From the NCBI GenBank assembly GCA_964019415.1, contig OZ025890.1, positions 124,001 through 188,000 of the forward strand: a stretch of DNA of 64,000 bases. The letters are read 5' to 3'. Below are positions 1-64,000 of the stretch, piece by piece. The stretch is from Ianthella basta. Lineage: Eukaryota; Porifera; Demospongiae; Verongiida; Ianthellidae. Position numbers and translations under genes: made by a program. Each line of letters starts with the position of its first letter. Within the stretch, counting starts at the first letter, position 1. Under the pieces are notes generated by a model, which ran no database searches, had not been told where the DNA came from, and saw only the letters and a program-made list of their open reading frames with translations.

Positions 1-3000
1 AATCTTACCTATTCTTACTTTTTCATATCTTGCCAAATCTTGCCAAATCTTACCTTGTCATATCTTACCAAATCTTGCCAAATCTTACCTTGTCATAGTT
101 GCCAAATCTTGCCAAATCTTACCTTGTCATATCTTGCCAAATCTTGCTTAATCTTACCTTGTCATATCTTACCAAATCTTGCCAAATCTTATCTTGTCAT
201 ATCTTGCCAAATCTTGCCAAATATTACCTTGTCATATCTTGCCAAATCTTGCCAAATCTTACCTTGGCATATCTTACCAAATCTTGCCTAATCTTACCTT
301 GTCATAGTTGCCAAATCTTGCCAAATCTTACCTTGTCATATCTTGCCAAATCTTGCCAAATCTTACCTTGGCGTATCTTGCCAAATCTTGCCTAATCTTA
401 CCTTGTCGTATCTTGCCTAATCTTGCCAAGTCTTACCTTGTCATAACTTGCCTAAACTTACCAAATCTTACCTTGTCATATCTTGCCTAAACTTGCCAAA
501 TCTTACCTTGTCATATCTTGCCAAATCTTGCCTGATCTTACCATGTCATATCTTGCCAAATCTTGCCAAGCCTTACCTTTAAGTTGTCATATTTTGCCAA
601 ATCTTACCTATTCTTACTTTTTCATATCTTGCCAAATCTTGACTAATCTTACCATGTCATATCTTGCCAAATCTTGCCAAATCTTACCTTGTCATATCTC
701 GCCAAATCTTGCCAAATCTTACCTTGTCGTATCTTACCAAATCTTGCCAAATCTTACCTTGTCATATCTTACCAAATCTTGCTTAATCTTACCTTCTCAT
801 ATCTTGCCAAATCTTGCCAAATCTTACCTTGTCATATCTTACCAAATCTTGCTTAATCTTACCTTGTCATAGTTGCCAAATCTTGCCAAATCTTATCTTG
901 TCATATCTTGCCAAATCTTGCCAAATATTACCTTGTCATATCTTGCCAAATTTTGCCAAATCTTACCTTGGCATATCTTACCAAATCTTGCCTAATCTTA
1001 CCTTGTCGTATCTTGCCTAATCTTGCCAAATCTTACCTTGTCATATCTTGTCAAATCTTGCCGAATCTTACCTTGTCATATCTTGCCAAATCTTCCCAAA
1101 TCTTACCTTGTCATATCTTGCCTAAACTTGCCAAATCTTACCTTATCATATCTTGCCAAATCTTGCCTGATCTTACCATGTCATATCTTGCCAAATCTTG
1201 CCAAGCCTTACCTTTAAGTTATCATATTTTGCCAGATCTTGCCTATTCTTACTTTATCATATCTTGCCAAATCTTGACTAATCTTACCATGTCATATCTT
1301 GCCAAATCTTGCCAAATCTTACCTTGTCATATCTTACCAAATCTTGCCAAATCTTACCTTGTCATAGTTGCCAAATCTTGCCAAATCTTACCTTGTCATA
1401 TCTTGCCAAATCTTGCCGAATCTTACCTTGTCATATCTCGCCAAATCTTGCCAAATCTTACCTTGTCGTATCTTGCCTAATCTTGCCAAATCTTACCTTG
1501 TCATATCTTGCCAAATCTTGCCGAATCTTACCTTGTCATATCTTGCCATATCTTCCCAAATCTTACCTTGTCATATCTTGCCTAAACTTGCCAAATCTTA
1601 CCTTATCATATCTTGCCAAATCTTGCCTGATCTTACCATGTCATATCTTGCCAAATCTTGCCAAGCCTTACCTTTAAGTTGTCATATTTTGCCAAATCTT
1701 GCCTATTCTTACTTTTTCATATCTTGCCAAATCTTGACTAATCTTACCATGTCATATCTTGCCAAATCTTGCCAAATCTTACCTTGTCATATCTTACCAA
1801 ATCTTGCCAAATATTACCTTGTCATATCTTGCCAAATTTTGCCAAATCTTACCTTGGCATATCTTACTAAATCTTGCCTAATCTTACCTTGTCGTATCTT
1901 GCCTAATCTTGCCAAATCTTACCTTGTCATATCTTGCCAAATCTTGCCGAATCTTACCTTGTCATATCTTGCCAAATCTTCCCAAATCTTACCTTGTCAT
2001 ATCTTGCCTAAACTCTCCAAATCTTACCTTGTCATATCTTGCCAAATCTTGCCTGATCTTACCATGTCATATCTTGCCAAATCTTGCCAAGCCTTACCTT
2101 TAAGTTATCATATTTTGCCAAATCTTGCCTATTCTTACTTTATCATATCTTGCCAAATCTTGACTAATCTTACCATGTCATATCTTGCCAAATCTTGCCA
2201 AATCTTACCTTGTCATATCTTACCAAATCTTGCCAAATCTTACCTTGTCATAGTTGCCAAATCTTGCCAAATCTTACCTTGTCATATCTTGCCAAATCTT
2301 GCCGAATCTTACCTTGTCATATCTTACCAAATCTTGCCAAATCTTATCTTGTCATATCTTGCCAAATCTTGCCAAATATTACCTTGTCATATCTTGCCAA
2401 ATCTTGCCAAATCTCACCTTGGCATATCTTACCAAATCTTGCCTAATCTTACCTTGTCGTATCTTGCCTAATCTTGCCAAATCTTACCTTGTCATATCTT
2501 GCCAAATCTTGTCGAATCTTACCTTGTCATATCTTACCAAATCTTGCCTAATCTTACCTTGTCGTATCTTGCCTAATCTTGCCAAATCTTACCTTGTCAT
2601 ATCTTGCCAAATCTTGCCGAATCTTACCTTGTCATATCTTGCCAAATCTTCCCAAATCTTACCTTGTCGTATCTTGCCTAATCTTGCCAAATCTTACCTT
2701 GTCATATCTTGCCAAATCTTGCCGAATCTTACCTTGTCATATCTTGCCAAATCTTCCCAAATCTTACCTTGTCATATCTTGCCTAAACTTGCCAAATCTT
2801 ACCTTGTCATATCTTGCCAAATCTTGCCTGATCTTACCATGTCATATCTTGCCAAATCTTGCCAAGCCTTACCTTTAAGTTGTCATATTTTGCCAAATCT
2901 TGCCTATTCTTACTTTTTTATATCTTGCCAAATCTTGACTAATCTTACCTTGTCATATCTTGCCAAATCTTGCCAAATCTTACCTTGTCATATCTCGCCA

Positions 3001-6000
3001 AATCTTGCCTAATCTTACCTTGTCATATCTTGCCTAATCTTGCCTAATCTTACCTTGTCATATCTTGCCAAATCTTGCCAAATCTTACCTTGTCATATCA
3101 TACCAAATCTTGCCAAATATTACCATGTCATATTTTGCCAAATCTTGCCTAATCTTACTTTTTCATATCTTGCCAAATCTTGCTTAATCTTACCTTGTCA
3201 TATCTTGCCAAATCTTGCCAAATCTTACCTTGTCATATCTTGCCAAATCTTTCCAATTCTTACCTTGTCATATCTTACCAAATCTTGCTTTTAATCTTTC
3301 CTTCATATCTTGCCAAATCTTGCCAAATCTTACCAAATATTACCTTGTCATATCTTGCCTAATCTTGCCAAATCTTACCATGTCATATCTTGCCAAATCT
3401 TGCCAAATCTTACCTTGTCATATCTTACCAAATCTTGCTTAATCTTACCTTGTCATAGTTGCCAAATCTTGCCAAATCTTATCTTGTCATATCTTGCCAA
3501 ATCTTGCCAAATATTACCTTGTCAAATCTTGCCAAATCTTGCCAAATCTTACCTTGGCATATCTTACCAAATCTTGCCTAATCTTACCTTGTCGTATCTT
3601 GCCTAATCTTGCCAAATCTTACCTTGTCATATCTTGCCTAATCTTCCCAAATCTTACCTTGTCATAACTTGCCATATCTTCCCAAATCTTACCGTGTCAT
3701 ATCTTGCCTAAACATGCCAAATCTTACCTTGTCATATCTTGCCAAATCTTGCCTGATCTTACCATGTCATATCTTGCCAAATCTTGCCAAGACTTACCTT
3801 TAAGTTGTCATATTTTGCCAAATCTTACCTATTCTTACTTTTTCATATCTTGCCAAATCTTGACTAATCTTACCATGTCATATCTTGCCAAATCTTGCCA
3901 AATCTTACCTTGTCATATCTTACCAAATCTTGCCAAATCTTACCTTGTCATAGTTGCCAAATCTTGCCAAATCTTACCTTGTCATATCTTGCCAAATCTT
4001 GCCGAATCTTACCTTGTCATATCTTACCAAATCTTGCCAAATCTTATCTTGTCATATCTTGCCAAATCTTGCCAAATATTACCTGGTCATATCTTGCCAA
4101 ATCTTGCCAAATCTTACCTTGGCATATCTTACCAAATCTTGCCAAATCTTACCTTGTCATAGTTGCCAAATCTTGCCAAATCTTACCTTGTCATATCTTA
4201 CCAAATCTTGCCAAATCTTACCTTGGCATATCTTACCAAATCTTGCCAAATCTTATCTTGTCATATCTTGCCAAATCTTGCCAAATATTACCTTGGCATA
4301 TCTTGCCAAATCTTGCCGAATCTTACCTTGGCATATCTTACCAAATCTTGCCTAATCTTACCTTGTCGTATCTTGCCTGATCTTGCCAAACCTTACCTTG
4401 TCATATCTTGCCAAATCTTGCCGAATCTTACCTTGTCATATCTTGCCAAATCTTCCCAAATTTTACCTTGTCATATCTTGCCTAAACTTGCCAAATCTTA
4501 CCTTGTCATATCTTGCCAAATCTTGCCTGATCTTACCATGTCATATCTTGCCAAATCTTGCCAAGCCTTACCTTTAAGTTGTCATATTTTGCCAAATCTT
4601 ACCTATTCTTACTTTTTCATATCTTGCCAAATCTTGCCTAATCTTACCTTGTCATATCTTGCCAAATCTTGCCAAATCTTACCTTGTCATATCTCGCCAA
4701 ATCTTGCCAAATCTTACCTTGTCGTATCTTACCAAATGTTGCCAAATCTTACCTTGTCATATCTTACCAAATCTTGCTTAATCTTACCTTCTCATACCTT
4801 GCCAAATCTTGCCAAATCTTACCTTGTCATATCTTACCAAATCTTGCTTAATCTTACCTTGTCATATCTCGCCAAATCTTGCCAAATCTTACCTTGTCGT
4901 ATCTTACCAAATGTTGCCAAATCTTACCTTGTCATATCTTACCAAATCTTGCTTAATCTTACCTTCTCATACCTTGCCAAATCTTGCCAAATCTTACCTT
5001 GTCATATCTTACCAAATCTTGCTTAATCTTACCTTGTCATAGTTGCCAAATCTTGCCAAATCTTATCTTGTCATATCTTGCCAAATCTTGCCAAATATTA
5101 CCTTGTCAAATCTTGCCAAATCTTGCCAAATCTTACCTTGGCATATCTTACCAAATCTTGCCTAATCTTACCTTGTCGTATCTTGCCTAATCTTGCCAAA
5201 TCTTACCTTGTCATATCTTGCCTAATCTTCCCAAATCTTACCTTGTCATATCTTGCCATATCTTCCCAAATCTTACCGTGTCATATCTTGCCTAAACATG
5301 CCAAATCTTACCTTGTCATATCTTGCCAAATCTTGCCTGATCTTACCATGTCATATCTTGCCAAATCTTGCCAAGACTTACCTTTAAGTTGTCATATTTT
5401 GCCAAATCTTACCTATTCTTACTTTTTCATATCTTGCCAAATCTTGACTAATCTTACCTTGTCATATCTTGCCAAATCTTGCCAAATCTTACCTTGTCAT
5501 ATCTTACCAAATCTTGCCAAATCTTACCTTGTCATAGTTGCCAAATCTTGCCAAATCTTACCTTGTCATATCTTGCCAAATCTTGCCGAATCTTACCTTG
5601 TCATATCTTACCAAATCTTGCCAAATCTTATCTTGTCATATCTTGCCAAATCTTGCCAAATATTACCTGGTCATATCTTGCCAAATCTTGCCAAATCTTA
5701 CCTTGGCATATCTTACCAAATCTTGCCAAATCTTACCTTGTCATAGTTGCCAAATCTTGCCAAATCTTACCTTGTCATATCTTACCAAATCTTGCCAAAT
5801 CTTACCTTGGCATATCTTACCAAATCTTGCCAAATCTTATCTTGTCATATCTTGCCAAATCTTGCCAAATATTACCTTGGCATATCTTGCCAAATCTTGC
5901 CGAATCTTTCCTTGGCATATCTTACCAAATCTTGCCTAATCTTACCTTGTCGTATCTTGCCTGATCTTGCCAAACCTTACCTTGTCATATCTTGCCAAAT

Positions 6001-9000
6001 CTTGCCGAATCTTACCTTGTCATATCTTGCCAAATCTTCCCAAATTTTACCTTGTCATATCTTGCCTAAACTTGCCAAATCTTACCTTGTCATATCTTGC
6101 CAAATCTTGCCTGATCTTACCATGTCATATCTTGCCAAATCTTGCCAAGCCTTACCTTTAAGTTGTCATATTTTGCCAAATCTTACCTATTCTTACTTTT
6201 TCATATCTTGCCAAATCTTGCCTAATCTTACCTTGTCATATCTTGCCAAATCTTGCCAAATCTTACCTTGTCATATCTCGCCAAATCTTGCCAAATCTTA
6301 CCTTGTCGTATCTTACCAAATGTTGCCAAATCTTACCTTGTCATATCTTACCAAATCTTGCTTAATCTTACCTTCTCATACCTTGCCAAATCTTGCCAAA
6401 TCTTACCTTGTCATATCTTACCAAATCTTGCTTAATCTTACCTTGTCATAGTTGCCAAATCTTGCCAAATCTTATCTTGTCATATCTTGCCTAATCTTGC
6501 CAAATATTACCTTGTCATATCTTGCCAAATTTTGCCGAATCTTACCTTGGCATATCTTACTAAATCTTGCCTAATCTTACCTTGTCGTATCTTGCCTAAT
6601 CTTGCCAAATCTTACCTTGTCATATCTTGCCAAATCTTGCCGAATCTTACCTTGTCATATCTTGCCAAATCTTCCCAAATCTTACCTTGTCATATCTTGC
6701 CTAAACTTGCCAAATCTTACCTTGTCATATCTTGCCAAATCTTGCCTGATCTTACCATGTCATATCTTGCCAAATCTTGCCAAGCCTTACCTTTAAGTTA
6801 TCATATTTTGCCAAATCTTGCCTATTCTTACTTTATCATATCTTGCCAAATCTTGACTAATCTTACCTTGTTGTATCTTGCCTAATCTTGCCAAATCTTA
6901 CCTTGTCATATCTTGCCAAATCTTGCCGAATCTTACCTTGTCATATCTTGCCAAATCTTGCCAAATCTCACCTTGGCATATCTTACCAAATCTTGCCTAA
7001 TCTTACCTTGTCGTATCTTGCCTAATCTTGCCAAATCTTGCCGAATCTTACCTTGTCATATCTTACCAAATCTTGCCTAATCTTACCTTGTCGTATCTTG
7101 CCTAATCTTGCCAAATCTTACCTTGTCATATCTTGCCAAATCTTGCCGAATCTTACCTTGTCATATCTTGCCAAATCTTCCCAAATCTTACCTTGTCGTA
7201 TCTTGCCTAATCTTGCCAAATCTTACCTTGTCATATCTTGCCAAATCTTGCCGAATCTTACCTTGTCATATCTTGCCAAATCTTCCCAAATCTTACCTTG
7301 TCATATCTTGCCTAAACTTGCCAAATCTTACCTTGTCATATCTTGCCAAATCTTGCCTGATCTTACCTTGTCATATCTTGCCAAATCTTGCCAAGCCTTA
7401 CCTTTAAGTTGTCATATTTTGCCAAATCTTGCCTATTCTTACTTTTTCATATCTTGCCAAATCTTGACTAATCTTACCTTGTCATATCTTGCCAAATCTT
7501 GCCAAATCTTACCTTGTCATATCTCGCCAAATCTTGCCAAATCTTATATTGTCATATCTTGCCAAATTTTGCCTAATCTTACCTTGTCATATCTTGCCAA
7601 ATCTTGCCAAATCTTACCTTGTCATATCATACCAAATCTTGTCAAATATTACCATGTCATATTTTGCCAAATCTTGCCTAATCTTACTTTTTCATATCTT
7701 GCCAAATCTTGCTTAATCTTACCTTGTCATATCTTGCCAAATCTTGCCAAATCTTACCTTGTCATATCTTGCCAAATCTTTCCAATTCTTACCTTGTCAT
7801 ATCTTACCAAATCTTGCTTTTAATCTTTCCTTCATATCTTGCCAAATCTTGCCAAATCTTACCAAATATTACCTTGTCATATCTTGCCTAATCTTGCCAA
7901 ATCTTACCATGTCATATCTTGCCAAATCTTGCCTAATCTTACCTTGTCATATCTTACCAAATCTTGCTTAATCTTACCTTGTCATAGTTGCCAAATCTTG
8001 CCAAATCTTATCTTGTCATATCTTGCCAAATCTTGCCAAATATTACCTTGTCAAATCTTGCCAAATCTTGCCAAATCTTACCTTGGCATATCTTACCAAA
8101 TCTTGCCTAATCTTACCTTGTCGTATCTTGCCTAATCTTGCCAAATCTTACCTTGTCATATCTTGCCAAATCTTGCCGAATCTTACCTTGTCATATCTTG
8201 CCATATCTTCCCAAATCTTACCTTGTCATATCTTGCCTAAACATGCCAAATCTTACCTTGTCATATCTTGCCAAATCTTGCCTGATCTTACCATGTCATA
8301 TCTTGCCAAATCTTGCCAAGCCTTACCTTTAAGTTGTCATATTTTGCCAAATCTTACCTATTCTTACTTTTTCATATCTTGCCAAATCTTGACTAATCTT
8401 ACCTTGTCATATCTTGCCAAATCTTGCCAAATCTTACCTTGTCATATCTTACCAAATCTTGCCAAATCTTACCTTGTCATAGTTGCCAAATCTTGCCAAA
8501 TCTTACCTTGTCATATCTTGCCAAATCTTGCTTAATCTTACCTTGTCATATCTTACCAAATCTTGCCAAATCTTATCTTGTCATATCTTGCCAAATCTTG
8601 CCAAATATTACCTTGTCATATCTTGCCAAATCTTGCCAAATCTTACCTTGGCATATCTTACCAAATCTTGCCTAATCTTACCTTGTCATAGTTGCCAAAT
8701 CTTGCCTAATCTTACCTTGTCGTATCTTACCAAATCTTGCCAAATCTTACCTTGGCATATCTTACCAAATCTTGCCTAATCTTACCTTGTCGTATCTTGC
8801 CTAATCTTGCCGAATCTTACCTTGTCATATCTTGCCTAAACTTGCCAAATCTTACCTTGTCATATCTTGCCTAAACTTGCCAAATCTTACCTTGTCATAT
8901 CTTGCCAAATCTTGCCTGATCTTACCATGTCATATCTTGCCAAATCTTGCCAAGCCTTACCTTTAAGTTGTCATATTTTGCCTAATCTTACCTATTCTTA

Positions 9001-12000
9001 CTTTTTCATATCTTGCAAAATCTTGACTAATCTTACCTTGTCATATCTTGCCAAATCTTGCCAAATCTTACCTTGTCATATCTCGCCAAATCTTGCCAAA
9101 TCTTACCTTGTCATATCTTACCAAATCTTGCCAAATCTTACCTTGTCATATCTTACCAAATCTTGCATAATCTTACCTTCTCATATCTTGCCAAATCTTA
9201 CCTTGTCATATCTTACCAAATCTTGCTTAATCTTACCTTGTCATAGTTGCCAAATCTTATCTTGTCATATCTTGCCAAATCTTGCCAAATATTACCTTGT
9301 CATATCTTGCCAAATCTTGCCGAATCTTACCTTGGCATATCTTACCAAATCTTGTCTAATCTTACCTTGTCGTATCTTGCCTAATCTTGCCAAATCTTAC
9401 CTTGTCATATCTTGCCAAATCTTGCCGAATCTTACCTTGTCATATCTTGCCAAATCTTCCCAAATCTTACCTTGTCATATCTTGCCTAAACTTGCCAAAT
9501 CTTACCTTGTCATATCTTGCCAAATCTTGCCTGATCTTACCATGTCATATCTTGCCAAATCTTGCCAAGCCTTACCTTTAAGTTGTCATATTTTGCCAAA
9601 TCTTGCTTATTCTTACTTTTTCATATCTTGCCAAATCTTGACTAATCTTACCATGTCATATCTTGCCAAATCTTGCCAAATCTTACCTTGTCATATCTTA
9701 CCAAATCTTGCCAAATCTTACCTTGTCATAGTTGCCAAATCTTGCCAAATCTTATCTTGTCATATCTTGCCAAATCTTGCTAAATCTTACCTTGTCATAT
9801 CTTACCAAATCTTGCCAAATCTTATCTTCTCATATCTTGCCTAATCTTGCCAAATATTACCTTGTCATATCTTGCCTAATCTTGCCAAATCTTACCTTGG
9901 CATATCTTACCAAATCTTGCCTAATCTTATCTTGTCGTATCTTGCCTAATCTTGCCAAATCTTACCTTGTCATATCTTGCCAAATCTTGCCGAATCTTAC
10001 CTTGTCATATCTTACCAAATCTTGCCTAATCTTACCTTGTCGAATCTTGCCTAATCTTGCCAAATCTTACCTTGTCATATCTTGCCAAATCTTGCCGAAT
10101 CTTACCTTGTCATATCTTGCCAAATCTTCCCAAATCTTACCTTGTCATATCTTGCCTAAACTTGCCAAATCTTACCTTGTCATATCTTGCCAAATCTTGC
10201 CTGATCTTACCATGTCATATCTTGCCAAATCTTGCCAAGCCTTACCTTTAAGTTGTCATATTTTGCCAAATCTTGCCTATTCTTACTTTTTCATATCTTG
10301 CCAAATCTTGACTAATCTTACCTTGTCATATCTTGCCAAATCTTGCCAAATCTTACCTTGTCATATCTCGCCAAATCTTGCCAAATCTTACATTGTCATA
10401 TCTTGCCAAATTTTGCCTAATCTTACCTTGTCATATCTTGCCAAATCTTGCTTAATCTTACCTTGTCATATCTTACCAAATCTTGCCAAATATTACCATG
10501 TCATATTTTGCCAAATCTTGCCTAATCTTACTTTTTCATATCTTGCCAAATCTTGCTTAATCTTACCTTGTCTTATCTAGTCAAATCTTGCCAAATCTTA
10601 CCTTGTCATATCTTGCCAAATCTTTCCAATTCTTACCTTGTCATATCTTACCAAATCTTGCTTTTAATCTTTCCTTCATATCTAGCCAAATCTTGCCAAA
10701 TCTTACCAAATATTACCTTGTCATATCTTGCCTAATCTTGCCAAATCTTACCATGTCATATCTTGCCAAATCTTGCCAAATCTTACCTTGTCATATCTTA
10801 CCAAATCTTGCTTAATCTTACCTTGTCATAGTTGCCAAATCTTGCCAAATCTTATCTTGTCATATCTTGCCAAATCTTGCCAAACTTTACCTTTTCATAT
10901 CTTGCCAAATCTTGCCAAATCTTCCCAAATCTTACCTTGTCATATCTTGCCTAAACTTGCCAAATCTTACCTTGTCATATCTTGCCAAATCTTGCCTGAT
11001 CTTACCATGTCATATCTTGCTAAATCTTGCCAAGCTTTACCTTTAAGTTGTCATATTTTGCCAAATCTTGCCTATTCTTACTTTTTCATATCTTGCCAAA
11101 TCTTGACTAATCGTACCTTGTCATATCTTGCCAAATCTTGCCAAATCTTACCTTGTCATATCTTACCAAATCTTGCCAAATCTTACATTGTCATATCTTG
11201 CCAAATTTTGCCTAATCTTACATTGTCATATCTTGCCAAAGCTTGCCAAATCTTACCTTGTCATATCTTACCAAATCTTGCCAAATCTTACCATGTCATA
11301 TTTTGCCAAATCTTGCCTATTCTTACTTTTTCATATCTTGCCAAATCTTGACTAATCTTACCTTGTCATATCTTGCCAAATCTTGCCAAATCTTACCTTG
11401 TCATATCTCGCCAAATCTTGCCAAATCTTACCTTGTCATATCTTGCCAAATCTTTCCAATTCTTACCTTGTCATATCTTACCAAATCTTGCTTTTAATCT
11501 TTCCTTCATATCTTGCCAAATCTTGCCAAATCTTACCAAATATTACCTTGTCATATCTTGCCTAATCTTGCCAAATCTTACCATGTCATATCTTGCCAAA
11601 TCTTGCCAAATCTTACCTTGTCATATCTTACCAAATCTTGCTTAATCTTACCTTGTCATAGTTGCCAAATCTTGCCAAATCTTATCTTGTCTTATCTTGC
11701 CAAATCTTGCCAAATATTACCTTGTCAAATTTTGCCAAATCTTGCCAAATCTTACCTTGGCATATCTTACCAAATCTTGCCAAATCTTACCTTGTCGTAT
11801 CTTGCCTAATCTTGCCAAATCTTAACTTGTCATATCTTGCCAAATCTTGCCGAATCTTACCTTGTCATATCTTGCCATATCTTCCCAAATCTTACCTTGT
11901 CATATCTTGCCTAAACATGCCAAATCTTACCTTGTCATATCTTGCCAAATCTTGCCTGATCTTACCATGTCATATCTTGCCAAATCTTGCCAAGCCTTAC

Positions 12001-12971
12001 CTTTAAGTTGTCATATTTTGCCAAATCTTACCTATTCTTACTTTTTCATATCTTGCCAAATCTTGACTAATCTTACCATGTCATATCTTGCCAAATCTTG
12101 CCAAATCTTACCTTGTCATATCTTACCAAATCTTGCCAAATCTTACCTTGTCATAGTTGCCAAATCTTGCCAAATCTTACCTTGTCATATCTTGCCAAAT
12201 CTTGCTTAATCTTACCTTGTCATATCTTACCAAATCTTGCCAAATCTTATCTTGTCATTCTTGCCAAATCTTGCCAAATATTACCTTGTCATATCTTGCC
12301 AAATCTTGCCAAATCTTACCTTGGCATATCTTACCAAATCTTGCCTAATCTTACCTTGTCATAGTTGCCAAATCTTGCCAAATCTTACCTTGTCATATCT
12401 TGCCAAATCTTGCCAAATCTTACCTTGGCATATCTTACCAAATCTTGCCTAATCTTACCTTGTCGTATCTTGCCTAATCTTGCCAAATCTTACCTTGTCA
12501 TATCTTGCCTAAACTTGCCAAATCTTACCTTGTCATATCTTGCCTAAACTTGCCAAATCTTACCTTGTCATATCTTGCCAAATCTTGCCTGATCTTACCA
12601 TGTCATATCTTGCCAAATCTTGCCAAGCCTTACCTTTAAGTTGTCATATTTTGCCTAATCTTACCTATTCTTACTTTTTCATATCTTGCCAAATCTTGAC
12701 TAATCTTACCTTGTCATATCTTGCCAAATCTTGCCAAATCTTACCTTGTCATATCTCGTTAAATCTTGCCAAATCTTACCTTGTCATATCTTACCAAATC
12801 TTGCCAAATCTTACCTTGTCATATCTTACCAAATCTTGCATAATCTTACCTTCTCATATCTTGCCAAATCTTACCTTGTCATATCTTACCAAATCTTTCT
12901 TAATCTTACCTTGTCATAGTTGCCAAATCTTATCTTGTCATATCTTGCCAAATCTTACCAAATATTACCTT
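1..12971 (+). repeat. Family 1 satellite, 35-bp unit array (left part)
   Basis: The whole segment is a tandem array. The basic unit is 35 bp: two copies of a 10-mer ATCTTGCCAA (variants ending CTA, CGA or TTA), then ATCTTACCTT, then GTCAT. A recurring variant, TTTAAGTTGTCATATTTTGC, marks a larger period; it is seen near 572, 1204, 1672, 2100, 2875, 3796, 4571, 5385, 6150 and onward, every 0.45-0.95 kb. Other landmark variants are TCATAGTTGCC and TTGCTTTTAATC. Larger blocks are duplicated, for example 3400-4983 with 4984-6567 (offset 1584) and 2579-3606 with 7108-8135 (offset 4529). Plus-strand open frames of up to 367 codons run through it because many unit variants lack stops; I see no start context, splice sites or non-repetitive sequence to support a gene. 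Confidence 0.97.
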
Positions 12972-12996
12972 CACAGGGTCGTTATACCTGGAAACC
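12972..12996 (+). repeat. Left terminal inverted repeat of the transposon
   Basis: This 25-bp end pairs with 14355-14379 with two mismatches (positions 9 and 18). It starts CACAGGGT and is flanked outside by TT. Confidence 0.9.
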
Positions 12997-13071
12997 GCTA
13001 ACATGGCCGCTAAATTTGCACCTTTTAGAAACATTATATTTTCGCTCTCTGAATGATTCTACGAAAAACGA

Positions 13072-13230
13072 ATGGCAGGAGAAGGAAGTATGATCTTAGC
13101 TATATCAGAAAAGCCAGTCGGCGCAACGGAGAAAGCTTGGATAAAGATGTTTGAAGGTGTTGAAAATGGCACACTCGCCGACATTCAGAGCAAAACCGGC
13201 ATATCTAGACGACGCCTGAAACACACGTAG
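13072..13230 (+). CDS. Small ORF in the transposon, helix-turn-helix-like (52 aa)
   Basis: An ATG-initiated frame of 52 codons ends in TAG. The C-terminal half, TLADIQSKTGISRRRLKHT, has the spacing and polarity of a helix-turn-helix recognition segment (turn around TGIS, then a basic helix). The N-terminal half contains an EKAWIKMFEGV stretch. It may be a remnant of a transposase DNA-binding domain that recognised the element ends, or a chance frame; no catalytic domain follows. I do not recognise a specific family. Confidence 0.35.
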   Translation: MAGEGSMILAISEKPVGATEKAWIKMFEGVENGTLADIQSKTGISRRRLKHT

Positions 13231-13290
13231 CTGCGCGGGTTAGGTGTAGGGAAATGTAAAGTTTCAGAATCGACTGAGAACTGGGCATAT

Positions 13291-13575
13291 ATGCATCTGT
13301 TCGCAGAGAAAATAAAGAAAAACACCTTTTTAGTAGTAATTTTGCCACAATTCGCACGTTCAAATGTTATTTTCTCGAAAAGAGACTACAGCACACCTCT
13401 GTTCTCAGTCGAATATGAAGGTATATTTACTACTAAACACGATGGTGTGCAGCACACTCACCAAGATGGGGCTCTAAGTATGCCGGTTTTTTATACAAAA
13501 TTTCCTGAACAACAAACCGGCCATTGTGATGACGTCAACAAACGTCACTTACGTTATCGACTAGCAATGTGTTAA
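13291..13575 (+). CDS. Unrecognised ORF inside the transposon (94 aa)
   Basis: An ATG-to-stop frame of 94 codons lies in the middle of the element. The product would be basic at its start (EKIKKN) and has no motif, signal peptide or membrane segment that I recognise. It does not overlap the tandem patches further right. It may be non-coding filler or a decayed piece of a larger transposon protein; coding status is doubtful. Confidence 0.2.
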   Translation: MHLFAEKIKKNTFLVVILPQFARSNVIFSKRDYSTPLFSVEYEGIFTTKHDGVQHTHQDGALSMPVFYTKFPEQQTGHCDDVNKRHLRYRLAMC

Positions 13576-13704
13576 AGGGAAGTTAGGACGCCGCTCGTCA
13601 ACCGAAGTGCAGCAGATTGAGGACAGTATCTGCTATTGTTGTCAGGCCTACAAAACTGGAAGAGTATGATTTAGTAAAAGTACGTTGGGGTGCATCCATG
13701 TGTG

Positions 13705-13995
13705 CCACATTACACGCTGCCTAAGTCACCGCACAGCTTCAATTCACGCGTTGTCTCCTTCCACGCGCTGCCTAACTCCACACGCAGCCTCAGTCCACGC
13801 GCTGTTTTAGTCCATGCGCTGTCTCACTCCACACACTGCCTCATTCCGTACGCGACCTTACTCAACACACTGCCTCTCTCCACGCGCTGTCTCACTCTAC
13901 GTGCTACGTAGCTAATTTAACACAGTCTCATTCGACGCGCTGCTTCGCTCCACAAACATTTTCTCCTTCCACACGCTGTCTCGCTCTACACATAC
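13705..13995 (+). repeat. Degenerate ~20-bp tandem patch inside the transposon
   Basis: About a dozen imperfect copies of a unit resembling TCCACGCGCTGCCTCACTC follow each other with drifting sequence (CACGCAGCC, CACACACTGCC, CACGCTGTC). Such patches are common in the middle of non-autonomous DNA elements. Confidence 0.75.
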
Positions 13996-14084
13996 TCAGT
14001 ACCAACTTGATTTATGCTGTAGACAAATACTGGAATACAGAGAATAACTTCATTGGGCAAAGACTCTAGTGTGAGAACTGTAGG

Positions 14085-14242
14085 AAGTGCTTATCTGCTA
14101 TGTAAGCACTCTAGCATAGAGCTAGTCTGTTGTGTGAGTGCTTCGAAGTGCTGGTGTGTTGTATAAGCACTCTAGCTGAGTTTTGGTCTATTGTATGAGC
14201 ACTCTAGCTGAGTGCTGGTCTATTGCGTAGGCTCTAGCTTAG
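14085..14242 (+). repeat. Imperfect tandem patch with AGCACTCTAGC core inside the transposon
   Basis: Several copies of a roughly 35-45-bp unit contain GCACTCTAGC(T/A) followed by a G(C)TGGTCTATTG-like stretch. Copies are visible near 14105, 14165 and 14200, with a shorter relative near 14230. Confidence 0.6.
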
Positions 14243-14284
14243 TGATGTCACTTGTGACATCAGTGATGTCATTCGTGACATCAC
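14242..14284. repeat. Double palindrome near the right transposon end
   Basis: GTGATGTCA and TGACATCA(C) alternate four times: arms at 14242-14250, 14255-14262, 14263-14271 and 14276-14284, separated by 4-nt loops CTTG and TTCG. The patch can fold as two small hairpins or one long cruciform. TGACATCA resembles a CRE/AP-1-type half site, but its position beside the terminal repeat suggests a subterminal transposon motif. Confidence 0.7.
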
Positions 14285-14354
14285 TAGGTTTCTCCCTCCG
14301 AAACTGTTAATGCAAGGAATTTAGCGGTTATCCACACCTTTCACCTAAAGTACA

Positions 14355-14379
14355 GGTTTCCTGGTATAACTACCCTGTG
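14355..14379 (-). repeat. Right terminal inverted repeat of the transposon
   Basis: This is the inverted partner of 12972-12996. It ends ACCCTGTG and is followed by TT and then satellite sequence in the expected phase. Confidence 0.9.
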
Positions 14380-17300
14380 TTGTCATATCTTGCCAAATCT
14401 TGCCGAATCTTACCTTGGCATATCTTACCAAATCTTGCCTAATCTTACCTTGTCGTATCTTGCCTAATCTTGCCAAATCTTACCTTGTCATATCTTGCCA
14501 AATCTTGCCGAATCTTACCTTATCATATCTTGCCAAATCTTCCCAAATCTTACCTTGTCATATCTTGCCTAAACTTGCCAAATCTTACCTTGTCATATCT
14601 TGCCAAATCTTGCCTGATCTTACCATGTCATATCTTGCCAAATCTTGCCAAGCCTTACCTTTAAGTTGTCATATTTTGCCAAATCTTGTTTATTCTTACT
14701 TTTTCATATCTTGCCAAATCTTGACTAATCTTACCATGTCATATCTTGCCAAATCTTGCCAAATCTGCCAAATCTTACCTTGTCATAGTTGCCAAATCTT
14801 GCCAAATCTTACCTTGTCATATCTTGCCAAATCTTACCTTGTCATATCTTACCAAATCTTGCCAAATCTTATCTTCTCATATCTTGCCTAATCTTGCCAA
14901 ATATTACCTTGTCATATCTTGCCTAATCTTGCCAAATCTTACCTTGGCATATCTTACCAAATCTTGCCTAATCTTATCTTGTCGTATCTTGCCTAATCTT
15001 GCCAAATCTTACCTTGTCATATCTTGCCAAATCTTGCCGAATCTTACCTTGTCATATCTTACCAAATCTTGCCTAATCTTACCTTGTCGAATCTTGCCTA
15101 ATCTTGCCAAATCTTACCTTGTCATATCTTGCCAAATCTTGCCGAATCTTACCTTGTCATATCTTGCCAAATCTTGCCAAGCCTTACCTTTAAGTTGTCA
15201 TATTTTGCCAAATCTTGCTTATTCTTACTTTTTCATATCTTGCCAAATCTTGACTAATCTTACCATGTCATATCTTGCCAAATCTTGCCAAATCTTACCT
15301 TGTCATATCTTACCAAATCTTGCCAAATCTTACCTTGTCATAGTAGCCAAATCTTGCCAAATCTTACCTTGTCATATCTTGCCAAATCTTGCCAAATCTT
15401 ACCTTGTCATATCTTACCAAATCTTGCCAAATCTTATCTTCTCATATCTTGCCTAATCTTGCCAAATATTACCTTGTCATATCTTGCCTAATCTTGCCAA
15501 ATATTACCTTGTCATATCTTACCAAATCTTGCCTAATCTTATCTTGTCGTATCTTGCCTAATCTTGCCAAATCTTACCTTGTCATATCTTGCCAAATCTT
15601 GCCGAATCTTACCTTGTCATATCTTACCAAATCTTGCCTAATCTTACCTTGTCGAATCTTGCCTAATCTTGCCAAATCTTACCTTGTCATATCTTGCCAA
15701 ATCTTGCCGAATCTTACCTTGTCATATCTTGCCAAATCTTCCCAAATCTTACCTTGTCATATCTTGCCTAAACTTGCCAAATCTTACCTTGTCATATCTT
15801 GCCAAATCTTGCCTGATCTTACCATGTCATATCTTGCCAAATCTTGCCAAGCCTTACCTTTAAGTTGTCATATTTTGCCAAATCTTGCCTATTCTTACTT
15901 TTTCATATCTTGCCAAATCTTGACTAATCTTACCTTGTCATATCTTGCCAAATCTTGCCAAATCTTACCTTGTCATATCTCGCCAAATCTTGCCAAATCT
16001 TACATTGTCATATCTTGCCAAATTTTGCCTAATCTTACCTTGTCATATCTTGCCAAATCTTGCCAAATCTTACCTTGTCATATCTTACCAAATCTTGCCA
16101 AATATTACCATGTCATATTTTGCCAAATCTTGCCTAATCTTACTTTTTCATATCTTGCCAAATCTTGCTTAATCTTACCTTGTCATATCTAGCCAAATCT
16201 TGCCAAATCTTACCTTGTCATATCTTGCCAAATCTTTCCAATTCTTACCTTGTCATATCTTACCAAATCTTGCTTTTAATCTTTCCTTCATATCTAGCCA
16301 AATCTTGCCAAATCTTACCAAATATTACCTTGTCATATCTTGCCTAATCTTGCCAAATCTTACCATGTCATATCTTGCCAAATCTTGCCAAATCTTACCT
16401 TGTCATATCTTACCAAATCTTGCTTAATCTTACCTTGTCATAGTTGCCAAATCTTGCCAAATCTTATCTTGTCATATCTTGCCAAATCTTGCCAAACATT
16501 ACCTTGTCATATCTTGCCAAATCTTGCCAAATCTTACCTTGTCATATCTTGCCTAAACTTGCCAAATCTTACCTTGTCATATCTTGCCAAATCTTGCCTG
16601 ATCTTACCATGTCATATCTTGCCAAATCTTGCCAAGCTTTACCTTTAAGTTGTCATATTTTGCCAAATCTTGCCTATTCTTACTTTTTCATATCTTGCCA
16701 AATCTTGACTAATCTTACCTTGTCATATCTTGCCAAATCTTGCCAAATCTTACCTTGTCATATCTTACCAAATCTTACATTGTCATATCTTGCCAAATTT
16801 TGCCTAATCTTACCTTGTCATATCTTGCCAAAGCTTGCCAAATCTTACCTTGTCATATCTTACCAAATCTTGCCAAATCTTACCATGTCATATTTTGCCA
16901 AATCTTGCCTAATCTTACTTTTTCATATCTTGCCAAATCTTGCTTAATCTTACCTTGTCATATCTTGCCAAATCTTGCCAAATCTTACCTTGTCATATCT
17001 TGCCAAATCTTTCCAATTCTTACCTTGTCATATCTTACCAAATCTTGCTTTTAATCTTTCCTTCATATCTTGCCAAATCTTGCCAAATCTTACCAAATAT
17101 TACCTTGTCATATCTTGCCTAATCTTGCCAAATCTTACCTTGTCAAATCTTGCCAAATCTTGCCTGATCTTACCTTGTCATATCTTGCCAAATCTTGCCA
17201 AGTCTTACCTTTAACTTATCATATCTTGCCAAATCTTGCCTAATCTTACTTTTTCATATCTTGCCAAATCTTGCTCAATCTTACCTTGTCATATCTTGCC

Positions 17301-18883
17301 AAATCTTACCAAATCTTACTGTCATATCTCGCCAAATCTTGCCAAATCTTGCCAAATCTTACCTTGTCATATCTTGCCTACTCTTGCCAAATCTTACCTT
17401 CATATCTTACCAAATCTTGCCTAAACTTACCTTGTCATATTTTACCTAATCTTACTTAATCTTACCTTGTCATATCTTGCCAAATCTTGCCAAATATTAC
17501 CTTGTCATATCTTGCCAAATCTTGCCAAATCTTACCTTGTCATATCTTGCCTAATCTTGCCAAATCTTGTCATATCTTGCCAAATCTTGCCAAATCTTAC
17601 CATGTAATATCTTGCCAAATCATGCCTAATCTTACTTTTTCATATCTTGCCAAATCTTGCTTAATCTTACCTTGTCATATCTTGCCAAATCTTGCCAAAT
17701 CTTACCTTGTCATATCTTGCCAAATCTTGCCTAATCTTACCTTGTCATATCTTACCAAATCTTGCTTAATCTTACCTTGTCATATCTTGCCAAATCTTGC
17801 CAAATCTAATCTTGTCATATCTTGCCAAATCTTGCTTAATCTTACCTTGTCATATCTTGCCAAATCTTGCCAAATCTTACCTTGGCATATCTTACCAAAT
17901 CTTGCCTAATCTTACCTTGTCACATCTTGCCTAATCTTGCCAAATCTTACCTTGGCATATCTTGCCAAATCTTGCCGAATCTTACCTTGTCATATCTTGC
18001 CAAATTTTGCCAAATCTTACCTTGTCATATATTGCCTAATCTTGCCTAATCTTACCTTGTCATATCTTGCCAAATCTTGCCTGATCTTACCTTGTCATAT
18101 CTTACCAAATTTTGCCAAACCTTACCTTTAAGTTGTCATATCTTGCCAAATCTTGCCTATTCTTACTTTTTCATATCTTGCCAAATCTTGACTAATCTTA
18201 CCTTGTCATATCTTGCCAAATCTTGCCAAATCTTACCTTGTCATATCTTGCCAAATCTTTCCAAATCTTACCTTGTCATATCTTGCCAAATCTTGCCTAA
18301 TCTTACCTTGTCATTTCTTACCAAATCTTGCCAAATCTTACCTTGTCATATCTTGCCAAATCTTGCCAAATCTTACCTTGTCATATCTTGCCAAATCTTG
18401 CCGAATCTTACCTTGTCATATCTTGCCAAATCTTGCCAAATCTTACCCTGTCATATCTTGCCAAATCTTGCCTAATCTTACTTTTTCATATCTTGCTAAA
18501 TCTTGCTTAATCTTACCTTGTCATATCTGGCCAAATCTTGCCAAATCTTACCTTGTCATATCTTGCCAAATCTTTCCAATTCTTACCTTGTCATATCTTA
18601 CCAAATCTTGCTTAATCTTACCTTCATATCTTGCCAAATCTTGCCAAATCTTATCTTGTCATATCTTGTCAAATCTTGCCAAATATTACCTTGTCATATC
18701 TTGCCAAATCTTGCCAAATCTTACCTTGTCATATCTTGCCAAATCTTGCCGAATCTTGCCAAATCTTACCATGTAATATCTTGCCAAATCTTGCTTAATC
18801 TTACTTTTTCATATCTTGCCAAATCTTGCTTAATCTTACCTTGTCATATCTTGCCAAATCTTGCTATATCTTGCCTCATCTTG
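14380..18883 (+). repeat. Family 1 satellite, 35-bp unit array (right part)
   Basis: The same 35-bp unit as the array left of the transposon continues in the same orientation and phase. A block at about 9.95-10.85 kb reappears at 15.56-16.46 kb (offset 5612, of which 1,410 is the transposon plus its duplication). Towards the right end the units lose the CAA slot and take CTC and TAT slots, which are typical of the next array, just before the orientation flips. Confidence 0.97.
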
Positions 18884-18965
18884 CTATTTCTTGCCTCAAG
18901 ATGAGGCAAGATATAGCAAGATTAAGCAAGATGAGGCAAGATATGACAAGGTAAGATTAAGCAAG
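18825..18965. repeat. Head-to-head inversion junction of the family 1 satellite
   Basis: The left arm 18825-18883 and right arm 18897-18965 are reverse complements except for one extra 10-bp monomer in the right arm and small differences. They are separated by a 13-nt spacer, CTATTTCTTGCCT. Left of it the monomer reads ATCTTGCNNN on the plus strand; right of it the plus strand reads GCAAGAT. Both arms share the diagnostic order TTAATCTTACCTTGTCAT, so the right array begins as an inverted copy of the left array. Confidence 0.9.
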
Positions 18966-21900
18966 ATGAGGTGAGATGAGGCAAGATATAGCAAGATGAA
19001 GCAAGATGAGGCAAGAAATAGCAAGATGAGGCAAAATATAGCAAGGTGAGGCAACATATTGCAAGATGAGGCAAGAAATAGTTAAGATGTGGAAGATGAT
19101 GCAAGATATTGCAAGATGAGGCAAGAAATACCAAGATGAAGCAAGATGAGGCAAGATATAGCAAGATTAAGCAAGATGAGGCCGGATATAGCAAGATGAA
19201 GCAAGATGAGGCAAGATGAGGCAAGAAATAGCAAGATGAGGCAAGATATAGCAAGATGAGGCAAGATGAGGAAGATGAGGCAAGATACTGCAAGATGAGG
19301 CAAGAAATAACAAGATGAGACAAGATGAGGCAAGATATAACAAGGTTAAGCAAGATGAGGCAAGACATAGCAAGATGAAGCAAGATGAGGCAAGATGAGC
19401 AAAGAAATAGCAAGATGAGTCAAGATATTGTAAGATGAGGCAAGAAATAGCAAGATGAGTCAAGATGAGGCAAGATATAGCAAGATTAAGCAAGATGAGG
19501 CAAGATATTGCAAGATGAGGCAAGATGAGGCAAGATGAGGCAAGAAATAGCAAGAGGAGGCAAGATATTGCAAGAAATAGCAAGATGAGGCAAGATGAGG
19601 CAAGATATTGCAATATGAGGCAAGAAATAGCAAGATGAGGCAAAATGAGTCAAGATATTGAAGGATGAGGCAGGAAATAGAAAGATGAGGCAAGATGAGG
19701 CTAGATATAGAAAGATCAAGCAAGATGAGGGAAGATGAGGCAAGATATAGCATGATGAAGCAAGATGAGGCAAGATGAGGCAAGATATAGCAAGATGAGG
19801 CAAGATATAGCAAGATGAGGCAAGATGAGGCAAGATTAGGTAAGATGAGGCAAGATGAGTCAAGATATTGCAAGACGAAGAAAGATGAGGCAAGATATTG
19901 CAAGACGATGCAAGATATACCAAGATGAAGCAAGATGAGGCAAGATATAGCAAGATGAAGCAAGATGAGGCAAGATGAGGCAAGATGAGGCAAGATAAGG
20001 CAAGAAATAGCAAGATGAGGCAAGATGAGGCAAGATATTGCAAGATGAGACAAGATATAATAAGATGAGGCAAAATGAGTCAAGATATTGCATGATGAGG
20101 CAAGAAATAGCAAGATAAGGCACGATGAGGCAAGATATAGCAAGATTAAGGAAGATGAGGCAAGATGAGGCAAGATGAGGCAAGAAATAGCAAGGTGAGG
20201 CAAGATATAGCAAGATGTGGCAAGACATTGCAAGATGAGGCAAGAAATAGCAAGATGAGGAAGATGAGGCAAGATATTGCAAGATGAGGCAAGAAATAAC
20301 AAGATGAGACAAGATGAGACAAGACATAGCAAGATGAAGCAAGATGAGGCAAGATGAGGAAAGAAATAGCAAGATGAGTCAAGATGAGGCAAGATATAGC
20401 AAGATTAAGCAAGATGAGGCAAGATGAAGCAAGATGAGGCAAGATGAGGCAAGAAATAGCAAGATGAGGCAAGATATTGCAAGATGAGACAAGATATAGT
20501 AAGATGAGGCAAAATGAGTCAAGATATTGCAAGATGAGGCAAGAAATAGCAAGATAAGGCAAGATGAGGCAAGATATAGCAAGATTAAGGAAGATGAGGC
20601 AAGATGAGGCAAGATATTATTAGATAAGACAAGATATAGCAAGATGAGGCAAAATGAGTCAAGATATTGCAAGATGAGGCAATAATAGCAAGATGAGGCA
20701 AGATGAGGCAAGATATTGCAAGATTAAGCAAGATGAGGCAAGATGAGGCAAGATATAGCAAGATGAAGCAAGATGAGGCAAGACGAGGCAAGATATAGCA
20801 AGATGAGGCAAGATATAGCAAGATTAAGCAAGATGAGGCAAGATATAGCAAGATGAAGCAAGATGAGGCAAGATGAGCAAAGAAATAGCAAGATGAGTCA
20901 AGATATTGCAAGATGAGGCAAGAAATAGCAAGATGAGTCAAGATGAGGCAAGATATAGCAAGATTAAGCAAGATGAGGCAAGATGAGGCAAGATATTGCA
21001 AGATGAGGCAACATGAGGTAAGATATAGCAAGATTAAGCAAGATCAGGCAAGATATAGCAAGATGAAGCAAGATGAGGCAAGATATTGCAAGATGAGGCA
21101 AGATGAGGCAAGATATTACAAGATAAGACAAGATATAGCAAGATGAGGCAAAATGAGTCAAGATATTGCAAGATGAGGCAATAATAGCAAGATGAGGAAA
21201 GATGAGGCAAGATATAGCAAGATTAAGCAAGATGAGGCAAGATGAGGCAAGATATAGCAAGATGAAGCAAGATGAGGCAAGAAATAGCAAGATGAGGCAA
21301 GATATAGCAAGGTGAGGCAACATATTGCAAGATGAGGCAAGAAATAGTAAGATGTGGAAGATGATGCAAGATATTGCAAGATGAGGCAAGAAATACCAAG
21401 ATGAAGCAAGATGAGGCAAGATATAGCAAGATTAAGCAAGATGAGGCAAGATATAGCAAGATGAAGCAAGATGAGGCAAGATGAGGCAAGAAATAGCAAG
21501 ATGAGGCAAGATATAGCAAGATGAGGCAAGATACTGCAAGATGAGGCAAGAAATAACAAGATGAGACAAGATGAGGCAAGATATAACAAGGTTAAGCAAG
21601 ATGAGGCAAGACATAGCAAGATGAAGCAAGATGAGGCAAGATGAGCAAAGAAATAGCAAGATGAGTCAAGATGAGGCAAGATATAGCAAGATTAAGCAAG
21701 ATGAGGCAAGATATTGCAAGATGAGGCAACATGAGGTAAGATATAGCAAGATGAAGCAAGATGAGGCAAGAAATAGCAAGATGAGTCAAGATGAGGCAAA
21801 ATATAGCAAGATTAAGCAAGATGAGGCAAGATATTGCAAGATGAGGCAACATGAGGTAAGATATAGCAAGATGAAGCAAGATGAGGCAAGATGAAGCAAG

Positions 21901-23146
21901 ATGAGGCAAGATATTGCAAGATGAGGCAAGAAATTGCAAGATGAGGCAAGATGAGGCATGATATTGCAAGATAAGACAAGATATAGCAAGATGAGGCAAA
22001 ATGAGTCAAGATATTGCAAGAGGCAATAATAGCAAGATGAGGCAAGATGAGGCAAGATATAGCAAGATTAAGCAAGATGAGGCAAGATGAGGCAACATAT
22101 TGCAAGATGAGGCAAGAAATAGGAAGATGAGGAAGATGATGCAAGATATTGCAAGATGAGGCAAGAAATAGCAAGATGAGGAAGATGAGGCAAGATATTG
22201 CAAGATGAGGCAAAATGAGGCAAGATATAGCAAGATTAAGCAAGATGAGGCAAGATATTGCAAGATGAGGCAAGAAATAGCAAGATGAGGCAAGATGAGG
22301 CAAGATATAGCAAGATTATGCAAGATGAGGCAAGATGAGGCAAGATATTGCAAGATGAGGCAACATGAGGTAAGATATAGCAAGATGAAGCAAGATGAGG
22401 CAAGATATAGCAAGATGAAGCAAGATGAGGCAAGATATTGCAAGATGAGGCAAGAAATTGCAAGATGTGGCAAGATGAGACAAGATATTACAAGATAAGA
22501 CAAGATATAGCAAGATGAGGCAAAATGAGTCAAAATATTGCAAGATGAGGCATATAATAGCAAGATGAGGTAAGATGAGGCAAGATATAGCAAGATTAAG
22601 CAAGATGAGGCAAGATGTGGCAAGATATAGCAAGATGAAGCAAGATGAGGCAAGAAATAGCAAGATGAGGCAAGATATAGCAAGATGAGGCAACATATTG
22701 CAAGATGAGGCAAGAAATAGTAAGATGAGGAAGATGATGCAAGATATTGCAAGATGAGGCAAGAAATAACAAGATGAGGCAAGATGAGGCAAGATATAGC
22801 AAGATTAAGCAAGATGAGGCAAGATATAGCAAGATGAAGCAAGATGAGGCAAGATGAGGAAAGAAATAGCAAGATGAGGCAAGATATAGCAAGATGAGGC
22901 AAGATATTGCAAGATGAGGCAAGACTTAGCAAGATGAAGGAAGATGAGGCAAGATTAGGTAAGATGAGGCAAATGAGGCAAGAAATAGCAAGATGAGGCA
23001 AGATATTGCAAGATGAGGCAAGAAATAGCAAGATGAGGCAAGATGAGGCAAGATTATGTAAGATGAGGCAAGACGAGGCAAGAAATAGCAAGATGAAGCA
23101 AGATGAGGCAAGATATAGCAAGATGAAGCAAGATGAGGCAAGACGA
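18897..23146 (-). repeat. Family 1 satellite, 10-bp unit array (inverted orientation)
   Basis: Plain 10-bp monomers run head-to-tail: GCAAGATGAG, GCAAGATATA, GCAAGATATT, GCAAGAAATA, GCAAGATTAA and GCAAGATGAA in mixed order. Each is the reverse complement of the ATCTTGCNNN monomer of the first array. The GTCAT spacer occurs only at the very start. The plus strand is strongly purine-rich. Confidence 0.97.
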
Positions 23147-23381
23147 TGTGGTATACTGGCTGTGATTAACACTTAGACACTGCCAACTACTGATTGTTAC
23201 TAGATATAGTGCTTTACTATTATGGTTGTGTTAAATGCTAGCTATTCTGTATGTAGTTACTATCCCTCTAACAATGGTCTTTGTCTTGTAACTGTCTTAT
23301 GCACGTGTTCTTTATAATGATATCAGTCTTGGCACGTTGTCAGTGAACAGAATCGTCCACCGGTCGTCGACATATCGTACA
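23147..23381. mobile_element. Solo LTR with 5-bp target duplication
   Basis: A 235-bp non-repetitive insert begins TGTGGTATACTGG and ends ATATCGTACA, so it has TGT...ACA ends. GACGA precedes it (23142-23146) and follows it (23382-23386). Removing the insert with one GACGA gives GCAAGACGAGGCAAG, a normal variant of this array. TG...CA ends with a 5-bp duplication are the hallmark of LTR retroelements; no internal region is left, so this is best read as a solo LTR formed by recombination. A TATAAT stretch at 23313-23318 could be its promoter core. The family (Ty3/gypsy, Ty1/copia or other) cannot be told from the LTR alone. Confidence 0.72.
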
Positions 23382-24165
23382 GACGAGGCAAGATATAGCA
23401 AGATGAGGCAAGATGAGGCAAGAAATAGCAAGATGACGCAAGATGAGGTTAGATATTGCAAGATGAGGCAAGATAAAGCAAGATGCAGAAAGATGAGGCA
23501 AGATTAGGTAAGATGAGGCAAGACGAGGGAAGAAATAGCAAGATGAAGCAAGATGAGGCAAGATATAGCAAGATGAAGCAAGATGAGGCAAGAAATAGCA
23601 AGATGAGGCAAGATATTGCAAGATGAGGCAAGAAATAGCAAGATGAGGCAATATGAGGCAAGATTAGGTAAGATGAGGCAAGACGAGGCAAGAAATAGCA
23701 AGATGAAGCAAGATGAGGCAAGATATAGCAAGATGAAGCAAGATGAGGCAAGACGAGGCAAGATATAGCAAGATGAAGCAAGATGAGGCAAGATGAGGCA
23801 AGATATAGCAAGATGAGGCAAGATATAGCAAGATGAAGCAAGATGAGGCAAGATGAGGTTAGATATTACAAGATGAGGCAAGATAAAGCAAGATGCAGAA
23901 AGATGAGGCAAGATTAGGTAAGATGAGGCAAGACGAGGCAAGCAATAGCAAGATGAAGAAAGATGAGGCAAGATATAGCAAGATGAAGCAAGATGAGGCA
24001 AGACGAGGCAAGATATAGCAAGATGAGGCAAGATGAAGCAAGATGAGGCAAGATGAGGCAAGATATAGTAAGATGAGGCAAAATGAGTCAAGATATTGCA
24101 AGATGAGGCAAGAAATAGCAAGATAAGGCAAGATGAGGCAAGATATAGCAAGATTAAGGAAGATT
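23382..24165 (-). repeat. Family 1 satellite, 10-bp unit array
   Basis: This continues the 10-bp array after the solo LTR. A roughly 420-bp stretch with AGATGCAGAAAGATGAGG is present twice (about 23.48 and 23.89 kb), showing local block duplication. Confidence 0.95.
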
Positions 24166-24513
24166 TAGTTTTCGCGATGTAACTCTGCACCAGATGGGTT
24201 TATCAAAAGCGGTCACATGGAAAACTTCGATGATGTAATTGTGCACGGTTCTGTGTAATTTCATTTGCTTTTAGCCTCTCCCACGAAGTCGATCGGCGAT
24301 TTTCTGCGTTTTCATAGGTACTCTTGTCGGCAGCGAGTCTTCATCAAGGAAGCTGTCAGAGAAAATCTTGTTGCGCAGAATTGAAGTACAAGAATGCAGC
24401 TTCAATTACATATACAGCTTGTTTTGTGCAGATTCTATCTGCAGGATAAAGAGCAAAGAATACGAAGGACAAAAATCGGCCCGCATTGTTTACTTAGGAC
24501 ATAACCCACATGC
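24166..24513. other. Unique-sequence island inside the satellite
   Basis: About 350 bp of non-repetitive DNA interrupts the array. I find no convincing terminal repeats, target duplication or open frame. Its right border carries CATAACCCACATGC (24500-24513); the same 14-mer lies at 34925-34938, exactly at the left border of the first 21-bp array. It may be a degraded mobile element or captured flanking DNA. Confidence 0.6.
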
Positions 24514-27500
24514 AAAGGCATGACAGAGCAAGAAGAAGAAAGATGAGGCAAGAAATAGCAAGATGAGGCAAGATGAGGCAAGATATTGCAAGTTGAGGCA
24601 AGATGAGGTAAAATATTGCAAGTTGAGGCAAGATAAAGCAAGAAGAAGCAAGATGAGGCAAGAAATAGCAAGATGAGGCAAGATGACGCAAGATATTGCA
24701 AGATAAGGCAAGAAATAGCAAGGTATTGCAAGATGAGGCAAGATATAGCAAGATGAGGCAAGATATTGCAAGTTGAGGCAAGAAATAGCAAGATGAGGCA
24801 AGATATTGCAAGATGACGCAAGATATAGAAAGAAGAAGCAAGATGAGGCAAGATGAGGCAAGATACTGCAAGATGAGGCAAGATATAGCAAGAAGCAAGA
24901 TGAGGCAAGAAATAGCAAGATGAGGCAAGATGAGGCAAGATATTGCAAGATGAGGCAAGATATAGCAAGAAAAAGCAAGATGAGGCAAGAAATAGCAAGA
25001 TGAGGCAAGAAATAGCAAGATGAGGCAAGATGAGGCAAGATATTGCAAGATGAGGCAAGCAATAGCAAGATCAGGCAAAATGAGTCAAGATATTGCAAGA
25101 TGAGGCAGGAAATAGAAAGATGAGGCAAGATGAGGCAAGATATACCAAGATTAAGCAAGATGAGGGAAGATGAGGCATGATAGAGCAAGATGAAGCAAGA
25201 TGAGGCAAGATGAGGCTAGAATTAGCAAGATGAGGCAAGATGAGGCAAGATATTGCAAGATGAGGCAAGATGAGGCAAGATATTGAGAGATGAGGCAAGA
25301 TATAGCAAGAAGAAGCAAGATGAGGCAAGAAATAGCAAGATGTGGCAAGATGAGGCAAGATATTGCAAGATGAGGCAAGAAATAGCAAGATTAGGCAAGA
25401 TGAGGCAAGAAGAAGCAAGATGAGGCAAGATATAGCAAGAAGAAGCAAGATGAGGCAAGAAATAGCAAGATGAGGCAAGATGAGGCACGATATTGCAAGA
25501 TGAGGCAAGATATAGCAAGAAGAAGCAAGATGAGGCAAGAAAGAGCAAGATATTGCAGGATGAGGCAAGATATAGCAAGCTGAGGCAAGATATTACAAGA
25601 TGAGGCAAGAAATAGCAAGATGAGGCAAGATGAGGCAAGATATTGCAAGAAGAGGCAAGATATAGCTAGAAGAAACAAGATGAGGCAAGATGAGGCAAGA
25701 TATTGCAAGATGAGGCAAGATATAGCAAGAAGCAAGATGAGGCAAGAAATAGCAAGATGAGGCAAGATGAGGCAAGATATTGCAAGATGAGGCAAGATAT
25801 AGCAAGAAGAAGAAAGATGAGGCAAGAAATAGGAAGATGAGGCAAGATGAGGCAAGATATTGCAAGATGAGGCAAGAAATAGCAAGATATTGCAAGATGA
25901 GGCAAGAAATAGCAAGATATTGCTAGATGAGGCAAGAAATAGCAAGATATTGCAAGATGAGGCAAGATATTGCAAGATGACGCAAAATATAGCTAGAAGA
26001 AACAAGATGAGGCAAGATGTGGCAAGATATTGCAAGATGAGGCAAGATATAGCAAGAAGCCAGATGAGGCAAGAAATAGCAAGATGAGGCAAGATGAGGC
26101 AAGATATTGCAAGATGAGGCAAGATATAGAAAGAAAAAGCAAGATGAGGCAGGATGAGGCAAGAAATAGCAAGATGAGGCAAGATGAGGCAAGATATTGC
26201 AAGATGAGGCAAGGAATAGCAAGATGAGGCAAAATGAGTCAAGATATTGCAAGATGAGGCAGGAAATAGAAAGATGAGGCAAGATGAGGCAAGATATACC
26301 AAGATTAAGCAAGATGAGGGAAGATGAGGCAAGATAGAGCAAGATGAAGCAAGACGAGGCAAGATGAGGCTAGAAATAGCAAGATGAGGCAAGATGAGGC
26401 AAGATATTACAAGATGAGGCAAGATGAGGCAAGATATTGCAAGATGAGGCAAGATATAGCAAGAAGAAGCAAGATGAGGGAAAATGAGGCAAGATATAGC
26501 ATGATGAAGCAAGATGAGGCAAGATGAGGCAAGATATAGCAAGATGAGGCAAGATATAGCAAGATGAGGCAAGATACTGCAAGATGAGGAAAGAAATAGC
26601 AAGATGAGGCAAGATGAGGCAAGATTAGGTAAGATGAGGCAAGATATAGCAAGATTAAGCAAGATGAGGCAAGATGAGGCAAAATATTGCAAGATGACGC
26701 AAGATATAGCAAGAAGAAGCAAGATAAGGCAAGATACAGCAAGAAGAAGCAAGATGAGGCCAGATAAGGCACGAAATAGCAAGATGAGGCAAGATGAGGC
26801 AAGATATTGCAAGATGAGGCAAGATATAGCAAGATCAGGCAAAATGAATCAAGATATTGCAAGATGAGGCAGGAAATAGAAAGATGAGGCAAGATGAGGC
26901 AAGATATACCAAGATTAAGCAAGATGAGGGAAGATGAGGCATGATAGAGCAATATGAAGCAAGATGAGGCAAGATGAGGCTAGAATTAGCAAGATGAGGC
27001 AAGATGAGGCAAGATATTGCAAGATGAGGCAAGATATAGCAAGAAGAAGCAAGATGAGGCAAGATGAGGCAAGATATTGCAAGATGAGGCAAGATATAGC
27101 AAGAAGAAGCAAGATGAGGAAAGATGAGGCAAGATATAGCATGATGAAGCAAGATGAGGCAAGATGAGGCAAGAAATAGCAAGATGAGGCAAGATGTGGC
27201 AAGAAATAGCAAGATGAGGCAAGATACAGCAAGATGAGGCAAGATATTGCAAGATGAGGCAAGAAATAGCAAGATGAGGCAAGATGAGGCAAGATTAGGT
27301 AAGATGAGGCAAGATATAGCAAGATTAAGCAAGATGAGGCTAGATGAGGCAAGAAACAACAAGATGAGGCAAGATGAAGCAAAATATTGCAAGATGAAGC
27401 AAGATATAGCAAGAAAAAGCAAGATAAGGCAAGATATTGCAAGATGAAGCAAGATGAGGCCAGATGAGGCAAGAAATAGCAAGATGAGGTAAGATGAGGC

Positions 27501-30500
27501 AGATATTGCAAGATGAGGCAAGATATAGCAAGAAGAAGCAAGATGAGGCAAGATATTGCAAGATGAGGCAAGAAATAGCAAGATGAGGCAAGATGAGGCA
27601 AGAAGAAGCAAGATGAGGCAAGATATAGCAAGAAGAAGCAAGATGAGGCAAGATATAGCAAGAAGAAGCAAGATGAGGCAAGAAATAGCAAGATGAGGCA
27701 AGATGAGGCAAGAAATAGTAAGATGAGGCAAGATGAGGCAAGATATTGCAAGATGTGGCAAGAAATAGCAAGATGAGGCAAAATGAGTCAAGATATTGCA
27801 AGATGAGGCAGGATATAGAAAGATGAGGCAAGATGAGGCAAGATATTTGAAGATGAGGCAAGATATAGCAAGAAGAAACAAGATGAGGCAAATGAGGCAA
27901 GATATTGCAAGATGAGGCAAGATATAGCAAGATGAAGCAAGATGAGGCAAGATGAGGCAAAATATAGCAAGATGAGGCAAGATACAGCGAGATGAAGCAA
28001 GATGAGGTAAGATGAGGAAAGATATAGCAAATTGAAGCAAGATCAAGCAAGATGAGGCAAAATGAGGAAAGATATAGCAAGATGTAGGAAGATGAGGCAA
28101 GATAAGGCAAGATCAGGAAAGATGAGACGAGATAAAGCATGATGAAGAAAGATGAGGCAAGATTTTGCAAGATGAGGCAAGAAATAACAAGATGAAGCAA
28201 GATGAGGCAAGATATAGCAAGATGAGGCAAGATGAGGCAAGATGAGGCAAGATACTGCAAGATGAGGCAAGAAATAGCAAGATAAAGCAAGATGAGGCAA
28301 GATATTGCAAGATGAGGCAAGATGAGGCAAGATGAGGCAAGATGAGGCAAGATATTGCAAGATGAGGCGAGATATAGCAAGAAGAAGCAAGATGAGGCAA
28401 GATATTGCCAGATGAGGCAAGAAATAGCAAGATGAGGCAAGATGAGGCAAGATATTACAAGATGAGGTGAGATATAGCAAGATGAGGCAAGATATAGCAA
28501 GATGAAGCAAGATATTGCAAGATGAGGCAAGAAATAGCAAGATGAGGCAAGATGAGACAAGATATTGGAAGATGAGGCAAGATGAGGCAAGAAATAGCAA
28601 ATAAGGCAAGATGAGGCAAGAAATAGCAAGATGACGCAAGATGAGGCAAGATATTGCAAGATGACGCACAATATAGCAAGAAGAAGCAAGATGTGGCAAG
28701 ATATTGCAAGATGAGGCAAGAAATAGCAAGATGAGGCAAGATGAGGCAAGATATTGCAATATGAGGCAAGTTGAGGCAAGATATTGCAAGATGAGGCAAG
28801 ATGAGGCAAGATGAGGCAAGAAATAGCAAGAGGAGGCAAGATAAAGCAAGAAATAGCAAGATGAGGCAAGATGAGGCAAGATATTGCAATATAAGGCAAG
28901 AAATAGCAAGATGAGGCAAAATGAGTCAAGATATTGCAAGATGAGGCAGGAAATAGAAAGATGAGGCAAGATGAGGCTAGATATAGAAAGATTAAGCAAG
29001 ATGAGGGAAGATGAGGCAAGATATAGCATGATGAAGCAAGATGAGGCAAGATGAGGCAAGATAAGGCAAGATAAAGCAAGATGAGGCAAGATATAGCAAG
29101 ATGAGGCAAGATGAGGCAAGATTAGGTAAGATGAGGCAAGATATAGCAAGATTAAGCAAGATGAGGCTAGATGAGGCAAGATATTGCAAGATGAGGTAAG
29201 ATATAGCAAGAAGAAGCAAGATGAGGCAAGATATAGCAAGATTAAGCAAGATGACACCAGATGAGGCAAGAAATAGCAAGATGAGGCAAGATGAGGCAAG
29301 ATCTTGCAAGATAAGGCAAGACATAGACAGAGGAAGCAAGATGAGGCAAGATATTGCAAGATGAGGCAAGAAATAGCAAGATAAGGCAAGATGAGGCAAG
29401 ATATTGCAAGATGAGGTAAGATATAGCAAGAAGAAGCAAGATGAGGCAAGATATAGCAAGAAGAAGCAAGATGAGGCAAGAAATAGCAAGATGAGGCAAG
29501 ATGAGGCAAGATATAGCAAGACGAAGCAAGATGAGACAAGATATTGCAAGATGAGGCAAGATATAGCAAGACGAAGCAAGATGAGGAAAGAAATAGCAAG
29601 ATGAGGCAAGATGAGGGAAGATATTTCAAGATGAGGCAAGATATAGCAAGATGAGGCAAGATATTGCAAGATGCAGCAAGAAATAGCGAGATGAGGCAGG
29701 ATGAGGCAAGATATTGCAAGATGAGGCAAGATATAGCAAGAAGAAGCAAGATGAGGCAAGATATTGCAAGATGAGGCAAGATATAGCAAGAAGCAAGATG
29801 AGGCAAGAAACAGCAAGATGAGGCAAGATGAGGCAAGATATTGCTAGATGAGGCAATATATAGCAAGAAGCAAGATGAGGCAAGAAATAGCAAGATGAGG
29901 CAACATGAGGCAAGAAATAGCAAGATGAGGAAAATAAGGCAAGATATTGCAAGATCAGGCAAAAAATAGCAAGATGAGGCAAGATGAGGCAAGATATTGC
30001 AAGATGAGGCAAGAAATAGCAAGATATTGCAAGATATAGCAAGATGAGGCAAGATGTTGCAAGATGAGGCAAGAAATAGCAAGATGAGGTAAGATGAGGC
30101 AAGATATTGCAAAATGAGGCAAGATATAGCAAGAAGAAGCAAGATGAGGCAAGATGAGGCAAGATATTGCAAGATGAGGCAAGATATTGCTAGATGAGGC
30201 AATATATAGCAAGACGAAGCAAGATGAGGCAAGAATTAGCAAGATGAGGCAACATAAGGCAAGAAATAGCAAGATGAGGAAAATAAGGCAAGATATTGCA
30301 AGATGAGGCAAGAAATAGCAAGATGAGGCAAGATGAGGCAAGATATTGCAAGATGAGGCAAGAAATAGCAAGATATTGCAAGATGAGGCAAGATATAGCA
30401 AGATGAGGCAAGATATCGCAGGATGAGGCAAGAAATAGCAAGATGAGGTAAGATGAGCCAAGATATTGCAAGATGAGGCAAGATATAGCAAGAAGAAGCA

Positions 30501-33235
30501 AGATGAGGCAAGATGAGGCAAGATATTGCAAGATGAGGCAAGATATAGCAAGAAGCAAGATGAGGCAATAAATAGCAAGATGAGGCAAGATGAGGCTAGA
30601 TATTGCAAGATGAGGCAAGATATAGCAAGAAGAAGCAAGATGAGGCAAGAAATAGCAAGATGAGGCAAGATATTGCAAGGTAAGGAAGACATAGCAAGAA
30701 GAAGCAAGATGAGGCAAGAAATAGCAAATGAGGCAAGATGAGGCAAGAAATAGCAAGATGAGGCAAGATGAGGCAAGATATTGCAAGATGAGACAAGAAA
30801 TAGCAGGATGAGGCAAAATGAGTCAAGATATTGCAAAATGAGACAAGAAATAGCAAGATGAGGCAAGATGAGGCAAGATATTGCAAGATGAGGCAAGAAA
30901 TAGCAAGATATTGCAAGATATAGCAAGATGAGGCAAGATGTTGCAAGATATTGCAAGATGAGGCAAGAAATAGCAAGATATTGCAAGATGAGGCAAGATA
31001 TAGCAAGATGAGGCAAGATATCGCAGGATGAGGCAAGAAATAGCAAGATGAGCCAAGATGAGGCAAGATATTGCAAAATGAGGCAAGATATAGCAAGAAG
31101 AAGCAAGATGAGGCAAGATGAGGCAAGATATTGCAAGATGAGGCAAGATATTGCTAGATGAGGCAATATATAGCAAGAAGAAGCAAGATGAGGCAAGAAA
31201 TAGCAAGATGAGGCAACATGAGTCAAGAAATAGCAAGATGAGGAAAATAAGGCAAGATATTGCAAGATGAGGCAAGAAATAGCAAGATGAGGAAAATAAG
31301 GCAAGATATTGCAAGATGAGGCAAGAAATAGCAAGATGAGGCAAGATGAGGCAAGATATTGCAAGATGAGGCAAGAAATAGCAAGATATTGCAAGATGAG
31401 GCAAGATATAGCAAGATGAGGCAAGATATCGCAGGATGAGGCAAGAAATAGCAAGATGAGGTAAGATGAGCCAAGATATTGCAAGATGAGGCAAGATATA
31501 GCAAGAAGAAGCAAGATGAGGCAAGATGAGGCAAGATATTGCAAGATGAGGCAAGATATAGCAAGAAGCAAGATGAGGCAAGAAATAGCAAGATGAGGCA
31601 AGATGAGGCTAGATATTGCAAGATGAGGCAAGATATAGCAAGAAGAAGAAAGATGAGGCAAGAAATAGCAAGATGAGGCAAGATATTGCAAGATAAGGAA
31701 GACATAGCAAGATTAAGCAAGATGAGGCAAGATGAGGCAAGAAATAGCAAGATGAGGCAAGATAAAGCAAGAAATAGAAAGATGACACCAGATGAGGCAA
31801 GAAATAGCAAGATGAGGTAAGATGAGGCAAGATATTGCAAGATAATGCAAGATATAGAAAGATTAAGCAAGATGACACCAGATGAGGCAAGAAATAGCAA
31901 GATGAGGAAAGATGAGGCAAGATATTGCAAGATGAGGCAAGATATAGCAAGAAGCAAGATGAGGCAAGAAACAGCAAGATGAGGTAAGATGAGGCAAGAT
32001 ATTGCTAGATGAGGCAATATATAGCAAGAAGAAGCAAGATGAGGCAAGAAATAGCAAGATGAGGCAACATGAGGCAAGATATTGCAAGATGAGGCAAGAA
32101 ATAGCAAGATATTGCAAGATGAGGCAAGACAAATAAGGTAAAGAAATTGCAAGATGAGGCAAGAAATAGCAAGATGAGGCAAGATGAGGCAAGATATTAC
32201 AAGATGAGGCAAGAAATAGCAAGATATTGCAAGATGAGGCAAGATATAGCAAGATGAGGCAAGATATTGCAAGATGAGGCAAGAAATAGCAAGATGAGGT
32301 AAGATATAGCAAGATGAGGCAAGATATTGCAAGATGAGGCAAGAAATAGCAAGATGAGGCAAGATATTGCTAGATGAGGCTATATATCGCAAGAACAAGC
32401 AAGATGAGGCAAGAAATAGCAAGATGAGGCAACATGAGGCAAGAAATAGCAAGATGAGGCAAGATGAGGCAAGATATTGCAAGATGAGGCAAAATATAGC
32501 AAGATATTTCAAGATGAGGCAAGATATAGCAAGATGAGGCAAGATATTGCAAGATGCGGCAAGAAATAGCGAGATGAGGCAAGATGAGGCAAGATATTAC
32601 AAGATGAGGCAAGATATAGCAAGAAGAAGCAAGATGAGGCAAGATGAGGCAAGATATTGCAAGATGAGGCAAGATATAGCAAGAAGAAAGATGAGGCAAG
32701 AAATAGCAAGATGAGGCAAGATGAGGCAAGATATTGCAAGATGAGGCAAAATATAGCAAGAAGAAGCAAGATGAGGCAAGAAATAGCAAGATTAGGCAAG
32801 ATGAGGCAAGAAATAGCAAGATGGGGCAAGATGAGGCAAGATATTGCAAGATGAGGCAAGAAACAGCAAGATGAGGCAAAATGAGTCAAGATATTGCAAG
32901 ATGAGGCAAGAAATAGCAAGATATTGTAAGATGAGGCAAGATATAGCAAGATGAAGCAAGATATTGCAAGATGAGGCAAGAAATAGCAAGATGAGGCAAG
33001 GTGAGGCAAGATATTGCAAGATGAGGCAAGAATAACGAGAAGAAGCAAGATGAGGCAAGATGAGGCAAGATATTGCAAGACAAAGAAAGATGAGGTGAGA
33101 TATAGCAAGATGAAGCAAGATGAGGCAAGATGAGGCAAGATATAGCAAGATTAAGCAAGATGAGGCAAGATGAGGCAAGAAATAGCAAGATGAGGCAAGA
33201 TGAGGCAAGATATTGCAAGATGAGGCAAGATATAG
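24514..33235 (-). repeat. Family 1 satellite, 10-bp unit array
   Basis: The 10-bp monomers continue for 8.7 kb. This part adds a slot variant that gives GCAAGAAGAAGCAAGATGAG. Blocks are re-used at several offsets: the variant AGATATCGCAGGATGAGG appears near 30.41, 31.02 and 31.43 kb, and TTGCTAGATGAGGCAATATA near 30.19, 31.15 and 32.01 kb. The minus strand has almost no stops, giving hydrophobic Leu/Ser/Cys-rich open frames of up to 729 codons (28043-30232); these are not regarded as genes. Confidence 0.97.
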
Positions 33236-33698
<463 letters not shown>

Positions 33699-33718
33699 AA
33701 GTGGCTATAAATGATCAC

Positions 33719-33780
33719 CTGAGCAAATGAGGCAGCTTCAGAGACAGTGTACTCTGTCGAGCCAAACTCCAAAGTGAGAG
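33719..33780 (-). CDS. Possible Calx-beta-type exon
   Basis: On the minus strand a 62-nt segment is bounded by a pyrimidine-rich acceptor (CTCCTTCTGTAG) and a GT donor (CAG followed by GTGATC). In the open frame it encodes LTLEFGSTEYTVSEAASFAQ. The pattern (V/L)xFxxxxYxVxEAA is typical of the start of a Calx-beta domain, a repeat module in large adhesion proteins. No neighbouring domain exons are visible; a second acceptor-like site (CTCTTCCTCCTAG) lies upstream on the same strand near 33943. It may be an orphan or pseudogene exon, or chance. Confidence 0.3.
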
Positions 33781-34221
33781 CTACAGAAGGAGTCCAATAT
33801 GAACACAATAGTGTATGAGTAGTAGATTATAGAACAAGCAAGTGCTTGTCATCATATGCATGCACACACTCAGGTCACAACTCACTCCTACATAACCGAA
33901 TTTGTGTCTTGATGTTCCACTCCAAGATCTCTAATATCCTAGGAGGAAGAGACAGTTTTCTATATACAAATCATCCATATACTACACTGCCTATAGGCTG
34001 CATGAAACATGCCGTCAATAGTGCCATAATAATAAGTTAATATGCTACAGTAATCACCCTCACATCAAAACTGACAGTGGTGTACATATAGTATGGTAGA
34101 GTATAGTACTGTGGCAGCTACTGCATGATCTCACACTATGGTGAGTCTTAGGTGATCCTTTTTGGCGGTTCTGTAGGCATACAAATAGCAATTCCTTCAA
34201 CCCGTTATCACTCTTATCGAG

Positions 34222-34587
34222 ATGGCTACTTACAACATTACTATCAAGAACGTGCAGCACTTTAACGCGGGGGGATCGAAGGAGAAGCAGGGTCGGAAAC
34301 AGACCAGAAAGGTATCTTCTCCTGACCAGCTACCTGTGATATGCAGGTACCAAGAGCAGTGCAAAGCGGAGAGATGCAGGTACAAACACCTGGATCCCGA
34401 TTACCTCCAGCATCCGGTACGGAAGCCCTACCGGCTCTGCTGGGATTTCTTTTCATACTTCGACTGCCGGAAGAACGGGTGCCGATATGTACACTGGCAT
34501 CCCTGTGAGGAGGAGGAGAAGGCCGATGAGGGCAAGGAGGAGAAACAAGGCGAGGGCAAGAACAAGGCCGAGACATCAGCAAAGTAG
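34222..34587 (+). CDS. Tandem CCCH zinc-finger protein (121 aa, intronless)
   Basis: An intact single-exon frame runs from ATG to TAG. It contains two CCCH fingers: Cys-X5-Cys-X4-Cys-X3-His (CRYQEQCKAERCRYKH, about residues 41-56) and Cys-X8-Cys-X4-Cys-X3-His (CWDFFSYFDCRKNGCRYVH, about 73-91). The C-terminus is a charged Glu/Lys tail. CCCH pairs usually bind single-stranded RNA, so an RNA-binding regulator is the likely role; that is family knowledge, not shown here. Codon content is clearly non-repetitive and different from the flanks. A polyadenylation signal AATAAA follows 16 nt after the stop. The gene sits alone between a CA microsatellite and the 21-bp satellite; lack of introns could mean a retrocopy or a naturally small gene. 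No orthologue is assigned. Confidence 0.8.
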   Translation: MATYNITIKNVQHFNAGGSKEKQGRKQTRKVSSPDQLPVICRYQEQCKAERCRYKHLDPDYLQHPVRKPYRLCWDFFSYFDCRKNGCRYVHWHPCEEEEKADEGKEEKQGEGKNKAETSAK

Positions 34588-34602
34588 GAGGCCAGAAAGA
34601 AC

Positions 34603-34608
34603 AATAAA
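34603..34608 (+). terminator. Polyadenylation signal of the CCCH gene
   Basis: A canonical AATAAA lies just downstream of the TAG stop at 34585-34587. Confidence 0.65.
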
Positions 34609-34936
34609 ACGGCTTTTCTTAAAAGCCACCACCTGACAAAAGATCACCTACGTGCTACTTACCTGCCTTTCGCGAAATCTCTACCTCGGCCGGGCGTCCA
34701 ACTCCTTGCTCACTCATAGATACTCGACCCACCATAGACCCTACAACAACTACCACTCAGCGTGCGACGTTGCCCACCGGACGTGACGCTCCGTGACGAT
34801 TGAGCTGTAGGCCTCTCGGTCCACGCGCACATCACATGGCGTCACGTGCGTAGCTATGGCAACCTAAGGTATTCACACTAGCGGGTGTCAATACCGTAGG
34901 GTGCTAGCTATGTAAACATTAGTGCCATAACCCACA
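34609..34936. other. CpG-containing unique DNA before the 21-bp array
   Basis: This is non-repetitive DNA with several CG dinucleotides, an E-box CACGTG (34843-34848) and next to it GTAGCTATGGCAAC (34850-34863), which fits the RFX X-box consensus GTHNYYATRRNAAC. No frame starts here; if it is a promoter, its gene is not visible because the satellite begins directly after. Confidence 0.4.
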
Positions 34937-37092
34937 TGCGTGCACACTGGACCCCCTATAGGTTGCACTGGACCCCCTACACGATGCACTGGACCTCCTA
35001 CTGGATGCACTGAACCCCCTACAAGATGCACTGGACCCCTACAAGATGCACTCAACCCCTACAAGATGCACTGGACCCCCTACAGGATGCACTGGACCCC
35101 TTATAGAATGCACTGGATCCCCTATGGCTTGCACTGGACCCCTTATGGGATGCACTGGACCCCCAATAGGTTGCACTGCACCCTCTACATGATGCACTGG
35201 ATCCCCTACAGGATGCACTGGACCCCCTAGAAGATGCACTGCACCACCTACAAGATGCACTGGACCCCTTACAGGATGCACTGGATCCCCTATAGGATGC
35301 ACATGACTTCCGATGGATTGCACTGGACCCCTTATGGGATGCACTGGCCCCCATTACAGAATGTACTGGACCCCTACTGTAGCACTGGACCCCCTTCAAG
35401 ATGCACTGGACCCCCTATAGGATGCACTGGACCCCCTACAGGATGCACTGGACCCGCTACAAGATGCACTGGACCCGCTACAAGATGCACTGGACCCCTA
35501 TAGGACGCACTGGACCCTTTATGGGATGTACTGGACCCGCTACAGGATGTACCGAATCCCCTACAGGATGCACTGGACCCCCTACAGGTTGCTCTGGAGC
35601 CCCTACAACATGCACTGGACACCATATAGGACGCAGTGGACCCCCTATTGGACACACTAGACCCCCTATAGGTTGCACTGGACCCCCTACACGATGCACT
35701 GGAACCCCTACTGTATGCACTGGACCCGCTACAAGATGCACTGGACCCCTATAGGATGCACTGGACCCTTTATGGGATGTACTGGACCCGCTACAGGATG
35801 TACCGAATCCCCTACAGGATGCACTGGACCCCCTACAGGTTGCTCTGGAGCCCCTACAACATGCACTGGACACCATATAGGACGCAGTGGACCCCCTATT
35901 GGTTCCACTGGACGCCTTATGGGATGGCATGGACCCACTACAGGGTGCACTTGACCCCTTATAAGATGCACTGGACCCCCAACAGGATGCACTGGATCCC
36001 CTACAGGTTGCATTAGGCCCCCTACAAGATGCATTTGACCCCCTATAAGACGCACTAGACCCCCAACAGGATGCACTGGACCCCCTACAGGTTGCACTGG
36101 AGCCCCTACGAGATGCATTTGACCCCCTATAAGACGCACTAGACCCCTTATAGGTTGCACTGGACCCCTTATTGGATGCACTGGACACCTTATGGGATTC
36201 ACTGGACCCCCTACAAGATTTACTGTACTCACTACAGGATGCACTGGATCCCCAGCAACATGCACGGGACCCCCTATAGGACGCACTGGACCACCTATGG
36301 GTTACACTGGACCCCTTATCGGATGCACTGGACCCCTACAGGATGCACTGGACCCACTATAGGATGGACTGGACCCACTACAGGATGCTATGGACCCCCT
36401 ACAGGATGCACTGGACCCCCTACAGGATGCACTGGACCCCCTACAGGATGCACTGGACCCCCTACAGGATGCATTGGACCCCTTACAACATGCACTTGAC
36501 CCCCTATATGACACAGTGGACCCCCTATAGGTTCCACTATACCCCTTATGGGATGGACTGGACCCCCTACAGGATGCACAGGACCCCTTACAAGATGCAC
36601 TGGACCCACACAGGATGCACTGGACCCCCGGCAAGATGCAATGGACCCCCCTACAAGATGCACTGGACCCCCTATAGGACGCACAGTACCACCTAAAGGT
36701 TGCACTGGTCCCCTTATGGGATGCACTGGACCCTTTACAGGATGCACTGGACCCTCTACAGGATGTACTGAACCCCCTACGAGATGCACTGGACCCCCAA
36801 AAAGATGCACTGGACACCTTGCAAACCCTGCAAAATGAACTGCACCTCCTATAGGACGCAATGGACCACCTATACATTGCTCTGGACCCCTTATGGGATG
36901 CACTGGACCCCTACAGGATGCACTGCACCTCCAATAGGGCGCACTGGACCCCCTATAGATTGCACTGACCCCTTATGGGATGCACTGGACCCCCACAGGA
37001 TTCACTGGACCCCTGGCAAGATGCACTGGACTCCCTATATAACGCACTGGACCACCTATACGTAGGTTGCACTGGACCCCTTATGAGATGCA
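34937..37092 (+). repeat. Family 2 satellite, 21-bp unit array (copy 1)
   Basis: The unit is 21 bp: GATGCACTGGAC followed by CCCCTACAG, with variants CTATAGG, TTATGGGAT and CTACAAGAT. Because 21 is a multiple of three and most units lack stops, both strands are open in several frames (MHWTPYR and CTGPPTG forward, VHPVGGP and SASCRGS reverse). Sub-blocks are duplicated internally (35.5-35.65 kb with 35.74-35.9 kb). It ends in ATGAGATGCACTGATGGC and passes directly into 10-bp units. Confidence 0.97.
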
Positions 37093-38645
37093 CTGATGGC
37101 AAGATGAGGCAAGATGAGACAAGATGAAGCAAGACGAGACAATATGAGGAGAGATGAGGCAAAATGAAGCAAGATGAGGCAAGATGAGACAAGATGCGGC
37201 AAGATGAGACAAGATAAAGTGAGACGAGACAAGATGTTGCAAGATGAGACAAGATAAAGTGAGACGAGACAAGATGTGGCAAGATGAGGCAAGATGAGAC
37301 AAGATGAAGCAAGACAGAACAATATGAGGAGAGATGAGGCAAGATGAAGCAAGATGAGGCAAGAGGAGACTAGATGCGACAAGATGAGATAAGATGAAGT
37401 GAGACGAGACAAGATGTGGCAAGATGAGGCAAGATGAGGTAAGATTTGGCAAGATGAGAAAAGATTTGGCAAGATGAGGATAGATGAGAAATGACGAGGA
37501 AAGATTTGGCAAGATGAGACAAGATAAGGCAAGATCAGGACAGATTTGGAAAGATGAGGCAAGATGAGGCAAGGTGTGGCAAGATGAGAAGAGATGAGGC
37601 AAGATGAGACAAGATGAGGGAAGATGAGACAAGATGAGGGAAGAAGAGACGAGATGAGGCAAGATTAGGGAAGATGAGACAATATGAAGCAAGACGGGAC
37701 AAGATGAGGCAAGATGAGGTAAGATGAGGCAAGATGAGACAAGATTAGGCAAGATGAGACAAGATTAGGAAAGATTTTGCAAGATGAGACAAGATTTGAC
37801 AAGATGAGACAAGATGATGCATGATGAGGCAAGATGAGACAAGACGAGACAAGATGCGGCAAGATGAAACAAGATGAAGCAAGACAAGACAAGATGAGGC
37901 AATATGAGGCAAGATGAGGTAAGATGAAGCCAGATGAGGGAAGCTGAGGCAAGATGAGGCAAGACGAGGCAAGATGAGGCAAGATGTGGCAAGATGAGAC
38001 AAGATGAGGCCAAACGAGACAAGATGAGGCAAGATGAGGCAAGATGACATAAGATGAAGCATGACGAGACAATATGAGGCAAGATGAGGCAAGATGAGAC
38101 AAGATGAAGATAGACAAGACAAGATGAGGCAAGATGAGACAAGATATGACAAGATGAGGCAAGATTAGGCAAGATGAAGCAAGATGAGGAAAGATAAGAC
38201 AAGATGAGGCAAGATGAGACGAGATGAAGTAAGACGAGACTAGATGAGGCAAGATTAGGTAAGATGAGACAAGATGAGGCAAGATGAGGAAAGATTTGGA
38301 AAGATGAGGCAAGATGATGAGAGATTTGGCAAGATGAGACAAGATTTGGCAAGATGAGACAAGATGTAGCGAGACGAGACAAGATGAGGCAAGATGAGAC
38401 AAGACAAGACAAAATGAGGCAAGATGAGACCTGATGAAGCAAGACGAGACAAGATGAGACACGATGAGACAAGACGAGGCAAGATGAGACAACACGAGAC
38501 AAGATGAGGCAAGACGAGACAAGATGAGGCAAGATGAGGTAAGATGAAGCAAGATGAGGCAAGATGAAGCAAGATGAGACAAGATGAGGCAAGATGAAAA
38601 AATATGAGACAAGATGAGGCAAGATGAGACAAGATGAGGCAAGAT
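37093..38645 (-). repeat. Family 1 satellite, 10-bp unit array (short block)
   Basis: Units GCAAGATGAG and ACAAGATGAG alternate, with ATTTGGCAAGATGAG variants, in the same orientation as the 18.9-33.2 kb array but with a different slot vocabulary (ACAAG and TTTGG instead of ATA/ATT). The block is flanked on both sides by 21-bp satellite. Confidence 0.97.
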
Positions 38646-40671
38646 ACTGTGCCCCGTACATGATGCACTGGATACCCTACAGGATGCACTGGATCCCCTG
38701 CAGAATGTACTGGATCCCCTACAGGATGCACTGGACCCCCTATTTGACACACTGGACCCCCTATAGGTTGCACAGGACCTTCTACACAATGCACTGGACC
38801 TCCTACATGATGCACTAGACCCCCTACAGGATGTACTGGACCCCCAATAAGGCTCACTGGTTCCCCCACAGGTTGCACTGGACCCCTTATGGGATGCACT
38901 GGACCCCCAATAGGTTGCAATGCACCCCCTACATGATGCACTGGATCCCCTACAGGATGCATTGGATCCCCTGCAGGATGCACTGGACCCCGTAAAGGAT
39001 GCACTGGACCTCCTACATGATGCACTGGACCCCCTACAGGATTTACTTGACCACCTATAGGGCGCACTGGACCCCCTATGGGTTGCACTGGACCCCTTAT
39101 GGGATGCACTGGATCCCCCACAGGTTGCACTGGACCCCCTATAGGCTGCACTGGACCCCCTACATGATGTACAAAATCCCCTATGGGATGCACTGGACCC
39201 CATACAACATGTACTGGACCCCCTATAGGTGGCACTGGACCCCCTACATGATGTACAAAATCCCCTACAGCATGCACTGGACCCCCTATAGGCTGCACTG
39301 GACCCCCTACATGATGTACAAAATCCCCTACAGGATGCACTGGACCCCCTACAACATGTACTGGACCCCTTACAAAATGCACTGGACCCCCTATAGGTGG
39401 CACTGGACGCCTTATAGGATGCAATGACCCCCTACAAAATGCACTGGACCCCCAACATGATGCACTGGACCCCTTACAGGATGTATTGGACCTCCTACAT
39501 GATGCACAGAACCCCCTACAAGATGCACTGGACCCCCTACAGGAAGTACAGAAACTCCTACAGGATGCACTGGACCCCCTACGAGGTGCACTGGACCCCC
39601 CACAGAATGCGCTGGACCCCCAATAGTTTGCACTGGACTCCTTATGGGATGCACTGGACCCCTACAAGATGCACTAGACCCTCTACAGGATGCACTGGAT
39701 CCCCTACTGGATGCACTGGACCCCCTAAAGGATGTACTGGATCCTGTACTGGATGCACAGGATCCCCTACAGGATGCACTGAACCCCCTACAAGATGCAC
39801 TCAACCCCTACAAGATGCACTGGACCCCCTACAGGAAGCACTGGACCCCTTATAGAATACACTGGATCCCCTATGGCTTGCACTGGACCCCATATGAGAT
39901 GCACTGGACCCCCAATAGGTTGCACTGCACCTCTACATGATGCACTGGATCCCCTATAGGACGCACTGGACCACCTATGGGTTACACTGGACCCCTTATC
40001 GGATGCACTGGACCCCCTACAGGATGCACTGGACCCCCTACAGGATGCACTGGACCCCCTACAGGATGCATTGGACCCCCTACAACATGCACTTGACCCC
40101 CTATATGACACAGTGGACCCCCTATAGGTTCCACTATACCCCTTATGGGATGGACTGGACCCCCTACAGGATGCACAGGACCCCTTACAAGATGCACTGG
40201 ACCCACACAGGATGCACTGGACCCCCGGCAAGATGCAATGGACCCCCCTACAAGATGCACTGGACCCCCTATAGGACGCACAGTACCACCTAAAGGTTGC
40301 ACTGGTCCCCTTATGGGATGCACTGGACCCTCTACAGGATGTACTGGACCCCCTACGAGATGCACTGGACGCCCTAAAAGATGCACTGGACACCTTGCAA
40401 ACCCTGCAAAATGAACTGCACCTCCTATAGGACGCAATGGACCACCTATACATTGCTCTGGACCCCTTATGGGATGCACTGGACCCCTACAGGATGCAAT
40501 GCACCTCCAATAGGGCGCACTGGACTCCCTATAGATTGCACTGGACCCCTTATGGGATGCACTGGACCCCCACAGGATTCACTGGACCCCTGGCAAGATG
40601 CACTGGACTCCCTATAGAACGCACTGGACCACCTATAGGTTGCACTGGACCCCTTATGAGATGCACTGATG
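38646..40671 (+). repeat. Family 2 satellite, 21-bp unit array (copy 2)
   Basis: This is the same 21-bp unit as copy 1. From about 39953 to the end it is nearly identical to the last part of copy 1 (about 36261-37092), including the rare words CCTTGCAAACCCTGCAAAAT and CCACCTAAAGGTTGC and the final junction ATGAGATGCACTGATGGC. It contains a local triplication with ATGATGTACAAAATCCCCTA (39.16-39.33 kb). Confidence 0.97.
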
Positions 40672-43600
40672 GCAAGATGAGGCAAGATGAGAGAAGATAA
40701 AGCAAGACAGGACAAGATGAGGAGAGATGAGGCAAGATGAAGCAAGATGAGGCAAGAGGAGACAAGATGCGACAAGATGAGATAAGATGAAGTGAGACGA
40801 GACGAGATGTGGCAAGATGAGGCAAGATGAGGTAAGATTTGGCAAGATGAGAAAAGATTTGGCAAGATAAGGATAGATGAGAAATGACAAGGAAAGATTT
40901 GACAAGATGAGACAAGATGAGGCAAGATCAGGACAGATTTGGAAAGATGAGGCAAGATGAGGCAAGATGAGTCAAGATGAGGCAAGATGAGGCAAGATGA
41001 GATAAGATAAGGCAAGTAGAAGCAAGATTAGGCAAGATGAGGCAAGATGAGGCAAGACGAGACAAGATGATGCAAGACGAGACAAAATGAGCAAAGATGA
41101 GGCAAGATGAGACAAGATGAGGAAAGATGAGACAAGATGAGACAAAATGAGGCAAGATGAGACAACATGAAGCAAGATAAGACAAGATGAGACAAGATGA
41201 CACAAGATGAAGCAAGATGAGGCAAGATGAAGCAAGATGAGACAAGACAAAGCAAGACGAGACAAGATGAGGCAAGATGAGGCAAGTCGAGACAAGATGA
41301 AGCAAGACGAGACAAGATGAGATAAGATGAGGCAAAATGAGGCAAAATGAGACAAGATGACGCAAGATGAGACAAGATGAAGCAAGATGAGGCAAGATGG
41401 GGCAAGATTAGGCAAGATGAGGCAAGATGAGACAAGATGAGGCAAGATGAGACAAGATGAGGCAAGATGAGACAAGACGTGGTAAGATGAGACAAGATGA
41501 AACAAGACGAGACAAGATGAGACAAAATGAGGCAAGATGAGGCACGATGAGAGAGGATGAGGCAAGATGAGACAAGATGAGGCAAGATGAGACAAGATGA
41601 GGCAAGATGAGACAAGATGAGGCAAGATGAGACAAGATGAGGCAAGATGAGACAAGACGAGGCAAGATGAGTCAAGATGAGTCAAGATGAGGCAAGATGA
41701 GATAAGATAAGGCAAGTAGAAGCAAGATTAGGCTAGATGAGGCAAGATGAGGCAAGACGAGACAAGATGATGCAAGACGAGACAAAATGAGCAAAGATGA
41801 GGCAAGATGAGACAAGATGAGGCAAGATGAGACAAGATGAGGCAAGATGAGGCAAGATGAGACAAGATGAGGCAAGATGAGGCAAGATGACACACGACGA
41901 GGTAAGATGACACAAGATGAAGCAAGATGAGGCAAGATGAAGCAAGATGAGACAAGACAAAGCAAGACGAGACAAGATGAGGCAAGATGAGGCAAGATGA
42001 GGCAAGATGAGATAACATGAGGCAAGATGAAGAAAGACGAGAAAAGATGAAGCAAGACGAGACAAGATGAGACAAGATGAGGCAAGATGAGACAAGATGA
42101 GACAAGATGAGGCAAGATGAGAAAAGATGAGGCAAGATGAGGCGAGATGAGACAAGATGAGGCAAGAAGAGGCAAGATGAGACAAGACGAGGTAAGATGA
42201 GACAAGATGAAGCAACATGAGGCAATATGAGGTAAGACGATACAAGACGAAGCAAGACGAGACAAGATGAGGCAAGATGAGACAAGATGAAGCAAGATGA
42301 GGCAAGATGAGACACGACGAGGTAAGATGACACAAGATGAAGCAAGATGAGACAAAATGAGGCAAGATGAGGCAAGACGAGACAAGATGGAGCAAGATGA
42401 GGCAAGATGAGGCAAAATGAGACAAGATGACGCAAGATGAGACAAGATGAAGCAAGATGAGGCAAGATGAGGCAAGATTAGGCAAGATGAGGTAAGATGA
42501 GACAAGATGAGGCAAGATGAGGCAAGAAGAGACAAGATGAGGCAAGATGAGGTAAGATGAGACAAGACGAGGCAAGATGAGACAAGATGAGGCAAAATGA
42601 GGCAAGATGAGACAAGACGATACAAGACGAAGCAAGACGAGACAAGATGAGGCAAGATGAGACAAGATGACACAAGATGAAGCAAGATGAGGCAAGATGA
42701 CACACGACGAGGTAAGATGACACAAGATGAAGCAAGATGAGGCAAGATGAAGCAAGATGAGACAAGACAAAGCAAGACGAGACAAGATGAGGCAAGATGA
42801 GGCAAGATGAGGCAAGATGAGATAACATGAGGCAAGATGAAGAAAGACGAGAAAAGATGAAGCAAGACGAGACAAGATGAGACAAGATGAGGCAAGATGA
42901 GACAAGATGAGACAAGATGAGGCAAGATGAGAAAAGATGAGGCAAGATGAGGCGAGATGAGACAAGATGAGGCAAGAAGAGGCAAGATGAGACAAGACGA
43001 GGTAAGATGAGACAAGATGAAGCAACATGAGGCAATATGAGGTAAGACGATACAAGACGAAGCAAGACGAGACAAGATGAGGCAAGATGAGACAAGATGA
43101 AGCAAGATGAGGCAAGATGAGACACGACGAGGTAAGATGACACAAGATGAAGCAAGATGAGGCAAGATGAAGCAAGATGAGACAAGATGAGGCAAGATGA
43201 GGCAAGACGAGACAAGATGGAGCAAGACGAGACAAGATGAGGCAAAATGAGGCAAAATGAGACAAGATGATGCAAGATGAGACAAGATGAAGCAAGATGA
43301 GGCAAGATGAGGCAAGATTAGGCAAGATGAGGTAAGATGAGACAAGATGAGGCAAGATGAGGCAAGAAGAGACAAGATGAGGCAAGATGAGGTAAGATGA
43401 GACAAGACGAGGCAAGATGAGACAAGATGAGGCAAAATGAGGCAAGATGAGACAAGATGAGGTAAGATCAGACAGATCAAGAAAAGATGAGGCAAGATGA
43501 CGCAAGATGAGACAAGATGAAGCAAGATGAGGCAAGATGAGGCAAGATTAGGCAAGATGAGGCAAGATGAGACAAGATGAGGCAAGATGAGGCAAGATGA

Positions 43601-46600
43601 GACAAGATGAGGCAAGATGAGGCAAGATGAGACAAGATGAAGCAAGATGAGACAAGACGAGGCAAGATGAGACAAGATGAGGCAAGATGAGGTAAGATGA
43701 GACAAGATGAGACAAGATGAGGTAAGATGAGACAAGATGAGGTAAGATCAGACAAGATCAAGAAAAGATGAGGCAAGATGAGGCAAGACGAGACGAGACG
43801 AAGCAAGACGAGACAAGATGAGGCAAGATGAGGCAAGATGAGACAAGATGAGGCAAAATGAGGCAAGATGAGTCAAGATGAGGTAAGATCAGACAGATCA
43901 AGAAAAGATGAGGCAAGATGACGCAAGATGAGACAAGATGAAGCAAGATGAGGCAAGATGAGGCAAGATTAGGCAAGATGAGGCAAGATGAGACAAGATG
44001 AGGCAAGATGAGGCAAGATGAGACAAGATGAGGCAAGATGAGGCAAGATGAGACAAGATGAAGCAAGATGAGACAAGACGAGGCAAGATGAGACAAGATG
44101 AGGCAAGATGAGGTAAGATGAGACAAGATGAGACAAGATGAGGTAAGATGAGACAAGATGAGGTAAGATCAGACAAGATCAAGAAAAGATGAGGCAAGAT
44201 GAGGCAAGACGAGACGAGACGAAGCAAGACGAGACAAGATGACACAAGATGAAGCAAGATGAGGCAAGATGAGGCAAGAGGAGGCAAGAGGAGGCAAGAT
44301 GAGGCAAGATGAGGCAAGATGAGGCAAGATGAGGCAAGATGAAGCAAGATGAGGCAAGATGAGACAAGGCGAGGTAAGATTAGGCAAGATGAGACAAGAT
44401 GAGGCAAGATGAGGCAAGATGAGGCTAGACGAGGCAAGATGAGGCAAGATGAGGCAAGATGAGACAAGATGAGACGAGATGAAGCAATACGAGGAAGATG
44501 AGTAAAGAAAAAGCAAGACGAGACAACATAAGGTAAGATGAGGCAAGATGAGGCAAGCTGAGACAAGATGAGGAAAGATGAGACAAGATGAGGTAAAATG
44601 AGGTAAGATGAGACAAGATGATGCAAGATGAGACAAAATGAGTAATGATGAGGCAAGATGAGACAAGATGAGGCAAGACGAGACAAGATGAGACAAGATG
44701 AAGCAAGATGAGACAAGATGAGACAAGATGAGGTAAGATGAGACAAGATGAAGCAAGATGAGGCAAGATGAGGCAAGATGAAGCAAGATGAAGCAAGATG
44801 AGATGAGACAAGATGAAGCAAGATGAGGCAAGATGAGGCAAGATGAAGCAAGATGAGACAAGATGAGACAAGATGAGACAAGATGAGACAAGATGAGGTA
44901 AGACGAGACAAGACGAAGCAAGATGAGACAAGATGAGGCAAGATGAGGCAAAATGAGACAAGATGAAGCAAGATGAGACAAGATGAAGCAAGATGAGGCA
45001 AGATGAGGCAAGATGAGGCAAGATGAGAAAAGATGAGGCAAGATGAGACAAGATGAGGCAAGATGAGGCAAGATGAGGCAAGATGGGGCAAGATGAGACA
45101 AGATGAAGCAAGATGAGATAAGATGAGGCAAGATGAGACAAGATGAGACAAGATGAATCAAGATGAGGCAATATGAAACAAGATCAGACCAGATGAAGCA
45201 AGATGAGGCAAGATGTGACAAGATGAGGCAAGATGAAGCAAGATGAGGCAAGATGAGGCAAGAGAAGATATCATGAGGCAAGATGAAGAAAGACGAGACA
45301 AAATGAAGCAAGACGAGACAAGATGAGACAAGATAAGGCAAGATGAGACTAGATGAGGCAAGATGAGACAAGATGAGGCAAGATGAGGGAAGATGAGACA
45401 AGATGAGGCAAGATGAGGTACGTAGATGAGGAAAGATGAGGCAAGATAAAGCAAGATGAGACGAGATGAGACGAGATGACACAAGATAATGCAAAATGAA
45501 ACAAGATGAGGCAAGATGAGGCAAGATGAGACAAGATAAGACAAGATGAAGCAAGATGAGGCATAATGAGACAAGACGAGGTAAGATGAGACAAGATGAA
45601 GCAAGACGAGAAAAAATGAGACAAAATGAGGCAAGGTGAGGCACGATGAGAGAGGGTGAGGCAAGATGAGAGAATATGAGGCACGATGAGGAAAGATGAG
45701 GCAAGATGAGACAAGATGAGTTAAAATGAGGTAAGATGAGACAAGATGACGAAAAACGAGACAAAATGGGACAAGATGAGGCAAGATGAGACAAGATGAG
45801 GCAAGATGAGACAAGATGAGGCAAGATGAGGCAAGATGAGACAAGATGAGGCAAGATGAGACAAGATGAGGCAAGATGAGGCAAGATGATGCCAGACGAG
45901 ACAAGATAAAGCAAGACGAGACAAAATGAGGCAAGATGAGGCAAGACGAGACAAGATGAAGCAAGACGAGACAAGATGAGATAAAATGAGGCAAGATGAG
46001 ACAAGATGAGGCGAGATGAAACAAGATGAGGCAAGATGAGACAAGATGGGGCAAGATGAGGCAAGATGAGGCAAGATGAGGTAAGATGAGACAAGATGAG
46101 GCAAGATGAGACAAGATGAGGTAAGATCAGACAAGATCAAGAAAAGATGAGGCAAGATGAGGCAAGACAAGACAAGACGAAGCAAGACGAAGCAAGATGA
46201 GACAAGATGAGGCAAGACGAGACAAGATGAAGCAAGACAAGACAAGACAAGATGAGGAAAGATGAGGCAAAATGAGACAAGATGATGCAATATGAGACAA
46301 GATGAGGCAAGATGAGACAAGATGAGGAAAGATGAGACAAGATGATGCAAGACGAGACAAAATGAGTAAAGATGAGGCAAGATGAGACAAGATGAAGCAA
46401 GATGAGACAAGATGAGGCAAGATGAGACAAGATGAGACAAGATGAAGCAAGATAAGGCAAGATGAGACAAGATGAGGCAAGATGAGGCTAGACGAGGCGA
46501 GATGAGGCAAGATGAGGCAAGATGAGACAAGATGAGACGAGATGAAGCAATACGAGGAAAATGAGTAGAGAAAAAACAAGACGAGACAACATGAGGTAAG

Positions 46601-49600
46601 ATGAGGCAAGATGAGGCAAGCTGAGACAAGATGAGACAAGATGAGGAAAGATGAGACAAGATGAGGTAAAATGAGGTAGGATGAAACAAGATGATGCAAG
46701 ACGAGACAAAATGAGTAAAGATGAGGCAAGATGAGACAAGATGAAGCAAGATGAGACAAGATGAGGCAAGATGAGGCAAGATGAGGCAAAATGAGACAAA
46801 ATGACGCAAGATGAGATAAGATGAGGCAAGATGAGGCAAGATGAAGAAAGACGAGACAAGATGAAGCAAGACGAGACAAGATGAGACAAGATGAAGCAAG
46901 ATGAGGCAAGATGAGACAAGATGAGGCAAGATAAGGTAAGATGAGAAAAAATGAGACAAAATGACGCAAGATGAGACAAGATGAGGCAAGACTAGGCAAG
47001 ATGAGGCAAGATGAGACAAGATGAGGCTAGATGAGGCAAGATGAGGCAAGATGAGGCAAGATGAGACAAGATGAGGCAATATGAAACAAGATCAGACAAG
47101 ATGAAGCAAGATGAGGCAAGATGAGACAAGATGAGGCAAAATGAAGCAAGATGAGGCAAGATAAGGCAAGATGAGGCAAGATGAAGAAAGACGAGACAAG
47201 ATGAAGAAAGACGAGACAAGATGAGACAAGATGAAGCAAGATGAGGCAAGATGAGACAAGAAGAGGCAAGATGTGGCAAGATGAGACAAGATGAGGCAAG
47301 ATGAGGCAAGATGAGACAAGATGATGCAAGATGAGGCAAGTGGAGACAAGATGAGGCAAGATGAGGTATGATGAGACAAGATTAGGCAAGATGAGACGAG
47401 ATGAGGCACGATGAAGCAAGATGAGACAAGATGAGAAAAGATGAGGCAAGATGAGACAAGACAAAGCAAGACGAGACAAGATGAAACAAGATGAGACAGG
47501 ATGAGGCAAGATGAGACAAGATGAGATAAGATGAGACAAGATGAGGCAAGATGAGACAAGATGAGGCTAGATGAGGCAAGATTAGGCTAGACGAAGCAAG
47601 ATGAGACAAGACGAAGCAAGATGAGACAAGACGAGATAAGATGAGGCAAGATGAAGCAATATGAGGCAAAATGAGACAAGATGACGCAAGATGAGAGACA
47701 AGATGAGACAAGATGAGGCAAGATGAGGCAAAATGAGGCAAAATGACGCAAGATGAGAGACAAGATGAGACAAGATGAGACAAGATGAGGCAAGATGAGA
47801 CAAGATGAGGCTAGATGAGGCAAGATTAGGCTAGACGAAGCAAGATGAGACAAGACGAGACAAGATGAGGCAAGATGAAGCAATATGAGGCAAAATGAGA
47901 CAAGATGACGCAAGATGAGAGACAAAATGAGACAAGATGAGGCAAGATGAGGCAAAATGAGACAAGATGACGCAAAATGAGACAAGATGAGGCAAGTTTA
48001 GGCAAGACGAGACAAGATGAGGCAAGATGAGGCAAGATGAGACAAGATGAGGCAAGATGAGACAAGATGAGGGAAGATGAGGCAAAATGAGACAAGATGA
48101 AGAAAGATAAGACAAGATGATGCAAGATGAGACGAGATGAGGCAAGATGAGACAAGATGAGGCAAGATGAAGCAAGATGAGGCAATATGAAACAAGATCA
48201 GGCAAGATGAAGCAAGATGAGGCAAGATGAGACAAGATGAGGCAAGATGAAGCAAGATGAGGCAAGACGAGGCAAGATGAGGCAAGATGAAGAAAGACGA
48301 GACAAGATGAAGCAAGACGAGGCAAGATGAGGCATGATGAGACAAGATGAGGCAAGATGAGACAAGATGAGGCACGATGAAGCAAGATGAGACAACATGA
48401 GGCAAGATGAGACAAGATAAGACAAGACAAAGCAAGACGAGACAAGATGAAGCAAGATGAGACAAGATGAGGCAAGATGAGACAAGATGAGACAAGATGA
48501 GACAAGATGAGGCAAGATGAGACAAGATGAGGCAAGATGAGGCAAGATTAGGCTAGACGAAGCAAGATGAGACAAGACGAGACAAGATGAGGCATGATGA
48601 GGCAGGAAAAGACAAGATGAAGCAAGACGTGACAAGATGAACCAAGATGAGGCAAGATGAGGCAAAATGAGACAAGATGAGGGAAGAAGAGACAAGATGA
48701 GGCAAGATGAGGCAAGATGAGGCAAGATGAGGCAAAATGAGACAAGATGAGGCAAGATGAGACAAGATGAGGCAAGATGAGGCGAGATGCGGCAAGATGA
48801 GGCAAGATGAGGCAAGATGAGACAAGATGAGGCAAGATGAGACAAGATGAGGGAAGATGAGGCAAAATGAGACAAGATGAAGAAAGATAAGACAAGATGA
48901 TGCAAGATGAGACAAGATGAGGCAAGATGAGACAAGATGAGGCAAGATGAAGCAAGATGAGGCAATATGAAACAAGATCAGGCAAGATGAAGCAAGATGA
49001 GGCAAGATGAGACAAGATGAGGCAAGATGAAGCAAGATGAGGCAAGACGAGGCAAGATGAGGCAAGATGAAGAAAGACGAGACAAGATGAAGCAAGACGA
49101 GGCAAGACGAGGCAAGATGAGACAAGATGAGACAAGATGAGGCAAGATGAGACAAGATGAGGCAAGATGAGGCAAGATGAGGCATGATGAGACAAGATGA
49201 GGCAAGATGAGACAAGATGAGGCACGATGAAGCAAGATGAGACAACATGAGGCAAGATGAGACAAGATAAGACAAGACAAAGCAAGACGAGACAAGATGA
49301 AGCAAGATGAGACAAGATGAGGCAAGATGAGACAAGATGAGACAGGATGAGACAAGATGAGGCAAGATGAGACAAGATGAGGCAAGATGAGGCAAGATTA
49401 GGCTAGACAAAGCAAGATGAGACAAGACGAGACAAGATGAGGCATGATGAGGCAGGAAAAGACAAGATGAAGCAAGACGTGACAAGATGAACCAAGATGA
49501 GGCAAGACGAGGCAAAATGAGACAAGATGAGGGAAGAAGAGACAAGATGAGGCAAGATGAGGCAAGATGAAGCAAGATGAGGCAAGATGAGACAAGATGA

Positions 49601-51185
49601 GGCAAGATGAGACAAGATGAGGCAAGATGAGGCGAGATGAGGCAAGATGAGGCAAGATGAGGCAAGATGAGACAAGATGAGGCAAGATAAAGCAAGATGA
49701 GACGAGATGATGATAGATGAGGCAAGATGAGACAAGATGAAGCAAGATGAGACAAGATGAGACAAGATGAAGCAAGATGAGGCAAGATGAGGCAATATGA
49801 AACAAGATCAGACAAGATGAAGCAAGATGAGGCAAGATGAGACAAGATCAGGCAAGATGAAGCAAGATGAGGCAAGACGAGGCAAGATGAGGCAAGATGA
49901 AGAAAGACGAGACAAGATGAAGCAAGATGAAGAAAGACGAGACAAGATGAAGCAAGATGAGACAAGATGAGACAAGATGAGGCAAGATGAGGAAAGATGA
50001 GACACGATGAGGCAAGATGAGACAAGATGAGGCAAGATGAGGCAAGATGAGACAAGATGGTGCAAGATGAGGCAAGTTGAGACAAGATGAGGCAAGATGA
50101 GGCATGATGAGACAAGATTAGGCAAGATGAGACGAGATGAGGCAAGATGAAGCAAGGTGAGACAAGATGAGAAAAGATGAGGTAAGATGAGACAAGAAGA
50201 GGCAAGATGAGGCAAGATTAGGCTAGACGAGGCAAGATGAGGCAAGATGAGGCAAGATGAAGCAAGATGAGGCAAGATGAGGCAAGATGAGACAAGATGA
50301 GGCAAGATGAGACAAAATAAGGCAAGATGAAGAAACGTGAGGCAAGATGAGACAAGATGAGGTAAGATGAGGTAAGATAAGACAAGATGAAGCAAGATGA
50401 GACAAGATGAGGCAAGATGAGACAAAATAAGGCAAGATGAAGAAACATGAGGCAAGATGAGACAAGATGAGGTAAGATGAGGTAAGATAAGACAAGATGA
50501 GGCAAGATGCGACAAAATAAGACAGGATGAAGAAACATGAGGCAAGATGAGACAAGATGAGACCACATGAAGCAAGCCGAGACAAGATGAGGCAAGATGA
50601 GACAAGATGAGGCAAGATAAAGCAAGATGAGACAAGATGAGACAAGATGAAGCAAGATGAGACAAGATGAGGCAAAATGAGGCAAGATTAGGCTAGACGA
50701 GGCAAGATGAGACAAGATGAGGCAAGATGAGGCAAGATGAGACAAGATGAGGCAAGATGAGGCTAGACGAGGCAATATGAGACAAGATGAGGCAAGATAA
50801 AGAAAGATGAGACAAGATGAGACAAGATGAGGCAAGATGAGACAAGATGAGGCAAGATGAGGCAAGATTAGGCTAGACGAGGCAAGATGAGACAAGATGA
50901 GGCAAGATGAGACAAGACGAAGCAAGAGGAGACAAGATGAAGCAAGATGAGACAAGATGAGGCAAGATGAGGCAAAATGAAATAAGATGAGGCAAGATGA
51001 GACAAGATGAGGCAAGATGAGACAAGATGAGACAAGATGAGGCAAGATGAGGCAAATGAGGCAAGATGAGACAAGATGAGGTAAGATGAGGCAAGATGAG
51101 ACAAGATGAGGCAAGATGAGGTAAGATGAGGCAAGATAAAGCAATATGAGACAAGATGAGACAAGATGAGGCAAGATGAGACAAG
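40672..51185 (-). repeat. Family 1 satellite, 10-bp unit array (long block)
   Basis: 10.5 kb of GCAAGATGAG, ACAAGATGAG, GCAAGATGAA and ACAAGACGAG monomers. Higher-order blocks are visible: an 820-bp duplication (marker GATAACATGAGG at about 42009 and 42829), a 421-bp duplication (marker GATCAGACAGATCAAG at 43466 and 43887), and a 0.78-0.85-kb duplication (48181-48960 with 48961-49800, marker GGCAGGAAAAGACAAG). Minus-strand frames of up to 687 codons cross it and are repeat artefacts. Confidence 0.97.
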
Positions 51186-51199
51186 GGCTCAAAGACTCT

Positions 51200-54100
51200 C
51201 TACAAGATGCACTGGACCCCTTACAGGATGCACTGGACCCCCTACGAGATACACCGGACCCCTACAAGATGCACTGGACCCGCCAAGAGATACACAGGAC
51301 CCCCTACGACATGAACGGGACCCCCTACAGGATGCATTGGATCGCCTACATGATGCACTGGACACCCTACAGGATGCACTAGACCCCTACGAGATGCACT
51401 GGACCACCTACAAGATGCACTAGACCCCCTACGAGATGCATTGGACCCCCTTCAAGATGCACTGGTCCCCTTACGACATGCACTTGACCCCCTAAGCCAT
51501 ACACTGGAATCCCAACGAGATGCACTGGACCCCCTATAAGATGCACTGGACCGCCTACGAGATACACCAGCCCCCCTACGAGATGCAATGGCCCCCCTAC
51601 AAGATGCAATGGACCCCCTACGAGATGCACTGGACCCCCTACGAGATGCACTGGACCTCTTACGAGATGCACTGGACCCCCTTCGAGATGCACTGGACCC
51701 CCTACGAGATGCACTGGACCCCCTACGAGATGCACTGGACCCCCTATGAGATGCACCGGACCCCCTATGAGATGCACTGGACCCCCTACGAGATGCACTG
51801 GACCCCCTACAAAATGCACTGGACTCCCTAAAAGATTCAGTGGACAACCCTAAAGGATGCACTTGACCCTGTACAAGATGCACTGGACCCCCTACATGAT
51901 TCACTGGACCCCCTACGAGATGCACTGGACCCCTACGAGATGCACTGGACCCCATACAAGATGCACTGGAGATCACTAAAGGATGCACTTGACCCCCTAC
52001 AAGATGCACTGGACCCCCTACGAGATGCACTGGACCCCCTACGAGATGCACTGGACCCCCTACGACTTGCACTGGACCACCAACGAGATACACTGGACCC
52101 CCTACGAGATGCACTGGACCCCCTTCAAGATGCACTGGACCCCCTACGAGATGCACTGGATACCCTACGACATGAACTGGACCACCTTCGAGATGCACTG
52201 GACCCCCTACAACATGCAATGGACCCCCTACGACTTGCACTGTACCCCCAACGAGATACACTGGACCCCCTACGAGATGCACTGGACCCCCTTCAAGATG
52301 CACTGGACCCCCTACAAGATGCACTGGACCCCCTAAGAGATGCACTGCACCCCCTACGACATGCACTGGACCCTCTACGAGATGCACTGTACCTCCTCTA
52401 GATGCTCTGGACCCCTGACGACATGCACTGGACCTCCTACAAGATGCTCTGGACCCCTTACAAGATGCACTGGACAACCCTAAAGGATGCACTTGACCCA
52501 CTACAAGAAGCACTGAACCCCCTAGATGATGCACTGGACCCCCTACGAGATGCACTGGACCCCCTACTAGATGCACTAGACCCCCTTCGAGATGCACCGG
52601 ACCCCCTACGACATGCACTGAACCCCCTACGACATGCACCGGACCCCTACGAGATGCACTGGACAACCCTAAAGGATGCACTTGACCCTCTACAAGATGC
52701 ACAGGACTCCCTACGAGATGCACTGGACCCCCTACGAGATGCACTGGACCCCTTACGAGATGCACAGGACTCCCTACGAGATGCACTGCCCCCCCTACGA
52801 GATGCACAGGACCCCCTTCAAGATGCACTGGAACCCTTACGACATGCACTGGACCCCCTACGAGATGCACTGGACCCCCTACGAGATTCACTGGACCCCA
52901 TAAGAGATGCACTGGACCCCCTACGAGATGCACTGGACCACCTACAAGAAGCACTGTACCCCCTACAAGATGCACTGGACCCCCTACTAGATGCACTGGA
53001 CCCCCTTCGAAATGCACTTGACCCTCTACGAGAAGCACTAGACCCCCTACATGATGCACTGGACCCCCTACGAGATGCACTGGACCCCCACGAGATGCAC
53101 CGGACCCCATAAGAGATGCACTGGACCCCCTTCGAGATGCACTGGATCCCCTACGAGATGCATTGGACTCCTACAAGATGCACTGGACCCCCTACGAGAT
53201 GCACTGGACCCCCTTCGAGATGCACTGGACCCCTACAAGATGCACTGGACCCCCTACGAGATGCACTGGATCCCATACAATATGCACTGGACCCCCTATG
53301 AGATGCACTGGACCCCCTACGAGATGCACTGGACCAGCTACAGTACGAGATTCACTGTACCCCCTTCGAGATGCTCTGGACCCCTTACGATATGCACTGG
53401 ACCACCTGCATGATGCACTGGACCCCATACGAGATGCACTGGACCCCCTACGAGATGCACTGGACCCCTACGAGATGCACAGGATCCCTACGACATGCAC
53501 TGGACCTCCTTGGAGATGCACTGGAACCCTTACGACATGCACTGGACCCCCTACAAGATGCACTGGGCCCCTTAAAGATACACTGGACAACCCTAAAGGA
53601 TGCACTTGACCCTCTACTAGAAGCACTGGACCCCCTACATGATGCACTGGACCCCCTACGAGATGCACTGGACCCCCTACGAGATGCACTGGACCCCCTA
53701 CAAGATGCACTGGACCCCTTCAAGATGCGCTGGACCCCTTACGACATGCACTGGACCCCCTTCGAGATGCACTGGACCCCCTACGAGATGCACTGGACCC
53801 CTACGAGATGCACTGGACCCCCTTCGAGATACACTGGACCGCCTACGACATGCACTGGACAGCCTACTGGATGCACTGGGCCCTGTACAAGATGCACTGG
53901 ACTCCCCTAAAGGATGCACTTGACCCCTTACAAGATGCACTGGACACCCTACAAGATACACTGGACACACTACAAGATGAACGTGACCCACTACAACATC
54001 CACTTGACCCCATACAAGTAGCACTAGATCCCCTACAAATGCACCCGGACCTCATACAGGATGTATTGGACCCCCTAAGAGATCCACGAGTCCCCTACAG

Positions 54101-55205
54101 GATGCACTGAACCCCTTACAAGATGCAGTGGATCCCCTACAAAATCCTCTGGACCCCTACGAGACACACTGGACCCGCCAAGAGATGCACTGGACCCCCT
54201 ACGACATGAACTGGACCCCCTACAGGATGCATTAGACCTCCTAAAGGATGCACTTGACCCCTTACAAGATGAACTAGACCCCCTACATCATGCACTGGAC
54301 CCCCTACGAGATACACCGGACCCCCTATGAGATGCACTGGACCCCCTACGAGATGCACTGGACCCCCTACGAGATGCACTGGACCCCCTACGAGATGCAC
54401 TGGACCCCCTACAAGATGCACTGGACCACCTACAGGATGCACTGGACCCCCTACAGGATGCACTGGACCCCATACAGGATGCACTGGACCCCCTACAGGA
54501 TGCAGTGGCCCCCTTACAAAATGCACTGTACCCCCTACAGGATGCACTGGACCCCCTACAAGATGCACTGTACCCCCTACAGGATGCACTGGACCCCCTA
54601 CAAGATGCACTGGACCCCATACAGGATGCACTGGACCCCCTACAGGATGCACTGAACCCCCTACAAGATGCACTGGACCCCCTACAGGATGCACTGGACC
54701 CCCTACAAGATGCACTGGACCACCTACAAGATGCACTGGACCCCCTACAAGAGGCACCAGACCACCAACAGGATGCACTGGACCCCCTACAGGATGCACT
54801 GAACCCCCTACAAGATGCACTGGACCCCCTACAAGATGCACGGGACCCCATACAGGATGCACTGGACCCCCTACAAGATGCACCAGACCACCAACAGGAT
54901 GCACTGGACCCCCTACAAGATGCACTGGACCCCCTACAGGATGCACTGGACCCCCTACAAGATGCACTGGACCCCATACAGGATGCACTGGACCCCCTAC
55001 AAGATGTACCAGACCACCAACAGGATGCACTGGACCCCCTACAAGATGCACTGGACCCCATACAGGATGCACTGGACCCCCTACAAGATGCACCAGACCA
55101 CCAACAGGATGCACTGGACCCCCTACAGGATGCAGTGGACCCCTTACAAGATACACTGTACCCCATGAACAATGCATTGGACCTCCAACAAGATGCAATG
55201 GACTT
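51200..55205 (+). repeat. Family 2 satellite, 21-bp unit array (copy 3)
   Basis: 4 kb of the 21-bp unit, with CTACGAGAT as the dominant variant from 51.2 to 54.4 kb and CTACARGAT from 54.4 to 55.2 kb. The last part is the most homogeneous, with a higher-order unit holding ACCAGACCACCAACAGGAT repeated near 54.76, 54.88, 55.00 and 55.10 kb (about 110-120 bp apart). Confidence 0.97.
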
Positions 55206-55490
55206 CATACAGGTCCAATAGGTAGCACTGGATGCCCTACAGGTAGCACTGGAGGCCTTATCAGTAGCACCAGAGGCCCTGTAGGTAGCACTGGAGGCCT
55301 TATATGTAGCACTGGAGGCCCTATAGGTAGTACTGGAGGCCCTATAGGTAGTACTGGAGGACCTATAGGTTTTAATAGAGGCCTTATAGGTATCACTGGA
55401 GGCCCTGAAGGTGTCACTGAAGGCCTAATAGGTTGCACTGGAAGCCTTATAAGTAGCACTGAAGACCCTATGTGTAGCACTGGATGCATG
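55206..55490 (+). repeat. Diverged edge of the 21-bp satellite
   Basis: About 13 copies of a related 21-bp unit, GTAGCACTGGAGGCCCTATA, differ from the main array (GGAGG for GGACC). This is the gradual decay expected at a satellite edge. Sequence is unique after about 55490. Confidence 0.9.
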
Positions 55491-56091
55491 CCCTATGGTT
55501 ATTTAACAGGGCAGTTAATGAGACCATTCTCCCTTAATGTGCATGTTCTTTTACACAAACATGATAGAAAATCCTGCCACTCTCTTGCACATAGAAGATG
55601 CACTCCCCTTGGGTTGTGAATCCAAAGACAAGTTAGTGGACCACTATCAGATAAAGACACATTGTGTGTGTACTATCGTGTGCAATGGTGTATGTTGGTA
55701 GATTGAACTATGACAAGTGTGTGTGTGAGTGAGTGGGTGGGTGTGTATTTGTGCATGTGTAGTCGTGTGTTCCACATTCAGCACTTGCTAATATAATCAT
55801 GTCAGTTGGAAGGTGTGAGAACAAACAGATGTGTGTCTCTACTTAAAGGAACATTATGCTTGTGTGTGTGTGTGCACATGTGCATGCATGTGTGTGCATG
55901 ACGTTGACTCTTACATGATATGTGTGCCTGTGCAGCTGCATGTCTACCACGGCTACTAGTCTATGGGCCACACTTGGAGAGAAGCACTTTAGCTGGTTTG
56001 GAGCCAATTAACTGAAACAAATTAAAGATCATGTGAAACAGAAAGAGGTCTCACCTGATGGTTTCCACTCTCTGGCCCACACTCTCCGGCC
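55491..56091. other. Intergenic DNA, TG-rich in part
   Basis: No supported gene. TG-rich low-complexity patches lie at 55660-55920. On the minus strand GTGAGACC...TTTGTTTCAG (56012-56054) looks like a very short (43-nt) intron; it would join to a small open frame ending at TAG (55961-55963), which could be the 3' end of the uncertain gene next to it. Confidence 0.4.
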
Positions 56092-56563
56092 CTAACTGCA
56101 GTACCATCTCCCAATGTCCAGGAACTCACAGAGCTGGCCAATGTCTTCCTCTTCGGGGTAGAGGAAGGTATCTGTGAGGAGCACCACACTCACCAATGTA
56201 GATGACCTGTTGGCAGAGCCACATTGTAAGTGAGTGGTGGACACGGAGCAAGCAGACGTGTTGGAGACACCTGCAGGCATGTGCAGGTGGATGTGGGTGA
56301 ATAGGACCTTTACACGCACGCATACACACACTCACTTGCCCAAGAAGCTACAACTGCACCTACATCCGAAAAGGACTCTCTACACACCCCTGCACGTCAT
56401 GGGAGACTCGCATCGTGTATCTCTGAGACCATTTCGTTAGGTATAGTCTCTCCTTTGACACGCGCTTCTTCCAGAAATCTACCGTTTCTGACAACAACCT
56501 GTCGCTCTTGGTCTTGGCGCGGTCGTCTGGTTCCATCATGGATGTGCACTGTTCTCTTTTCAC
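56092..56563 (-). CDS. Putative multi-exon gene of unknown function (structure unresolved)
   Basis: Two minus-strand stretches look more like exons than noise. The first, 56364-56563, follows an acceptor-like CCCTTCTTGCAG, contains ATG at 56539 and encodes a charged helix-like product (SETVDFWKKRVSKERLYLTK). The second, 56092-56270, follows the acceptor TGCCTGCAG and stays open to TAG at 56092, ending TFLYPEEEDIGQLCEFLDIG. A strong donor, GTGAGTGTG, lies between them at 56335, but the phases do not join the two frames cleanly, so the exon model is not settled. I recognise no domain. The gene would be transcribed away from MYBBP1A, its start lying about 270 bp upstream of the MYBBP1A ATG, which suggests a shared bidirectional promoter. 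Confidence 0.28.
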
Positions 56564-56715
56564 TGCAAGAAGGGCAGCTTCTCCTGGCTCATACTAACCG
56601 ATCCAGATGGACACAACCCCTTATTTCCCGCTCTGATTCAAAATGCCGCCAATTATCAATTTTAATTGGTAATCAGCTGATTGATTGTGCAACCATCTAT
56701 GGTGCGACAGACCTT

Positions 56716-56767
56716 GTCTGGCTTGCTAGATCGTCCCACGCAAGCGAGACGGTCTAGCAAGCCAGAC
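56716..56767. repeat. 20-bp inverted repeat (hairpin) upstream of MYBBP1A
   Basis: GTCTGGCTTGCTAGATCGTC (56716-56735) pairs with 56748-56767 with one mismatch across a 12-nt loop, CCACGCAAGCGA. It lies 39 bp before the MYBBP1A start codon, so it is either a promoter cruciform, a 5' UTR stem or the relic of a small inverted-repeat element. Confidence 0.7.
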
Positions 56768-56805
56768 TAGTAACAACCTGACTTCTCCGAACCTCTTGCT
56801 AAAAC

Positions 56806-58015
56806 ATGGCGGCCAGCGCGAACCTGCTAGGTTGCTTCTGGGCACTTAGTTCTACGTCTGATTCCGAACGCCTAGCTGCCGCCAAGGATATTTTGGAAAT
56901 ACTTCGCACAAAAGAGGTTTCCTTAGATTCATTGTGTTCATCAGTTGGTGCTGCTCTAAGAAACTGAGTTCTTTCCTTACAGGACGACCTGCAGTATTGC
57001 GTAGAGCGACTGGTCCGAGGCCTGGGGTCCAACCGCAAAGGGGCACGTCAAGGGTTCTCGATAGCTCTAACTGAGCTGCTTTCATCTTTCCCGCGTGTTA
57101 CAGCTGGCCAGGTGCTTGCCCTGGTAGACAGGCACTTGCGGCCCGCTGGCAGCTCCAAGGTTGAGGTGTGTGCCCTTGTGTTGGTACGATTTGACTGATC
57201 TACGTGTAGTTGACAGCAAGTGATGTTGTGCCTCTCAGGAGGAGAGAGGGTGCCTCTTCGGCCAAGTGTTTGCGCTGATGTGCCTGCTGAGGTCAAGGTG
57301 TCTGCCTGCTAAGGTGGGTTCATCCAACACTGTCCCTTGCTTCCCCTCTACTGGACAACTTACATGTGCTTTGCTCAGGATGGCCTCAGGGTGTTACGGC
57401 AGTTGACAGCACTGAGTGGCAGAAAAGCCTACCTGTGTCAGGTCTGCTGTGTGGCCTCAGGACAGGCTTTACTGCAGGTCTGCTAGGCTGCATCACACTG
57501 CAGCCCAGCCATCTACTTCACCATGTGCTGTGCTATCCATACAGCTCTCAGAGGGGAAGGCGACTTGCTCAGCTGTCCTTGGTGAGCTGTCGTCAGCTCT
57601 GGAGGGAGGCTGGGCAGCATGCTCCCCCGAGGCACTGTACCTGGTGCTGGCCTTGGAGCAGGTCTATGCAGGGACGGTGAGGGAGGACTACAGCCGGGTA
57701 GACTGCTACGGGTGGAGATGTTGTATGTTTACCTTATCCCCAGCAGGAGTTGTCTGCAGGACTGAAGAAATTACAGTGGGGTGATAAGCCAGTGATGCAT
57801 GAAGCCAATCTCCCGGCTCTGTCCAGGTTGCTGCACGGTGTCACTGACCCACACCACATAGTGTGGCCTGTCCTGGTGGCTGCTGCACACAGTTCAAATA
57901 GTTTCTCCAAGTTCTGGAACTTGGTTGTCAATGGTACGCCTCTCCCTCTGTTGTTGGGTCAGTACTGTTGCAGTAGTGCTACCCACCCACCCTCACCTCA
58001 CCTCGCCCTGGTACA

Positions 58016-58047
<32 letters not shown>

Positions 58048-60399
58048 CCTGGTACAGCCCTCACCTCACCCTCGCCCTCACCCTGGTACAGCCCTCACCT
58101 CACCCTCACCCTCACTCTGGCCCCACCCTTCCCCTGCCTCAGATGATCTCTGCCAATCCTCCGCTCGACACCAGTGTGTGGCCCTCCACATGGTGGAGCT
58201 ACTCCTCCCGGACCTGGCCTCCCCCGAGGTCCATGTTGTTTTCTCCCCCAATCTCCTCCGCTGCCTGGCAAGTGGCCTCACCACCAAGGACAGTGATGTG
58301 AACGCTGCAGCAGGCCACCTGGTGAGTGCAGCGCACAGTGACTCCCGCAGCCACAGTGCTGCTACGCAGACCCTTTGTGCACACAGGTCAGGTCAATGTG
58401 TGAACACTTTTCATGTGCTCACAAGCAAGCCAGCCGGGTTGCCATGGTGATGCAGCTGATTGGTAGGCATGGCTGGAAGCGCTTCCATAGCAACCCTGAT
58501 GTACTTTCCTTGTTACAACTGTGTGAGCAGGTGGGCCGGTCAAAGCACACTTGTACACAGACACAATCAGCATCTGTTATTGGACGTCAGGGAGAGTGGT
58601 CTTCCTGCCCAGATTGACTGTGATGACATCCTTGAGTACCTCACATCACTGTTGGGCTTCCTCTTTGAATGTGAAGATGACTCCTACAGAAAGTCTGTGA
58701 CAGAGAGCAGTTTGGAGCAGGTGTCTCTGCTGCTGCAGCACCCCATGATGCGCAGCAAGCACAACAGAGGGACCCTGGTGGCCTGTGCCTGCTTCCTCCT
58801 CCTGATGGCAGGCTTTGGGGGCGTTGACCAACCCACCAAGGACTTGCAAGTGAAGTGGATGCCACAAAACATTCCTTCTTCATTTGACGTAGGTGCTCAC
58901 GTCAGCCAACTTGCAAGGCAGAAACTCACAGCTACTCTCACAGACATCATCCGGAGTGGACGGGCTCACTCAGCTGAGCTGTGCTTCCTCCCACTGAGAG
59001 ACGTTGTGCTGTTTGCCGAGGTGAGTCCTGACTGCACTGGCACTGCAGAGCGTACTGTGACCGTTGTGCTGTGTTGCATGCAGGCTTTGCTGAGCAGTGG
59101 CAACCACACCCACCTAGCCCTCAGTGCCTCGTGGGACAGAGAACAGCAGTCGGCATGGCGCTCAGCGTCCCTCATCATCCGACAATTCTCTCCCACTGGC
59201 AGCACCCAGCTGGAGAGTGCGCTGAGCCTGCTGCATACGAATGCTGCCCTGCACCTGCTGCTAGACCCCACCAGCAAAGCTGCTCCTGGAATGGTGGAAG
59301 AGCTGGCAGTGATGCAATATGATGTAGCAGCTGTGGCAGGGCCTGCGAATGGTGCATCTACCTGGTGTGAGGTGCTGACAGACATGCTGCTGAGTCTGCT
59401 CTGCCAGCCGTCCTCCCTCCATCGCGAGGTTGCTAGCCAGGCATTTCGAATGACCATGCCTCACCAGACCCAGCAATCACTGGACCTGTTGGTTGCAGTA
59501 CGTTTACATTTGTCAGATGTAGTTGTGCATAGACCATGTGAAGATGATCTAGGACTAATCTTCACACTTTTGAATCATGGGAACTATCACCGTGGCACAT
59601 CTAGTGTGTGTGTGTGTGTGCGTGTGTGCAGGTGGTGGACCCCAGACGTACAGAGGAACTGAACCAGTTTGTCATGCTAAATGAGGAAATGGATGCTGAG
59701 GAGGGAGGCACCGGTGGAGAAGGGAAAGAACTTGGTTTTCAAATGGAGGAGGGGTCCGACTCCAGTGAGGAATCTGACTCTTCCCATAATAGCCAGGAAG
59801 TTGATCAGCTGCACGACTTTCGGGACAGTCTCAAGACTGCCCTTGGCCCGGCCGCACTTGAGATGGACTCTGTCAGTTGTAGTACCTGCCACTGCACTGC
59901 ACTGCTTCATGTACACCATTATTACCTGTAGGGGGAGTCCCCTAGTGACCTGAGTGATGATGCAATGATGCTTCAAGACTCCGCTTTGTCGGCTGTGCTT
60001 CGCTCTCACCTCCACTCAAAGGGAACCCAGCAAAGGAGAAAAGGTGTGCTAACTGGGGTAGTGGTGTGATGTGGTGGGGCTGAGGTCAACGGTGCCTGTC
60101 CTCCACCAGCAGAGCAAGCACATCTTATAGTTAACTTCCAGTTGAGGGTGCTGAAGTTAGTGGAGGCCTTCGTCAAGCGTCAACCGTCATCACCATGGCT
60201 GCTAGATATCATCATTCCCCTAGTTAGGTTAGCCCTCAGAGATCAAGCGTCACTGTCCCCTCGAGCCACTGCCATTGCCGTGCGCATCTGCAAAGGCAAG
60301 GTCCCAGGGGGGAGCAGCCAAGTAGCACTGAGTGCACTCAAGGAGGCCATGAAGCTCCTGTACAAAGGTGAGGTTGGTGGTGGACACCACATGCACACG

Positions 60400-60445
<46 letters not shown>

Positions 60446-60893
60446 AATGGCTGCCATGATCTGAGATCTGCTGCCTTACTTCCTGTTTTATGCTCACAGT
60501 ATCCTCTTCAGAAGTGTCTCATGTCCTCAATGTGGCGGTCATGTGGCTGCTGAAGGTGGTGTGCCATGATGGCCAGGAGGTTAGTGCAGCCCACGAAGGG
60601 CTCGTGTGTGTGTGTGTGCACATGCATGGTTGGCTTTCCCTCTGTACTCTTCCTTGTACAATGTGCTGGTGTGCTGGGACCAATAGTCCCCAGCTGTGGC
60701 CGAGTCAGTGGAGCTCTTTAGAGGGCTGCTGTGGGATTTTGTTACAAAAAAGTGAGTTGTGTGTGCTGCAGCAGTGACATGGTGTTGCGAGCTACCACCA
60801 CCATGGCCACTGTGTACAGGAACTGCACTGTCAGTTTTGGTCTGTTTCAAGCTCTCTTTCAACGTCATGTGGTGAGTCTGCAATTTGTTAGTG

Positions 60894-60989
<96 letters not shown>

Positions 60990-61720
60990 AACACCATTCC
61001 CCTCGCCCTCCATTGGTTTAGCACTTGGCCTGGTTACTAATCAGTGATGTTATGGAAGCCTCAGCAAAGGCAGCCAGCTCCTTCAGGAAGGCAAGCAGTT
61101 TGATGAGTGCTCAGAAGCACCTGCCTGTTTACACAGGTAGCATCCTCCTGCACAGGTTCAGTGCTACCAGCTGATGCAGCTGGTTGTCAGTGGGACTGCA
61201 CCAGACGAGGCCCAGCAATCCCACCTCTCAGACATGGTGGCAGCAGCAAATGAGTGTGTGATGGAGGTTGGTACACCCCTGGCAACACCGTAAGGTTGCA
61301 CACATGCTACTCCTCTGGGGCTGTCTCTACAGGTGACTGTGGAGGCCAGGACTAACTCGCAGCTCAACAAGGCGCAGCTCAAGCTGGTCACAGAGGCGCT
61401 GCTGCTGCTCAAGTTGTGTGCTCCTCTATCTAGCATTGCCACGGTGAGGCAGCTGCAGGGCTAGCTCGGAGTAGTTCCACATACACACCATGCAATTCTG
61501 CATGTATCTATTTAATGCACTTTGTTCATGTCGCCTGCAGATCGCCCCCTCATTGGCTGTCACTGTGAAGGAGGTTATGCAGTGTGAGTGCACTCAGAGG
61601 GCAAAACTGCTCCAGAACACTTGCTCTGAGCTCTTAGACCTCCTGAGGAGGTCACACGTGCCACACCACAGCTCATCGCTGGACGGTACACCAAAGGCAA
61701 AGAGAAAGAAGCACAACTAG
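56806..61720 (+). CDS. MYBBP1A: MYBBP1A / DNA polymerase V (Pol5) family nucleolar protein, 20 exons, 1069 aa
   Basis: Exons: 56806-56916, 56983-57165, 57239-57313, 57379-57477, 57545-57676, 57747-57933, 58143-58321, 58387-58530, 58613-59020, 59084-59497, 59632-59871, 59932-60043, 60110-60367, 60500-60579, 60687-60751, 60820-60871, 61022-61090, 61156-61266, 61333-61443, 61541-61720. All phases agree and sum to 3,210 nt. The product matches the DNA_pol_phi family: residues 38-70 contain ERLVRGLGSNRKGARQGFS, exon 10 has WCEVLTDMLLSLLCQPSSL, exon 11 is the acidic Glu/Ser segment, exons 12-13 hold DDAMM and FQLRVLKLVEAFVKRQP, and the tail is basic (KAKRKKHN). Family proteins are HEAT-like nucleolar factors in rRNA synthesis and ribosome assembly; vertebrate MYBBP1A also binds transcription factors. 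At 1069 aa it is near yeast Pol5 and shorter than human, whose basic tail is longer. Intron 17 is GC-AG. The exon 8/9 border is the least certain. Confidence 0.9.
58015..58130. repeat. CCCTCA-type tandem repeat in MYBBP1A intron 6 (G-quadruplex-prone on minus strand)
   Basis: The intron contains runs of CCTCACCCTCACCCTCACC interspersed with CCTGGTACAGC. The template strand therefore carries many GGGTGA runs, which fit the four-G-tract pattern of G-quadruplexes. This intron (209 nt) is the longest in the gene. Confidence 0.8.
60401..60441. repeat. CA microsatellite in MYBBP1A intron 13
   Basis: A (CA)n tract of about 20 repeats lies within the intron 60368-60499. Confidence 0.9.
60895..60987. 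repeat. TG microsatellite in MYBBP1A intron 16
   Basis: A (TG)n tract of about 46 repeats with one TATG interruption fills most of intron 60872-61021. Confidence 0.95.
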
Positions 61721-61753
61721 GCCACACGTACGTACAATGTCATACCTGCACTG

Positions 61754-61759
61754 AATAAA
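61754..61759 (+). terminator. Polyadenylation signal of MYBBP1A
   Basis: AATAAA lies 34 nt after the TAG stop (61718-61720). The opposing gene's stop codon is at 61812, so the two 3' UTRs are very short or overlap. Confidence 0.7.
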
Positions 61760-61811
61760 ATATGCATTGTAAAGCTTGTGTTATTAATGTTGTGGCATAT
61801 ATACTTCCTGT

Positions 61812-63894
61812 TTAAGTGGAGTCGGTGAGCTCTGTATAGGGAGTGGCCTTTTCTTCATCCCCATCCATGGAGTAGATAGAGAGGTTGGACGCTGCATGCG
61901 TGAGTGGCATGCGGGCGCCGCCCACCAACACAGAGATGTCAAGCTCCTCATTGTCCCCCTGCTCGTCACCAGAGCCCAGCTGGCTCTCATTTAAGGGGGG
62001 GAGGTAAATGTGAGTGGGCTCCATGGCTGCCCGAGTGTCCTGCAGGGTAGGCAGGCAGCGCCGAACACCACGTGAGCGCTTTCCACTGGACTTATCCTTG
62101 CCATCAGGGGAAGGGCGGGGCTCCAGCAATGATCCGTCCATCTGGTCCACAGAGGGCAGTTCAACTGACGGCTGTGGGGCACTCTGCCTCCTCCACTCCT
62201 GTGGAAGGAATAATATGGCAGAGCTAGCTCTGTGAGCAGCCTCACCTAATGTGCTGCCAATGCCAAGCTCGCTCACCTGGAGGAGAGGCGTCCTCCTGCC
62301 GCTGTGTGCTGTGCCATCCAGGAGGTGTTGTGGAGGGCGGAACAAGTGAGCCACACCTTGGACATCAAGACTGCCAGGAGCACCTTCTTCCATCAACTGC
62401 AGGTTCACATGCTTGCTCGGGTCATCAATCATCTGCTCAAAGTCGTTCTGCAAACTACCAAAGAATGGTCGGTCGATGGGGGAGTGCTGCCAGCATCGCT
62501 GCAGCAGGAAGTACCTGCAGAAACAGGAGAGGGATGACACTTGCTTCCCCTCAGCCTGCAGCAGTGACCACCTCCAGCACTGTGACACACAAGGTCATAC
62601 ATACATGTCACTGCTGCAGCACCCAAGCATGTTCGGCCTCCTGCCTGCTCCAATCTCGTGGTAGATGTCACTAGGACTGATGTCCGGGAAGGGGGGTGCC
62701 CCTACATAAAGGACAGATACATGAACTCATGCAGTCTAATGCCGTTGGCTGGTTTGATGGTTGGCTGCCTACCTAGCGTGCACACCTTGTACACCAGGAT
62801 GCCAAAGGACCACCTGCAATAGGTGCAAAGGGAGTGAAAGGGGCTCACCAGTCCGAGGTGCACTGCACGCAGTGGCCACAACTCACACATCACTCTTGAC
62901 TGAGAAGCGCTTTCCTTGCATATTCTCTGGAGCCATGTCTTCCAAGTAGTGAGCTCGGTCTGTGACCATGTAATAGTGGCCCTCGAGAGGCACACCAAAG
63001 CTGCCCACCTTGGCCTGCAGGTCTGCTGTGAGGAACACGGCACGCGTGGACAGACTGCGATGGGTGATGCCAAAGTGGCTGAGGAAGGCCATCCCTCGGC
63101 ACACTTGCAGGATGATGTACATCAGGCTGCCTGCAACATACGCAGTGTAGCTGCCCTCCAGGGTGCTGGAGGCAAACTCAATGTACCAATTTGGAATGGG
63201 ACCTTTCTGCAGGGCAACTAGGAACTGGTCCACGGTGCCACATGGCATGAGTTCAATACACAGGAACAGAGGGGATGAAACGGAGCTTCCCCCATAGAAC
63301 TGAAGAATGTTTGGGTGGCCAGAGGGATCCTGAGAGAGGAGACAGGGTGGCAAGAGGAGGTAGGCAAGACCAGTGAACAGGCGAGAGTGTGTGCAGCGTA
63401 GTTATGTGTTGCATGGACTGTTTACCCTCTGTTGACTCATCCGGTAGCGCTCTATCTCTGTGACCAGCTCAGACCGCCCCAGTTCTGAGTGGTTGTCTGC
63501 ACAAGGGGAAGGTTGTACCCCATGTTGCACAACATCTCCCGCATGTTGCACAACACCCTGGTTGCACCCCCATACCTTTGAGTGTCTTGATGACCACCTC
63601 CTGGTAGCCCAGGTGCGCACGGTGCACCAGGGTGAACGTGCCACGACCCAATAACTCCGTAATGACTATGTCCTTGTACAGAATGGGGCTGGACACACCC
63701 GTCCGTCCGTGATCTGTACACACTTCGTCATCCCCGAACTGCCCCACCCTCAAGAGGCGTACCCGTTGTTTCCTGCGCCAGTGCACGACGGCCAAGCAGA
63801 CCGCTCCGGCCATGGCGAACAGGAGCGCGAGGGCCACTCCATCCACCACGATCACTACTAGTTCCCATGTGTGAAACTGTGCGACAGTCGGAGC
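61812..63894 (-). CDS. Receptor tyrosine kinase-family pseudokinase, 3' part (7 exons, 531 aa visible)
   Basis: Exons in transcript order: 63894-63576, 63496-63426, 63329-62887, 62813-62773, 62701-62605, 62514-62277, 62198-61812; phases agree. The visible protein starts at an acceptor (TCTGTTCTGCAG), so signal peptide and ectodomain lie beyond the window. Residues 12-37 are a membrane segment, followed by the stop-transfer HWRRKQR. The kinase domain has a glycine loop GRGTFTLV (83-90), beta-3 Lys in VVIK (103), HPNIL, hinge LFLCIELMPCG, APE (263-265), DVWSFG and RCWQHSPIDRP. The catalytic HRD is HRS (220-222), the loop Asn is Ala (227), and DFG is SFG (240-242). Both catalytic aspartates are therefore lost, and it should be a pseudokinase that may still bind nucleotide or scaffold. 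The tail has Tyr motifs IYLPPL, IYSMD and PYTEL, possible SH2 docking sites. The frame is intact, so it is not a decayed gene. Confidence 0.87.
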
Positions 63895-64000
63895 CTGCAG
63901 AACAGACGACGGCATTTATACGTGCAGCCCAGTAGCACGAACGGACATCAGCAGAGCGCCAGTACTGCTGGTCCATTGGTTCAGGCTAACTTGCGTTGTG
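63895..64000 (-). other. Intron 5' of the transmembrane exon of the RTK-like gene
   Basis: This is read as intron because of the strong acceptor at its left end. An alternative is an in-frame ATG at 63915 (MPSSVLQ then the exon), which would give a receptor with almost no ectodomain; this is less likely. A second minus-strand open frame here (63728-63976) is out of frame with the kinase. Confidence 0.5.

Follow-up and report, generated by a model that had tools for sequence, protein, structure and literature searches.

A Receptor-type Tyrosine Pseudokinase Gene with a Very Short Predicted Extracellular Segment in the Sponge Ianthella basta

Organization of the Locus

The window analyzed in this study is a stretch of 64,000 nucleotides (C23:124001–188000) from the 209-Mb, 96-contig genome of Ianthella basta. 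Positions 1–55203 are nearly all minisatellite, with arrays of 35-, 10-, and 21-bp units (Table I), and the sign of the GC skew flips between the 4-kb windows on either side of 20 kb, approximately at a switch between arrays. A MYBBP1A-like gene, recognized by a DNA_pol_phi match in one ORF and containing short introns and (GT)n tracts, occupies positions 57000–61720 of the plus strand. It lies downstream of the gene under study, a tyrosine pseudokinase gene on the minus strand (61812–63894), and is convergent with it, the two stop codons being about 90 bp apart. The contig was also read for 27.5 kb past the end of the window (L009–L011, where L009 represents the same gene as L001). On this side, an ANKFY1-like gene on the same strand, with BTB, ankyrin, and FYVE segments (the FYVE match being sub-threshold at 25.8 versus 27.8 bits), ends near 65683 and leaves a gap of 1.6 kb.

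The seven pseudokinase exons in the window join in phase to give 531 codons followed by a TAA stop. All six introns have GT-AG boundaries and lengths of 71–96 bp, and their phases (1, 0, 2, 1, 2, and 0) maintain a single frame, so that the seven exons are intact and in phase as originally predicted. As a count for the whole gene, seven is most likely one too few, because an eighth exon, the first, lies mostly beyond the window. Residues are numbered here according to the resulting eight-exon model, a protein of 560 residues with a tail of about 180 residues. Intron 6, the last, is open in frame, and its retention would add 26 residues; it may be kept in some transcripts, giving a possible isoform.

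Table I. Positions of the pseudokinase gene features and the minisatellite arrays, in window coordinates (extended past 64000 for exon 0)
Feature	Position	Strand	Content
Exon 0 (signal-type)	63991–64077 extended = L009:2492–2578; window part 63991–64000	-	MWAALVVYAGLVAVASA and the next 12 residues
Exon 1	63576–63894	-	Remaining short ectodomain, transmembrane helix, juxtamembrane region, glycine loop, β3 VVIK
Transmembrane helix in exon 1	63784–63861	-	Residues 41–66
Exon 2	63426–63496	-	αC, Glu149 retained
Exon 3	62887–63329	-	β4 to APE and SDV; 443-nt catalytic exon
HRS (exon 3)	63054–63062	-	Ser251 at 63054–63056
Ala256 (exon 3)	63039–63041	-	Replaces catalytic-loop Asn
Phe258 (exon 3)	63033–63035	-	Replaces Leu
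SFG (exon 3)	62994–63002	-	Ser269 at 63000–63002
Exon 4	62773–62813	-	41-nt mini-exon WSFGILVYKVCTLG, phase 2 in, phase 1 out
Exon 5	62605–62701	-	αG region
Exon 6	62277–62514	-	RCW..DRP αH-αI, start of tail
Intron 6	62199–62276	-	78 bp, open in frame (ORF 61812–62594)
Exon 7	61812–62198	-	C-terminal tail with Tyr497, Tyr541, and Tyr553; TAA at 61812–61814
35-bp minisatellite unit	1–18876		
10-bp minisatellite unit	18897–33231, 40671–51185 (with 37098–38645)		CAAGATGAGG
21-bp minisatellite unit	34945–37095, 38652–40668, 51200–55203		

Extracellular Segment and Membrane Helix

The product of exon 0, MWAALVVYAGLVAVASAQGNVSNDTDTTQ, resembles a signal peptide, after which come two N-glycosylation sequons (NVS and NDT). 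The junction of exon 0 with exon 1 is in phase 0 and uses a weak, non-ideal donor (CAA^GTTAGC). The codon score of exon 0 is only 0.002, yet this is the best of its three frames; both this score and inspection by eye underlie the assignment of a signal peptide. In the model, the mature extracellular part comprises about 22 residues. A start at the alternative Met at 63915 would give a protein that has no signal peptide and likewise no ectodomain. The hydrophobicity profile contains a single strong segment (residues 41–66), and a weaker segment (1.61) falls within the kinase domain. Asp47 sits within the hydrophobic transmembrane stretch, and Gly or Ala is present at positions 48, 52, 56, 60, and 64; five small residues spaced at i+4 were obtained in 0.8% of shuffles of the segment's own composition (a frequency of 0.008 in one post-hoc test). 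The protein therefore has the build of a receptor pseudokinase, with a signal peptide or anchor (by eye), a single transmembrane helix, and an intracellular pseudokinase domain. By build, the name of receptor appears to be correct, and no clear ligand-binding part is visible.

The 1.6-kb gap contains 18 ORFs of at least 35 codons, 16 of which, including that of the signal exon itself, were scanned against Pfam (the two others have 36 codons each). No domain above cut-off was found in these 16 ORFs, including the family-specific ectodomains of ERBB3, PTK7, RYK, ROR, and Eph. Weaker matches are present in four ORFs, to PspD (0.18), Papilloma_E5 (0.079), DUF7395 (0.069), and an EGF-like domain (0.0015). 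The EGF-like fragment (65363–65512 of L009, minus strand, E 0.0015, 18.7 bits versus a cut-off of 27) is the sole hint of an ectodomain among the gap ORFs scanned, and its 50-codon ORF has a codon score of −0.36, which is non-coding by this measure. Positive codon scores were obtained for 4 of the 18 gap ORFs, for example 64227–64376 and 64491–64628. With an extracellular part of about 22 residues in the model and upstream space in which the scan found no domain above cut-off, neither the co-receptor role first proposed, as in ERBB3 or PTK7, nor that of a receptor for a ligand is supported.

Catalytic Residues and Kinase Fold

The pseudokinase domain belongs to the tyrosine kinase superfamily, matching PF07714 over positions 2–257 of the 258 in the profile with 165.4 bits (cut-off 23.1, E 2e-48). 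Among the best 60 of 1603 distinct PDB sequences with E ≤ 0.001, the best matches are the kinases of EGFR, RET, and FGFR. The replacements described in the original prediction are all present at the codon level: HRD is changed to HRS (CAT CGC AGT), the catalytic-loop Asn to Ala256 (GCC), and DFG to SFG (AGC TTT GGT), so that the Asp residues of both motifs are Ser and the Asn is also lost. Loss of even one among the β3 Lys, the HRD Asp, and the DFG Asp places a protein with the receptor tyrosine pseudokinases. To arrive at the codons for Ser251, Ala256, and Ser269 from the usual ones takes two or more nucleotide substitutions in each case, which makes a sequencing slip very unlikely. An alternative 443-nt exon carrying HRD and DFG was considered and excluded because the introns flanking the catalytic exon are only 96 and 73 bp; the genomic flanks have no room for a hidden exon of this kind. 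Lys132 of β3, Glu149 of αC, Glu294 of APE, the DVWSFG sequence, and Arg368 of DRP are retained. The Lys, APE, and DVWSFG had been predicted to be retained, and the only adjustment is that the VAIK motif itself reads VVIK. The glycine loop, also listed as retained, is so only in part (G-R-G-T-F-T), its third Gly being Thr117.

Ten active single-exon tyrosine kinases from the same genome were aligned with the window protein, the aligned L022 being excluded as a pseudokinase, and 42 columns are invariant among the ten. The window protein retains 31 of these, including most of those of the fold type. The 11 changes are A130V, L192V, A236C, D251S, A253S, N256A, L258F, D269S, a Pro replaced by a gap, E316K, and P346L. 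With replacements at the catalytic Asp, at the Asn, and at the metal-binding Asp, the sequence strongly implies that phosphotransfer is absent.

Three residues contact the adenine ring of ATP in an active kinase: a Val of β2, an Ala of β3, and, following the catalytic loop, a Leu or Met (PMC12721161, PMC4718504). The corresponding residues of the pseudokinase are Val119, Val130 (Ala to Val), and Phe258 (Leu to Phe), of which the latter two are bulkier. Phe at the Ala position (KSR1, RAF, PKC, and Akt) or at the Val position (PKC and Akt) blocks ATP with retention of the closed fold, and Phe in the C-spine gives stable, inactive kinase folds (PMC12721161). In KSR1, Ala-to-Phe blocked ATP but Ala-to-Val did not, and Phe at a site like Leu173 is absent among the mutants described in the available part of this source (PMC12721161). 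Since Phe258 is at the third adenine contact, filling of the pocket is a proposal; nucleotide binding is not reliably readable from sequence (PMC4718504). The third site of the regulatory spine (Glu149 + 4) would be Tyr153, which is non-aliphatic and lies where the alignment of αC is gapped. It would speak against a standard regulatory spine, unless the gapped alignment misplaces the site.

The tail contains three tyrosines. Docking motifs for Tyr had been predicted here, but none of YxxM, YxN, and NPxY was seen when the tail was read by eye, and that part of the prediction was not upheld.

Relatives within the Genome

In a genome search that scores the best candidates only, the transmembrane exon and the tail matched their own locus alone. 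A second, near-identical copy of the catalytic exon was rejected because, apart from the exon itself, the three matches ranking highest by E-value show identities of 30, 35, and 32%. As far as these searches reach, the gene appears to be single-copy. One scan each of the bacterial/archaeal and the viral contigs gave no relatives, as expected for an animal gene. Two DNA patterns for an active site of silicatein type also gave no match, a result that carries no weight either way. The genome contains an expansion of RTK-type catalytic exons, with at least 150 matches (150 scored of 673 first-look candidates), many of them clustered, on C2, C4, C7, C10, C11, C13, and others. One of these exons, with HRD and DFG intact, is separated from the pseudokinase gene by about 43 kb and has the same orientation (L062, C23:230600–231500).

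The window gene shares two features of exon structure with this expansion, a phase-2 intron at SDV^W and the 41-nt mini-exon that follows it. The boundary is found in all 10 RTK exons compared (L057 and L059–L066, chosen partly because the match ended at SDV). The mini-exon is common to four of the 10 (L057, two copies in L061, and L062, which has a GC donor), and its start is seen in L066; L063–L065 are too short to read, and L059 and L060 gave none within 2.2 kb. All 10 exons retain HRD, Asn, and DFG, and their identity with the window exon is 21–26 of 65–67 residues. The SDV^W and mini-exon introns may predate the expansion, as vertebrate RTKs suggest, so that they indicate kinship with RTKs rather than a recent origin within the expansion.

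The pattern HRDLA[CS]RN occurs 137 times in the genome, and also 137 times when any codon is allowed at the Asp (reversed controls, 0 and 1); no otherwise normal loop has therefore lost its Asp, loops as altered as that with HRS escaping the pattern. For DFG, the pattern matched 157 times with Asp, against 0 in the reversed control, and 195 times when any codon was allowed, against 69 in the reversed control, so that the additional 38 are within chance and there is no excess of losses. In a set of 35 distinct loop-to-DFG segments, which misses intron-split loops (many of L042–L053) as well as L024, L026, and L033, whose readings differ, the 34 segments other than that of the window have the HRD Asp in 34, the Asn in 33, and the DFG Asp in 33 cases, and Leu or Ile occupies the site of Phe258 in every one of the 34. 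The genome has other impaired kinase genes too, so that the mere presence of a pseudokinase is nothing unique. These are (i) L007/L023 (C20:4484933–4485907), with HGD, Ser for Asn, and DLG; (ii) L008/L022 (C17:5557674–5558546), with HKD and NFG; and (iii) the nearby kinase-like genes L024 and L026 (C1:9613718–9634907), a separate pseudokinase type with HRE for HRD and SGFH for DFG. The tyrosine kinases of (i) and (ii) presumably resemble PTK7 or RYK.

Evidence for a Functional Gene

In all eight exons, the frame of the model outscores the other two by a codon score trained on 18 single-exon kinases from this genome (6883 codons). This score separates coding from non-coding sequence only roughly, since 2 of 3 control ORFs from the ANKFY1-like region, which cross introns and a repeat, fell below zero. 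In a substitution-only simulation of neutral drift, 1 of 2000 kinase domains remained stop-free at 37% identity and 139 of 2000 at 0.1 substitutions per site. This rarity suggests that the frame was under selection during most of its divergence, which falls short of proving selection after the loss of catalysis. Together with the intact frame over eight exons and the 31 of 42 invariant columns, these results agree with the earlier view of the gene as a pseudokinase and not a wrecked pseudogene, and the sequence supports a functional gene for a non-catalytic kinase fold rather than a relic.

A gene in decay, in which catalysis was lost recently and the frame has yet to be broken, would be compatible with the tail that lacks a match elsewhere in the genome and with the 11 altered columns. 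However, the three two-step codon changes are accompanied by no stops, frameshifts, or broken splice sites, many fold-type invariants are retained, the highest codon score of every exon is in its own frame, and few neutral domains stay stop-free even at 0.1 substitutions per site. We therefore regard decay as improbable.

Comparison with Known Pseudokinases

Eight receptor tyrosine pseudokinases are described in humans, and a short extracellular segment is found only in STYK1, which has 22 extracellular residues and no reported ligand, according to the available part of a 2026 review (PMC13259870). The placement of STYK1 and Lmr is dealt with in PMC8662651. STYK1/NOK and the window protein have in common a very short extracellular segment, a single transmembrane helix, and a pseudokinase domain in which the β3 Lys is retained. 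In contrast, STYK1 has HKD with retained Asn (HKDxxxxN), GLG for DFG, and Arg at the αC position (PMC13259870, Table 2), whereas the window protein has HRSxxxxA, SFG, and the αC Glu, and so lacks the motifs of the STYK1 family. The likeness of the window gene to human STYK1, greater than that to ERBB3 or PTK7, is one of build. Its catalytic loop is nearest to that of EphB6, which also has HRS and has lost the Asn and the DFG Asp (PMC13259870, Table 2). EphB6 differs in having HRSxxxxS, RLG, Gln for the β3 Lys, Arg at αC, and a full ephrin-type ectodomain (PMC13259870). HER3/ERBB3, PTK7, and RYK are likewise receptor-type kinase folds with impaired catalytic residues that act as allosteric partners or co-receptors (PMC13259870), but they have ligand-binding ectodomains of their own. 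The original comparison with ERBB3 and PTK7 thus fits the catalytic loss and does not fit the architecture. None of the eight human proteins, as given in the available part of the review, combines HRS, Ala, and SFG with retained Lys and Glu (PMC13259870). Among the titles listed in literature searches, none described an ectodomain-poor protein of this design in a sponge or similar animal, which is not proof of absence.

Proposed Role and Alternatives

We consider it somewhat more probable than not that the gene is functional and encodes a 560-residue type I protein, one that associates through its transmembrane helix and serves active tyrosine kinases as a scaffold or allosteric partner without catalysis of its own. 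The domain would hold an active-like shape through the Lys132-Glu149 pair, the regulatory-spine residues His249 and Phe270, and Glu294-Arg368. The adenine pocket would be narrowed by Val130 and Phe258, and we propose that the closed form may for this reason persist without ATP. Since no clear ligand-binding part is visible, we further propose that the transmembrane helix, through its small residues, and the pseudokinase domain would bring the protein to its partners. The pseudokinase would then act on active tyrosine kinases as an allosteric or scaffolding partner, and these would phosphorylate it. Association through the membrane helix and trans-phosphorylation by active partners are known for receptor tyrosine pseudokinases (PMC13259870). 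A bolder form of the proposal, which we regard as unlikely, is that many active receptors share the protein as their allosteric activator or hub, the protein being ectodomain-less, nucleotide-independent, locked by its spine in an active-like state, and gathered by its helix, a design like that of STYK1 reached independently.

An inhibitory role is a close rival of the scaffold or allosteric partner, even if its own probability is low. A dominant-negative brake that titrates active kinases or their substrates, with no stimulation, would be expected to retain the kinase fold, lose the catalytic residues, and be anchored in the membrane, as is the case here. C-spine mutants of PKC are dominant negative, but those of Akt1 are not (PMC12721161), and the present evidence fits an activating scaffold equally well. 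Slightly less probable still is that ectodomain exons further upstream make the protein a ligand-binding receptor or co-receptor of the ERBB3, PTK7, or RYK kind. The weak donor of the signal exon, the gap ORFs with positive codon scores, and the sub-threshold EGF-like fragment point in this direction, and the last raised our estimate by a small amount; against it, the signal-type exon adjoins the transmembrane exon in phase, the same-strand ANKFY1-like exons leave only 1.6 kb, and the ORFs scanned there gave no domain above cut-off. An unusual kinase with residual activity through other residues is very improbable. Lys132 and Glu149 are retained, and metal-free autophosphorylation occurs in some pseudokinases, judging by the title of a reference on TRB2, but both Asp residues and the Asn have been lost together and the adenine pocket is altered.

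If the scaffold or allosteric role is correct, the gene would represent a second ectodomain-poor design, with different catalytic losses and possibly a natural filling of the C-spine, in an RTK-rich genome of animal type. It would permit a direct test of whether a kinase fold that lacks both ligand input and catalysis is by itself retained as a part of signalling.
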